The notes under the pieces were generated by a model. It saw only the letters and a list, made by a program, of their open reading frames with translations, did not search any database and was not told the origin of the DNA. Positions 1 to 64,000 of a DNA stretch of 64,000 nt are shown piece by piece. The position numbers and the translations under genes were made by a program. Numbering within the stretch: position 1 is the first letter of the stretch; every line of letters begins with the position of its first letter. Source of the DNA: Bolinopsis microptera (Eukaryota; Ctenophora; Tentaculata; Lobata; Bolinopsidae); NCBI RefSeq assembly GCF_026151205.1, contig NC_087072.1:193501-257500 (forward strand), written 5' to 3'.

Positions 1-361
1 GGATGTCTGTTGAACCTGTTTCGATTTGGGTAATGTACTTTTCGAGCGACCGTTGAACACCGATGCATAGGCCTCCTGATCTTGAGGATACCCTGTTTTT
101 GTTAAAGCAGCGGTAGTTGGGCACCACTACTTCTCCCTTTGTTTCTTGTAGACAAAATATCGGTGACATCTCGATGATCTCACGAAACTCATCAATCTCG
201 GTCTTGTTTCCTAGTGAGTGGTGAGATATGTTATTGATGTTCCATGACACAACTGAGAGGTCCTGATCATGGTTTTGTGCTGCGGTGTGGGATAGTTCAT
301 CAACTTTACTGCTATTGTCTCTCTGCAGTTTTCCCACAATTACGCTCCCTGTATTATTCAT
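1..361 (-). CDS. LINE ORF2 start: AP-type endonuclease, cut by window edge
   Basis: This is the first ~120 codons of ORF2 of a non-LTR retrotransposon, read from an ATG at 361 and running off the window at base 1. The translation shows the usual start of an apurinic-type (exonuclease/endonuclease/phosphatase) domain: LSVVSWNINN about residues 36-45, IFCLQETKG with the metal-binding Glu about 68-76, and SGGLCIGVQRS. In this family the enzyme nicks the target DNA to prime reverse transcription. The ATG lies inside the stop region of ORF1, so the frames overlap by 8 nt (354-361). The reverse transcriptase part is outside the window. Confidence 0.8.
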   Translation of the reverse strand, partial: MNNTGSVIVGKLQRDNSSKVDELSHTAAQNHDQDLSVVSWNINNISHHSLGNKTEIDEFREIIEMSPIFCLQETKGEVVVPNYRCFNKNRVSSRSGGLCIGVQRSLEKYITQIETGSTDI

Positions 362-2882
362 TATGATCGTTGCTTCGGGTGAACTCATGTAAAGTTTGCC
401 TAGTTAGGGTTGACGTTCTATTAAGGGCATCTCGGCATCTGAGCCATAGTTTAGCTAAACCCTTGGGCGAAAGTCTCAGTGCTTCACCGTCTTTTGTAAC
501 ATATCTCTCCAAGTAGCCGCTGAGGTTGTCATTACCGACTGTGCATATTCGGTCTTCATAGTAGTTCTCTTCTCTGAGCCATTTTATAAAGTCACCCATA
601 TATTGGTTGGCAGCTTGAATCTTTGTGTTGAGGTTAGGGTTACCTGGTGTTGGTATTATGAGCGAGTAACATATCTTGCAATTGGTTTCTTCTAAGGCCA
701 ATCGAAGGATACTTTTAAAGTTTCTTATGAAAGTGGGGAACGTTAGCCCCCTCTTGATGTCATTTATTCCCAAGTGAATAAAGATTATCTCAGGGTTGAA
801 GCTTTTGATTTCGGATATGAGCTTCTGTTTTTCCACTAAGTCACTAACTGAGCTGTATTGAACTTTTTTAATATCATAACTTCTGGAGAATTTTCGCTGG
901 TCGAAGTCTTCATGGTAAGAATCATACACTAGGAGTACTTTCTTTTTTCTTTGATACTCGTGACTTGACTTTGTGAGTGATGCTTGTTGTGGTTTATGAG
1001 TTACTTCGGGAGATGCTTCATGCAAATTCCCTTCAGCCTCGCTTGGAGGTTGGTCAGTTATCGACGCCGTAGGTTCCGCATTAACCTCTAATATCTCCGA
1101 GTACAACGTGGTAGATGATGAGCACTTATGAATGGTTTCATCGCGATTTGACTCAACTTCCTTTGATATCGCCTTTTCTTTATCTCTAGTTGCGCTTAAG
1201 AGTTGTTGCAGACAATTGATGGTATCATTTTGATTTGGCTCACAAGTAAAGTCGCTTAGCTGATCCATTATCATCTTTTCTTTATCTTTAACTGACTCTA
1301 TAAGTTGTTGCAGGCCAAAGGTGATTCTTTCAATGTCGTCAGCAGATGGTTCCTCCATATCGGCTGTTTCATTTGCACTGTTTAGAGAATGAGGGATCAT
1401 TTCTTCGGTTTGAGTTGCAATCTCGTACACAGTTGTTTCTGTCTGGGCGCAACTGTCCGTCGTCGACGGACTTGTAGATAAACTGTTTCTTAGGGTTTCT
1501 GTCTGGACGCCGATATCCACTGTAAATGGACCAGTTTCTTCATGGGTTAAAATTTCATTTGTTACAGTTTCTCGTTGAGAGTCGGCATCCTGTGAGCGGC
1601 AGATGGTTGCTGTTTTAAGGGGACTATTCATTTTTAAATCTCGGCTTTTTTCTGCATCACAGTGACAAGAGCAGAGGACAGGCTTTGGAGAGATGTTAAC
1701 CAAGGACTCCAACCTATCAACCGTTTGGGCTATTGAGTTAAATTTTTTCAGGGTCTCTTCAGAGCACCGTTGACTATCCGTATTTAGCGCTTTGATATTG
1801 ATGAATAGGGTCTTATCATTTTCTTCCAGAAGGTGGAAGCGTTCAGCGATTTCAGTGTTGTTTTTAAGTGGGTTTTGTATTATGGCATCCATCTTCTTCG
1901 ATAGTGCTGCAACCATACTTTCTTGCTTTAATAACCGATCATCTAGCTTCAGCATACAATTTTCCAGCGTTTTTAGGGGGCTTTCTACAACACTTAGTAT
2001 TGTTGCGTTAATATCATGAGACTCAGGTGTTTGCTTAATTATGGTTGTCTTTATTCCCGGGCCAGGCTGTGCACAGACCGGTTCTGTACTAGTATAGTCG
2101 TCTTTGTGGTTCTGGCCCAACTTCGTCTTTCCTTTCTTCCCATGTTTCCCCTTCTTAGCATTTTTGTTTTTGACCGGGCTTTTATTGGCACCGTATAGAT
2201 CAATGAACAGACCTGTGAGCTTGTTTTTTCTCTTTTCAGGCGTTCCGGCGATAGATGCACCTCGAGCGCTAAGTTCTTTCACTACTGCATCGTCTGTCAG
2301 GTATACGATCAGTTCTTTGATAACTTTCGGGTGAAGGGCATATCTATCACTTGTAACACTGTTTTGCAACGGAGAGTTACTTGATGCCACATTGCCCAGG
2401 TACTCAATGAAATACACTCGGCTCCAGTCTGCCGTTTTGTTGTAACATTTTATGTTGCACTCTTTTAGCCAACCTTTAACCACGGCCCCGTTCCTTAATC
2501 TGACAACTTCTTCGTGGGCGTTGTTTTGTAAGAATGGGGTCGGAATGGTAATGTTTGTAATCTTACTGTTATTGTCATTACTGCCAGGTAAAGAGTCAGA
2601 TTGCGGAGGGTTACCAACTCCTGCTGTTTCCTGCTCTGTCTCCTCCGGCAGATTGGTCACCTCTACCTTACCCATCTTAAGTTCGTCATTGACCTGTTTC
2701 TCATTTGGGGCCACAGCAATCTCAGCAACACTTCCCTCTCCTTTATCTGTTTCTGTTTCTGTATTGACTGCGATACCAACATTTGAAGAACGTTCTTGGG
2801 CGAGATATCCATCTTCATCATCTCTGTCGTTGGGTACATTGACATCATTTTCTGAAATAGAGTCAGTTTCAGAGTGATTCAT
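354..2882 (-). CDS. LINE ORF1: coiled-coil protein with degenerate SGNH-like C-terminus
   Basis: An 842-residue protein, ORF1 of the LINE whose ORF2 begins at 361. The N-terminal ~110 residues are acidic and low in complexity. About residues 190-235 resemble a SAP-type helix-loop-helix (KELSARGASIAGTPEKRK), followed by a Lys-rich stretch. A coiled-coil-like region lies about 300-390. Two related segments, LQQLIESVKDKEKMI and LQQLLSATRDKEKAI, form an internal repeat. The last ~200 residues look like an SGNH/GDSL hydrolase: DS in VYDSYHED (block I), HLGINDIKRG (block III), then DGEALRLSPKG where active relatives have Asp-x-x-His. The catalytic His therefore seems lost. ORF1 proteins normally bind element RNA; the esterase role is unknown. 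The start is the first ATG in frame. The frame stays open upstream to about 3095 without another ATG. Confidence 0.8.
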   Translation of the reverse strand: MNHSETDSISENDVNVPNDRDDEDGYLAQERSSNVGIAVNTETETDKGEGSVAEIAVAPNEKQVNDELKMGKVEVTNLPEETEQETAGVGNPPQSDSLPGSNDNNSKITNITIPTPFLQNNAHEEVVRLRNGAVVKGWLKECNIKCYNKTADWSRVYFIEYLGNVASSNSPLQNSVTSDRYALHPKVIKELIVYLTDDAVVKELSARGASIAGTPEKRKNKLTGLFIDLYGANKSPVKNKNAKKGKHGKKGKTKLGQNHKDDYTSTEPVCAQPGPGIKTTIIKQTPESHDINATILSVVESPLKTLENCMLKLDDRLLKQESMVAALSKKMDAIIQNPLKNNTEIAERFHLLEENDKTLFINIKALNTDSQRCSEETLKKFNSIAQTVDRLESLVNISPKPVLCSCHCDAEKSRDLKMNSPLKTATICRSQDADSQRETVTNEILTHEETGPFTVDIGVQTETLRNSLSTSPSTTDSCAQTETTVYEIATQTEEMIPHSLNSANETADMEEPSADDIERITFGLQQLIESVKDKEKMIMDQLSDFTCEPNQNDTINCLQQLLSATRDKEKAISKEVESNRDETIHKCSSSTTLYSEILEVNAEPTASITDQPPSEAEGNLHEASPEVTHKPQQASLTKSSHEYQRKKKVLLVYDSYHEDFDQRKFSRSYDIKKVQYSSVSDLVEKQKLISEIKSFNPEIIFIHLGINDIKRGLTFPTFIRNFKSILRLALEETNCKICYSLIIPTPGNPNLNTKIQAANQYMGDFIKWLREENYYEDRICTVGNDNLSGYLERYVTKDGEALRLSPKGLAKLWLRCRDALNRTSTLTRQTLHEFTRSNDHNE

Positions 2883-3479
2883 AATTCCAACTTTTTCTGT
2901 TCCAGAGTCCTCTGGTTCTTGATCGCATGAATCGTACTCACTGTCAGAGTCGGCATGATCAGGAGCTGAGAGTTTCTTCTCGTGAAAAGGTTCAGAGTCT
3001 GTCTTCTTTTGTATATCTTTTACGGTTTTTGCAGAAATTCGCGTTAAAGTTGATGCCGTGGTGTCAGTAAAATGGCACAGATAAATATATATATTTCATG
3101 ACTGGACTTCTACACAATAAAAGAAAGCGGTTGTGATTAGATCTTCGAAAGTCTTTGCATCGTTTATTTACATCAATTCTGAGAAATTATATCATTAAAG
3201 TAACTACAACAAATACGAATCATATACAATTGAGAATAAATACAAACTAAAAGCAGTGGGAAAATCTGATGAACTGAAATTTAAAAAAGAAACTGAAAGC
3301 CGTTAAAAATGTACTCTTATCTTATCTCTTATCTAAATACTGATAACTGATTCTCGGAAAATCACTTAAAATCACAACAAAAACCTGTAAAATTTATACT
3401 TAAGTAAAAAATGTAATATGCACGTCTCTGGAATAATGGTATAACTAAATAAAATCTACAAAATATACTAAAACTAAAA
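2883..3479. other. LINE leader and spacer to Penelope-like element
   Basis: On the minus strand the ORF1 frame stays open from 2882 back to a TGA near 3093, encoding an acidic Ser/Asp/Glu-rich stretch without a Met. It may be decayed coding sequence or translated leader. From about 3100 to 3479 the DNA is AT-rich with no open frame of note; it should hold the 3' untranslated end of the Penelope-like element. I could not place the boundary between the two elements. Confidence 0.5.
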
Positions 3480-6400
3480 CTAAGCTCCGGCAGATTTAAA
3501 AAGTAGATGGTTACTATCAAGGGTGTTCATACCCCCAAACCGTTCAAGGGTTTTCAATTGGGTCTGGTAGAACCCCTCTCTAGCTTCCATAGCCTTTTCT
3601 TTGTCTGCTTTACTAATATTAGGCTCAAATACTAAAGCGTCTACTATAATGACAGAAAGGTGCTTACTAAGTGAGGAATTATAGCAGGCTATGGTACTAA
3701 AATCTAAATCATGATCAATATCTAAAAAATGGTTAACTAATTTACAACTTCTTATACCTTTCTTTATGTGACTCTTATGGTTAGAGAATCTCTTAGGGAG
3801 ATTTGAGGTAGTATAACCGACATACGACTGTTTACAAGTCTTACACTCCATTAAATAAATGAGGTTATATATATTATAACTCTGACAAGATATATACTTA
3901 GTTATAGGGAAAACTTGTTTAGAATGGTGACTACTAAAATTGGAACAGGGGGACAGGAAATTTTGCTTACAAACATAACATTTACCACAAGCATGGCACC
4001 CTGGGTCGACAGCCCCGGGAACCGCCCTTAGACTTTCGGAGTCTGGTTCCTGGATCTGGCTTGCAGTTGTTTCTCTCTCATTATCACAGTTTAAAGTTCC
4101 ACTGGCACGGTACTTATTGTGTACAAGCAAGCCACCGATAGTTTGATTCTTTCGATGACTCACGAATACACTGTCCGCACGTACCAGCTTCTTCAGGGCC
4201 GGATCAAGGTTGAGAAGGTGCTTATACTTATGGATAATGCCCCCCATGTTGGGAAGTGCTGGATTTTGATCCATCACCATGGGTATTAAACAGGCAGTCG
4301 ACTCATCCTTGTCTTTAAGGGTATACAAGTTTTTCCTATTAGCTATATCACTAAATTTGTTAAAGGCATCTTCTATAATACTGGAATGATAACCTCGGGC
4401 TAGAAGGTAACGTGTATAGACCTCTCTCTGCTCCAAGAAGTTAGTGTCTTCACTGTTGTTCTGTCTCACCCGCCTCGCCACTCCAAAAGGTATGTTTTTT
4501 ACAACATGGTTCCTATGGCATGACGTGGGGATAAGGTAGCAGTGGGTGTCACTAGGTTTAGAGTAGAGTTTGGTGTGGACAACATCACCAACAGCATAGA
4601 CATAGGTGTCTAGAAACTCAACGCCGTCCCTAGAGTAGTCGTAAGTAAACAAAAGGTTTGGGTGGATACTATTGAGCCATTCCATGAATTGTAATAATTC
4701 CTCAACAGTACCGGGCCAAGCCATATAAATGTCATCACGTAATCTACCCCAGAATGCTGGTCTATGAGGCGGGCCATATTCTAGATCTCCTTCGTTAACT
4801 AAAATATCAATCTTATCCATAGCACAATCAGCATACTCACATGAGTTCTTAGGACCCATCGCTGCTCCACGCTCCTGGCGGTATGTTATACCGTTAAATG
4901 AAGCAATGTTGTAATCAAGAGTAATTTCTAGTGCACTAATAATGCATTCTGTACTAAACAATTGATCACCACTACTCCTTTTATTCAGGTGCTTAGTGCA
5001 TTGTTGGATCCCCATATCCCTAGGAATGTTGGTAAACATGTTAGATATATCGATGGCAACATGTATAACCTCCTTTCCCAACAATATGCTAGACTCGTTC
5101 AGGCTATCAATCTTCCTCAGAAAGTGAGGGGTATCAATAATTCTATAATTCAAAGTAGCCTTCTTCAATTCATACGCAGTCAAGGCAGAAAGGTTTTCAA
5201 TGTATGAACCACAGCCGGTGGTAATCATCCTCCCAGGATACAAAGGTGGTTTGTGTGCCTTGGGATTCAGGTACATGTTTCCATGCTGGTTAAGCTCAGC
5301 ACATGGAATAACCCACTCCTTGACCTTCTTGGACATACCTAATTCATCTTTAAACTCAATTGTCCAATTCGAAATTTTATCAATCAATTCTACAACTAAA
5401 TCATCTACATTATTTACAATACTATATACAGATCTATCATTTAAATGTTCACCTATTCGTTGAATATAATCTTCTTCACTAAGAAGGAAGAATCCTACTC
5501 CTTTATCGAATGGTCTGATTACAATGTCTTTCCAACCTTTGACTTCTTTGAGAGCTGCTCTGATGGGCGCAGCGATGTTATCTGGTGAGACGAATTTCTG
5601 AGTTGGCCTGTGGAGGTCTACTTCTGCTCTGCAGCATTTTATAAATGCCTCAAGTGCAGGGTTTTTACAAGATTCGAAAGTACGTGATGCATCAGTCTTT
5701 ATAAGACAACGTTCCATGTCAGTAACTCTCTTATCTGCTTTGTTGGGTCCACATTTAAAGCTATCAAATACAACTTTAGCTCTCATTTTAGAAAACCATC
5801 TACACAGATCGTTCTCGAAGCGGCTTAGATCTGGTAGGGGAGGTGTAGGTGCAAACTTGTGAGACAAGAAAAAGACATAGAGTTGCTCTTTACTAAGCTC
5901 TTTGTCTGTAAGATTTACAACTGTTCTGGACATGTTTTCCATTGACAAGTCTTCAACCTTGGGAAGAGTACCTTTGATTAACGTCCTCTGATGTCTGTGG
6001 GATGTGGTACGATTAATCTTTTTTCTCTTCCTTCTTCTCCTCTTCTTCACAGGTTTAGCATTATCCACATATGAAGGTGCAACATAAATAGCATAGTCCT
6101 TATCTCTCTTCAACTTAGATTCATGACGCTTGGTTAGTTCAAGTTTCTCCTTGTGCATTAAATTAGATAAATGATTCTCTAAATTTTCATGATCTGATGG
6201 GGGAAGTGCAGATTTGATGCAGTTTTTGAAACTATAAAAGCTTTTACGCAAAGTCTGAGACCTGATTACTTGATTATCTATGACTAAGTCTAGCATTCTT
6301 GATTTCTGTAACTGATTAAGCGCTTTACAGGATTCTACATAAAAAGTGTCTTTAACTGCACACCTAAAATTGATTTGAGTAGCAATACCTCTAGGGATAT

Positions 6401-6497
6401 TACCGTGGTCTCTCGTAGTCTGTAAGTATCTCAATTGACAAGATGCCCTAACTGATCTAACTGCTAAGTTGTCCAATTTAGGCATCGGGGGACTCAT
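3480..6497 (-). CDS. Penelope-like element: reverse transcriptase plus GIY-YIG endonuclease
   Basis: A continuous ~1005-residue ORF with the order typical of endonuclease-bearing Penelope-like elements. After a basic N-terminal third (nuclear-signal-like KKRRRRKRKK about 150), the reverse transcriptase shows NPKAHKPPLYPGR (about 410), motif A IDISNMFTNIP (about 480), motif B RGAAMGPKNS, and motif C RDDIYMAW with the Asp pair (about 585). A Cys-rich segment, CHACGKCYVCKQ, lies about 830 between RT and endonuclease, as in some Penelope branches. The C-terminus carries GIY-YIG motifs: YNLIYLMECKTC and SYVGYTT (about 875). Such proteins nick DNA and copy the element RNA. The frame is also open upstream from 6521, but the first ATG is at 6497. 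No internal stop is present, so this copy may be recent. Confidence 0.9.
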   Translation of the reverse strand: MSPPMPKLDNLAVRSVRASCQLRYLQTTRDHGNIPRGIATQINFRCAVKDTFYVESCKALNQLQKSRMLDLVIDNQVIRSQTLRKSFYSFKNCIKSALPPSDHENLENHLSNLMHKEKLELTKRHESKLKRDKDYAIYVAPSYVDNAKPVKKRRRRKRKKINRTTSHRHQRTLIKGTLPKVEDLSMENMSRTVVNLTDKELSKEQLYVFFLSHKFAPTPPLPDLSRFENDLCRWFSKMRAKVVFDSFKCGPNKADKRVTDMERCLIKTDASRTFESCKNPALEAFIKCCRAEVDLHRPTQKFVSPDNIAAPIRAALKEVKGWKDIVIRPFDKGVGFFLLSEEDYIQRIGEHLNDRSVYSIVNNVDDLVVELIDKISNWTIEFKDELGMSKKVKEWVIPCAELNQHGNMYLNPKAHKPPLYPGRMITTGCGSYIENLSALTAYELKKATLNYRIIDTPHFLRKIDSLNESSILLGKEVIHVAIDISNMFTNIPRDMGIQQCTKHLNKRSSGDQLFSTECIISALEITLDYNIASFNGITYRQERGAAMGPKNSCEYADCAMDKIDILVNEGDLEYGPPHRPAFWGRLRDDIYMAWPGTVEELLQFMEWLNSIHPNLLFTYDYSRDGVEFLDTYVYAVGDVVHTKLYSKPSDTHCYLIPTSCHRNHVVKNIPFGVARRVRQNNSEDTNFLEQREVYTRYLLARGYHSSIIEDAFNKFSDIANRKNLYTLKDKDESTACLIPMVMDQNPALPNMGGIIHKYKHLLNLDPALKKLVRADSVFVSHRKNQTIGGLLVHNKYRASGTLNCDNERETTASQIQEPDSESLRAVPGAVDPGCHACGKCYVCKQNFLSPCSNFSSHHSKQVFPITKYISCQSYNIYNLIYLMECKTCKQSYVGYTTSNLPKRFSNHKSHIKKGIRSCKLVNHFLDIDHDLDFSTIACYNSSLSKHLSVIIVDALVFEPNISKADKEKAMEAREGFYQTQLKTLERFGGMNTLDSNHLLFKSAGA

Positions 6498-7487
6498 AAT
6501 GATAAATGTTACTGAAAACAAACCAAAATCTCATAAAAAGATGTCGGATGACAAACGGAGCGTGGAGGCTCTGGGGATTCTGATGTGTACCGAGCTTGTA
6601 GCTGATAGATTGTATATCGTCTCGCTTTATATACAGTAAGATATATAGTAAGATATAAGTATAACGTTGCGTGCACAAATAATTTACAAAGTGAATGTTT
6701 TAAACTGAGTTTCCTTGGCACAAGTTGTATAAATGTAGAATTACATGGTTATGACATGGTTATGCCATGTAATGGTTATGACATGGTCATAACCACGTCA
6801 TAACCATGTCATTTACCCCAAATATTTTTTGAAGTGTCACTCAGTCGAGGACTATCATCAAATCTAATGAAAACGATGTTAATTTTTTCCAAATGAACGT
6901 TCATGTCCGCAGTTTTTATTTTTAATATATTTTTTTATGATTGGATAAGTCAAACTGTAACGGTTTTGTGCAGCCATCACGTGGTATCAGGTGATTGGGT
7001 TAGCATTAGGTTCACACTATTGGAATTAGCAAGCTATCACATGATTATCATTACCCAAAATCCTCGAATGAGTATTGCCCTCCTCAAAATTGAATGCAGA
7101 TAAACACACATACACATTATACATACATAAGAGACTTCAGCAAGATTAAGCGGAGGAATGCAATTAATCCGAGCCCCACGGAGGTTAGTCAACTTGGTAT
7201 GAGAATAAAAGTAATACAAGGAGGGGGGCAGAACGAATAAAGGAGTTAATGAAGGAGTAATGATGTTACTGTACTTTAGAAATGTTGATTGTTAACGTTA
7301 ATTGCGCAATAAGCGAGATGCCGACGACTTGGCCCCTGAGATCCGGGGTCTCGCAGGGAAGATTAAATCACCCACTCAGTGGGGATTAGTGATGTGATCC
7401 ATGGATGATGGATAGAATAGAAAAACGATTTTATAAGTTTAACTGTAAGAATGTAACATTATAAGTGTAAGAATGTAACATTTATAA
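6498..7487. other. Non-coding DNA upstream of Penelope-like element
   Basis: AT-rich DNA with no convincing gene. The first ~250 bp probably hold the 5' end of the Penelope-like element. The palindromic block at 6751-6812 is listed separately. A TAAGATATA duplication lies near 6638-6657. Around 7310-7400 is a GC-richer patch (ATCCGGGGTCTCGCAGG) I do not recognise. Confidence 0.4.
6751..6812. repeat. Palindromic ATGACATGGTTAT block
   Basis: ATGACATGGTTAT at 6751-6763 is the exact reverse complement of ATAACCATGTCAT at 6800-6812. Inside it ATGGTTATGAC (6772-6782) pairs exactly with GTCATAACCAT (6797-6807). It lies ~250 bp upstream of the Penelope-like ORF. It may be a terminal structure of that element or a simple-sequence palindrome. 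Confidence 0.6.
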
Positions 7488-7751
7488 CTATGAATTCACT
7501 TTTCCTTTCAATTTAAGTTTCAATTCAGTTTCAAGTTCAGCCTCGTTTTTCAAATCACCGTTGATTCCTTGCATGTTCACTTTTCTTTTCAATTTCAATT
7601 TCAACTCAGTTTCAATTTCAGCTTCTCCATCCATATCCCCCTCATTTCCTTGCATAAGGTTCTTCAGATAGTCAGCCACACTTTTCAGCAGTTCGCTTCT
7701 TTCATTGGCACACTCGGGAGAGGCAGAGAACACCTTCATGATGTTTTGCAG
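7488..7751 (-). CDS. Possible terminal exon of unknown protein with internal duplication
   Basis: An open frame of 83 codons from an ATG at 7739, also open just upstream, where a possible 3' splice site (AAATATCAG|GACTGC near 7752) precedes it. The translation is Lys/Glu/Leu-rich. Its second half has two copies of a ~24-residue unit: AEIETELKLKLKRKVNMQG and AELETELKLKLKGKVNS. It could be the last exon of a minus-strand gene whose other exons I cannot find, or a chance frame. I do not recognise the family. Confidence 0.3.
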   Translation of the reverse strand: MQNIMKVFSASPECANERSELLKSVADYLKNLMQGNEGDMDGEAEIETELKLKLKRKVNMQGINGDLKNEAELETELKLKLKGKVNS

Positions 7752-7775
7752 TCCTGATATTTAAATTATATTATT

Positions 7776-7837
7776 AAACTGTGTACGTTGCTCTAACCAG
7801 AGCACTCTCGCTTGCAGTAGCGCGCGAAACTGTGTAC
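7776..7837. mobile_element. 40-bp hairpin repeat flanked by 11-bp direct repeats
   Basis: Bases 7787-7826 (beginning GTTGCTCTAACCAGAG, ending AGTAGCGCGCG) recur in related form near 13918, 32053 and 43098. Here the segment is bounded by identical AAACTGTGTAC copies at 7776-7786 and 7827-7837, as expected of an insertion that duplicated its target. It contains small hairpins: CTCT-AACC-AGAG and CGCT-TGCAGT-AGCG. Confidence 0.5.
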
Positions 7838-9445
7838 ACAATTTATTCTTTCATCTATATTGAAACTATTGCTTCAAAAAAGAATTAAGCTTATTATTAA
7901 AATCGGGCTACAAAGTCGTATTATTTGCAATTCTGGTTAATATTTGTGGTATTCTAAAAAGTTGATGTACTATAAATTCTATAAATCCCTAATTAAAATG
8001 TAACCTTGACAAGGAGAATGGTCCTGAGTTGGTTCAATGTCAGCAGCCTCTACAGCTGCACAGGTGATAACAATTACAACAAACGAGATCATCATCCCAG
8101 AAATAATGAGTTAGCCGGAATTATCAAAATATTTTTAATGCAGACCACGTTATACTTATATAGGGTTATATTAGCGTTATATTATGTTTAAGAAGAGTTC
8201 ATGGAACGTTTTAACGAGTTTCTCTTCTACTAATTAATCTTATCTAGTTTACTGCTCGTATTATCGCTAACATTACACTTATATGTGTGGTATGGGCACA
8301 GCCTGTGCCTTAAAATACAAATAACCCTATAATGACTAATAAAGAGCTCAATCGCTGTAGAGCCACTGGAAAGCGATCAGAAAAAATTGTAATTAAAATT
8401 TATAATCTCATCAACAGGACTGGAGAGAATTTCCAAAATTTCAAATTCGAAATTTTTGTTTTAAATATATTTAAAGTCACTATTGTGACGGTACATTAGA
8501 ACTAGACAGAAACAAAGTGTGAAGGGCCTGAACGGAACCCCTCGGTTTCAGTTTCTTGTTTAACACTGCCGTACAACAAGGACATTCGCCGGGTTCTCCA
8601 AGGATGAATCCCCCTTTACTAATTTATTAAGATCCTCATTAACCGTTTGATCCTGAAAACACTGAAACCCCCTCCGCTGCAATGGTATATAGCTATACAG
8701 TGGGTTCCATATCTTTTCTGTATAAACACTGAAGCTTTTAATAAGCAGCGTCTCTTTCAATTTGCCATTGAAGATGTGAGGAAACTACGATCCTTACTGC
8801 TCTAAATATAAATCGTAGTTTTATAGTTATCACTTTTTAGTAAAAAACCAGAAGAGATTTGAGTGCCTTATTTTAGTCCCTTCTGTTTTAATTTTGAGCA
8901 TACAATCATATGAGCGGGATATAAATACTCCATTTCATTTCATTGTTAGCGGTTCTATCTAATTTCGGGAAATCAAGATCTGGTCTAACAAAATATCAAC
9001 CCGAGATTTAATTATGTAGTATCTAAAAGATATTTTATAGACATGCTGTTATATATATATATATCTGTATAAATTACATACATATTATGTAATGACATTA
9101 ACTCATAATAACCTCATAACCGTTTTTTATCGTATATAACCTAGTATACTTTAACAAATATTATTATTCTGTTATTTGAGCTCAGTATCCAGTGCTTTAT
9201 AACCTATAGACTATAGACTATAGAGTAGACCCAATATAAATACGCCTACAATAGTGTACATTCACTACAACGTAACATTACTTTTCTGAAGAATTTTCCC
9301 GAACACGCAAAAAATATTTGAAATTTGATATCAATGTTTTATCAATCTGTTGCTTGAGTCTCATTCGTGTGTGTTTAATTGTTGGGTATGATTTACTTCG
9401 TACGATTTACTATCGATAAAACGTAGTAGGGCATTTGACTTGTAC
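7838..9445. other. AT-rich intergenic DNA
   Basis: No gene found. An open frame on minus near 8560-8760 (ending ENPANVLVVRQC) has no ATG and no recognised motif. A short (TA)n run lies near 9049-9064. Nothing else stands out. Confidence 0.4.
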
Positions 9446-10221
9446 ACTTTTATAATAAAACAGAGGTTATGGCCATCGGCAAGAATACATCACAGAGGCC
9501 GTATACTGAAGCATCAACGGTGGACATTACAGTAGGAGACACGGCTATCCAGCAAGTCAGCAACTTCACTTACCTTGGGTCGATTATATCAAGTGATGGT
9601 ACTATTAACCGGGACTTGTCTGCACGGATCCAGAAAGCCTCAGGAGCATTCAATCAGCTCGGTAATATTTGGAAGAATCGCAATATCCAAACTAACACCA
9701 AAATACGGATATATGTTGCAGCGGTTCTAACAATATTACTTTATGGAAGCGAAGTCTGGAACACTACTTCAAAGCAACTACATCGCTTCGAAGTTTTCCA
9801 TCAAAACTGTTTGAGGAGAATCCTTCGAATTAAGTGGTTCCACCGGACGAGCAATGTTCAAGTGTTGGAGCGGGCAAGAATAAACCCGGTTATAACCTAC
9901 ATCAGTGCCAACCGTCTACGCTGGTTTGGACATGTTTCTAGAATGCCGGACACCAGGCTACCAAAGTATCTACTTGATTGGACACCTGCTCACGGCCGAA
10001 GATCACGTGGGCGGCCAAGAAAGAATTGGCGAACCTGTGTCCTGGAAGACGCAGTAACATTTACAGGAGATTCAGACATTGTATTTGATAAGGTCCGTGA
10101 GTTGGCAGGAAATCGCAAGCACTGGAGAGAGATGATACGACATAAGCGGCAATTCCTTGGTGCAGGCCACTCGAATGATTGAGGAGACCTTATCAAGTAT
10201 CAAGTAAGTACTTTTATAATA
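9446..10221 (+). mobile_element. 5'-truncated LINE copy with 12-bp target-site duplication
   Basis: The copy runs from about 9458 to 10209 and is bounded by identical ACTTTTATAATA at 9446-9457 and 10210-10221. The 3' end carries ATCAAGT twice in tandem, like the short tails of RTE-type elements. A second, much shorter 3' end of the same family lies on minus at 25409-25458. Confidence 0.8.
9458..10182 (+). pseudogene. LINE reverse transcriptase C-terminal fragment
   Basis: About 240 codons of the C-terminal part of a LINE polyprotein. The frame enters as KTEVMAIG, the usual short segment between RT motif C and the thumb, so the catalytic motifs are missing. Recognisable later segments are FTYLGSIISSDG, LLYGSEVWNT, RWFGHVSRMPD and GRRSRGRPRKNW, as found at the end of RTE-like and related LINE proteins of many invertebrates. 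The frame is uninterrupted to its stop, so the copy is young, but it cannot encode an active enzyme. An ATG at 9469 lies within the fragment and is not a gene start. Confidence 0.85.
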
Positions 10222-10225
10222 GTTT

Positions 10226-10447
10226 TATTTGACCCTACCCATGATGTGGACCGCTGCCAGTGTCTCTCTTTCCCAAACAAAAGGAAATGATATTAATTTG
10301 ATTGACCGTCTGCAAATTCAAAATGATACCAAGAATGAAATCGGTCGCTCGCTTTTCCCATTCATTCACGGCTCACGAATTGTAATAAGTTTCGATTGAT
10401 TACATCAATCACATGCTGTACAAATCTCTTTGGGTTGCGTTCGGGTC
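10226..10447 (+). repeat. Dispersed repeat, family A (TATTTGACC...GTTCGGGTCG)
   Basis: This stretch (GTGGACCGCTGCCAGTGTCT through TTTGGGTTGCGTTCGGGTCG) is closely matched at 33482-33710 on plus, at 33830-33964 on minus, and by a diverged copy at 37540-37655. It starts directly after the LINE insertion ending at 10221. It has no coding potential. Confidence 0.75.
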
Positions 10448-10796
10448 GATACCTAGTAGTAGACTTGTACACTTTATTATATATTTCCTTGCATTATAAT
10501 AATATGATCTTGCTGCCAGATGGTATGATTAACACAGTAACCATGGTAACGTTAAGTAAACACAGTAAAGATAACAGACAAAAACAACTGCACAATTTTG
10601 ATCAAGCTTCACTTACTCTTTTTACTAAAGGTCCGACGTGGCACTAATAAATCTATAACAACATAAGTTTCTGAAGTAAAATTTATAAGTAAAATAAAGC
10701 AGGCTTTGTTAAACTTTATTTAGCTGTTGTGCATCTAAGGGTGTTTTACCAATTTATATATTGCACTGCGTGGTTTATCTGATATATTCCCACCAG

Positions 10797-11807
10797 ATGG
10801 CAGGAGAAGCCGAATATCCGGGGCGTGAGATTCTTTACAGAACTTTCTGCAGTGTAGACCCTCTGAACTGTGTGCTCGGTCTGCTGGTTCTCATCTTAAA
10901 CTCCATTCTGATAGTGCACTACCTCAAACACTGTCAGAAACTGACGAACCGGCTCTTTGTTCTGATCGCACTGGCGGACATCGTGGCAGCACTGGGACAC
11001 GTTCTCCCTTCCGTGGCGGAGATACTGTACTTCAAATACAGTAAAATAGGGATTCCAACTCTTTGGAACCTCAACCTCACCTACAGACTGTTCGGATTGT
11101 TTGCGTACTGCTGCTCTATTCATTTCAATGTGATTCTGTCTCTTCTCAGAACGATAAGGATCGTGACCCCGTTCTACCAGCCGAATCTGCTAATTCTACA
11201 CGTGATAATGATAAGCTACATATCTCTCCTCCTCTCCTTATCAGCTGTGGATGTGTACTACTTTCTACACAGCGTCCAGTTTGATGATCAGGAGAAGTTT
11301 TGGGAGGACATGGCACTTCCTCTGGCAGAGTTCTCGTTCCCTGGCGACAGTCTCCTAGCGATGAACAAGAATCTTCAGCACCATCTCAGAGACAACATAA
11401 AACTGCTGTGCCTCCTTTTCTACTATATACTTCCTGTCACTGTCGTTTTAATCTGTACAATAGTCCTAGTCCTCAGCGTCTGGTATAAAAACCGTAACCA
11501 TGACAACACAGACACACCTCGTTTTATAGATTGGAATCACGTGACCACCACAGTTTTAATCCTCTCCGTTCTCTTCTTCCTTTGCAACGGAACTATGACG
11601 GTCACTTGGTGTGTGTTGTTTGCGTACCCAATACCTGATCTTCAGATAATGATTACTAAAAGTTACCTTTGTCCACTGATTGGGGTCTCTATTTCAACTC
11701 TCCCTCTTCTTTACTCTCTTCTTTTTCCTCTTATAATAGTATGCAGGAGTCAGGGGTTGAGAAGAGACATAAGACGAGTTCTTTGCAGAAATTACCGTGA
11801 ATTTTAG
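10797..11807 (+). CDS. Seven-transmembrane receptor, rhodopsin-like, intronless
   Basis: A 336-residue membrane protein with seven hydrophobic segments, about residues 20-43, 55-77, 95-118, 135-157, 205-230, 252-278 and 290-318. Class A hallmarks are partly kept: Asp in TM2 (LIALADIVAA) and Arg at the cytoplasmic end of TM3 (LLRTIRIVTPF in place of DRY). TM7 has STLPLLYSLLFPLII instead of NPxxY. An LTNRLFVL segment begins TM2. It should act as a G-protein-coupled receptor at the plasma membrane; the ligand is unknown. The ATG at 10797 follows a CCCACCAG that could be a splice acceptor, so an upstream exon is possible. The frame is open upstream to a TTG at 10761 but has no earlier ATG. No neighbour suggests a role. 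Confidence 0.75.
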   Translation: MAGEAEYPGREILYRTFCSVDPLNCVLGLLVLILNSILIVHYLKHCQKLTNRLFVLIALADIVAALGHVLPSVAEILYFKYSKIGIPTLWNLNLTYRLFGLFAYCCSIHFNVILSLLRTIRIVTPFYQPNLLILHVIMISYISLLLSLSAVDVYYFLHSVQFDDQEKFWEDMALPLAEFSFPGDSLLAMNKNLQHHLRDNIKLLCLLFYYILPVTVVLICTIVLVLSVWYKNRNHDNTDTPRFIDWNHVTTTVLILSVLFFLCNGTMTVTWCVLFAYPIPDLQIMITKSYLCPLIGVSISTLPLLYSLLFPLIIVCRSQGLRRDIRRVLCRNYREF

Positions 11808-12171
11808 TTGTGGAGACTTTATTAATGATCATTAACCAATCGTATGAAGAGTCATTACAATTACTTAATTGAACTCTTATTTTATTCGGACAGTAACCAT
11901 GGTAACGTTAATAATAATTACTTTAGATACGCGTCAATCATATCATAAATCTTAATTTAAAAAATATTTGATCAAAGTTAAAACCCGAAACACAAGCATA
12001 AATTTGAGGTCAAGAATGTTGAAGTTTCAGTAAAATCTTTATAAATTGGTAGAATATTTTCTTTCATCATTAGTTATAATAATAAGCTTGCAGCTTTCGA
12101 TGTCAATATCTTGGCCAGGTCGATACCTATGTAGTTTTGGTCTTGTTTGTTATTTAAACTTTTAATATTTG

Positions 12172-12236
12172 ACTTGACGGATGTTACTAGTCTAAATTCC
12201 TTCGAACTTGCCCGAGGCAAGTGCTACGAAATAAAC
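12172..12236 (+). repeat. Dispersed repeat, family B (TTGACGGATGTTACT)
   Basis: Starts TTGACGGATGTTACTAGTC and ends near GGCAAGTGCTACGAAATAAA. Related copies start at 12974, 43020 and 51873. All begin with the same 15 bases and are followed by a TCTAAATT- or CGAAGTG-like segment, as for ends of one mobile element. Confidence 0.6.
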
Positions 12237-12305
12237 TAAACTTAGAGGTTCAAATGACAAAAAGGAGCTAAGATCAAAATGGAACTTATAAACAAATCGG
12301 CTCTG

Positions 12306-12420
12306 CATTGATTGACGATGTCAACCCTTCCAAATCGTTGCTATTCCAGATCGTTGCTCGTCGGTGCGAAGCAAAAATGCTAGTTTGCGCGGCCTCTGCA
12401 CTGCCAGGAATAAACTTTAA
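12306..12420 (+). repeat. Dispersed repeat, family C (GATTGACGATGTCAA)
   Basis: GATTGACGATGTCAACCCTT followed by repeated ATCGTTGCT and a GCGAAGCAAAAATGCTAGTT segment. A close relative starts at 13562, and a third related copy near 31365-31565 has GACGATGTCAAT-like sequence at both ends. Confidence 0.55.
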
Positions 12421-12973
12421 ATGTGAATATTTTGTGAACTCCGATCCCGCAGTCACAAATATTGTTTCAAGAGGGTATTATTGCATATTGACGTATTCTA
12501 GTGCGCTACTAAAACTAGAACTTATCGTCGCAACATCTTTTTCGTTCTAGCTTCACTCATTTTTTAAATTAGGTTAATGTGTACATAAAAATTATATTGT
12601 ATTGTAGATAAGATATTCGGCTATCGGAGTATAAGGTCAAAAAGCAAACAAAATTTTTAACAAAATATGATATTCGCAATTGAACTACTAATCTTTGACG
12701 CGTATTTGTTTAAAAAGTTGGTTATGTGCGGAGTCTTTTAATTATATTAACTTTAAAATTCTAACAATTTTTATGAATCTTTTACAGTAATGTTTGCCAA
12801 TTAATTTGCAATCACATTGTATCATAATTAATAACTCAAATAAAAATTTGTTATCTTCATTCGGCTACAAAACGTTTCCTATCAGAATAAGCAATAAAAA
12901 CGTCCAAAGGAGGTCCCATCTGCGCGCGCCAGGGTGAGTCAAGAAATCAACAAATTCAAAAAGCTAAAAACAG

Positions 12974-13135
12974 TTTGACGGATGTTACTCTTGTCATACG
13001 TTGTATGACCCGCCGCGCACGAAGTGCGCGGCTCCCCCTGTAGCGTCCGTGGGGGTCACCACGTGATACAATGGTACTCGTCTAAATTTTTTCGAAGTGA
13101 CGCGCGCCGCGCTTTCTTCTAGAATTAATGGCCCG
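12974..13135 (+). repeat. Family B repeat interrupted by a nested small element
   Basis: Starts TTGACGGATGTTACTC (12975-12990), is interrupted by the 81-bp element at 12991-13071, and resumes as TACTCGTCTAAATTTTTTCG and AATTAATGGCCCGA, which matches the uninterrupted copy near 43021-43100. Confidence 0.65.
12991..13071 (+). mobile_element. 81-bp hairpin MITE-like element, copy 1
   Basis: Begins TTGTCATACGTTGTATGACC and ends CACGTGATACAA. The flanks TGTTACTC (12983-12990) and TGGTACTC (13072-13079) are an 8-bp target duplication with one mismatch. Inside are TCATACGTTGTATGA and the perfect stem GCCGCGCAC-GAA-GTGCGCGGC (13012-13032). Copy 2 is at 32197-32307, also with 8-bp flanking duplication. 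No protein is encoded, so it would depend on a transposase elsewhere. Confidence 0.75.
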
Positions 13136-13556
13136 AAGCAAGCCCAGGAAATCTTATTGGCTGGGGCCTAACTTGGAAAGTAAAAGAAATAAAGACTTCC
13201 GGTTTTTTGCAAAATTGTCACCGTGTAAAAATAACGTTTCCTCCCCAGGAGGAAAATTAAGGATATTGTACATTGTAGATTTTAAGTTATCTCAAAATCT
13301 TCAGAATAGTCTTATTTTGGGCCGATCAAAAGTTAACGGGTGATACTCGTAAAATATCTGTTCCATGGACCGTCGACCCGCGCGCGTCCTGGTAGGTTGT
13401 AAACCTACAAATCAAAAGTTGCAACTTTAATTTTGCGGATTCCTGTCCTTTGATTGGCTGAATTGTGTCACGTGCTGGCGGCTTGAAAATTGGAATTTGC
13501 CATGCGTGCAAATCACCTAATGTCGCGCGCGAGCTCAAGCCATCTGTTTAAGCATT

Positions 13557-13690
13557 AAGTTGATTGACGATGTCAATCCGTCGAGATCGTTGCTCTGCGA
13601 AGCAGAGCAACGATCGTCGACGATGCGAAGCAAGAATGCTAGTTCGCGCGGCGCGTCGAAGCGGCGAAGTCCTCCAAGCATTAAGTAAAA
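13557..13690 (+). repeat. Family C repeat with perfect 14-bp hairpin
   Basis: Contains GATTGACGATGTCAATCC and a perfect stem: GATCGTTGCTCTGC (13585-13598) pairs with GCAGAGCAACGATC (13602-13615) across a GAA loop. GCGAAGCAAGAATGCTAGTT follows, as in the 12306 copy. Confidence 0.6.
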
Positions 13691-13915
13691 CCACCTTTAG
13701 TAACACGGCCAGCCAGTAAGGTTTGCTGGTAATGGGAGTGCCATGCTACAAAGTAGCGCGTGCCGGGCTAGTCCATTAACAGCAAGCCCGTAGTCCACGA
13801 TCCTTTACATAACAAGTTTGGTCCCAGTTTATTAGTCATCGTATGCAGAAAAAATATTTTAACGTTTTGAATGTCTATCAGAATAAAAGTTGACTAAAAA
13901 TTTAACTTACAAACT

Positions 13916-13980
13916 GCGTTGCTCTAACCAGAGCCCTCTCGCTTGCAGTAGCGCGCGACTGCCGAAACAAGCGCGTCAAA
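13916..13980 (+). repeat. Dispersed repeat, family D (GTTGCTCTAACCAGAG)
   Basis: GTTGCTCTAACCAGAGCCCT and CTTGCAGTAGCGCGCG match 7787-7826. The AAACAAGCGCGT that follows is also found after the 43098 copy, so this copy is longer than the one at 7787. Confidence 0.6.
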
Positions 13981-15291
13981 AACATTATCCTATTTTTAAG
14001 TAAAATACAATTTTTATTTTCCACAGAAGAATCAATACATATTGAATTATAAATATCCGATAATTTCATTATTAACCATTAAAAGTTGCTTTGTCATTTG
14101 TAAAATCAAAAACGAAAAGCCCCACACTGAACGCAAGCGGCATTTTTTCTGCAGCTGCCTAGCTTCAAGCTTGTAGCCGCTAACATCAAAGCCGCCGCGC
14201 GCGCCCAGTGCTGGGGTGCATTCTCATTAACAATTAAACTTGGTCAAAGATATTTATATACAATTCCTAAATTAAATCAATAATCATGTTAATATGAGTA
14301 TTCAACACTACTCGACAACAAATATTTGCCGGCCCATCAACGATTCAGTCGCCGAAACAAAAATCAAATGTTTGCTTTTTCGTTTCGGGGACTGTTTGAA
14401 CTCAGTACTATATCCGACTAATCACACTTTATAATGGTTAAAATACAAAGTAAAAAGATTTTCCTCGATGGGCCGGCATTCGCAACCGCGAAACGTTTTG
14501 AGTACGACAAACGATGACACCACCACCAGCCGTTAATTGATAAGTCCATGGGTGACGGGATAAAGTTAAAGTAAGATGTGTAATTTCATATTGCCTATCA
14601 CCTATCACCTAAGTTACTTTGCATATACTGCTTCTAGTTACACGATAGCGATCTCAGTTCCCAATATCGTGTGACCCAACAGAGGGGATTGTGGAAGGAC
14701 ACGTACATTTTTCATTAACACGTGCCCTGATTACCCCCTCCGTTAAGCTACTAAACGGGGAACGTTGACCGCCAGTCTGTAGTCAGATCGTTAATAAATT
14801 ATACTTTAAAATTGGTTGCCAGGTGATGGTGTCAGTGAGAGACGTTAAGTTAGGTGAACATTGGTACAAAAATATAATAATCTAGCAGTTTATCTCAAAG
14901 TTAAAATCACTATTTGTTAAAGTATACAAACAGTTCTATTCAAAAGAACAAAGTCCGAGAGCAGAGAGAAGATTTGGAGACTATACACGCATATGTGGGG
15001 TTTAAATTTGGTATTAGTAATTTTAGGGTTCGACCGAAAATGTTGGTCGGTTGGTTAATAGGGAGCAGTCACTGTCATTAGAATTATCAGATTAGGAGCA
15101 ACAATTAGAATCAAATTGGACATATTGTGTATTGTGTATTGTGAAATCAGTGAAACCTAGAATGGCGCCAAAATGCTAGCGCGCCTTGTTATGCGCGCTA
15201 ACATACTAGCTGCTGAAAATAAAGAAGTATATGCATGATAATGTCGTTTGGCGGCAGCGCCTGCCGATACCTGGATTATATTGTGTTTAAC

Positions 15292-17283
15292 TTAGAATTC
15301 AGTGAAATTTTTGTCATTCCATTCAGCACCATACCTGTTTTGGGCATTCATCAATGACTTTTGTAATTTATTCTTAACAGAAGAACAAGAGGAATTAAAA
15401 TTAAATGAGCCAATTTTACAAAACTCATTCCACAGCCACGCTGATTTATAGATGAATTGTTTAGTTGGAGAAGGTGTGATTAACATATTGTCTTTCCTAT
15501 GAGATATGGTGAACAAAGAGAACATTGAAATTGGTACTCTTGTCTTAATTATCTTAAAAAATTCCATTAGGCAACGTAGTCTATATAGGTTCTCTACAGC
15601 TAGTAATTTATGTTTTGCAAATAGAGGTTTGGTAGACTCCTTAACATAAAAATCGCAACCCAAACGTTGGGAGCCGAACGGTCTAACTCTAGCACATGTT
15701 CTGAATTTGTCTACATACCTTTTATGGTCTCCGAATAGAATTCTTATACATTTCTTCTGAGTAATAAATAGTGGTTTTAACTGGATATTAGGAATACCTC
15801 CCCACACAGAAATAGCAAAACCGAGATGTGATTCAAAGAGAGAATGGTAAATTTGTTTATATAGTGATTCTGGTAAGCATTTCTTAATACGGTAGATACG
15901 TCCACAAGCACTGCTTAGTTTTTTGTTAAGAGATTGTATGTGTGGTTTCCAACTTAATTTGTCATCAATAATAACTCCAAGGAATTTAGTTTGACTAACA
16001 CGCTTGATTACCCTGTTATTCATGGATAGGTAATAGCTATCTATATCGGCGTCTAATTCATTATTGTTACGTTTATTTGGAGAGAAGTACATGTAACAGC
16101 ACTTTTTTACATTAATGTGTAGTAGGTTTACTATCATGTAATTATTAACAGCCTGCAGTATTTTGTTAGCCATGTCATATACCTTATCCTTTGAGTCGGC
16201 TGCAACAAATATATTAGTGTCGTCAGCAAATAGAACAAATTTACCTAGACTTGTTATATTACAAATATCATTTATGTACAGTATGAACAGTAGAGGTCCG
16301 AGCACACTCCCTTGGGGGACTCCAAATTCTACAGGTAATTCATCAGATTTTACATCAAGAACGTCCACAAATTGTTTTCTATTAGATAAATAACTAGAGA
16401 TAAGATTTAGAGCATTTCCTCGGATACCATAGTTATTTAATTTTGTTATTAGCTTAGAGTGGTCTAGGGTATCAAAGGCTTTAGAAAGATCTACGAAGAC
16501 ACCTAGTACGTGCTGCTTTTTGCTAGTTAACGATTCAATATGTTCTACAGAATAATTAAGTGCATGACTAGTGGAATGCCCTTTTCTGAAACCAAATTGG
16601 TTTTCATGAATTATTCCCTTAGAGGTTCAGAAACTATACAACCTAGCATATATCAGTTTTTCTAGTATTTTCCCAAAAACAGGTAGTGTCGATACGGGTC
16701 TATAATTTCCTAAAAGCTGTTCATCTTCCTTTTTGTAAATCGGACTAATTCTCCCTGTCTTAAGTTCTTCAGGAAATAGGCCTTCTTGTATGCATCTATT
16801 GAAATACTTCACTAAATACGGTGCAATTACTTGACACGACTTCTTAATTACATGAATAGGTATGTCGCTTGATTTACCATTTTTTAATTCGTTTATGGTC
16901 TCTATCATTTCAGCACTGTCACAGTCTTTAAGATAAATACTGGATGTGATGGATTTCGGGAGGTAGTCAGTAAATGTTGGTAAATCATTTATTCTTAAAT
17001 AGTCATGAGAATACACTTCATTAAGATTAGATGCAATGGAAGCAAAGTACTTGTTGAACTCATTTGCAATTACACGACGATTGGTTACACGCTCATTATC
17101 AATAATAAAGTTAGGTTTCGTCTGACGTCTCTTCTTACCACGTAATTCGTTAATTATCTGCCAAGTTTTCTTGCTGTCACCAATACATTCAGCAATCTTT
17201 CCCCCGTGATACTTATGTTTTGCACAATTAATGAGGTGGTTTAATAACTTCCGGTGTGCTTTAAATTCCTGATGACGCATTAC
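15292..17283 (-). pseudogene. LINE ORF2 remnant, one in-frame stop
   Basis: A 5'-truncated LINE ORF2 of the same family as 55228-58632. It begins near 17283 inside the linker between endonuclease and RT (KKTWQIINELRGKKRR), and shows ISPIYKKEDEQLLGNYRPVS, DLSKAFDTLDH (motif A, near 16500), VPQGSVLGPLLFILYIND (motif B) and FVLFADDTNIF (motif C, near 16230). It ends with TCARVRPFGSQRL, a C-terminal motif shared with the intact element. The frame is open throughout except for one TGA at 16626-16628, where the intact copy has a Phe-like codon (LYSF*TSKG against LYNFFTSKG). The endonuclease and ORF1 are absent, so this is a dead insertion. Confidence 0.85.
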
Positions 17284-17449
17284 TTTATTTGTACAGTGAT
17301 AACAAAGACAGTCTGATTGGTTGGGTGTTGAACTTCCCAGTGGAATAAAGATTTATAAACGCTTCTTTACCACATAACACAAGGATGGAACCGAAGATAA
17401 TTGTTATATTATGTTTTTCTTTATTACTGACATAACTGGCTCCCTCAAT

Positions 17450-17690
17450 TCTTAGAAAGCGCTTGCGCTTTGAGGTATTAAAGACAACGGTTATTTCGAT
17501 AAGGGGGGACAGAGGGCCCAAGTTGCGATATAAACCAGACAATATTGAAGATTTAGATTTAAATATTGAGCCCTTTGGCTAGAGAATACTTTCTTGAATA
17601 TTTTCGATAGTTTTTAATATTGGTAATATTAATGAATTGTAATTGATTGATATGTAATATTTAGGCCCGTGGCCAGTTTTCACATTCTTA
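17450..17690 (+). mobile_element. 3'-terminal LINE fragment, same family as 49582-51224
   Basis: Encodes the last ~42 codons, KRLRFEVLKTTVISIRGD to NIEPFG, followed by a 3' untranslated tail ending near GGCCCGTGGCCAGTTTTCAC. Both match the minus-strand copy at 49582-51224 almost base for base. It lies upstream of the 15292-17283 remnant on the opposite strand. Confidence 0.85.
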
Positions 17691-18182
17691 CTAAAACTTT
17701 ATTAGAAATATTCCAATAAAAGCAGTCATTTGTAATACTTTTGAGAAAAGACTATTTTTTTGAGAAAATCCTTCCAATTTAATTTTAAAACCTAAAACTG
17801 TCACAGTGTTCTTGACGTCCAGAGGGAGTTTGTTCCAATATGGAATAACTCGCTCCGGGAGAAAAGACTTCTGGATATACTTTATTTTAGTTAAACTTCT
17901 ACTACATCTATTGCTTGAAACAAGATTAAGACCGGATCTGCCAGTTCTAAACATCCCCGATCCATAATCAGTTAATCTAATTGTTACTTTAAAAGCTTCT
18001 ATGAGGTCCCCACGTATTCGCCGCTCTGCCAGCGTTGTCAAATTGAGGATTTCCAATCTACGGCTGTAGAAAAGAGTACCCACCTCATCAATCAGACGGG
18101 TAAACCGCCTCTTGACGCTCTCCAGCTCCAAAACAGTCCCCAACTTCCATGAGCCGCAGGTGGATTCTACAATTGGAAACAA
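17691..18182 (-). pseudogene. LINE C-terminal fragment
   Basis: A ~160-codon frame typical of the end of a LINE ORF2 after the RT: LESVKRRFTRLIDEVGT, YSRRLEILNLTTLAERRIRG, DLIEAFKVTIRLTDYG, and FLPERVIPYWNKLPLDVKNT. A decayed relative is present on minus at about 49040-49240. No RT motifs are present, and the 3' sequence of another LINE fragment abuts it. Which clade it belongs to is not clear from this part. Confidence 0.7.
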
Positions 18183-18956
18183 TACTCAAGATGAGGTCTT
18201 ATTAAAGCTTTCTATATAGCAATCATAACAACCTTTTCTCTAATAACTAAATTCCTTACAATCCAACAAATCATACGATTTGCCTTAGCGATACATGCTT
18301 TGATCTGTTCGTTCCAAACGTATATGGTGGTCATCACTCCTTACCCAAAGTCTGGCAGCCATCAGTTGTGTTATCACTGGTTTTTAACTTCTTTTATACC
18401 TTGAGTAATGTAGGTGTTATACAAAGAACCATGTCAACAGTCATGATTTATGTGATGGAATGAGGTAAAAGGGGATAAATCCTAGTCGTTGCTTGAAGTG
18501 ACTCATAATTCGAAGATAGGGGGTTCGAGACCCACCATACTAGTAAAGCGCCATCAGGCATTGATCTTGAAGTGCCATCAGGCCCTGGCCCTTGTAAAGC
18601 AGAATTATTTTATTCTTGATATTCTAATGTTAGCCTTTAGTACACTTGTAGTGCACTGTACTATGATTCTTATTATCTACATTGTCCTTTTAATGTTTGT
18701 GGGGAAATATGCATTATATATTTGTTCACATAGTGCGATGATATTTTGTAGACATGTATGATGATGTGATGTCATACATTTTACTTTACTTTACTTTACT
18801 TTACTTTTTTATTACAAATTACCCCAGCTCCTTAGACAGCCGGTGGTACTCTTTAACAGAATTGTGACTAAATTTGTTCCTAAACTAGATTCCTTGATAA
18901 TTAATAATTCCTTGATTAGTTCGGTGTGGTTGATACCTTCGTCTAGGAAAATATCA
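18183..18956. other. Intergenic DNA with possible SINE and TTTAC microsatellite
   Basis: The first ~150 bp probably continue the LINE fragment at 17691-18182. At 18523-18533 GGTTCGAGACC resembles a tRNA B box and may mark a decayed tRNA-derived SINE; the upstream A box is not convincing. A TTTAC microsatellite of five units lies near 18779-18806. The frame of the following WD-repeat protein is open upstream of its first ATG. Confidence 0.4.
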
Positions 18957-20168
18957 ATGGAATCAATCGAACAGTTCCCTGTACAATGGTCTACCTTGCA
19001 ATTGTGGTTTTTACATCAACTCAAAGAAAAGAAAGTAAAGAAAATTAATGATACAGTCAATGAGATTGAGCTTATCTGTAGTGAAATGCCCATTCTCGGT
19101 TCATCAATTAAAGCTATTCAGCTAGAAGATGTAAAGTTCGATCGTCAAGGAAAATTCCGATATTGGTTTAAAGAATTACACAGAGTGTCCACAAAACCAG
19201 ATAACTCACTCATTGTCGAGGAGCTTTGGTCTAAAGTACTTCAATACACTAAAGGTAGTGTTACAGAGTTGGATCATACGTTTTCACAAGCATCTAAATC
19301 ATCTTTCAATGTGTCAGAACATTTTGTCGGATTACTTAAAAGAAATTCATTCCAAGTTAATTATAATCCCTGTTATACTCAAATTACAGAGCCCAATTTC
19401 TCTGACTTTAATCTAACTAAAAGTTTCAAAGTCGATGACTTCTCATGGAGCAGGTCATGTCAATCCACAGTCTCATTCATCAATAAACGCTCTATCAGAG
19501 TGGTCAATGTGTTTTTAGGACAAATCTCATACGAAACCTGCTCATCCTCCTCGTTGTGTTGCTTAAGGAGTAGTGAGCATGGACCTGACTTGTTGCTCAC
19601 TTCTGGACGTAACATGAAAATATGGGACGTGCGAAAAGAGGGGCCAGCTTTAGTGTCCCATGAAATACCGTCTCCTTGTTCCAGTTTTGTTAAACACTCA
19701 TCAAAATCTTCTTGCTTTGTTGAGAGGGACGAATTTTCCTGTGTTTTAGCAGGTAAGGATGGAAAGCTAAATTTACTAGACAAACGGAAATTCTCAGAGA
19801 TAGTGTCAGTAGTTGATACTAGATTCAGAGACATATTTAGTGTTGAAGTGAGCAGAGAGGGAGGAAGCCTCATTCTCCAGTCTGTCAATGGAGTGGTAAA
19901 AGTTTTAGATAGGCGCACTCTTGAAACTGTAGAATCAGGTTACTCCGCTCAAGCTCATGCAGACCCCATAAGCGGGCAATCTTTTGATGTTGATTTTTTT
20001 ATCCAATGTTCAAAAAAGTTAACTTTATTTTGTGAGCTTTTTCGGCTTCCAGTCCTAAGTGTTCAAATACCTGTGCAAACAAAGGTTTTATCTTCAGCTT
20101 TTTGTAGAGAACCCAAACAGTTATTTTGTTCGGGTGTTTCTAATGCTTTTTTGATATCATTTCATTGA
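18957..20168 (+). CDS. WD40-repeat-like protein, unidentified, single exon
   Basis: A 403-residue protein from the ATG at 18957. Residues 1-160 are probably helical (PVQWSTLQLWFLHQLKEKK onward) and match nothing I know. The second half has WD-repeat-like blades, each ending in a D-R/K signature: SGRNMKIWDVRK (about 220), GKDGKLNLLDKR (about 270) and VNGVVKVLDRR (about 313). Such propellers serve as protein-binding platforms; I cannot choose an orthologue. The frame is open upstream to 18843 with a possible acceptor (TACCCCAG near 18830), so an upstream exon is not excluded. The CDK1 gene starts only ~230 bp downstream on the same strand. The coding sequence is uninterrupted. Confidence 0.6.
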   Translation: MESIEQFPVQWSTLQLWFLHQLKEKKVKKINDTVNEIELICSEMPILGSSIKAIQLEDVKFDRQGKFRYWFKELHRVSTKPDNSLIVEELWSKVLQYTKGSVTELDHTFSQASKSSFNVSEHFVGLLKRNSFQVNYNPCYTQITEPNFSDFNLTKSFKVDDFSWSRSCQSTVSFINKRSIRVVNVFLGQISYETCSSSSLCCLRSSEHGPDLLLTSGRNMKIWDVRKEGPALVSHEIPSPCSSFVKHSSKSSCFVERDEFSCVLAGKDGKLNLLDKRKFSEIVSVVDTRFRDIFSVEVSREGGSLILQSVNGVVKVLDRRTLETVESGYSAQAHADPISGQSFDVDFFIQCSKKLTLFCELFRLPVLSVQIPVQTKVLSSAFCREPKQLFCSGVSNAFLISFH

Positions 20169-20396
20169 GATTGTTGTTCTGTGACGTGTGATTATTAATT
20201 GTTTGCCTTAATTTTGATTGTACATCATTGCAAAAATCCACAAATTTCATTCAGCTTTGGACTAATTTTTTTATATCTTTTGACTCAATCATAAAACATC
20301 CATCAACCATCATTCAATTGATTTATATTGTATTTCTTGAGTGAACTAAAACAGTTGTGTATAATTCTTACTATGAATGATTATTATTTAGTAGGT

Positions 20397-23300
20397 ATGG
20401 AAAGTTACCGTAAGATAGAGAAAGTGGGTGAGGGTACATACGGCGTAGTTTATAAAGGAGAACATAAACCAACAGGGACTACTGTCGCTCTTAAGAAAAT
20501 CAGGTAATAAACCAACAGGGACTACTGTCGCTCTTAAGAAAATCAGGTAATAAACCAACAGGGACTACTGTCGCTCTTAAGAAAATCAGGTAATAAACCA
20601 ACAGGGACTACTGTCGCTCTTAAGAAAATCAGGTAATAAACCAACAGGGACTACTGTCGCTCTTAAGAAAATCAGGTAATAAACCAACAGGGACTACTGT
20701 CGCTCTTAAGAAAATCAGGTAATAAACCAACAGGGACTACTGTCGCTCTTAAGAAAATCAGGTAATAAACCAACAGGGACTACTGTCGCTCTTAAGAAAA
20801 TCAGGTAATAAACCAACAGGGACTACTGTCGCTCTTAAGAAAATCAGGTAATAAACCAACAGGGACTACTGTCGCTCTTAAGAAAATCAGGTAACGATTA
20901 GTGATCAGCTGTATTTAGACACTAACCTTGTCTTTATACCGAATACTAGAGTAGCAGGTTGTAGTTACTACACTCTGCTACTACAGTGAAATGCAGATTG
21001 CAGATGTATTATATATTTATTGCTTTATTGTGTCGTTTTAGCCAGGTCTATGAATTGTAAGAACATTAATTTTAATATCCGTTTCACTGAAACATATTGT
21101 TTCCTAGGTTACAAGCTGATGATGAAGGTGTTCCTTCTACAGCTATACGAGAGATCTCAATGTTAAAGGAACTCAAACACTGCAACATTGTCGGGTACTA
21201 CTAACTAACTTACTACTGCTGTCTTTTACTGTACTCTAGTAGTGTAGTTCAGTGTCTTTTATACTTCCCAAGGTCTCTGCTACTGGAGTAAATTTGATTG
21301 TCATTACATTGTATCATCACTAGGCTATGTGGTAATTAGAGCATCCGCCTTCTGCGCAGAAGGTTCAGTCTAGGGAGTAAGAGCTAAGGATCAATTGGAA
21401 CTATGCGATCTCCTCGGTCGACTCAGCCGAATGATGGGAAACTTAATTGAGGGTTAAATGAGGAGGGGTACCTGTTAGACTGTAAACATAGTACAATTAC
21501 TATTACTATAATTCTAAGTGCCACTAGTTAAGGGAGCTAAGGAGGTCTAGCCCGGTGGAAAATGAGGAGTATATCTGTGCAGGTTACTAGAGGTAGTGAA
21601 CGAGAACAATGTGCTGTACCTCGTGTTCTGGTTACTAGGTTACTAGCTGGTTACTAGGTTACTAGCTGGTTACTACCTGGTTACTGTGCAGGTTACTGGA
21701 GGTAGTGAACGAGAACAATGTGCTGTACCTCGTGTTCTGGTTACTAGGTTACTAGCTGGTTACTAGGTTACTAGCTGGTTACTACCTGGTTACTGCGCAG
21801 GTTACTGGAGGTAGTGAACGAGAACAATGTGCTGTACCTCGTGTTCTGGTTACTAGGTTACTAGCTGGTTACTAGGTTACTAGCTGGTTACTACCTGGTT
21901 ACTGTGCAGGTTACTGGAGGTAGTGAACGAGAACAATGTGCTGTACCTCGTGTTCTGGTTACTAGGTTACTAGCTGGTTACTAGGTTACTAGCTGGTTAC
22001 TACCTGGTTACTGTGCAGGTTACTGGAGGTAGTGAACGAGAACAATGTGCTGTACCTCGTGTTCTGGTTACTAGGTTACTAGCTGGTTACTAGGTTACTA
22101 GCTGGTTACTACCTGGTTACTGTGCAGGTTACTGGAGGTAGTGAACGAGAACAATGTGCTGTACCTCGTGTTCTGGTTACTAGGTTACTAGCTGGTTACT
22201 AGGTTACTACCTGGTTACTACCTGGTTACTGTGCAGGTTACTGGAGGTAGTGAACGAGAACAATGTGCTGTACCTCGTGTTCGAGTTCCTGACCATGGAT
22301 CTCAAGAAGTATATAGACACCATCCCACGTGACCAACAGATGGACGCTAAACTTCTCAAGGTTTGTCTTTCAGTATCAACATCGAAACTGGGGGGGGGGG
22401 ACGCTAAGCTTCTCAAGGTTTGTCTTTCAGTATCAACATCTATACTGGGGCCGGGGCGGCGGAGGGGGTACTGTACTGTATACTATGACACTATATTTTA
22501 GTCTTAGTTAGAAAATGCAGTGGAATTTCTAAATCCTGATAGTTTCCCGTTTGTTGCAGGCATGTTTTGTGAATTCGTCCTATGATCCCAATTTTATTCT
22601 ACACAAACATTCGAATGCTCTTAGCAATTATAAATTACTTGCAGTTTTAGAGAAATTGAGGTTATATTTGACTTCCTAAATACAAGCTAAATATTTATTT
22701 GTATCCAGATTTTACGTGACAGCGATTAGTAAATCAGCCTCAATCGCAGAAAAACTCTCAAAACGAACAAACAGGAGAGGGGGGGAACAAACAGGGGGGG
22801 GGGGGGGGCGGGGGGAAGTACACCTCACCAGTCACCTGTAGCACGTGTAACACATAATCAAATACTGACTTTAACACATTTCAGAGTTACACGTATCAGA
22901 TACTACTGGCTATCAAGTACTGTCACAGTCACAGAGTGCTACACAGAGATCTCAAACCTCACAACCTGCTCATAGACAAGAAAGGAATCCTCAAAGTTGC
23001 TGATTTCGGTTTGGCTAGGGCGTTTGGTGTTCCAGTTAGAGCCTACACCCACGAGGTATTTATAGTAGTATTAGTATCTGGTCACTTGGTTACTTGGTTA
23101 CTAGCTGGTTACTTGGTTACTAGGTTATTAGCTGGTTACTTGGTTACTAGCTGGTTACTTGGTTACTAGCTGGTTACTTGGTTACTAGCTGGTTACTTGG
23201 TTACTAGCTGGTTACTAAGTTACTAGCTGATTTCTTGGTTACTAGCTGGTTACTAACTGGTTACTTGGTTACAAGCTGGTCACTTGGTTACTAGCTGGTT

Positions 23301-24418
23301 ACTTGGTTACTAGCTGATTTCTTGGTTACTAGCTGGTCACTTGGTTACTAGCTGGTTACTTGGTTACTAGCTGGTAAGTTGTAAGAAGGTTATTTCAGAT
23401 AGTGAGTAATGACATTGTGTTTCTCAGGTAGTGACAGGTAGTGAGTAATGACATTGTGTTTCTCAGGTAGTGACAGGTAGTAAGTAGTGACATTGTGTTT
23501 CTCAGGTAGTTACGTTGTGGTACAGATCCCCGGAGATATTGTTAGGACAGTTGAGGTACAGCTGTCCGGTCGATATGTGGAGTGTGGGATGTATATTCGG
23601 AGAGATGGCCAACAAACGGCCTCTTTTCCACGGAGACTCTGAAATCGACCAACTCTTCAGAATTTTCAGGTGACTGTTTGCTTATTTATTAGTTAGACTG
23701 TTTGCTTGATGTAGATCAAATATTAATATAAACGTATTTATTTTATATTTATAACCTGCTGTAATTTCTAGCTTACTAGCTGGTTACTAGGTTACTACCT
23801 GGTTACTAGGTTACTGTAATTTATAACCAACTGTAATATTCTCCCCCAGAACTAAGGGAACTCCTAACGAGTTGACCTGGCCAGGAGTCACTGAACTGCC
23901 CGACTACAAACCTACGTTCCCGAGCTGGCCCATTTCCGCCCTGAAGAACGCCTGTCCACGTCTGGACGAACAAGGACTGGACCTTCTCGAGGTATGTTCA
24001 TTGTTAGTTCTTGTAAGTAACTAAAGTTCATGTTATGTTGACTGTAAGTTATTGTAAGTAACAAATGTTCAGGCAATGTTCATTGTTAGTTATTGTAAGT
24101 AACAGATGTTCAGGCAATGTTCATTGTTAGTTATTGTAAGTAACTAAAGTTCATGTTATGTTGACTGTAAGTTATTGTAAGTAACAAATGTTCAGGCAAT
24201 GTTCATTGTTAGTTATTGTAAGTAACAAATGTTCAGGCAATGTTCATTGTTAGTTATTGTAAGTAACAAATGTTCAGGCAATGTTGGAGTACCAGCCAGC
24301 TAATAGGATTAGCGCTAAACGAGCTATAAACCACGCTTACTTCGACGACTTAGACAAGAGCCAGCTCCCAGACGAAGAGATATCTTACTACCGGTCTCAC
24401 CTTCAAGCAGAGCATTAG
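20397..24418 (+). CDS. CDK1: Cyclin-dependent kinase 1, seven exons
   Basis: Exons: 20397-20503, 21108-21194, 22237-22360, about 22886-23055, 23506-23669, 23850-23991, 24278-24418. All introns are GT-AG. The joined protein of about 300 residues is the mitotic Ser/Thr kinase activated by cyclins. Visible motifs: GEGTYGVVY glycine loop with the inhibitory Thr/Tyr, VALKKIR (catalytic Lys), [11 protein letters not shown] (the PSTAIRE cyclin-binding helix), [10 protein letters not shown] catalytic loop, DFGLARAFG, activation-loop Thr in [14 protein letters not shown], and [29 protein letters not shown] favours CDK1 over CDK2. HRDLKPHN has His where most CDKs have Gln. An in-frame ATG at 20373 would add eight residues; I chose 20397 because family members start there. 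I could not settle one base of reading frame at the exon 4 start. Introns 1, 2, 3 and 6 contain tandem copies of the gene's own splice junctions. Confidence 0.92.
20468..20893 (+). repeat. Ten tandem copies of exon 1 end plus 5' splice site (43 bp)
   Basis: The 43-bp unit runs ACCAACAGGGACTACTGTCG ... AAAATCAG|GTAATAA and occurs ten times. The first copy contains the real end of CDK1 exon 1 with its donor; the other nine lie in intron 1 and are near-identical. Each has a donor equivalent to the true one. The unit is not a multiple of three and contains TAATAA in the exon frame, so using a later donor would break the protein. Confidence 0.9.
21320..21515 (+). mobile_element. tRNA-derived SINE with Meta-like central domain
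   Basis: The head GGCTATGTGGTAATTAGAGC ... AAGGTTCAGTCTAGG resembles tRNA A and B boxes. The body has CTCGGTCGACTCAGCCGAAT, shared with the copy at 48100-48345 and like the conserved core I recall for Meta-domain SINEs of many animals. It ends in ATTACTATTACTATA, a simple tail. It lies in CDK1 intron 2. Confidence 0.65.
21580..22290 (+). repeat. Seven 109-bp copies of exon 3 start plus 3' splice site
   Basis: The unit holds TACTGTGCAG|GTTACTGGAG through GTGCTGTACCTCGTGTTC, the acceptor and first ~45 bases of CDK1 exon 3, joined to a minisatellite of GGTTACTAGCT-like units. It repeats at a steady 109-bp spacing; the seventh copy (from 22237) is the real exon. The six upstream copies diverge from the exon after CTCGTGTTC, where TGGTTACTAGG follows instead of GAGTTCCTGACC. 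Confidence 0.9.
22343..22440 (+). repeat. Duplicated exon 3 end plus 5' splice site
   Basis: GACGCTAAACTTCTCAAG|GT with TTGTCTTTCAGTATCAACAT occurs at 22343 (the real exon 3 end) and again with one change at 22401. The copies are separated by a run of ten G. A third and fourth G-rich run follow near 22450 and 22780-22815. Confidence 0.8.
23083..23390 (+). repeat. GGTTACTAGCT minisatellite in CDK1 intron 4
   Basis: Tandem GGTTACTTGGTTACTAGCT-like units fill most of intron 4, followed by three copies of ACATTGTGTTTCTCAGGTAGT-like sequence (23410-23515). The last of these contains the true acceptor of exon 5, so here too the junction is repeated. Related GGTTACTAG units occur in introns 2 and 5. 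Confidence 0.85.
24000..24292 (+). repeat. Tandem copies of exon 7 acceptor in CDK1 intron 6
   Basis: TGTTCAG|GCAATGTT, the 3' splice site and first bases of exon 7, occurs five times (near 24067, 24107, 24191, 24230 and the real one at 24271), separated by CATTGTTAGTTATTGTAAGTAAC. Those spacers contain GTAAGT, a strong donor-like sequence. Confidence 0.85.
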
Positions 24419-25740
24419 TTACCATGGTTACTTGTTACTCAGTAACCAAACTCCAACCAGGACACTCAAGATAGCTTCTTTTTCAGACAATTTTTATCGT
24501 TTTCAAATTACATATTTTGTATTTTGGGCAGGCCTAATTTAGCGTGTACATCTTTTTGAAGTATCTATTTTAGTAGGGAGATACTCCTGTAGTAGATAGA
24601 ATACTGTAACTCTGAGAATTAGATCTTTCTCAAGTAATAGAACAACAGTTAAATGCTTTAAACTTAAGTTTGGGAATGATCTTCAAACTGACGAAGTTAT
24701 CACATATAATGACATATTACACGCATTGTTTTTGTAAATTGTATCTTACATAATATATTATTGTTATTTGTTATAAATATTGAATGTTACATGAAATTTA
24801 TAAAAGTTTTGTAACATAAAACGCACTACTACGAGTCTCGAAACAGTCAAGTAGAAGAGATGTGGTGAGAAAACAAATTAGCGAAATCGTGTGATTGATA
24901 TGTATTTTGTTCTTGGCTTGATAAGTGTCTCTTGTCATTGCGATATTAGTCCCAGACAAAACAATACAAGTTAACTTGATTCTGGAGTTCATGTAAGAGA
25001 ACAGCTCTACTTGGTGTCCTATTTGATACCGCATTTTTCTTTCAGCTCTACTTCATACTGCAGTAAACTATAAAGTTATAATTTACTTTGTTTATTCCCC
25101 ATCATGTATCTCAAGAAGTGGCATGTAATGACCGTTGAATGTACTTTGTTTTGCCAACGTACACTGCGGACGTTGCCTCTTTTTCGACTAGCAGGATTTT
25201 GCAAAATTTACGTCCTAATCGGTGTTTGGCGCTTTTTTTGAAATGCCTGAGTCCGAGCACGCGCGTTTCTGTGACGAATTTGTAGAATTCACGACAATCT
25301 CAAACTTGCCACCAAATTTCAACTGGGTAGGTCGTTGGTTGTAATAGTCTATGTGGACAGTGTAGTCTGGACATGTTCTTTTCAATTTGAGGATATCGTT
25401 AAATTTAGGTACTTGATTAGGTCTCGTCAATCATTCGAGTGGCCTGCACCAATGAACTCTACTCAAATCTTAAACAGAAAAAATATATTTCAAAGCTATT
25501 TTAATTTAAAATGACACACACTACACAGTGAGACAAACACCTAGTCCTAAAATATATATGGGTTAAAATATATATGGGTTAATCTCAAACTGCAAGTAAC
25601 TGAAACAAACAAATTCCAGAGTACATGGTCAAAATCATTTATACAAGGAAAGCAGTCTCCTTGATTTCTGTAGGGGACATGTTTTGGGGTTAAATAGGAA
25701 GTACTTGTCCCTAACAATCACAAAAAACCGAGTATTGACC
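24419..25740. other. CDK1 3' region and intergenic DNA
   Basis: The first few hundred bases are AT-rich and should hold the CDK1 3' untranslated region. No other gene is supported. The LINE tail at 25409-25458 and the start of a dispersed repeat near 25670-25740 (family E; see 31185) are noted separately. A short duplicated AAAATATATATGGGTTA lies at 25551-25580. Confidence 0.4.
25409..25458 (-). mobile_element. Very short 3' end of the 9.4-kb LINE family
   Basis: On minus, CATTGGTGCAGGCCACTCGA ... TGATTGACGAGACC ... AATCAAGTACC matches the 3' end of the LINE at 9458-10209. Only ~50 bp remain, so it is an extreme 5' truncation or a relic. Confidence 0.7.
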
Positions 25741-25968
25741 CAGTGGCGTAACGTTGCCTGTTGGCGCCCCCTCCCCTTTTGGTGCCCTCCCTAAAATTGA
25801 ACAAATTAGGTGATTTTAGAGAATACGCCGGTAAAATCTTTAAAAAAGTGTATATCTAGAGCAAAACGCGCAGTTTTGCTAGTACTTGAGTTAAGTTTTT
25901 GAAATTTTCCCACATTCAAACGACGATTTGACGCCCCCCGCACGGCGGGGCCCTTTGTTACGCCACTG
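25741..25968. mobile_element. 228-bp hAT-like MITE
   Basis: Terminal inverted repeats CAGTGGCGTAAC (25741) and GTTACGCCACTG (ending 25968) are typical of hAT transposons. The 8-bp flanks TATTGACC and TTTCGACC match at six positions, consistent with an aged target duplication. The interior (TTAGAGAATACGCCGGTAAA, AAAACGCGCAGTTTTGCTAG) matches the right end of the large element ending at 31148. It is thus a deletion relative of that element lacking the arrays, inserted in a family E repeat. Confidence 0.8.
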
Positions 25969-26251
25969 TTTCGACCTCTCGACCCGCTCATGCCACTCAC
26001 AGGGACCACGCCCATCCCAAAATTACTGGAATCCAGGCAGTAGCTCAACGTTGCCTGCTGGCGCCCGCTGAAAAAGCGCCCCTCCCTAAAATTTTGATAC
26101 ATGTTTCGTATCCAAATATCGAGTTGATGAATCCAGATTTTTGGAACATTTTTGGAACATTTTTGGAACATGTCCCAAAATTGTCCCAAAAGTGTCCCAT
26201 GCATTTATTTGCCCTAATAAGCTCTAAATAGTGCCAAAAATAATTGTAAAT

Positions 26252-28640
26252 GATGGATATAGGTAAAAACTAGGCCTAAGAGCCATCAAAACTCAAATAA
26301 CATTACCCAGGTTCATGGAATGAACGAAAATGAACAAAAATTAATATTGTCCTAAAAATGCTCAGAACGGTTTAAAATTGGTCGGAAAGTGTTTATATTG
26401 GTCCTATGACCACTCAAACCAAGTTTGGGAATCACTGCATGTCTAGAACCGATGTTACCTATGTTCCAAAATGTTCCAATTTTGGGACAATAATCCTCCT
26501 GAGAATCCAGATTTTTGGAACATGGACACATCGAAGTATTGGCTGTATTTAAGTGCTGGGAAGCCTCAATTCGGTTTTCTAAGATGGATATAGGTAAAGA
26601 CTAGGCCTAAGAGCCATCAAAACTCAAATAACATTACCCAGGTTCATGGAATGAACGAAAATGAACAAAAATTAATATTGTCCTAAAAATGCTCAAAACG
26701 GTTTAAAATTGGTCGGAAAGTGTTTATATTGGTCCTATGACCACTCAAACCAAGTTTGGGAATCACTGTATGTCTAGAACCGATGTGACCTATGTTCCAA
26801 AATGTTCCAATTTTGGGACAATAATCCTCCTGAGAATCCAGATTTTTGGAACATGGGCACATCGAAGTATTGGCTGTATTTAAGTGCTGGGAAGCCTCAA
26901 TTCGGTTTCTAAGATGGATATAGGTAAAGACTAGGCCTAAGAGCCATCAAAACTCAAATAACATTACCCAGGTTCATGTAATGAACGAAAATGAACAAAA
27001 ATTAATATTGTCCTAAAAATGCTCAGAACGGTTTAAAATTGGTCGGAAAGTGTTTATATTGGTCCTAGGACCACCCAAAGCAAGTTTGGGAATCACTGCA
27101 TGTCTAGAACCGATGTTACCTATGTTCCAAAATGTTCCAATTTTGGGACAATAATCCTTCTGAGAATCCAGATTTTTGGAACATGGGCACATCGAAGTAT
27201 TGGCTGTATTTAAGTGCTGGGAAGCCTCAATTCGGTTTCTAAGATGGATATAGGTAAAAACTAGGCCTAAGAGCCATCAAAACTCAAATAACATTACCCA
27301 GGTTCATGGAATGAACGAAAATGAACAAAAATGAATATTGTCCTAAAAATGCTCAGAACGGTTTAAAATTGGTCGGAAAGTGTTTATATTGGTCCTATGA
27401 CCACTCAAACCAAGTTTGGGAATCACTGCATGTCTAGAACCGATGTGACCTATGTTCCAAAATGTTCCAATTTTGGGACAATAATCCTCCTGAGAATCCA
27501 GATTTTTGGAACATGGGCACATCGAAGTATTGGCTGTATTTAAGTGCTGGGAAGCCTCAAATCGGTTTTCTAAGATGGAAATAGGTAAAAACTAGGCCTA
27601 AGAGCCATCAAAACTCAAATAACATTACCCAGGTTCATGTAATGAACGAAAATGAACAAAAATGAATATTGTCCTAAAAATGCTCAGAACGGTTTAAAAT
27701 TGGTCGGAAAGTGTTTATATTGGTCCTATGACCACTCAAACCAAGTTTGGGAATCACTGCATGTCTAGAACCGATGTGACCTATGTTCCAAAATGTTCCA
27801 ATTTTGGGACAATAATCCTCCTGAGAATCCAGATTTTTGGAACATGGGCACATCGAAGTATTGGCTGTATTTAAGTGCTGGGAAGCCTCAATTCGGTTTT
27901 CTAGGATGGATATAGGTAAAAACTAGGCCTAAGAGCCATCAAAACTCAAATAACATTACCCAGGTTCATGTAATGAACGAAAATGAACAAAAATGAATAT
28001 TGTCCTAAAAATGCTCAGAACGGTTTAAAATTGGTCGGAAAGTGTTTATATTGGTCCTAGGACCACTCAAACCAAGTTTGGGAATCACTGCATGTTACCA
28101 ATGTTCCAAAATGTTCCAATTTTGGGACAATAATCCTCCTGAGAATCCAGATTTTTGGAACATGGGCACATCGAAGTATTGGCTGTATTTAAGTGCTGGG
28201 AAGCCTCAATTCGGTTTTCTAAGATGGATATAGGTAAAAACTAAGCCTAAGAGGCATCAAAACTCAAATAACATTACCCAGGTTCATGGAATGAACGAAA
28301 ATGAACAAAAAATGAATATTGTCCTAAAAATGCTCAGAACGGTTTAAAATTGGTCGGAAAGTTTGGGAATCACTTCATGTCTAGACCCGATGTTACCAAT
28401 GTTGTCACAATAATCCTCCTGAGCATCCAGATTTTTGGAACATGGGGACATCGAAGTGCTGGGAAGCCTCAATTCGGTTTTCTAAGATGGATATAAAAAA
28501 ACTAGGCCTTATAGAGGAGCCATCAAAAGTCGAATAATATTACCCAAGTTTATGGAATGAAGAACGAACATGAAAATTTTCCTTAAAGCACTCAGAATGG
28601 TTAACAAATGGTGGCAAAGAGTCAATATTTTCGTCCAACA
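26252..28640 (+). repeat. Left arm: ~330-bp tandem repeat, about seven units
   Basis: The unit marker GATGGATATAGGTAAA occurs near 26253, 26583, 26913, 27243, 27574 (GATGGAAATAGG), 27905 and 28224, giving a 330-bp period. Units are nearly identical (ATGTTCCAAAATGTTCCAAT, AAGTATTGGCTGTATTTAAG). The last units are shorter and more diverged. No gene; short open frames here are by-products. Confidence 0.9.
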
Positions 28641-28741
28641 GGGTCTTAAAGTTGCATTCAGAATTGTGTACAATTAAACAGAAATTATTTATTGGGCAAA
28701 TATTTTTGTTTTAATAATCCTCCAATATTTTGATATAAATG

Positions 28742-30730
28742 CTTCCCAGCACTTAAATACAGCCAATACTTCGATGTGCCCATGTTCCAAAAATCAGGAT
28801 TCTCAGGAGGATTATTGTCCCAAAATTGGAACATTTTGGAACATAGGTAACATCGGTTCTAGACATGCAGTGATTCCCAAACTTGGTTTGAGTGGTCCTA
28901 GGACCAATATAAACACTTTCCGACCAATTTTAAACCGTTCTGAGCATTTTTAGGACAATATTCATTTTTGTTCATTTTCGTTCATTACATGAACCTGGGT
29001 AATGTTATTTGAGTTTTGATGGCTCTTAGGCCTAGTTTTTACCTATATCCATCTTAGAAAATTCGAATTGAGGCTTCCCAGCACTTAAATACAGCCAATA
29101 CTTCGATGTGCCCACGTTCCAAAAATCTGGATTCTCAGGAGGATTATTGTCCCAAAATTGGAACATTTTGGAACATAGGTAACATCGGTTCTAGACATGC
29201 AGTGATTCCCAAACTTGGTTTGAGTGGTCCCAGGACCAATATAAACACTTTCCGACCAATTTTAAACCGTTCTGAGCATTTTTAGGACAATATTCATTTT
29301 TTGTTCATTTTCGTTCATTCCATGAACCTGGGTAATGTTATTTGAGTTTTGATGCCTCTTAGGCTTAGTTTTTACCTATATCCATCTTAGAAAACCGAAT
29401 TGAGGCTTCCCAGCACTTAAATACAGCCAATACTTCGATGTGCCCATGTTCCAAAAATCTGGATTCTCAGGAGGATTATTGTCCCAAAATTGGAACATTT
29501 TGGAACATAGGTAACATCGGTTCTAGACATGCAGTGATTCCCAAACTTGGTTTGAGTGGTCCCAGGACCAATATAAACACTTTCCGACCAATTTTAAACC
29601 GTTCTGAGCATTTTTAGGACAATATTAATTTTTGTTCATTTTCGTTCATTCCATGAACCTGGGTAATGTTATTTGAGTTTTGATGGCTCTTAGGCCTAGT
29701 TTTTACCTATATCCATCTTAGAAAACCGAATTGAGGCTTCCCAGCACTTAAATACAGCCAATACTTCGATGTGCCCATGTTCCAAAAATCTGGATTCTCA
29801 GGAGGATTATTGTCCCAAAATTGGAACATTTTGGAACATAGGTCACATCGGTTCTAGACATGCAGTGATTCCCAAACTTGGTTTGAGTGGTCATAGGACC
29901 AATATAAACACTTTCCGACCAATTTTAAACCGTTCTGAGCATTTTTAGGACAATATTCATTTTTGTTCATTTTCGTTCATTCCATGAACCTGGGTAATGT
30001 TATTTGAGTTTTGATGGCTCTTAGGCCTAGTCTTTACCTATATCCATCTTAGAAACCGAATTGAGGCTTCCCAGCACTTAAATACAGCCAATACTTCGAT
30101 GTGCCCATGTTCCAAAAATCTGGATTCTCAGGAGGATTATTGTCCCAAAATTGGAACATTTTGGAACATAGGTAACATCGGTTCTAGACATGCAGTGATT
30201 CCCAAACTTGGTTTGAGTGGTCCCAGGACCAATATAAACACTTTCCGACCAATTTTAAACCGTTCTGAGCATTTTTAGGACAATATTCATTTTTGTTCAT
30301 TTTCGTTCATTCCATGAACCTGGGTAATGTTATTTGAGTTTTGATGGCTCTTAGGCCTAGTTTTTACCTATATCCATCTTAGAAAACCGAATTGAGGCTT
30401 CCCAGCACTTAAATACAGCCAATACTTCGATGTGTCCATGTTCCAAAAATCTGGATTCTCAGGAGGATTATTGTCCCAAAATTGGAACATTTTGGAACAT
30501 AGGTAACATCGGTTCTAGACATGCAGTGATTCCCAAACTTGGTTTGAGTGGTCCTAGGACCAATGTTAACACTTTCCGACCCATTTTAAACCATTCGGAG
30601 CACTTTGAGAAGAATGTTCATTTTCGTTCATTTCTGGTCATTCCATGGGTAATTTTATGCGACTTTTGATGGCTCCTAGGCATAGCTTACGGCTATATCC
30701 ATCTTAGAAAACCGAACTGAGCCTTCCGAG
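28742..30730 (-). repeat. Right arm: same ~330-bp unit, opposite orientation
   Basis: The reverse complement of the left-arm unit, marked by ACCTATATCCATCTTAGAAA near 29041, 29373, 29705, 30037 and 30368, about six units. With the left arm it makes an inverted repeat with ~2-kb arms. A transcript through both arms would fold into a very long double strand. Confidence 0.9.
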
Positions 30731-31184
30731 CACTCAAATACGGCCAATACTGCGATGTACCCATGTTCCAAATTTATGGATTCATCTACTGCAAATATCA
30801 GAGATTTTGACCATGTATTCTTCGGCGGCGCGCGCTTCGCGCGCGAAAAGTGGCATGCAACGTATGTCAACTAAAATTGAACAAATTAGATGATTTTAGA
30901 GGATACGCCGGTAAAATCTCTAAAAAAAGTGTGTTTCTACATTCTAGAGCAAAACGCGCAGTTTTGCTAGTCACCGTAGTTAAGTTTTTCTTACTGGGCG
31001 GCGCTCAGCCTGTCATTCCGCCGAATATTTATGAACATAATCGATATTGTCCCACATTCAAACGACAATTTGGCGCCCTCCTAAAATTGCCCCCCCCCCC
31101 CCCCCCCCCTCCGCACAGCGGGGTCCTTCGTTACTAGTTACGCCACTGAATCCAGGTCAAATCAAGACTGAGAATCTTTACCCC

Positions 31185-31315
31185 TGTAGGGGATTTATGT
31201 TCCCGGGTATTAGGAACGTGTTTAGATGGTTTAATTAAGTTAGTACCTGTCCCAAACCATCAGAAAAACTGAGTTTCGACCTCTTGACCCACTCAGGCCA
31301 CGCCCAGGAATGAGG
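31185..31315 (+). repeat. Dispersed repeat, family E, copy 2
   Basis: CTGTAGGGGATTTATGTTCC ... GAGTTTCGACCTCTTGACCC ... GGCCACGCCC. Related copies lie at about 25668-26025 (split by the MITE) and 31592-31725. Confidence 0.65.
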
Positions 31316-31344
31316 AACAATGCGCAACTATTCATAGGGGATTT

Positions 31345-31570
31345 GACCCAGGACCCCTGATTCACGATGTCAATCCTTCGCATCTCGCCGACTTACACGG
31401 CCCAGTAATCGCATCGCGCTACAAATTTGACCCTTGTAGCGCGATGCGTTACTGGGCCGCGCATCCAATAATGCTTTTGGACAATAGATCGGTGAGATGT
31501 TAAATCGGCGAACGAAATGCGCTACTTTGCCTCGCCGAGCTGCGAATAATTGATATCGTCAATTAAATTT
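31345..31570. repeat. Family C-like repeat with 25-bp inverted repeat
   Basis: GGCCCAGTAATCGCATCGCG (31400) and CGCGATGCGTTACTGGGCC (to 31458) are near-perfect reverse complements. The block begins with ACGATGTCAATCC and ends with ATTGATATCGTCAAT, so it may be a whole palindromic element inserted between two family E copies. Confidence 0.6.
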
Positions 31571-31591
31571 GACCCTTGTCAATTAAATTTG

Positions 31592-31725
31592 ACCCTATGT
31601 AGGGGATTTGTGTTCCCGGGTATTTGAACATGTCTTAGTGGTTAAATAGGAAGTAACTGTCCCAATTAACTTTGAAACTATGAGAAAAACCAAGTTTCGA
31701 CTTCTTGACCCACTCATGCCAAAAA
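31592..31725 (+). repeat. Dispersed repeat, family E, copy 3
   Basis: ATGTAGGGGATTTGTGTTCC ... TAAATAGGAAGTAACTGTCC ... TTTCGACTTCTTGACCCACT, closely matching the left-flank copy near 25670-25740. Confidence 0.65.
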
Positions 31726-32051
31726 TTGCTAAAATATTGATTACGTAATATGTGAACGACCCCTCACCCCTAACAGAGGGGGAGGGGAGAAGGATGTATT
31801 GAGCGGGCAAAATGGGCAGAAATAAGTGAAAAGAGGGAGATGCTCATCATTCAGACTTGCTCGTGACACAAAATGAATGTTATTGACACTCTTCACATGG
31901 AAGCCGGACTTACCCCTACCTCTAAACATACCAAAGCTTAAGCTTTAATTTATGAATAGTTTCAGTCGCTCCAATAACAAAAGAACAGAACAATAAATCA
32001 AATGATCCTTTGTGTAAGACTGTAACTATGTTAATGTACACTATATTTATG

Positions 32052-32125
32052 TTGCTCTATCCATAGCCTTCTCGCTTGCAGTTGCGCGTCACGCAGTACG
32101 CCGACGCGTAGACTCATGGCTAGGT
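32052..32125 (+). repeat. Family D repeat copy
   Basis: GTTGCTCTATCCATAGCCTT, CTTGCAGTTGCGCG, then CACGCAGTACGC and CATGGCTAGGTGA. The same succession occurs near 43098-43190. Confidence 0.6.
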
Positions 32126-32164
32126 GAAATATTGATATACACATTAATATAAACTATAACTAAA

Positions 32165-32430
32165 TAGAAACTATCACGACACTATCACGGAACTGTTTGT
32201 CATACGTTGTATGACCCGCCGCGCACGAAGTGTGCGGCTCCCCCTGTATCGTCAGGACGATAAAGTGACCATAGTGAAACGACCGTGGGGGTCGCAACGT
32301 GATACAAGGAACTGTCACGAAACTATCACGACTTTTTCACGACACTATCACTATCACGACTCTGTCACGTTCACGACACTATCACGTGACAGTGTCGTGA
32401 TAGAGTCTGTCAGTGTCGTGAACTCCATCC
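32165..32430 (+). repeat. ACACTATCACG minisatellite with palindrome
   Basis: Irregular tandem CACTATCACGA-type units, split by the element at 32197-32307. At about 32374-32405 ACACTATCACGTGACAGTGT forms an inverted repeat continuing outward into CGTGATAG. Confidence 0.7.
32197..32307 (+). mobile_element. 111-bp hairpin MITE-like element, copy 2
   Basis: Starts TTGTCATACGTTGTATGACC and ends GTGATACAA, like 12991-13071. It is flanked by perfect 8-bp GGAACTGT repeats (32189-32196 and 32308-32315). It carries ~30 bp extra in the middle relative to copy 1. Its stem is GCCGCGCAC-GAA-GTGTGCGGC. Confidence 0.8.
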
Positions 32431-32991
32431 CACTCGCGGCACCCGACTTCCGCGGCACCCGACTATCATGAGCCAAAAATTCTAAACGTTTTTTTCCAAA
32501 ACTTTAAATTCGAATGCTTTTTTCCTCCCGAATTTCCGAATGATCACTTGATCTGAAATATTCCCCCCCCCCCCCCCCCCAAGTTTTCATGGAGTTTATT
32601 GAAACTCCTCATGTGGAGAGACTGAGTTAGAAAAATAACACTTTCTAAAGCTTAGTGTGATGGAGTTCAGCCGGTAGTTTGAAACTTAAAGCTGCTCTAT
32701 ATAATTCTAAAGTCGCACTTTTATAATTCTAAAGTCGCACTTTACAGGCAGAATCAATCTCCACATCATCAACTTGAGCCACATTGCACCAACAATGCAC
32801 CTCGTCCAGCACGTTCTCAATGATCAACAAGTCATGAGAACAGCACGTGACACAAAATGAATGTAATTGACACTCTTCAGTGAGGCTACACACATGGGAA
32901 GCCGGACTAACTAAACCCCTATCTCTCTAAGTCTAACTCTAAGTCTAATACCAAAGCATATTTATTTATTTTGCCCACGTATATTGATAAA
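32431..32991. other. Upstream region of secreted-protein gene
   Basis: AT-rich DNA with a C run near 32563-32580 and a 22-bp near-duplication (TTTATAATTCTAAAGTCGCA) near 32699-32740. The GACACAAAATGAATGTAATTG near 32850 also occurs near 31864 with the following GCCGGACT, so part of this promoter region is duplicated from ~31.86 kb. No gene on either strand. Confidence 0.4.
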
Positions 32992-35900
32992 ATGATCATG
33001 CAGTGGGTTGCACTTGTTTTTAGTCTCATTGCCTTAGCGGCATCTGCAAATGATTTTATTGGTAAGTCTCTCCAGTTTTTGAAATATGAACGATTTTTTA
33101 CAGCTGATTTGGAAAAGTTGAAAATCACGTCGATAAATTAGGTGTACTCCAGCAAACAGTTTAGTTTTAGTGTCTTTGAAGTAGTGTCTGAGCACGTGAA
33201 GCAATAGCTTCACGTTGCTAAGCAACTAACGCTGCCCCTCAGTTGCTAAACAACTAACCCCTCAGTTGGAAGCACGTACTCCTGTTTCACGGGTTTCCAA
33301 TCTGTTTCTACGGACGGTTGCAAATCACGAGTTGAAGATGCGGAGGGAAATATTGTACAGGAAGCTAGCGCTAATTCTGACACTGATTTCTGTGTCTCTC
33401 AACTGATCTATGGACAAGCAAAACAAGGTACTATGCTGTTTGATATTATCAAGTTTATTGTGCGTCATTTTTATATATTTTTATTTGACCAAAACCCATA
33501 ATCATGGGTAGAGTGGACCGCTGCCAGTGTCTCTCTTTCCCAAACAAAAGGAAATGATATTAATTTGATTGACCGTTCTCAAATGCAAAATGATACCGAG
33601 AATGAAATCGGTTGCTCGCTTTTCCCATTCATTCACGGCTTACAATCAATCACATGCTGTAAAAATTCCTTTGGGTTGCGTTCGGGTCGATATACTTAGT
33701 TTTTCGGGATAAGGGTGGTACTGGTAGTTAGTGAATTAGCTGAAGTTTATTGAATCTTTATTGCTGAGTACAGCTGCCTTCGGGTAGTTCTTCTTAATCT
33801 ATTACAATTGTAAATTAATGAAAAAAGCGAGCGACCGATTTCATTCTCGGTATCATTTTGCATTTGAGAACGGTCAATCAAATTAATATCATTTCCTTTT
33901 GTTTGGGAAAGAGAGACACTGGCAGCGGTCCACTCTACCCATGATTATGGGTTTTGGTCAAATATCATCTCTTTTTGATTATAATGTCAGGGTACTTTAT
34001 AAAGTCGAAAGATAAACTGATGTCTTCATTAATAAGGAGGAAGTTTCAACGATTTCGAAATTTTTCCTTTAAAACATTTCCTTGTGTTTAAGTAAGCATA
34101 TCGGTCTATCACTGACTGAACATAAAACATTATAATCATTCAAGTTGGCATTAAATTCATATATAATGACATTGAACTGTCGTGCAGAATTTGTTCGAAA
34201 TCACGAATGAGCAAAATTCTCACCGTTCGCACGTGCAAACTTTTAGCGGACGTTGCGTGCGCATCCAATACTGAATCGCCGTAAATTTTTGCATAGCGGT
34301 ATTTTATATATAGTCTGATAAGCGTGCACAGTTTCAAAAGATTTCAAATAGAACTTGGATCACAACGGGACTCCAAAGTTGATAAAAATCGTGAAAACAC
34401 CAATTTTCAGTGATTTTAGCAATTTTTAATCAATTTGTGCGAGTCCCCACGTGTGCAACTTTTTGATTTTTAACTTTAAAACCAGCCTAATGCACAATTT
34501 ATACCTATAGGAAGCAGAACTGAGCTCCACAACCCAAGAGATAGCCCAACACCAGAGAATACTAAATCGCAAAATTGACGTTTTTACAAAATAATTTTTC
34601 AAAAAAGCACTAACTTCAAAGGCAAATATCTTTATGAAGGAGTAAGATAAGAAAACTTTCCGGTAGATTTTCAGAATGCTTGAACAATTATCTAAGTGAA
34701 AATTTCCTCAGATGTTGAAAAAAATTGCTTTTAAATGGTGTTAAATCAATTTTAAAAGTTATTACTTTGTCGAAAATCAAGTTTTAAAAACGGTTAACTT
34801 GATGACGTCATCAAGGGGTGTTTATGACGTCAAATAATTTTTTTATACAATGTAAACTGAAGTGTAAACAATTATTTTCAAGACCTGTGGTCGGAAATGG
34901 CTGTATCTTTTGTACTTTTGAATCTATGGACACTTAAATTTAGGATACAATTGACTAAATTTGACTGTCAAAGCGTCTATCCCTGAATATGTATATATCA
35001 CGACAATCTGTTGTAAAACAGGGGTTCCAGGAAACCCACTTCCCGTCTAGACGCCCTGCAAAGTTTCACATCTCTAACTCAATTTTAACATGGTTTTTAA
35101 GGCACCTGAATATGGCAATTTTCGGTTTTTTACCGAATTTCGTATAACATGCTGGCGCGAATTTTGCGCAAATTTCTTAAAAAACCTCCACATAACTATT
35201 TCTTATTCCTGTCATCTTTGACATTGAATTAGAATGTTTTGAACTTAAATATACCTGCTGAACTACTTTCGATGAGTCTTAATGCCTGAAAAACAATAAA
35301 GGGGTATAATAGTAAAGGGGGTATAATAGTAAAGGGGGTAAATAGTAAAGGGGGTAAATAGTATTGTGAATATAAAAGGCACGGTCATGCTTGCCAGCAT
35401 TGTGATTTGTATAATTTATTGCCTCCAAATCCATTAACCTTAAGGCCTAATCCCGCTGATCTATTCCGATGAAAGTAGTTCCACAGTACCTCAACCGTAA
35501 TACATTTATAATTAAGCTGCGCTCTCTAATTGTTATAATCTTCTGCAGTAAAGCTCTTAAGCTGCGCTCTCTAATTGTTATAATCTTCTGCAGTAAAGCT
35601 CTTAAGCTGCGCTCTCTAATTGTTATAATCTTCTGCAGTAAAGCTCTTAAGCTGCGCTCTCTATTTGTTATAATCTTCTGCAGTAAAGCTATTAAGCTGC
35701 GCTCTCTAATTGTTATAATCTTCTGCAGTAAAGCTCTTAAGCTGCGCTCTCTAATTGTTATAATCTTCTGCAGTAAAGCTCTTAAGCTGCGCTCTCTAAT
35801 TGTTATAATCTTCTGCAGTAAAGCTCTTAAGCTGCGCTCTCTATTTGTTATAATCTTCTGCAGTAAAGCTATTAAGCTGCGCTCTCTAATTGTTATAATC

Positions 35901-38900
35901 TTCTGCAGTAAAGCTCTTAAGCTGCGCTCTCTAATTGTTATAATCTTCTGCAGTAAAGCTCTTAAGCTGCGCTCTCTAATTGTTATAATCTTCTGCAGTA
36001 AAGCTATTAAGCTGCGCTCTCTAATTGTTATCTTCTTCTGCAGTAAAGCTCTTAAGCTGCGCTCTCTAATTGTTATAATCTTCTGCAGTAAAGCTCTTAA
36101 GCTGCGCTCTCTAATTGTTATAATCTTCTGCAGTAAAGCTCTTAAGCTGCGCTCTCTAATTGTTATAATCTTCTGCAGTAAAGCTCTTAAGCTGCGCTCT
36201 CTAATTGTTATCTTCTTCTGCAGTAAAGCTCTTAAGCTGCGCTCTCTAATTGTTATAATCTTCTGCAGTAAAGCTCTTAAGCTGCGCTCTCTAATTGTTA
36301 TAATCTTCTGCAGTAAAGCTCTTAAGCTGCGCTCTCTAATTGTTATAATCTTCTGCAGTAAAGCTCTTAAGCTGCGCTCTCTAATTGTTATCTTCTGCAG
36401 TAAAGCTCTTAAGCTGCGCTCTCTAATTGTTATCTTCTTCTGCAGTAAAGCTCTTAAGCTGCGCTCTCTAATTGTTATCTTCTGCAGTAAAGCTCTTAAG
36501 CTGCGCTCTCTAATTGTTATCTTCTGCAGTAAAGCTCTTAAGCTGCGCTCTCTAATTGTTATCTTCTTCTGCAGTAAAGCTCTTAAGCTGCGCTCTCTAA
36601 TTGTTATAATCTTCTGCAGTAAAGCTCTTAAGCTGCGCTCTCTAATTGTTATAATCTTCTGCAGTAAAGCTCTTAAGCTGCGCTCTCTAATTGTTATAAT
36701 CTTCTGCAGTAAAGCTCTTAAGCTGCGCTCTCTAATTGTTATAATCTTCTGCAGTAAAGCTCTTAAGCTGCGCTCTCTAATTGTTATAATCTTCTGCAGT
36801 AAAGCTCTTAAGCTGCGCTCTCTATTTGTTATAATCTTCTGCAGTAAAGCTATTAAGCTGCGCTCTCTAATTGTTATAATCTTCTGCAGTAAAGCTCTTA
36901 AGCTGCGCTCTCTAATTGTTATAATCTTCTGCAGTAAAGCTCTTAAGCTGCGCTCTCTAATTGTTATAATCTTCTGCAGTAAAGCTCTTAAGCTGCGCTC
37001 TCTATTTGTTATAATCTTCTGCAGTAAAGCTATTAAGCTGCGCTCTCTAATTGTTATAATCTTCTGCAGTAAAGCTCTTAAGCTGCGCTCTCTAATTGTT
37101 ATAATCTTCTGCAGTAAAGCTCTTAAGCTGCGCTCTCTAATTGTTATAATCTTCTGCAGTAAAGCTCTTAAGCTGCGCTCTCTAATTGTTATAATCTTCT
37201 GCAGTAAAGCTCTTAAGCTGCGCTCTCTAATTGTTATCTTCTGCAGTAAAGCTCTTAAGCTGCGCTCTCTAATTGTTATCTTCTTCTGCAGGATCCTTCG
37301 GAAAGTCTAAGAACTACGCTGTGTCCGCTACTTTCAAGATGGTTGAAATGGGAAAGTACTCCACAAGTTACGGTTATTTGGGGATTGCCTTCAATATGAT
37401 GGACTCCAATAACTACGATATTGCTTACGTCAGGTTACAACAATAACAGTAATTAGGTTGCTTAAGTCAGGTTTTTATCGATAATTTGATATTTTCCGAG
37501 CTCTTTTATTGACATGATATCTAAATTCTAATAATTTTAACCAAAACCCAAAATTGGTTGGAGTGAACCGTGGCTCCTTTTTCCAAACAAAAAAGAAACG
37601 ATATCAATTTATAAATTACCGTTCTCAAATGAAAAATGATACCGAGAATACTTATAATATATAATTATATATATATAATACTTATATGTATGATTGTAAT
37701 CATTTGTGGGACTGAGCTTTAACAGATTGAAATGAAATGAAAAATAAAACTGTAAAAGAAAGTTTTGCAACATGATAGTCAGGCTTCTATTAATAGCCAT
37801 TATTCTGACATTAGTTGCTAAAAAGCGTGATCAGACTCTGAAGATCAAATCAGCCCCAAATGGTAGTGATGTTAGTGGAGATAGGAGAGAAGTTAGAAAG
37901 ATTCAGAATAGCATTTCTAAGAGACTTGTGCAAATAAATAACATGAAGGCTGACGCTCTAGCGGAAGAAATAAATAACACTGACGATGCTAGAAAGATGT
38001 TTGAAGCTTCAAGATCTTTAGCTGGAATAAGAAAGTCGGGTAACATAGTGGTCAATGATATCAACAACAACCCTATTGGTACTGATTTAGGGAAAGCAAA
38101 CACAGCGAAATCTTTCTTCGAAAAACAACTAACAGAAGGAGTTGAAGCTGGCTTGCAACCTTTTACCTGCGATCCAAAACCACTTGATAACCCGATCACA
38201 CCAGTTGAAGTTAAACTTGCTGCAAGTAAACTCAAATCAAACCGTGCCAGTGGTCCAGATAATCTCCAGAATGAGCTGATAAAGTACGCCCATCCAATCA
38301 CTTTTGAGAAGTATGCTGAGGCAATTAACGAGTCATTTAGTGGGAACAAATACATAAGTTCGATAGGACAAGGTATTGTGACTCCTCTACAGAAGCCCGG
38401 TAAACCTAAGGGTCCCCTCACAAGCCTTAGACCACTTACACTGTTAAACGGATCGAGGAAGATGCTCACTCAAATTGCCTTAAAACGGGTTGAGAGTAGA
38501 ATTGACAACTACACCATGCCATGGCAGAGTGCTTACAAGAGAGGTAGGAGCTGCTCTGACATTGTGTGGGCTCAGAGAATGCTCATATCTGTTGTAATGA
38601 GGAAGAAATGGACATTTAGCAAAATGGGTATTGATATGAGTAGAGCTTTTGATACCGTGAAAAGGGACACTATCATCAATGTTTTGAAAGATGCTGGTTG
38701 TTCGGAGGACGACATTCGTTTAGTTCAATACCTTCTATCGAATACTCTCCTTAGAGTTCGTGTTAACTCCTCACTGTCGGAAGAGTTTGAAAGTTTACTC
38801 GGAGCCTTTCAAGGTGACAGTTTATCTGGAAAGCTATTCACACTTATTCTTGCAGCAGCCTTACACCACCTCAGAGCTGTATCTGGGAGACCAAACCCAC

Positions 38901-40191
38901 CAGTATCAGAACTAGGTTTTCCAACTGAGTGGGAATATTCAGACGATTGTGACTTTGCTGACGAGGACATCGAGAAACTGAGAATTTTCCTTCCTACAGT
39001 GAAGGAGATTCTCAAAGACTGGAACCTCCAAGTAAATGAAAGTAAAACTGAATTCAGTACCTTCTACCTAGCGACAAAATCTGATAAAGATACAAACGGT
39101 CAGCCATTAGCTAATAACGAACCATGGAGAAGTAACAAGTCACTAGGTTCCTTACTGTGTACTGAGAAGTACATTCAAAGAAGAAGAATCCTAGCTGAGA
39201 TTGCTTTTAAGAACTTTGAAAAAGTTTGGCTGTCTGGTAAGAAAATATCCCTTGAAAGAAAGCTGAGGTTATACGATGCTCAAGTTGTATCTGTATTGAT
39301 TTACAACTCAAATAGTTGGAGTCCTAAGAAAGCAACCATGGAGAAAATGGACACACTCCATCGTAGACACCTCAGGTCCATTTTAAACATCAAATGGCCT
39401 AAAGGTATGATAAGCAACAAAGCATTGTATGAAAGGTGCAAAGTTGAAAAGTTATCCAAGCGTATTGAACACCAGCGGTGGAAAATGTTTGGACACATTC
39501 TCAGGAGTATGGAGAACACCCCAGCCCAAACGGCTCTCTCATTTGCTATTGAATCAGATAATTTATTCATTGGAAGATTGGGGAGACCTAGAATGAACTT
39601 GTTATCGGTTTTAAGAAGTGATTTAAATAGTAGAAGTTTGCAAATGGACAACTTGTATGAATTGAACGAAATTAAAGATATAGCTGCATGCAACAGATGT
39701 TGGGAAAATCTTTTTCAAGGGTACAGTTTACCGCATTAAGGTATTTTTAAGAATCATTTTTGTCGGTAAGATCCTGTTTTATAATAATAATAATAATTCT
39801 GACAATGAAATAGACTTTGTTTCCAGGCCCCACGCAAAGGACCATTGTTGGGAGTTGGGATATGTAGAGGACGGTATGCTCTTTGGGAGAGGGTTTGGAA
39901 CTTGTAATGACAAGGTTATGAAGGAGTTCAACCTGGCCATCAAGATAGAGAATGGAAGAGGTACAGCATTTATTAGCATTTATTAGTATTTATTAGCATT
40001 TATTAGCATTTATTAGCATTTATTAGCATTAATTAGCATTTATTAGCATTTATTATAATACTGTACAGTCTCTGTAACGTGTATACTGTTAACTGTACAG
40101 TCTCGGCACTGTGTAAAGTATCGCCCCTTTGTCAGGTGAGCTGTGTAAAGTTGAATCTAATCCTAATTCTAATTCTAATTCCTATGTTTGA
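32992..40191 (+). CDS. Secreted protein, probably concanavalin/LamG-like fold, five exons
   Basis: Proposed exons: 32992-33061, 33266-33427, 37292-37433, 39827-39960 and, less surely, 40136-40191. Phases agree across all junctions. Exon 1 encodes a clear signal peptide (MIMQWVALVFSLIALAASA). Exon 2 encodes YSCFTGFQSVSTDGCKSRV and DFCVSQLIYG. Exons 3-4 encode YAVSATFKMVE, GYLGIAFNMMDSNNYDIAYV, then RPHAKDHCWELGYVEDG, a layout seen in secreted concanavalin-like beta-sandwich domains (FNxxDxxNYD and xVRPH). Cysteines in exons 2 and 4 could form disulfides. Exon 5 (ELCKVESNPNSNSNSYV then stop) may be a true end or a decayed exon, leaving a ~187-residue protein. Intron 2 holds the 45-bp array and an inverted-repeat element; intron 3 holds a LINE. 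Exons 1-4 are well supported; the fold is my inference. Confidence 0.6.
33482..33964. mobile_element. Element with ~140-bp terminal inverted repeats
   Basis: The left end TATTTGACCAAAACCCATAA and ~140 bp following are repeated in reverse complement at the right end (33825-33964) with very few changes. About 190 bp of spacer continues the family A sequence (GTTGCGTTCGGGTCGATATA). It lies in intron 2 of the secreted-protein gene. It encodes nothing. Copies at 10226 and 37540 appear to be half elements. Confidence 0.75.
33965..35513. other. Intron sequence, no gene
   Basis: Part of intron 2. AT-rich unique DNA with no recognised motif. A small minisatellite of AGTAAAGGGGGTA units lies near 35300-35362. 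Confidence 0.4.
35514..37291 (+). repeat. ~40 copies of a 45-bp unit ending in a 3' splice site
   Basis: The unit is AAGCTGCGCTCTCTAATTGT, TATAATCTTCTGCAG, TAAAGCTCTT. Variants lose or gain 3 or 6 bp only. Each unit has a pyrimidine-rich stretch ending in CTGCAG; the last copy provides the actual acceptor of exon 3 at 37291. The array reads as a 613-codon open frame repeating KLRSLIVIIFCSKAL, but only because 45 is divisible by three and the unit lacks a stop in that frame; I do not consider it a protein gene. Confidence 0.9.
37540..37655 (+). repeat. Diverged family A copy
   Basis: AACCAAAACCCAAAATTGGT ... TTCCAAACAAAAAAGAAACG ... AATGATACCGAGAAT corresponds to the left half of the element at 33482. 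A 23-bp (AT)-rich run follows near 37655-37680. Confidence 0.6.
37811..39739 (+). pseudogene. LINE reverse transcriptase without endonuclease
   Basis: An uninterrupted ~642-codon LINE frame beginning in the linker (KKRDQTLKIKSAPNG). RT motifs: KLKSNRASGPDNLQNELI, TPLQKPGKPKGPLTSLRPLT, motif A MGIDMSRAFDTVKRD (about 285), motif B FQGDSLSGKLFTLIL, motif C WEYSDDCDFAD with the Asp pair (about 390), then WNLQVNESKTEF. The C-terminus has HRRHLRSILNIKWP, RWKMFGHILRSMEN and GRLGRPRMN. The endonuclease is missing through 5' truncation, so it cannot retrotranspose alone. An ATG at 37772 in intron DNA happens to be in frame and adds 13 foreign residues. The clade is not certain. Confidence 0.85.
37811..39795 (+). 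mobile_element. 5'-truncated LINE in intron 3, 9-bp target duplication
   Basis: The insertion is bounded by ATTCTGACA at 37802-37810 and 39796-39804. The 3' end is an (ATA)n-type tail (39781-39795). It lies in the same orientation as the host gene. Confidence 0.8.
39965..40065 (+). repeat. AGCATTTATT minisatellite
   Basis: About nine tandem copies of the 10-bp unit AGCATTTATT in the intron after exon 4 of the secreted-protein gene, directly behind the 5' splice site (GTACAG at 39961). Confidence 0.85.
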
Positions 40192-40240
40192 TTCTGTTTG
40201 ACCAACATGATGAAATAACCTTGATTGTAATGAGATAACT

Positions 40241-41040
40241 TCACAATCAAGGACGAGCAAAGAGGCACAAAATATCTTGGCTCTCTATTTCAAGAGCGGT
40301 AATTAAACTTCAAAAGCCATGTAGGATTACAACTTATTAGGAAGGGTCATGAGAGAGAATTGGTGCCATGGGATAGATGTAAAAGCACTGCTACCCATTA
40401 AATAAAGGACAAATGTTTGCAATGCACTCATGTTGCCACATGCGAGATCGATTAATTGAGACACGATCTATTGTAAGAGAGCTGGCAAGACAAAACTTGC
40501 ATGAACTTACACTCTGTACAAAAAGGTAGCCAAAATAGCTTCTCAACGTTCCATAAACAGAGAGCAGCCTAATGTTTAATAGAGACATGAAATGGTTACC
40601 ACTCCACTTAGCCGACAAATCCATCTGTCAAATTATATGTTTAGAATCATCCATGACAATGTCCCTACATAACGTTAATGAACAAATTAGTTACATATCA
40701 GGAGTTAGTAGGAGCGGCGAAAGCTAGCAACCTTTATGTTCAAATAGATCAACATACACATAAAAACTTTCAATACTTGGGGGCAAATGTTTGGAATAAA
40801 ATGTTCCAACAGATCTACGAAATCTCCCGATGTTAAAAGCTTTAGTTGAATCGTATAAGAAACAGCGACTACATCTTATTACAACAAACAGCCCAATTAT
40901 AACAGCACATTCATATGACAATTTTAACAATGCAATCATAGTCGCAGCTGATAACTACGAACTTCTATTCTTTTATCTGAGGCATTTTTTTTTACCACCT
41001 AACAGTCAGAATGAATTTTGCACATGGACTGACATGTTTT
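40241..41040 (+). pseudogene. Possible decayed LINE C-terminal remnant
   Basis: Plus-strand frames, broken by stops and shifts, contain ELARQNLHELTLCTKR and LGANVWNKMFQQIYEISR with SYKKQRL, which resemble the end of a LINE protein (a WNxLP-like segment followed by a basic helix). Too decayed to assign to a clade. Confidence 0.3.
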
Positions 41041-43019
41041 AAAACTGAGAAGGTTCCCAAACAGTGGTAGTTTTATAACCACTTTTAATTATTGACCTAT
41101 TATACTTAGTGGTAGTTTTTAATAGACCACTTTTAATTTATTAACTTTTATCATACTTAAGTATTTTTTTTTTTGTGACTGTATCACCCACTTTTAACAT
41201 TTGATATATTGAAACAGTATTATTGACGACACAATTGACTAATGTATTTTATAATTAATTTAGATCTAGATATTTTATTATTTTACAACAGACGACAACT
41301 TCCTGTTTTTCTTCTATAATAGTTACTCAATCCTCTTGTACAGAACTTTTTTACAAGGACATTGACAAATGATACCACATTAGGCATTCATTATAGCATC
41401 AAAATATATCACTTGCATTAAGCTAGAAATTTAATATACTCTGTCAACAGATTCAAATGTTAATTGAATTTTGTAGTATGACAGAAGGTATATAAAAGTT
41501 ATTTTAATTTTGCTTGGGCTATAATATGGACTAGGTATTGAGAGGTTTAATGATGATATGGGATTTGAAGTCTATAATAAATTTTACACGAATGTGGTTG
41601 GCATTTTGCATATAAATATGTCACTACTCATATAGAACATATTATTTGATTGGTATTCGATTCCTGATTATTACTCTAGGAACTATGAATTATTATATCT
41701 CAATTTGGCTTTAGGTAGGTGGCCCCCGCTAAAAGAACTTGGATTCTTCCAGGAAGCATCCCGTGCACAGAGCTTGGTCTACATAATATTAAATTATTTA
41801 ACCATGCATTCTGTATGTGCACGAAAATTATTTCAATCAATTACGAGTAACATCGTAAGACTACAGAAAATATCCCCTCAATGGATTAAACGCTTTTTCC
41901 CACCCTTTTTAGGCCAATTTTGGACCCAAAACCGAAACCCTGATTTATACCCACAAACCTGATTTTACCACAAACCCTGTTTTACCACAGGTTTTAGAGC
42001 ATTCCCCAAACCCGCGGTAAATCAGGGTTTTTACTGTAACACATAGTAAATAATACAAAATACTATGTTAATTTCATTCTACTCAACTGGCACTACTCGA
42101 CTCTTATATTTAAACAGTATACTCCTCCTCAGAACATAAATTAAATTAAGGAAAGTACCTCAACTCCCATATTTCTTAACTTTTGGTGGATGGGGAATTG
42201 AATGCCACCTAATAAATTGCTGATAGAGAAAAGAACGAACTCTGATTAGATTAAATGTTATGGACAACTCACAACAAAGATTAATAAAATGTGCCTCCCA
42301 AGGACGTTTTCCTTCCTGTGGAGTTTTTGGGAATATCAAAGGGAACAAGCAAGCCACTACCATCTGTTGATATTACTCATTCCATGGAATGGAATGAACA
42401 ACGATCTAATCCACAACTAATCATAAACGCTACACATCTATTACTTCTTTAGGATGTTACAAAGATGAATATTTAATGCACAGTTTGAATTAATGGTCCT
42501 ACTAATATCATCACCCTCAAAAGCTGTCAAACATTAACTTAATCCATTTGGTAAATGTCTCACAGAAAGTTAATATATATCAGTTAACGGAATTTCCTCT
42601 GGCTGCTCTCCTGACTAATCATCCACAGCTACATGACTCATTTGGAGGTGGAAGAAAATCCCAAAGAAAGCTCTCCGACAGAATCTATTCAACCTAGTGA
42701 TTTTGCAGTGCAGAGTTTATATTAGAACTATGTTTGACGCGCACTGAAAAGAGTTTTCCTTTGTGTTTAACCATACCGATTCGAAATTTATCCGGTCTTC
42801 GACTGAGTTGTTTTATTTGAAAGAAAATTGCACAGGTTATTATTATCGAATACTAAGTTTATTATCGCGATCATTATTTTTAAAAACGCACGGCACAGGT
42901 TTTGATTGTTAATGTTTAGTTGTTATTTATTAATTAGTGTTTAACCTTTATTTAAAATTTGGCGCGGTCCCGATGGTGCAACCATGCAAATTTATTACAG
43001 GTGGTTGCAAGAAACATTT

Positions 43020-43100
43020 TTTGACGGATGTTACTCGTCTAAATTTCGTCGAAGTGCGCGCGCCGGCTCTAATTTCTCTCGAATGTTAATGGCCCGATTG
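43020..43100 (+). repeat. Family B repeat copy
   Basis: TTGACGGATGTTACTCGTCT, AAATTTCGTCGAAGTGCGCG and TTAATGGCCCGA: the uninterrupted form of the sequence split at 12991-13071. Confidence 0.65.
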
Positions 43101-43200
43101 CTCTAAACCGGAGCCCTCTCGCTGTAGTATTCAACTTGTGAAACAAGCGCGTTCACGCAGTACGCGTATACACGTGGCTATGTGAATGGCCCGATGGCAA
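43098..43200 (+). repeat. Family D repeat copy
   Basis: ATTGCTCTAAACCGGAGCCC, AAACAAGCGCGTTCACGCAG, TACGCG and GTGGCTATGTGAATGG. It joins directly to the family B copy, and both end in AATGGCCCGA, which suggests they are parts of one larger composite element. Confidence 0.6.
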
Positions 43201-44769
43201 GTGCTACGAAAGTATAAAACAAATTTTTAGTAAGACAAAATTAAAATTTCATTGCCATATACAATGAATTAATTATATCAAATAAATATACGTAGACATC
43301 CGATAATAACTGTTACATCCAGTACAACCCCAACGATTGTCCGCCGACTAAACAAAATTTTTTTAAGAAAGCTTGCATGTTCTTATAGTTTTTCTAACGA
43401 GCATACTATGAGGCCTGGTACGGAAAAGCATTAATTCACGTCATATTAAAAACTTTAACATCATTTTTTTGCGATACAAAAATAAATTTAAAATAAATAA
43501 ATTATAACTCTTTTGCTGCTTAGCGCGCACCGCGCTGACCCACATGCTATACTGCGTGTAGCAACACAGCGCTGAAAACAGAAATGAAGAAGCTATAATA
43601 CATATAACGTGCCCGCGCCTAAACCTAAAACATATATTTATAAGATATCGTCAAGATTTAAACGAGTTTTTGCGACTTAATTATGCAATGCTGACTTCGT
43701 AGGATATAATAATATTACGATTGTACCCGTGCCAGTTCCAAAAGTAGAGCTAGCGCCAAAAACCAAAAGCAGTTCGCAAAAAGGAGCCAGTTGCTGCATG
43801 AGCTTTACATAGCAACCGATTTTACCACTTTAGAAAGCACAAACTCAAACTAAACCGGCCGAGCACAAAAATATGTTTTTATCGCCACGATTGGGTGATT
43901 TGAATCCCAGAATATTTATTACAGGGGCACGCAGCACTAATTAATATAAATTCATTAATCGAATTTTAGATAGCCATGGATCGTTTAACACATATATGTA
44001 TATAAAAGGTTATTAAAGAATATTAATCATTAATGTCTGGTTCGTATAACATTCGATTAGTAATCAGATCATTTAAAAAAGTATTTGTGTTTGGTATATT
44101 AACTATCGAGTTACTTCGATTAAATATTAAAACACTACTTACAATACAATTCACAAAACAAAGCGACGGGGACACAGAAAGGAGAAGGACAACCCATCAC
44201 ACGGAAACTGCTGCTGTTGACGATAATCTGATATATTTAATTATGGGTTCTTTTGTTTCATTAAAATAAGTGTGATCATACTTCATAGTATATTGGGCTG
44301 ACACATTGCTGCAAGGTTAACATTGGGGTCCAAACCGGAGTGGGTGATACAACTTAATTCGAGCTATACCGTAGTATAGAATAGATAAATAATATAAAAA
44401 ATAAGATATAATAAACTGTAAGGTTCACGATATAGCGCGGCGTCATTTCATTATTCTGGACGCGGTAAAAATCACGCTGGGTAATGAAATGATAGAGTTA
44501 TACAATATTTAAATTTCGCGCCTAACGTTTTACACAAATATTTGTAGTCCTCCCACGTTCCAGAACCGCACACTCCAACTAGTCCCAGACGACAGTGTAG
44601 CGCGCGCTGGCCAGACCATTAACACTGGTCAATCTATCAAGTGATCTGCGACAATTTTTCGTCCAATATCTCGCCAGGCGAGCATTCTAACCTTATTCAC
44701 AGGAATGATTCGGAATCAGCGTCCGTAAATACATCTATTCAGCACAGGCAGGAAGCCAAAGTGCAAAGA

Positions 44770-45038
44770 AACTGTCACTAACTGCTACAAAACTGCCACT
44801 ACTGCACAAACTAGCACTAACTGCCACAAAACTGCCACAACTGTTACAAACTGCCACTAACTGCTACAAACTGCCCACTAACTGCCACTGAACTGCCCTA
44901 AACTGCTACAATCGCGCACCGACGCACTGCGCGCGCAGTTGCAGCAGTTAGTGCAGTTTGTAGCAGTTAGTGGCAAGTTTGTAGCAAGTTAGTGGCAGTT
45001 GTAGCAGTTTAGTGGCAGTTTTCTGCAGTTGCGCCCGA
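44770..45038. repeat. Palindromic ACTGCCACTAACTGCTACA minisatellite
   Basis: About a dozen irregular ACTGCCACTA / ACTGCTACAA units on the left face TTGTAGCAGTTAGTGGCAGT units on the right, centred on the palindrome ACTGCGCGCGCAGT near 44926-44939. A single strand could fold into a hairpin of more than 100 bp. Confidence 0.8.
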
Positions 45039-47642
45039 GCCCTTTTATGCAATTTGTCTTTGGCGCCTTACATGCCACAGGACTTATTGACATGTATAAA
45101 TGGTCCAAAAACAATATTGTATTATTAGAAATTATATGAATTGGACAAAATAATTTAACTAATCGAAGGAAAACAAATATTAACTTTTTGACAAGAAAAG
45201 CGATTACCAACTAGTACTACAGATACACAAACACTGCATGCAATACGATACAAATTGTTTAAATGTTAAATCGGGTATCGCTATTAGTATTGGCTATTGT
45301 GCCAAAATTACAATATTATATGTCTAATCGTAATCTTTGCATTTGGAAGACCCTCTGCTGATATTAAACGACTCCTTATACTAACTTGATTGTAGCAAAC
45401 CGCGTGATGTTTATTGATCATCATTCGATAGACGATCGTTATGAGAAAGCAACAAACTACAATTTCCATTACCAAAGTTTAGAACTAAACTGTAAACGCT
45501 TATTGAGGGTTCAAACTTTATTTAATAACAGGCCTCCCACGGATTGAACAGTTTTGTGCGGATAAAGAAGTGAAGAGAGTACGAAGCCAAAGAGATCTCC
45601 GACAATTATTCCAGCCAGCCTCGGCCGCAGCAACGCCCAACAGCAAGCAGGACGTATCCATGCAACATATATAAGGATATACAAACCTGACCCAGAATGG
45701 ACATGCCAACGGTACCACTAAAAATTTGCGTCGATTCTCCGTGATACTAGATAGCACTAGCAGTAGCAGAATTGCTGCTTGTAATTCCCTGGGCGTTTGC
45801 TGAAACCTGTCATTCCGCCCTATCTGCTATAGGACATATTTTAATCGGCCATAATATGTTCAATGTTAAATCACTGTGATTAACTTATAAATGCAAAAGC
45901 CCTGGAGGCGAGGTTACCCAGTTAAATTAATCTTGCAAGTTGAATTTGCGTTTCTGAAACTACTCTCTGCACTGGTAAATGGTATTTAAAAGGGAACACA
46001 AAATGATGTTCGTACCAAAATTATTCCTCCCCCAACCCCGAACGCCGATAAGATTCCTTTCAGCATTCCAGTTTTCAGTTAATTCTGGTATTACGCGCGT
46101 ACAACATATAGGCAACGTGTGCGTTCCATTTCCTCCTCAGAATTAGGCAACGGTAAGTCTATAATCTTTAACTTTAAAATCTGTTTGGAAACAGGTGTTG
46201 TTATTTTATGCTGGAAATCCCAAAAAGTGCTTGATCGGCCAGTTCATCATTGTGTCGTTCCTAAATACATGGCTAGTTTCATATATGCTCGTCAAGCATC
46301 ACTTTTTGGCTTGGGGATGTATTCAACTGTTGAGGGGCCTACTGTAACAGCATTAATACGCTTTTAGTTTTTCAGACAGCTACTACCGATATCCAATGGG
46401 TTTTCAGCCCATAGAATAATCAGGCCTCAATACGGTGGCACGCAAAAGTATAATCCTATAATATTGAAAGGTCTCATTGCGCAAATTTTTTACCCTAGTA
46501 TAGCCGTCATGATTAGGTACAGACCGGACGAATTGCGCATCAGCAGATCGTGCCGCTTCCGCAGCGTATCGTACGGCTGTGATCAAAGCAGTAAAGTCGA
46601 CGCTCCCATAAATTGCCAACAGGATGTCCCTGATTCTCCTAGGTTTCTGGATAAAAGACGACTATTTATGCTCAATTCTCGAGCCGATAATAGTCTGCTT
46701 AGATATCAGACAAAAGTCTTAAGATTCCTGTTGGTTTCACATCGTGTAATTTATTACAAATATTACTGTTCACCTTAAAGTTAGCAAATTTGGCTTTCGC
46801 ATTGGGAAACTATAAAAGCGATATGATTAGTCTTGCCAAACAAAAGCGGCTCGAGCTCCATTCCCCCTACATAAACATTCAGTAGGGTTTTGTGTTCGAC
46901 ACCGGCTTATATATCAGGAGAGATAAACACACGAATCAGGATGTCTGGAAGGAGTTTTCTAGAATGTCCCATGGACACGTGTGTGACGGCGCAACAAAGA
47001 AAAGATACTATCTTTCGTTACGCCACTGGGCCACTCTACATTACACTGTGCTACATTACACTGTGACAGTGTGTGCTACGGGTCCTCGTTTGCAAGTTCC
47101 GGTTTGTCGGGAATCCCTAACTAACTACGCACTAATGTGTTCCAGTAATTGTCACATAAAAAGTACGATACCCCGGAATATATATTACGTTACTGCCAAC
47201 TGTAATGAGGCTGGAATAAGCTTATACTTATATAATATATCTGCAATGTAAGAAAGATGGCTTCTTTAGAATTTAGGGAGTTGAAAGATGTCAATTAGGA
47301 TTATTAACTTGCTGGGACAAATGTTCATAAATGTACTGGGTAAAGGGAATGTAATTCTCAGCTATCTGTCAGTGTATTGACAAACATATTTGATAATTTA
47401 TGAGCATTTAGACACTTTCCAAGAAGCCAAACATAGCCTCTGAGATTCCACCAAAACATTACGGCGGAATTAGGGTTCCGAGGCCAGGGTAAAGGGTGTG
47501 GTAAGGGTCAAGGTTGGGTAAGAACAAGGGTTGAATTACACCCTAATGTGTTTCAGTGGAATTCCATGAAGCTGTGTTGGGTTTCTTGGAGACTACCTTG
47601 CAGCAGCATTTATAGGATATGTGCAATATGCTATGTACACAC

Positions 47643-47786
47643 CTTGTAGACAGTGCCAAAGTTTCCATCACCAATCTCCTCAAACAGGTCCCACGTCTCA
47701 CAGGGATTCTGGTTTTTTAGGTTCTTCACTTTTGTAAGGATGGAGTTCTCTTGCTCTTTTTTCAACCATTTTGCGATTTTGCTCAT
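47643..47786 (-). CDS. First exon of a protein kinase; rest not found
   Basis: A 48-codon exon from an ATG at 47786 to a donor (AAG|GTGTGTAC) at 47643. It ends CETWDLFEEIGDGNFGTVYK, the start of a protein-kinase domain with glycine loop GDGNFGTV. The style, a Trp-x-Leu/Ile strand just before the loop, recalls Ste20-group or myosin-III-type kinases. The N-terminus is Lys-rich (MSKIAKWLKKEQENS). The next exon would supply the catalytic Lys and lie on minus below 47640; I could not find it down to about 40 kb. Either the intron is very long, the rest was lost, or this is a stranded duplicate. Confidence 0.6.
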
Positions 47787-48099
47787 GTTTGTAATAAGTA
47801 ACTCATCTTCAGGGATTCATCTTCTCTAAAGAATTGCAATGGTTACCATAATGACGAAGTTAAAAACAACAGAGCTCATGAAATGGTCTATTCTCGAATA
47901 TACAAACACAATCAATAGCAAATTACCAATAATAATAATAAAAATATGTGGATGCTTGCTTAGACTGATCATAGCTGGAAAGGGTTGGCAATCAAATGTG
48001 GATACTGATGCATAAACATATTTGTTTTGACACATAAAAGTAATACCACTAGGTCAAGCAATAGGAAAGTAATTATGGGTTTATTTAATCTCAGTCACT

Positions 48100-48345
48100 A
48101 ATTGCTAGGTGACCACAGCCTCGTGAGCTGCAAAAGTGGTGAGCACTTCTGAAGCAGATGGTATTGGGTTCAAAACTCGGTGTCACTTAGTTTATGGAGC
48201 TAAGGAATCCGCTGGATTTAAGCAAAATTACACAGATCTGTGTGAAATCTCCTTGGTCGACTCAGCTGAATGATCAAGAAATCTGTGATTGAGACGGTAA
48301 TATACTATTCACCCAGAAAATATAATTAATTATGCTTTCCACTAC
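48100..48345 (+). mobile_element. tRNA-derived SINE, second copy
   Basis: The head has GGTGAGCACTTCTGAAGC and the B-box-like GGGTTCAAAACTC. The body CTCCTTGGTCGACTCAGCTG and AATGAT matches the SINE at 21320-21515. The end is AT-rich with an ATAATGATGATGATG-like tail near 48350. Confidence 0.6.
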
Positions 48346-48479
48346 TATATAATAATGATGATGATGGGGATTAAACATAAGATATCCATCATACTCTATA
48401 TTATTAACAAACACAGTTGGTTCCATCAATTATTCCTAAACATTCCAAAAATGTCACGCATTTAAAAACGTTTAGAAAT

Positions 48480-48690
48480 CATAACTGTCTCAAAGTTCTT
48501 GTCATCTGGATGAAGAGGTCTCCTACATTTGTTTATGTACATTTTGTAGATATTTTACTGTACTATTATATAGTGTATAACGGACGGAATGATTCCAGGG
48601 GGGCCCAAAGTGGCCCTTGCTTGTGAACGGTGCTTCAACTACCCGCCGAAGCGGTGTGTTGGGAGTCCCCCCCCCTTTTTTTCCCGGATG
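48480..48690. repeat. LINE-derived repeat copy with inverted core
   Basis: The left part (GAGGTCTCCTA, TTTGTTTATGTA, ACGGACGGAATGATTCCAG) is in the same orientation as 49250-49345, but the core 48600-48668 (GCCCTTGCTTGTGAACGGTG, CAACTACCCGCCGAAGCGGT) is the reverse complement of 49350-49415. Confidence 0.65.
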
Positions 48691-49039
48691 AAGTTTGTCA
48701 CAACTATGGTCTAACTCCCTCCAGAAGAAAAGAACTGTGGAGATTATCAATATGAGTACCACTCAAACAACATCTATTCTTTGAAAACAGATTTAGGATC
48801 TGCTCATTCCAAAGATACCTGCTCCATGATCTGCCAAACCGCTTGTAAGTTGTAACCTTGGAAGCTTCAATAATGCGCGGCTTTGGCGGCCAGTTATTGA
48901 CTTGTACATAAAATTGAATTTTAAATAGAAATGTGAATGTATTAAAATTTAAAACTTTTAAAACGGAGGCTTATAAATATTATCATATTATGATTGTAAA
49001 ATAAAGGATAAAATTTTAAATTTGTTTCACTAAAAAAAA

Positions 49040-49260
49040 AAAAAATTTGTTTCACTAATAAGATCGCCACGTATATGCTTCTCTACCAGTGTTGTAAAAT
49101 TGAAGATTTCCAGCTGTATGAATTACGCTACCTGTGAATCACACTACCCCTACTTTTTGCACTTCCAGTGTGACAAAACGAATGAAATTCGTTTTGAATG
49201 AGTACCGACCTCATCAATCAGACAGGTTATCGTCCCTCAGAAGACGAGCTATGAGGTCTC
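49040..49260 (-). pseudogene. Decayed LINE C-terminal fragment
   Basis: Nucleotide similarity to 17691-18182: AGTGTTGTAAAATTGAAGAT, TTCCAGCTGTATGAA and GACCTCATCAATCAGACAGG match its counterparts near 18032-18100. The frame is broken and there is a ~60-bp insertion of other sequence. Confidence 0.6.
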
Positions 49261-49470
49261 CTAAATTTTGAATTTGTTTATGTAAATTTTATAAATAATT
49301 TATTGTAGCTTTTATATTGTGTAAATTTGACAGACGGAATGATCCCAGAGGGGACTCCCAATCCACCGCTTCGGTGGGTAGTTGATACACCTTACACAAG
49401 CAAGAGCCACTTTAGTCTACTTGCTGTGAGGTGTCTCGGCTACATTGGTTGAGGGTCCCCTTTTTTGTTT
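49250..49470. repeat. LINE-derived repeat, second copy
   Basis: Partner of 48480-48690: GAGGTCTCCTAAATT, TTTGTTTATGTAAATTTTAT, GACGGAATGATCCCAG, then CACCGCTTCGGTGGGTAGTT in inverse orientation relative to the other copy. Probably 3' untranslated sequence of the adjoining LINE remnant. Confidence 0.6.
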
Positions 49471-49581
49471 TAAACCAGACTGGTAAACCCCCTTTGGATG
49501 CTATCCTGCCTAAACTTTCGTGCGCCGCAACTGGATCACACAATTGAAAACAATTTTCTGAATTTGGTCTTATCAACAATT

Positions 49582-51224
49582 GTGAAAACTGGCCACGGGC
49601 CTAAATATTACATATCAATCAATTACAATTCATTAATATTACCAATATTAAAAATTATCGAAAATATTCAAGAAATTATTCTCTAGCCAAAGGGCTCAAT
49701 ATTTAAATCTAAATCTTCAATATTGTCTGGTTTATATCGCAACTTGGGCCCTCTGTCCCCCCTTATCGAAATAACCGTTGTCTTTAATACCTCAAAGCGC
49801 AAGCGCTTTCTAAGATATGTAACTGAGTCTGAATAACGCTGACCCGTTGGAGATTCCATCTTTTGTGCAAGCTTTTTAATCAAGCGTTGCGCTTCGACTC
49901 CCATGCCTCCTGTTGTGGAGAAAACTAAAGGTGTAAAGGTAGCTTTTTCCACTTCTAGGACCCTTGCATTATATGCTCTTTTCTTCTCAGTCTCGTGAGC
50001 CAAATACATCATAGGAATTGGTTTAGCGGCGTTGGTTGGAGCAGGAGCGTGAAACACTCTTACATCAAAAAATGCTCTTTCCAACGCATTCCAAACTGAT
50101 CTTGCTGATATATCTAGTCGGGCTTGATCTCCAGTTACTGTACCTCGTGGTAACTGCATGCCGCTGACTGGAAGAAGAGGGGGCTCTGTCTGAACGTCTT
50201 TGCATTTGACTGTCCGCATGATATTAGCTATTGTATCTCGAAGTGAGTTATGCCTCAAGGTCACATAACCCCCAAGTTTACACGTGAGGGCATGGTTTGC
50301 GGAGTAGGAATCACCACAAGTACAAAGTTTTGGACAATCTTTCAGCTTCAGGTTATATCTTAAAGCTATAGCATCTGAAAACTGTTGCTTATTCAGGAGA
50401 TAACCATAGCTTTTGAGTGGTAAGGTGGTTAGCCAGGAACTTGCACCCTTCTCTGCTGCTAGCTGTAACATAAGTTTAGATGTTTGTGGCAGAGACTCCT
50501 GAATTGCCTCCTGTCTTCTGGTGTAATACTCATTGCGATCTTTACTGATGGATGTCTTGATTTCATGGCTTTTATCCTTGTCTTCAAGATAGTTTACCTC
50601 TTGGCTTAGTATAGCCGTTTTTAGCAAAACTGTAGCTTTGACTGAATACAGGAACTCTGAGTTGGCCAGTTCTGTTATAATAGGGATACCCAGCCCTCCA
50701 TACCTTGGTGGTAGAGAAAAGGTCTCTCTAAGAGTGTCAGTGCAACTAAATGCTCTATCAAGGATTGCTGGAATGAACTCCTCTCTGATGGTAAGTTCGA
50801 GTGGTTGAAGTCTATCTGCTATCTCAGGTGTAGTCCTACACACATAGTTCCATCTTTTCGAAAGTCCATATACAAATGCAGAGTATGCAACTTGAGGCTC
50901 TCTTGATGCAATTCCTGCTAATTGCTTCACGTCACGACACCATTCCTCCACTTTCTGGTCTATAAAGCTGTGATGCCCTTCTATTGACCCAATAAAACTG
51001 CCTAAATACCCTTTCCCAACCGTTGTGATGTTGACATCAGGAAACATCTCTTTTGCAGCTTGTTCAAAATCAGGCTTCACCACTATCCATGTCTTGGCAG
51101 GTTTTGGCTGGTATCCAAACCCTGGTCCATTGCGACACAAAGTTTTCCACCATTTTTGCAGCCCAACTAACTTTCCTCCTGCAGCTGAGTCATCAGCATA
51201 CCAAATCTGTTTGGTGCCTTCTAT
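49582..51224 (-). mobile_element. 5'-truncated LINE with 15-bp target-site duplication
   Basis: The copy is bounded by identical GTCTTATCAACAATT at 49567-49581 and 51225-51239. It is cut 5' within RT motif C. Its last ~240 bp are repeated on plus at 17450-17690. Confidence 0.85.
49683..51224 (-). pseudogene. LINE fragment: RT motif C, zinc knuckle, PD-(D/E)XK-like nuclease
   Basis: An open frame of ~514 codons. It enters at TKQIWYADDSAAGGKL (motif C, the Asp pair near 51195), followed by a long thumb/linker (WWKTLCRNGPGFGY, GSFIGSIEGHHSF, RYGGLGIPI). Then comes a Cys/His cluster, CPKLCTCGDSYSANHALTC, and RLDISARSVW with FFDVRVF, a layout like the zinc knuckle plus restriction-like nuclease of R2-type LINEs. 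KKRAYNARVLEVEKATFTPL and FSTTGGMG follow. Proteins with this C-terminus are common in cnidarian and mollusc genomes, as I recall. Polymerase motifs A and B are gone, so the copy is inactive. The frame itself is intact. Confidence 0.8.
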
Positions 51225-51871
51225 GTCTTATCAACAATTTCAATTAATGATCAGTAAATGTCAAACTCTATAAAGACAACATTGGAAATAAATGTTGACA
51301 GTTTTAATGTTAGTGCTCGATTCATGTCTTAAAATGATAAAGCTGTAGTGACAAAAAAGTCCCTTTATCAATATTATTTCTATAAAAAACTCAATATAAA
51401 AATTCAATAAAAGTCTTAATAAATTTTATAAAAAACCCTTTAAGTAATAAAAATAGCCAATTCAATTTGTTGGCTCTAAATTTATATCTAAATCTGATAT
51501 TTTAACTGCACTACTACTTTTTATCCCCCTTTTTCCTCTAAGAGCAATAATTGTTGTTATTTGGTCTTATCCATGCTTTGTAGATGAGTATTTATATATA
51601 TATATATATCAGCACAGATCATAACAACATTTTTCACAATCGAAAGTACAATTTTGTAATCTTTAACAACTAAACCTTTAATAAATTTATATTTTACAGC
51701 TGGGGACCCCAGGCTAAAATTTGTATAAACGTAAAATAAAGATTCGGCGGAATGACAGGCTGAGTGCCGCGCGGCGCGCGCCCATACCAGTAATAATTTG
51801 TTTATTCAAAAGCAAAAATTTAAATCTTCTTTCAGAATAACTTCATTAATTAAATAACTTTTTTCATTCAA

Positions 51872-52262
51872 TTGACGGATGTTACTTGCATATATTTCTA
51901 CGAAGTAGCGCGCACCGATTTTTTCTCGAAGTGTTCTTTTCCATTTTCGAAACGTAGCTCGAGGCAAATGCTACAAAGTAGCGTGCACCAAGCTAATCAG
52001 TAGTCCATTATATATATTAACGATAGACAAGTTTTTACCGTCCAAATTTTTACAAGCATAATTGACATCCCAAAAATCAAAAGTGTCCAAAAAATTGTAA
52101 AAACGTTTGGTAATTTTTTAATAAGTAATTTTCTCTTTTTCTAAACTCTCGAAAGTTTGTAGGTTTATATATATCCTACAAAAACTCCCGCCGAGTTGGA
52201 CTCACCGACGCCCGACGGTTTTATATTTGGAACAACTATTTTACGAGTATCACCCGTTAAAC
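51872..52262. mobile_element. Family B element with inverted ends
   Basis: The left end TTGACGGATGTTACTTGCAT and the right end, read in reverse, TTAACGGGTGATACTCGTAA, agree at most positions (TTnACGGrTGnTACT). The ~390-bp interval contains CGAAGTAGCGCGCACC twice in variant form and no gene. A right-end-like TTAACGGGTGATACTCGTAA also stands at 13333. Confidence 0.5.
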
Positions 52263-52466
52263 AAAACTTTGCGTTGTCTATAATGCATGCTATAGGACCT
52301 CAAAATAAGATCGAACTCTACAAATTCGATCTATTCAAAGAAAAATAGTATGACAAAACATTTTTATTTTATCTCTACACATTTGTAAATAACTAGAATT
52401 GTGTATTTCTAAATTATTTCAGAATTATAACTATTGTGAACTCAATAAAATAATTATAGCTTTTGT

Positions 52467-52519
52467 ATCCTTGTATCCTTGTATCCTTGTATCCTTGTAT
52501 CCTTGTATCCTTGTATTCT
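52467..52519 (+). repeat. TTGTATCC microsatellite
   Basis: Seven tandem 8-bp units TTGTATCC, the last one altered (TTGTATTC). Confidence 0.9.
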
Positions 52520-53248
52520 TCGTCGGTACAGAGGAAAGAAGATTGACATCAAACATGAGACCCTTCTATCAGAAGTATCGTACAACCTCATCCTTGCCCC
52601 GATGATGGAGTAGATGATGTGTTTTAATACTTTCAACACTACTATATAACAAATAATTTGAGGATGTCCAATATGTCCATGGCTTGCTAAAGTCAACTGC
52701 ATCGGGGGTACTATGATGGTCCAGGGGGTGCTGAAACAGAAGACTGGCACTCTTAACATGTTAAGAAGTTAAGTAGTTGTAGTGAATAATGTTTCTGTTT
52801 GGCAATGTATAACTCCATTCACACCACAATCCACAATTGGACAATTGGACAACCCTGATTAATGTGTAGATAGTGTTGAAAGAATTTTAAACTTAAAACT
52901 TGAACTTCACTTCTGATAACTTTTGGGGCTGCGCTCCAAGAACAGGCTGACATATATATGGCTTATGGATTATATGTAATGTATTCTGATTAAATGATAG
53001 GGCTTGCCAGTCCAACCACCTCATATTTTTCATACTCACTCACTCTCTTGTCCCATGTGTCGTAGTCCGTCAGTCTGTTCAATTTTCCAATCTTTTGAAT
53101 CATTTTGACTAATCCAGTTTACACTTTCATTGTTTTCCACAACAGAACATTTCAAACTGCTTTCTGCTCTTCTTTCTTTTCAGTGAGTGTGCTAGTTGGA
53201 CGTGAAGGTGCCCCCTGGTCTGCCTGGTACCCCCATTGCCTCTTCACC

Positions 53249-55231
53249 ATGATGGAAACCCCCACTGACACTCAAGAAAAGTGTGAGAAACCTCAACCTG
53301 TTGCAGACCAGACTTCATCCACTACGGTTCCCCATCAGGATACACCCACCACTTCCTCAGCTTCAGTCATTGAAAATATTGACGAAATGCTTAGAGATGT
53401 CGATAAACTAATTCATTCAGAAAATCAGGACTCAGAAGAAGACAAAAATGTCAGCAGTCTCCTTAGTTTCTTCTCAAATAGATCTGCTCCCCTCGACACC
53501 TATCTGTTAACCCACGCACAGAACCTACGCTCAGAGGTAGACTTAATCAAGATTAACATTTGCAGTATCCTGAAACTTGAAGTAAACAAGTTTGCGATCA
53601 TTACACCAGCCATGATCAAGAGTTGTTCATCCCTGAACAAACTAACTTTAGCAGAAGGTCTCCTATCCCTGCTAGGTCTTGCTGAAAGTGTTTGTGCTGT
53701 AGTAAGTGGACAGAGATGTGAAAACGAAGTCAAGTCCTCTTCCTACTTGTCAGCTCCCTGCAGCTTGAGCATGCCAATGGTTCACACTACCTCGGATGGT
53801 AGCTCTCTACAAGATTCTCTAGAAGCCATTCAGAAGTCCATCAAGAACCTTAAAGACAACGATAGCCATCTCAGAACTCTCGACTCCATCAACAGCAAGC
53901 TTGCTGAGCTCAAACTTGACATAAACTGTTTTAAAAACAGTAGGTCATCAAATGTTTCCACCCCTGATCTGCCCATGCCTCCTTTTAATATAGGGTCACC
54001 CGCACCATGTGAAATGGACCAAGAACAGCTTCTCCTAGATGCACAGAAGCATGCAAGTGTAGACGACCCTAAGTCCAAGCACATTCTGTCGTATGTCCCA
54101 GAATTTGTAGATGAAAAATTGAACTCTGAGCTTTCAGTTTTCTTAGACCAACAGAAGGAAGCCTTTGATAGTAACTCCGAAAATGGACATGGGGTTGTGA
54201 GCTTTGGCGAACCTTATCAGTACCCGGGGGCTAAAGCTGAAAAACCGACATCAACAGAATTTCCTGAGGTTCTTAATAAGCTTGTCTCCAAGATAAAGGA
54301 AGAATGTCCTAGTTCAACAATCAATCAGTGCTTGATAAATCGGTACACTGATGGGAACAGCTTTCTTCCTAAGCACTCTGATAACGAGCAATCACTGGTC
54401 CATGATAGTTCCATATTTACAGTATCCTTAGGTGGTGATTGCTCTGTAAAATTCACAAAAAAGGACCAGCTTGAAGGAGAGGTTGTAGAGACAATAGAGG
54501 GACGTAGTCTCTATGTCATGAGCAAACAGTCCCAGTTTCTTTGGGACCACCGAATTGATAAAAGCACAGAAAAGAGGGACTTAAGATACAGTATTACCTT
54601 CCGCTACGTAAGCAGGAGCATCAATGCGACCTTGATTGTCGGTGATTCAAACACCCGGTTCCTCAAATTTGGGGCTGGAAAAGGAACATTTGGACACAAG
54701 CTGCCTGGGAAAAGAATCGAATGTTTCACAATAGATCAGTTAGACCCTGTTCTTTGTGTTGGATACAAGAACGTTGTAGTACACTGTGGTATAAATAATA
54801 TCAAGAGGGGAGGGGGTGATGTTAAACATTGGGCTAATGAGCTGACGAAGAAGCTCAAGAATATTTGTGATATGTGTCCATATTCTAAAGTTATTGTCTC
54901 ACCCATCCTTCCAACTAGGTCCTCCTGGCTGAATGACAGAGCCATGGAGTTTAATAGTTTATTATTTGGGTACTGTAATACTAATACTAGAATAGGCACT
55001 TTAGATTTTGATAATTTTGTTGATGAGGAGGGTCTACTGGACAAGCAGTTTTGTAGATACAAGAAGCCGGATGACCCAATCCACCTGGGGTCAAGCGGTA
55101 TCTTTAAACTCTCCCGGGCAATTGCACATAAGATCCTAGGTAGCCCCGTTGATGGGAGGTTGTTCAGTGATGTTACCAAGGCCCAAAAAAGATTTTCCCC
55201 ACGTTCTCGTAGATCCGTAGTTATGTCATGA
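53249..55231 (+). CDS. LINE ORF1 with AlkB-like oxygenase and SGNH hydrolase domains
   Basis: A 660-residue protein from the first ATG (53249). Residues 1-330 are Ser-rich with short coiled-coil stretches (LEAIQKSIKNLKDND). About 335-455 match the AlkB-type Fe(II)/2-oxoglutarate dioxygenase pattern: NRYTDGNSFLPKHSDNE gives His376-x-Asp378, then WDHR His434, then RYSITFR with Arg446 and Arg452. AlkB enzymes remove alkyl groups from nucleic acids. About 460-630 is an SGNH hydrolase: VGDSNTR (Ser467), HCGINNIKRG (about 513), and DPIHLG (Asp609, His612), so the triad is complete. The ORF2 start overlaps the stop in ATGA. The remnant at 15292 belongs to the same family but lacks ORF1. The order of domains is clear; activity is inference. 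The element looks intact and may be mobile. Confidence 0.85.
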   Translation: MMETPTDTQEKCEKPQPVADQTSSTTVPHQDTPTTSSASVIENIDEMLRDVDKLIHSENQDSEEDKNVSSLLSFFSNRSAPLDTYLLTHAQNLRSEVDLIKINICSILKLEVNKFAIITPAMIKSCSSLNKLTLAEGLLSLLGLAESVCAVVSGQRCENEVKSSSYLSAPCSLSMPMVHTTSDGSSLQDSLEAIQKSIKNLKDNDSHLRTLDSINSKLAELKLDINCFKNSRSSNVSTPDLPMPPFNIGSPAPCEMDQEQLLLDAQKHASVDDPKSKHILSYVPEFVDEKLNSELSVFLDQQKEAFDSNSENGHGVVSFGEPYQYPGAKAEKPTSTEFPEVLNKLVSKIKEECPSSTINQCLINRYTDGNSFLPKHSDNEQSLVHDSSIFTVSLGGDCSVKFTKKDQLEGEVVETIEGRSLYVMSKQSQFLWDHRIDKSTEKRDLRYSITFRYVSRSINATLIVGDSNTRFLKFGAGKGTFGHKLPGKRIECFTIDQLDPVLCVGYKNVVVHCGINNIKRGGGDVKHWANELTKKLKNICDMCPYSKVIVSPILPTRSSWLNDRAMEFNSLLFGYCNTNTRIGTLDFDNFVDEEGLLDKQFCRYKKPDDPIHLGSSGIFKLSRAIAHKILGSPVDGRLFSDVTKAQKRFSPRSRRSVVMS

Positions 55232-58200
55232 TAGCCAAACTAATATGCGAAATTTGCTGCTGCTGCAATAGACCTGTGCGTGCTGGACATCCATTCATAA
55301 CTTGTCAGATGTGTGACAAGATAATGCACAAAAAATGCAAAACTGATGATAACATAGTCAAATTTCGAGATGCAACATACTGCAAAATATGCACTGATGC
55401 CAATGATATCGTTCGGTATAACCCTTTCTACCAAGCTCCCCACTTTGCAAACAATGGCCTCATTGATGATGAGCCAGTTAATTATATTGAATCTATCTAC
55501 AATAGCTCAAAGATTCTTGAAAATTGCAAAACATTCTCAATAACAGAGTTGAATGCCACCATCCTACCTAAAAATTCAGCTAAATATTTGTCCAAATTAT
55601 TTCTAAATATTGATGGAAATGCATCAAACTTCGACAACTTTGCAGTTGAATTGTCTAGTATCGACCACAAATTCTCTGTTATCGGCCTTGCAGAAACAAA
55701 CACTAATCCCGAAAATGGAACTCTGTATCAGCTTAACGGATACTCCTCCTGTTACCAATCACGCTACTTTTGCCAAGAGAAAAACCAGTTCAAGGGTAAA
55801 GGGTCAGGAGTGTGTCTTTACCTACACGATTCCCTTAACTTTAACAAAATCACTGACTTATCTCTCTGTAATGAACACATAGAATCACTGTTTGTATCTA
55901 TCACTAGCTTGCAAGATCCAACTGTCGTAGGGGTTATATACCGTCCCCCAAACGCATCACTTGAGATGTTCAACAAAGCGTATGAATGTATTCTCTCAAA
56001 ACTGAATGGCAAAAAAGTATATATTCTTGGTGATTTCAATGTTAACATTTTGAACGACCCATCTCCATCAGAGGACAAATTCCAAGAAATAATATTCAAC
56101 AACGGCTTCATACCAACCATATCAGTACCAACTCACCAAATGCCTGGCTGTTCCAGGACCTGTATTGACAATATCCATACCAATGTCGTAGATCAATCCC
56201 TTATTTCTGGTGTGATATCTGACAAGATCTCCCACCATCACCCTATATTCACTCTTATTGAACTTTCCCCTGACTCTGTGCCAACACCTGATTCATCAGA
56301 CAAAATTACTATACACTACGACTATAGTAATGCTAACTTAGAGAAGCTCTGTCTTGAAATAGAAAACGATATAGATAGGTTCCACCACAGCTGTAACACA
56401 TTTGACTCTTTCGTGCAGTTATTTCAAGAAAAGATAGATTTGTCTTGCAAACTTCTAACTCCTAGAACCACTAAACGTAACAGCATAACCAACCCTTGGA
56501 TCACCCAGGGCCTCATTAACTCCATCGACAAGAAAGCTAGGTTGTATTTCGAATGGAAGAAGACTTGTACATTAAAACTACCTGATGGGGATCCAAACAA
56601 GCACATCTACTACAAGGAATTCGACAAGTTTCTCAAGAGCTCAATAAAGATGGCAAAGGCCATGTGCTATACTCAAAAATTCGAGAAGTACAGCATGAAC
56701 TCAAAAAAGACTTGGGAAATTATAAATGAACTCCGTGGCAAAAATTTGTCTAGATGTAAGGACGATTTTGTCATAGATGGCCAGAGAGTTACTTGCAGAC
56801 GAATAATTGCTAACAAATTCTGTGAATATTTTACATCTCTTGCAAGTAATCTCAATAAAAATGTACTGTCAAACAATAGTATTTCTCTGGAACCAGTAGA
56901 ATCATTTGCTCAGTTTATGTCTAATTCGGTATCTGACTCCATATACCTGGAAGAAACTAATGAAGAAGAAATTATAGAGGTGATCCGAGACTTTCAAAAT
57001 GGTAAGGCGAGTGACATACCTATAGTTGTTGTAAAAAAACCGGCCAAGCTCATTGCTGGTACCTTGGCTAGGCTTTACAACACATGTATACAAAGTGGTA
57101 CATTCCCAAGTATTTTTAAAACTGGTAAAGTTATTCCTATTTACAAGAAAGACAATAAAGAATGCATTGAAAATTATCGGCCTGTATCAATATTACCTTT
57201 ATTTGGAAAGATCTTCGAGAAGGTCATTTATAAACGCCTCTATAATTTCTTCACATCTAAAGGTGTACTAACAGACTCACAGTTTGGATTTAGAAAAGGC
57301 CATTCTACCACCCATGCTCTACACAAATCTATAGACTCCGTTACTAAGTCTCTGGCAAGCAATAAACATGTCCTAGGGATATTCATTGACTTGAGCAAAG
57401 CCTTCGACACCCTTGATCACGATATTCTTTTATGCAAATTAAATTCCTACGGTATTAGGGGCACAGCACTTACCTTACTAAAAAGCTATTTGACTAACAG
57501 AAAGCAGTATGTTATGTATAACGATGTACCATCAGAAACAATGGACGTGAAATTTGGAGTACCGCAAGGGTCAATTCTAGGGCCGTTACTCTTCCTATTG
57601 TATATGAACGATATAGTAAACTGCTTTTCAGACAGTGAGGTGAAATTTGTACTTTATGCTGATGACACTAATATCTTCATATCAGGACCATCTAGAGAAG
57701 CAACATACAAAAAAGCCAACTTAGTACTTAAACATGTCTCGATTTACATGAAATGTAATCTACTTCATATCAACATGTCCAAATGCTGCTACATACATTT
57801 TAAACCTGCCTCTGAATATGATGACACCTGTGCACGGACCAGACCATTTGCTATCCTGCTAGATGAATCTAGATCAATATTCATCAATGGTAAGGTTATT
57901 ACTAAAGTCAAGGATACCAAATTCTTAGGTGTTGTTATAGATAGTAAGCTAAACTGGATTGCCCACATGCACTACATCCGTAAAAAACTGAGATCTATGA
58001 CTGGTGCAATCTGCAGAATTCGGCACTCGATACCTTCTGAACTATATTTGAAAATATATAATGCTCTTTTTGAATCACATCTCAGTTATGGTATAAGTGT
58101 TTGGGGTGTTGTCCTCAAAGAACGGTCCAATGATAGTCTTTTCATCACACAGAAGCACTGTATAAGGATCCTTTTTGGCGACCTTGACTCATATTTAGAT

Positions 58201-58632
58201 AAACAATCAACATGTGCACGTACTAGACCATACGGTATGCAAAAACTAGACCATAAACACTTTGAAAAGGAGCATACAAAACCCATTTTTAATAGATTAA
58301 AAATTCTTACGGCTCAAAACTTGTACAAATATCACTGTATTTTAGAATTCTCTAAGATTATCAAGTACCACTGCCCATACTCCCTTTATGAGGCTATCAA
58401 CATTTCAAACCGTGCAACGAGTCTAATGGTTATTCTCCTAAATAAATCAAACACCTTTTTGTTTAATGCAGCCAAGCTTTGGAACGCTGTTCATAGAAAA
58501 ATTTTAACTTCAAGCAATTGCTTAGAAACGTCCATTAGCTTGATAAAACTGAGAACCAAAGCTCTATTAATACAAGCACAGGCAGCTGACTTAAAAGATA
58601 CTTGGACTCCAAACAATTTCAAATTGCAGTAA
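55228..58632 (+). CDS. LINE ORF2: PHD-like finger, AP endonuclease, reverse transcriptase
   Basis: A 1134-residue polyprotein. Residues 8-60 form a Cys/His finger of PHD type (CEICCCCN, FITCQMCDKIMHKKC, YCKIC). The endonuclease follows, about 125-345: VIGLAETNTNP (metal-binding Glu ~155), GVIYRPPN, ILGDFNVNI (~267), and SHHHPIF with the catalytic His (~335). The linker has KKTWEIINELRGK. The RT, about 620-880, has IPIYKKDNKECIENYRPVS, FIDLSKAFDTLDH (motif A, ~718), VPQGSILGPLLFLLYMND (motif B) and FVLYADDTNIF (motif C, ~810). TCARTRPF appears twice, once in the thumb (~870) and again near 995 (TCARTRPYG). The start codon shares ATGA with the ORF1 stop, suggesting coupled translation. It makes and integrates DNA copies of the element. 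No internal stop or shift. Confidence 0.93.
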   Translation: MIAKLICEICCCCNRPVRAGHPFITCQMCDKIMHKKCKTDDNIVKFRDATYCKICTDANDIVRYNPFYQAPHFANNGLIDDEPVNYIESIYNSSKILENCKTFSITELNATILPKNSAKYLSKLFLNIDGNASNFDNFAVELSSIDHKFSVIGLAETNTNPENGTLYQLNGYSSCYQSRYFCQEKNQFKGKGSGVCLYLHDSLNFNKITDLSLCNEHIESLFVSITSLQDPTVVGVIYRPPNASLEMFNKAYECILSKLNGKKVYILGDFNVNILNDPSPSEDKFQEIIFNNGFIPTISVPTHQMPGCSRTCIDNIHTNVVDQSLISGVISDKISHHHPIFTLIELSPDSVPTPDSSDKITIHYDYSNANLEKLCLEIENDIDRFHHSCNTFDSFVQLFQEKIDLSCKLLTPRTTKRNSITNPWITQGLINSIDKKARLYFEWKKTCTLKLPDGDPNKHIYYKEFDKFLKSSIKMAKAMCYTQKFEKYSMNSKKTWEIINELRGKNLSRCKDDFVIDGQRVTCRRIIANKFCEYFTSLASNLNKNVLSNNSISLEPVESFAQFMSNSVSDSIYLEETNEEEIIEVIRDFQNGKASDIPIVVVKKPAKLIAGTLARLYNTCIQSGTFPSIFKTGKVIPIYKKDNKECIENYRPVSILPLFGKIFEKVIYKRLYNFFTSKGVLTDSQFGFRKGHSTTHALHKSIDSVTKSLASNKHVLGIFIDLSKAFDTLDHDILLCKLNSYGIRGTALTLLKSYLTNRKQYVMYNDVPSETMDVKFGVPQGSILGPLLFLLYMNDIVNCFSDSEVKFVLYADDTNIFISGPSREATYKKANLVLKHVSIYMKCNLLHINMSKCCYIHFKPASEYDDTCARTRPFAILLDESRSIFINGKVITKVKDTKFLGVVIDSKLNWIAHMHYIRKKLRSMTGAICRIRHSIPSELYLKIYNALFESHLSYGISVWGVVLKERSNDSLFITQKHCIRILFGDLDSYLDKQSTCARTRPYGMQKLDHKHFEKEHTKPIFNRLKILTAQNLYKYHCILEFSKIIKYHCPYSLYEAINISNRATSLMVILLNKSNTFLFNAAKLWNAVHRKILTSSNCLETSISLIKLRTKALLIQAQAADLKDTWTPNNFKLQ

Positions 58633-58930
58633 TCAAATCTAATTGCAGCCAGCGGCACACACTTACTATTACTATCATGATTGTACTATAGACAGAAAAT
58701 CTTTCAAATCGATTTTGGGCGCTTTTTAACCATTTGTTGTAATGTTTTTAGATAAGTTAAACATCTAAATTTATAAAAATTTTTATCGGAATGAATTAAT
58801 TGATATTTAATAATTTATTCGGTAGGTTTATCTGATATTGATATTGATTATATTGATATTGATTATATTGATATTGTTATTATTGAACGAAGCTAACTCT
58901 AGACATAGTTAATACTACTTCTTTTAAGAA

Positions 58931-59117
58931 AGGGACTTGGAGTATAAACGACCAAGTTTGCATAAATTTCTATCCAACCAAGAACTCAGGAGGCAAAGGT
59001 GGGTGCGTAAACTTTTGGTCTGCACTCTCCGATCCTGTATCACCCTGGATTCTTCTCGACGTATCTTTGTAAAAGTTATATACCTTCTAGTCAATCTCTT
59101 GCTACTCCAAGTCCCCT
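58931..59117. mobile_element. 187-bp element with ~14-bp inverted ends
   Basis: AGGGACTTGGAGTA (58931-58944) is mirrored by TACTCCAAGTCCCCT (59103-59117). The interior is moderately GC-rich against AT-rich surroundings and encodes nothing convincing. It could be a MITE. AAGA-like flanks are too short to call a target duplication. Confidence 0.55.
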
Positions 59118-61110
<1,993 letters not shown>

Positions 61111-63274
61111 ACTGAAACTAAATGTGAACCGCGTCCGGGAACCTACGCACGGTAGTCCGGGAGACTTAGTAGATCTAGCTCATCACAATGAATATTAGAA
61201 TTTTTACAAATTTTACTTTATTTGATACCTCAACTACAAAATTGTTTGTAAAATTTGATATCATCATTTATTAAGCAATTTCATCATTTTTTGGAGATCT
61301 TGTCGAAGCAATGGTACTTTTACCCACAAGCTTATTGTTGTCGGCATATTTATGGATAACATCACATTTATACAGTATTTTGTGCCACGAAATGTGATTT
61401 GTTTACAGTTCTTAACTTTATTCTGGTATGTACAGATAACTGGGCGAGTATAAGATATCATTATATATATCTGGTTGTATCTGGATTCTCGGTTTTATGG
61501 TGGACCTTCTTAGATTCTGCAGATTATAAAGGACTTTTCTGAAATGTGCAAATTGTAATTCTACAAAATATCATAATATGAACTTCAATTTTCAAATATA
61601 TGCTGCTATTTAAACCTTCAGTTAAAAATGATATGTTGGGAACCATTTTGGCCAGGGGTCAATAACAAACCCAATGTCTCTCTAAACCGGTAAAACGGTG
61701 CAACAGCCACGAACATTAGCCTAGTAATGATTTCCGCTCAAAATAGCCATTCATAGTTTATCAATTTGTTAGACAAAAGCGAAATTGGCAAGCCAAGAGT
61801 AAATCGCGGTATAATATAATGATTTATTTAATATTATAATGTTGAATTTCGAGGTCTATTGGTGATATATAACATACAGTATTAAATTTAAATATATAAT
61901 AGAGTTTTCGGTGTAGCTTAGTTGCTTTGAATGCATTATTAATATAACTGAGACGTCTATGAAAAACAGTAGCTTAGTAAGTTTTGAAATTTTTGTTAGA
62001 TCTTTTGCATGATGTGTTTGTAAGTGTGGACTATTGAATTTGTGCGGTTACCTTGGTAACAATGTTTAACGGTGGACCATATCTTTTTGAGAGGCTAATT
62101 TATAATATCTACAGTGATCTGCCAAAATCTTTTGTTTGAAAGCGAGGTTCGCTTCACACACACCTTTAACGTGTTACTCAATGTTTATATCATATTCTTT
62201 TGCTTTAATAATAATACTTTATTAAGTGTTTGTACATTTTACAAGGTTATGAAAGCTATCCTTATACTATATTCTAAGAGTCTACTAGCAAAGAAATTTA
62301 TTAGAAATTATAAAGAGTTAAAATTTAACTGTCCTTTCTTAAGAATGGAGAATGTGACAAGTAGAGCCTGGCAGGGTGCCAATTACTTTAATTGGTCACT
62401 TTGAAACACTGGACTACTCCAAATTATTTAATTGATCGAAGAAACGCTAAAAATAGTGTGCAAGTTTTGACTTTGGACAGGAAAATATATTGTGATCATA
62501 AGATGAAGGTTTGTTTGAATTTAAAGTTTAAGATTTCATCAGCCTATTTATAAGAATTTATCAACTGTCACTTAATCGCTAATAATACGGTTCTTATTAA
62601 GAGAGATTATGGTTTTTAAAAGAAAAGCAAGTACTACAAGGGTTATTATATAGTCTCATTAGAATCACAAATTTGTAATTTGCTTGATGATAGCATTAAT
62701 TAAAATTCCACTGTAGTTTAATTATATATAACCATGTTTTTGAATTTAAGATTCCTTTAGAAAAATTCGGATTTTATTCTCTTCAGACCCAAAAAAAACA
62801 TTAAACGATTGACTGGGGATATGAAATATTTTAAACAGTAGCTATATTAGTAAGATCAAAGTTTAAAAAAAACCACACACCACACTAATAATATTGAAGC
62901 ATATAATTTATATCAACATACCTTGAAAATGGAACTAGAAGTTTACAGCGGTCATGGCGTGGTAATCATAGTTGTGACGAAGTATCCCAAATTAACCGAA
63001 CAGTAGAACAGTTACACAATCCACATTTTCCAACCCTCGCATAACACGTGCATTGACGGTTTTAATTGAAATCTTTCAAATGGCTCATTACAATTGCACG
63101 TGCGCCTTTACACATTACGATTGCACGTGCGCCTTTACAATTGCACGTGCGCCTTTACACATTTACACGTGTATTTGCGATGGTATTTATAAAGACACGC
63201 ACAAGTGCGAGCATTGCAATTACCTGCTGTCTAATAGTAATGATACTGTAAATGTTTGGAGAAGGAAAATGCCA
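61111..63274. other. Rac 3' region and intergenic DNA
   Basis: AT-rich, including the likely Rac 3' untranslated region. No gene found; an open frame at 62114-62404 has no motif and no clear start. At about 63088-63160 a minisatellite of TTGCACGTGCGCCTTTACA units occurs in three copies. Confidence 0.4.
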
Positions 63275-63374
63275 NNNNNNNNNNNNNNNNNNNNNNNNNN
63301 NNNNNNNNNNNNNNNNNNNNNNNNNNNNNNNNNNNNNNNNNNNNNNNNNNNNNNNNNNNNNNNNNNNNNNNNNN
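63275..63374. other. Assembly gap (100 N)
   Basis: Exactly 100 N, the conventional length for a scaffold gap of unknown size. Open frames running through it are meaningless. Confidence 0.98.
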
Positions 63375-63475
63375 TTAGTCTAATTCTCGTTAGGGTTAGG
63401 TTTTCAGCATATGTTTTTGTTAAGGATTGGGTTAGGGTTTGGGTTGGGATCACATTAGAGGGTTAGGGTTTCGAA
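63375..63475 (+). repeat. Degenerate telomere-like TTAGGG repeats
   Basis: Right of the gap: GTTAGGGTTAGG, GGGTTAGGGTTTGGGTTGGG and GAGGGTTAGGGTTTCG in ~90 bp. These are imperfect, spaced vertebrate-type telomere units. Either an interstitial remnant or the edge of a longer, unassembled array. Confidence 0.65.
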
Positions 63476-64000
63476 AAGTCGTTCAGAACCAGCTAGAGAA
63501 TGGGTTAAAAAAGTCACGTGACAGTCGAGTGTAGAGTGATTAATCATTATCTTATGTTTAACATAAATGTTTAATTAATTTCATCATTATTCTTATCACA
63601 GTTGGATAATTATTAACAACTTTCAATATCCGACTATTATATTTTATTAAATTAAACAGTTGTTATAAATATAATTTTTTGTTACATAAATTTTTTCACA
63701 AAATAATACATACATTATGTTTAAACCAAAATTATCTTAATTAATTAATTTTGTTTTGGGTACAACCAAGTGTGATATTTATATTCATTACAAAATAATT
63801 TGTATATGAATAGGTATGAGGTATGGGCAAGAAACTGTCACGGAAAATATGTGATTCATGTTTATTACGTTATGTAAGAAATTGATTCGGGTTGCACTCT
63901 ATATAATTGGATTCACATGGTAGCTGTAGTCGGGATGTTTAACCTTTATCATGATTTCAAGCAGTCCTGCCAGGAGGTTGGTACCTGTACCCTCTCATAT
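63476..64000. other. AT-rich end of window
   Basis: No gene or repeat that I recognise. Runs of TTAATTAATT near 63738 only. Confidence 0.4.

Follow-up and report, generated by a model that had tools for sequence, protein, structure and literature searches.

The stretch of Bolinopsis microptera DNA analyzed here (the window; 64,000 nucleotides) contains an element with two open reading frames. The first, ORF1 (53249..55231, + strand), encodes 660 residues without an internal stop, and its frame stayed open in 0/2000 mononucleotide shuffles. ORF1 is preceded by a 5' untranslated region (52618..53248, +), with a 5' homology limit at 52609-52637 in 15 of the 20 copies fetched from the same genome; its stop overlaps the start of ORF2 in an ATGA (55228..55231, +). 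This overlap recurs in 17/20 of these copies; in L112 and L113 it is displaced, and L101 has lost it. ORF2 (55228..58632, +; 1134 residues) comprises a PHD-like finger, a putative APE-type endonuclease, and a reverse transcriptase (RT). The RT match scores 126.7 bits, with LINE-1, R2, and group II RTs among its PDB matches, while the endonuclease match is weak (16.4 bits vs. a cut-off of 24.5). The PHD-like zinc finger at the ORF2 N-terminus (55252..55401, +) was matched by phmmer to the PHD of PHF23 (E 0.002), and its Pfam PHD score of 13.8 bits lies under the cut-off of 24; a PHD finger probably opening ORF2 has already been described for one L2 subgroup in the available text of PMC4120745. 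The 3' untranslated region and 3' end (58633..59212, +) close the element, with homology ending at 59212-59217 in 12/20 fetched copies; the remaining fetched copies are truncated, diverged, or cut by a stretch boundary. A repeat at 58835-58886 was considered as the 3' tail and dropped, since the copies place the end at 59212. Past this end, an extra AATTGTTGTTTTCTTGA-like unit is present in 9/10 copies read, and absent in L107 and the window copy; the element therefore ends in a short repeat, not poly(A). No convincing target-site duplication of the window copy was found among exact words of 10-20 bases.

We call the element CR1/L2-like, a label drawn from its ORF layout rather than from a reference tree of LINE reverse transcriptases. 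An SGNH-bearing ORF1 precedes an endonuclease-RT ORF2, as with type IV ORF1 (given the weak endonuclease match above), and the copies carry a short tandem repeat 3' end, a CR1/L2-type feature of which the window copy lacks the extra unit. The locus is best explained as a full-length CR1/L2-like LINE whose ORF1 adds an AlkB dioxygenase to the known esterase (SGNH) domain. An initial annotation, made from the letters alone, had proposed an AlkB-SGNH ORF1 in a LINE; the domains, the motifs, and the RT-bearing ORF2 bear this out. The observation is confirmed, and its interpretation partly supported. Across 53249-58632 the CpG observed/expected ratio is 0.32-0.53, compared with 0.72 over the window as a whole, a deficit such as CpG methylation would produce, albeit in a comparison without a control. 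Upstream, TTGTATCC occurs seven times at 52463-52520, perhaps as the 3' tail of a different, minus-strand LINE.

AlkB and SGNH domains of ORF1

The N-terminal region of ORF1 (residues 1-270; 53249..54058, +) has no assigned domain, and gives a weak RRM-type match (Nab6_mRNP_bdg, 16 bits vs. a cut-off of 30.3). It is followed by an AlkB (2OG-Fe(II) oxygenase) domain at residues ~280-455 (54086..54613, +). A Pfam profile search, one of the checks proposed with the initial annotation, matched residues 318-452 to PF13532 (E 7.9e-18; 65.8 bits, above the curated cut-off of 31.2); by profile, the AlkB assignment is statistically secure. PDB chains matched by the AlkB sequence include ALKBH3 (E 2e-6) and ALKBH8 (E 3.5e-6). 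The residues that had been named, His376-Ser-Asp378, His434, Arg446, and Arg452 (RYSITFR), all lie at the positions given for them. Among 25 ORF1 sequences, comprising the window copy, 20 stretches that span whole elements, and, for the most distant group, four pieces of ORF1, the iron ligands are retained in 24/24 (His376), 24/24 (Asp378), and 25/25 (His434), and the 2-oxoglutarate arginines Arg446 and Arg452 (RxxxxxR) are each kept in 25/25. The domain is apparently catalytically competent. By eye, it departs from the bacterial set at nearly invariant columns, with Lys375 in place of Trp, and with Pro where the bacterial set has Ser in the YxYSG motif.

A single-sequence AlphaFold model of the AlkB-SGNH half was discarded (mean pLDDT 35). 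When 48 AlkB homologs were supplied, the AlkB part was modeled confidently as a double-stranded beta-helix, as in ALKBH proteins. In this model the domain is nearest in predicted fold to ALKBH2/3, a match that the alignment, composed of bacterial and viral AlkB of ALKBH2/3 type, biases toward that type. Its structural matches include AlkB of giant, RNA, and phage viruses at 12-26% identity. As in RNA and giant viruses, the AlkB fold here sits within a protein of a mobile replicon, a likeness confined to these structural matches. Repair of alkylation damage is the role ascribed to AlkB domains in plant RNA viruses, and LINEs and Helitrons, one of which carries an AlkB domain in this genome (see below), both have single-stranded stages. 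The ALKBH3/ALKBH2-type predicted fold, the viral AlkB matches, and these shared stages would fit an enzyme that mends alkylated bases (m1A, m3C) in the element's nucleic acid while this is single-stranded. We regard this only as a tentative possibility with the odds against it: the fold match carries the alignment bias toward bacterial and viral AlkB, and an AlkB-type domain is not known to be required by LINEs and Helitrons in general.

The SGNH hydrolase-like domain follows at residues ~458-645 (54620..55183, +). By profile it is weaker than AlkB: the initial annotation had expected an SGNH match, and PF13472 scores 18.7 bits (E 0.0026) with the full ORF as query and 21.3 bits (E 0.00041) with the domain alone, both under the cut-off of 32.9. 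The assignment is instead made on its motifs, a viral-contig relative, and the retention of its Ser, Asn, Asp, and His. The named Ser467 (in GDSN), Asn516 (in HCGINN), and Asp609-Pro-Ile-His612 are all where they had been placed; Ser467, His512, Gly514, Asn516, Asp609, and His612 are each kept in 25/25 ORF1 sequences, and Ser551 in 24/25. The relative, encoded on a viral contig, carries SGNH motifs (BLASTP E 4e-6, for a single comparison with a protein chosen because it had scored in a prior scan). An alignment including a viral-contig row (L088) was dropped, as that row was mis-set. Scans of viral contigs with ORF1 and ORF2 as queries found no relative. The description of the domain as complete is fair for the catalytic Ser, Asn, Asp, and His; the block II oxyanion Gly has no confident match in this divergent stretch. 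Against PDB chains all matches of the domain had E above 1, and its part of the AlphaFold model is poor (27-67 pLDDT per ten residues) despite the 48 AlkB homologs. It also weakly matches (E 0.001) the SGNH end of a Penelope-like ORF in the same window. That element (354-6521, -), assigned by eye and by a GIY-YIG match, comprises an ORF with the GIY-YIG end (3480-6521, -) and an 842-residue ORF (354-2882, -) whose C-terminal SGNH-like domain lacks, by eye, the Asp-x-x-His.

An SGNH domain in the ORF1 of an endonuclease-RT LINE is the mark of type IV ORF1 (PMC3905857, PMC4120745), the esterase type of CR1/L2 LINEs to which zebrafish ZfL2-1 belongs (PMC3905857). To judge from the available text of these sources, the likeness extends to the Ser, the Asn, the Asp-x-x-His, and a His that lies four positions ahead of the Asn; by position and by eye, His512 and Ser551 may further be the counterparts of two transposon-specific residues of ZfL2-1, His191 and Ser228 (PMC3905857). 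Unlike type IV ORF1, the SGNH domain here is preceded by AlkB, and PMC4120745, on type IV ORF1, uses neither the word AlkB nor the word dioxygenase.

Copies, selection, and exchange of ORF1

A search of the genome (264,652,675 bases in 232 contigs) with ORF1 gave 67 scored matches, the window copy included, out of 963 candidates, in identity groups of about 93-100%, 72-90%, and 49-58%. Other copies keep AlkB-SGNH in frame: 59/67 matches lack a stop, counting partial ones and the window copy. None of the 24 further ORF1 sequences contains an internal stop, an absence that is partly selected given that the set was drawn from the better matches, and ORF2 is open along its full length in 8/20 fetched copies. 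Neither a missing AlkB profile match nor a domain absent or frame-broken in all other copies, the outcomes that the initial annotation had set against itself, was encountered.

That annotation also took intact frames to imply selection. Frames alone would show only a young copy; the selection itself is upheld by dN/dS between subfamilies. For the AlkB domain (Nei-Gojobori), dN/dS is 0.15 for window-L115, 0.10 for window-L108, 0.21 for L108-L112, 0.07 for L108-L115 (dS 2.0, near saturation), and 0.12 for L112-L115, with a highest upper bootstrap limit of 0.41 (saturation removed 31-98 of the 500 replicates in three pairs). The same pairs give 0.10-0.15 for SGNH and 0.14-0.20 for the N-terminal region; where the most distant group is involved, synonymous sites are saturated in the majority of comparisons, and these carry little weight. 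The AlkB domain is under purifying selection, and a passenger AlkB is rejected by dN/dS far below 1. These data also bear on whether a host ALKBH gene was recently fused by chance to one young, functionless copy. Several copies are 97-99% alike, which indicates recent activity, but AlkB is also found in subfamilies with as little as ~50% ORF1 identity and among other lineages of LINEs, dN/dS is far below unity, and the domain clusters with other transposon AlkBs, apart from host-like ALKBH ORFs (see below). Such a fusion is already contradicted, and we consider it highly improbable.

ORF1 and ORF2 do not share a single history across copies. L105 and L106 are 97-100% identical to L103 across the 5' UTR and ORF1, but only 65-67% across ORF2, with a clean switch at the ORF junction. 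Between the window copy and L112, ORF2 is 91-96% and SGNH 89-92% alike, but AlkB only 71-76%. In another lineage, the RT stretches of L151 and L141 share 98.9% DNA identity, and the AlkB domains upstream (L146 vs. L127) 71%, where the pairing of L146 with L151 spans DNA that remained unread. The simplest reading of these identities is that recombination exchanged all or part of ORF1; for CR1 and L2, a reticulate history of ORF1 has already been described (PMC4120745, in the text available).

AlkB domains in other transposons

The initial annotation treated the locus as one odd element, whereas AlkB-SGNH proved to be a recurring arrangement of this genome, a Helitron included. PF13532 gave at least 151 matches, from 150 scored of 587 candidates, and about 25 were looked into. 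The best three are two ORFs resembling host ALKBH genes (L121 and L122, by eye) and an uncertain one, L123, a 296-residue AlkB ORF followed ~700 bases on by a 259-residue ORF with a sub-threshold SGNH match. The same domain order, for which the initial annotation had proposed a search, recurs in L127, with AlkB then SGNH (646 residues) followed by an endonuclease-RT ORF, and in L134, where PHD-AlkB-SGNH precedes an ORF2 that shares 39% identity with the window ORF2 over 285 residues. In L140, AlkB is joined to a weak SGNH match at the end of the ORF (E 0.0078); in L137, AlkB has no SGNH match at its end and is followed by an endonuclease-RT ORF. The order is reversed in L125 and L139, with SGNH then AlkB, and the L125 ORF runs on into Helitron_like_N and a PIF1 helicase. 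Another five AlkB ORFs (L144-L148) are followed ~3 kb downstream, beyond an unread stretch, by sequence of LINE type: RT in four, and an endonuclease-RT linker in L152 (by eye). Overall, an SGNH-like domain lies beside AlkB in 5/5 lineages with flanks read (the window family, L127, L134, L140, and the Helitron), an assignment made by E-values and motifs, as every SGNH match scored under its Pfam cut-off (17.2-32.6 bits vs. 32.9 for PF13472; 18.3 vs. 23.6 for PF00657). The AlkB ORFs of L125, L135, and L139 contain long Ala/Pro-rich repeats, and further AlkB frames of 3226-3388 residues occur elsewhere in the genome.

In a tree built from 17 transposon, three host-like, and 15 chosen bacterial or viral sequences, 15/17 transposon AlkB rows, from LINEs and the Helitron, fall on one side (97/99); the L137/L140 lineage forms a very long branch outside this main group. 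A smaller tree places 11 transposon rows on one side (96/98), and a grouping of L140 with the transposon rows was not rejected (p 0.38). Long branches meet here, and AlkB may have passed from a LINE to the Helitron or the other way. All 11 aligned transposon AlkB rows possess the HxD, the distal His, and both Arg, despite 17-38% identity outside the two closest pairs. This retention of iron ligands and arginines argues against a non-catalytic AlkB fold that serves as a nucleic-acid or protein binding module. The Penelope-like SGNH-like end (354-2882), without its Asp-x-x-His by eye, would provide an example of a transposon accessory domain losing catalysis, and yet we consider a mere binding role for AlkB decidedly unlikely.

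Possible functions and known relatives

ORF1 proteins of LINEs bind element RNA, and AlkB enzymes dealkylate the bases of single-stranded nucleic acid; on these grounds we favor dealkylation of the element's own nucleic acid. The ORF1 protein would coat the single-stranded nucleic acid of its element, and AlkB would oxidatively strip methyl or other alkyl groups off the bases, of the RNA in the particle and perhaps of cDNA, which would keep host marks or damage from blocking translation or reverse transcription. We give this reading, in which activity, substrate, and benefit are what we infer, roughly even odds (about 50%). A Helitron has no RNA genome, and a purely RNA-genome explanation is therefore too narrow; the substrate should be one common to both transposon types, such as mRNA, single-stranded DNA, or a DNA mark.

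The nearest precedents are an orchid Gypsy AlkB and the fungal TET transposons. In Phalaenopsis, a Ty3/Gypsy element is likewise a retrotransposon with an added AlkB, whose m6A RNA demethylation has been reported in vitro (PMC9289625). As far as the available text of that source goes, it is a plant LTR element with an m6A demethylase-like protein in an additional ORF, whereas here a LINE ORF1 is fused to SGNH and the predicted fold is ALKBH2/3-like; Pfam matches of ORF1 and ORF2 include no integrase, and no long terminal direct repeat was found among the 20 largest of 31 families. The orchid Gypsy is the sole AlkB-encoding transposon among the literature matches listed. AlkB appears only as host repair genes in the available parts of PMC11294593 and PMC8857917, and an AlkB in a LINE ORF1 or Helitron was not found among the papers listed, a coverage outside which most subscription papers and bioRxiv preprints fall. 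The fungal TET/JBP genes resemble the present case as 2-oxoglutarate dioxygenases passed between unrelated transposon lineages, Helitrons included (PMC12730594), but they target 5-methylcytosine and belong to DNA transposons of fungi, and the main text does not mention AlkB. Texim genes near fish Helitrons similarly link an SGNH hydrolase, with CR1 esterase kinship, to Helitrons (PMC4021074); texim is a separate gene, described in the accessible text without AlkB, whereas in L125 both SGNH and AlkB lie within the long Helitron ORF.

The fungal enzymes, from 11 transposon lineages, have been proposed to remove silencing marks (PMC12730594, as available). AlkB-SGNH could by analogy be a counter-silencing module that erases a host mark repressing any transposon class (m6A on transcripts, 6mA on DNA). 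The co-occurrence of AlkB and SGNH-like domains in LINEs and a Helitron, and the near-identical ORF2s that bear ORF1s with different AlkB domains, are consistent with this, though we think it rather unlikely. A broader proposal, possible but on balance doubtful, is that AlkB-SGNH forms a portable counter-defence cassette of ctenophore Class I and Class II transposons, swapped by recombination among LINEs and reversed in the Helitron, which would erase a host recognition mark. Should AlkB prove active, a large number of animal transposons would encode their own nucleic-acid demethylase, and a host-transposon arms race over epitranscriptomic marks or methylation would be directly testable with a single purified protein and a single point mutant. 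That AlkB and SGNH occur together both in LINEs and in a Helitron further offers a lead on the unexplained ORF1 esterase.

Elsewhere in the window, part of a second LINE (15427-17277, -) has an ORF2 that shares 49% identity with the ORF2 of the main element. Repeats with a 331-bp period form two arrays of ~6 copies each (26252-28362 and 28741-30783), and a 613-residue open frame (35469-37310, +) lies within a 45-bp repeat array of ~40 copies, with an RT and DUF6451 ORF downstream (37772-39739). A Rho/Rac small GTPase exon-like frame at 59961-60389 (+) is probably, by eye, part of a host gene.
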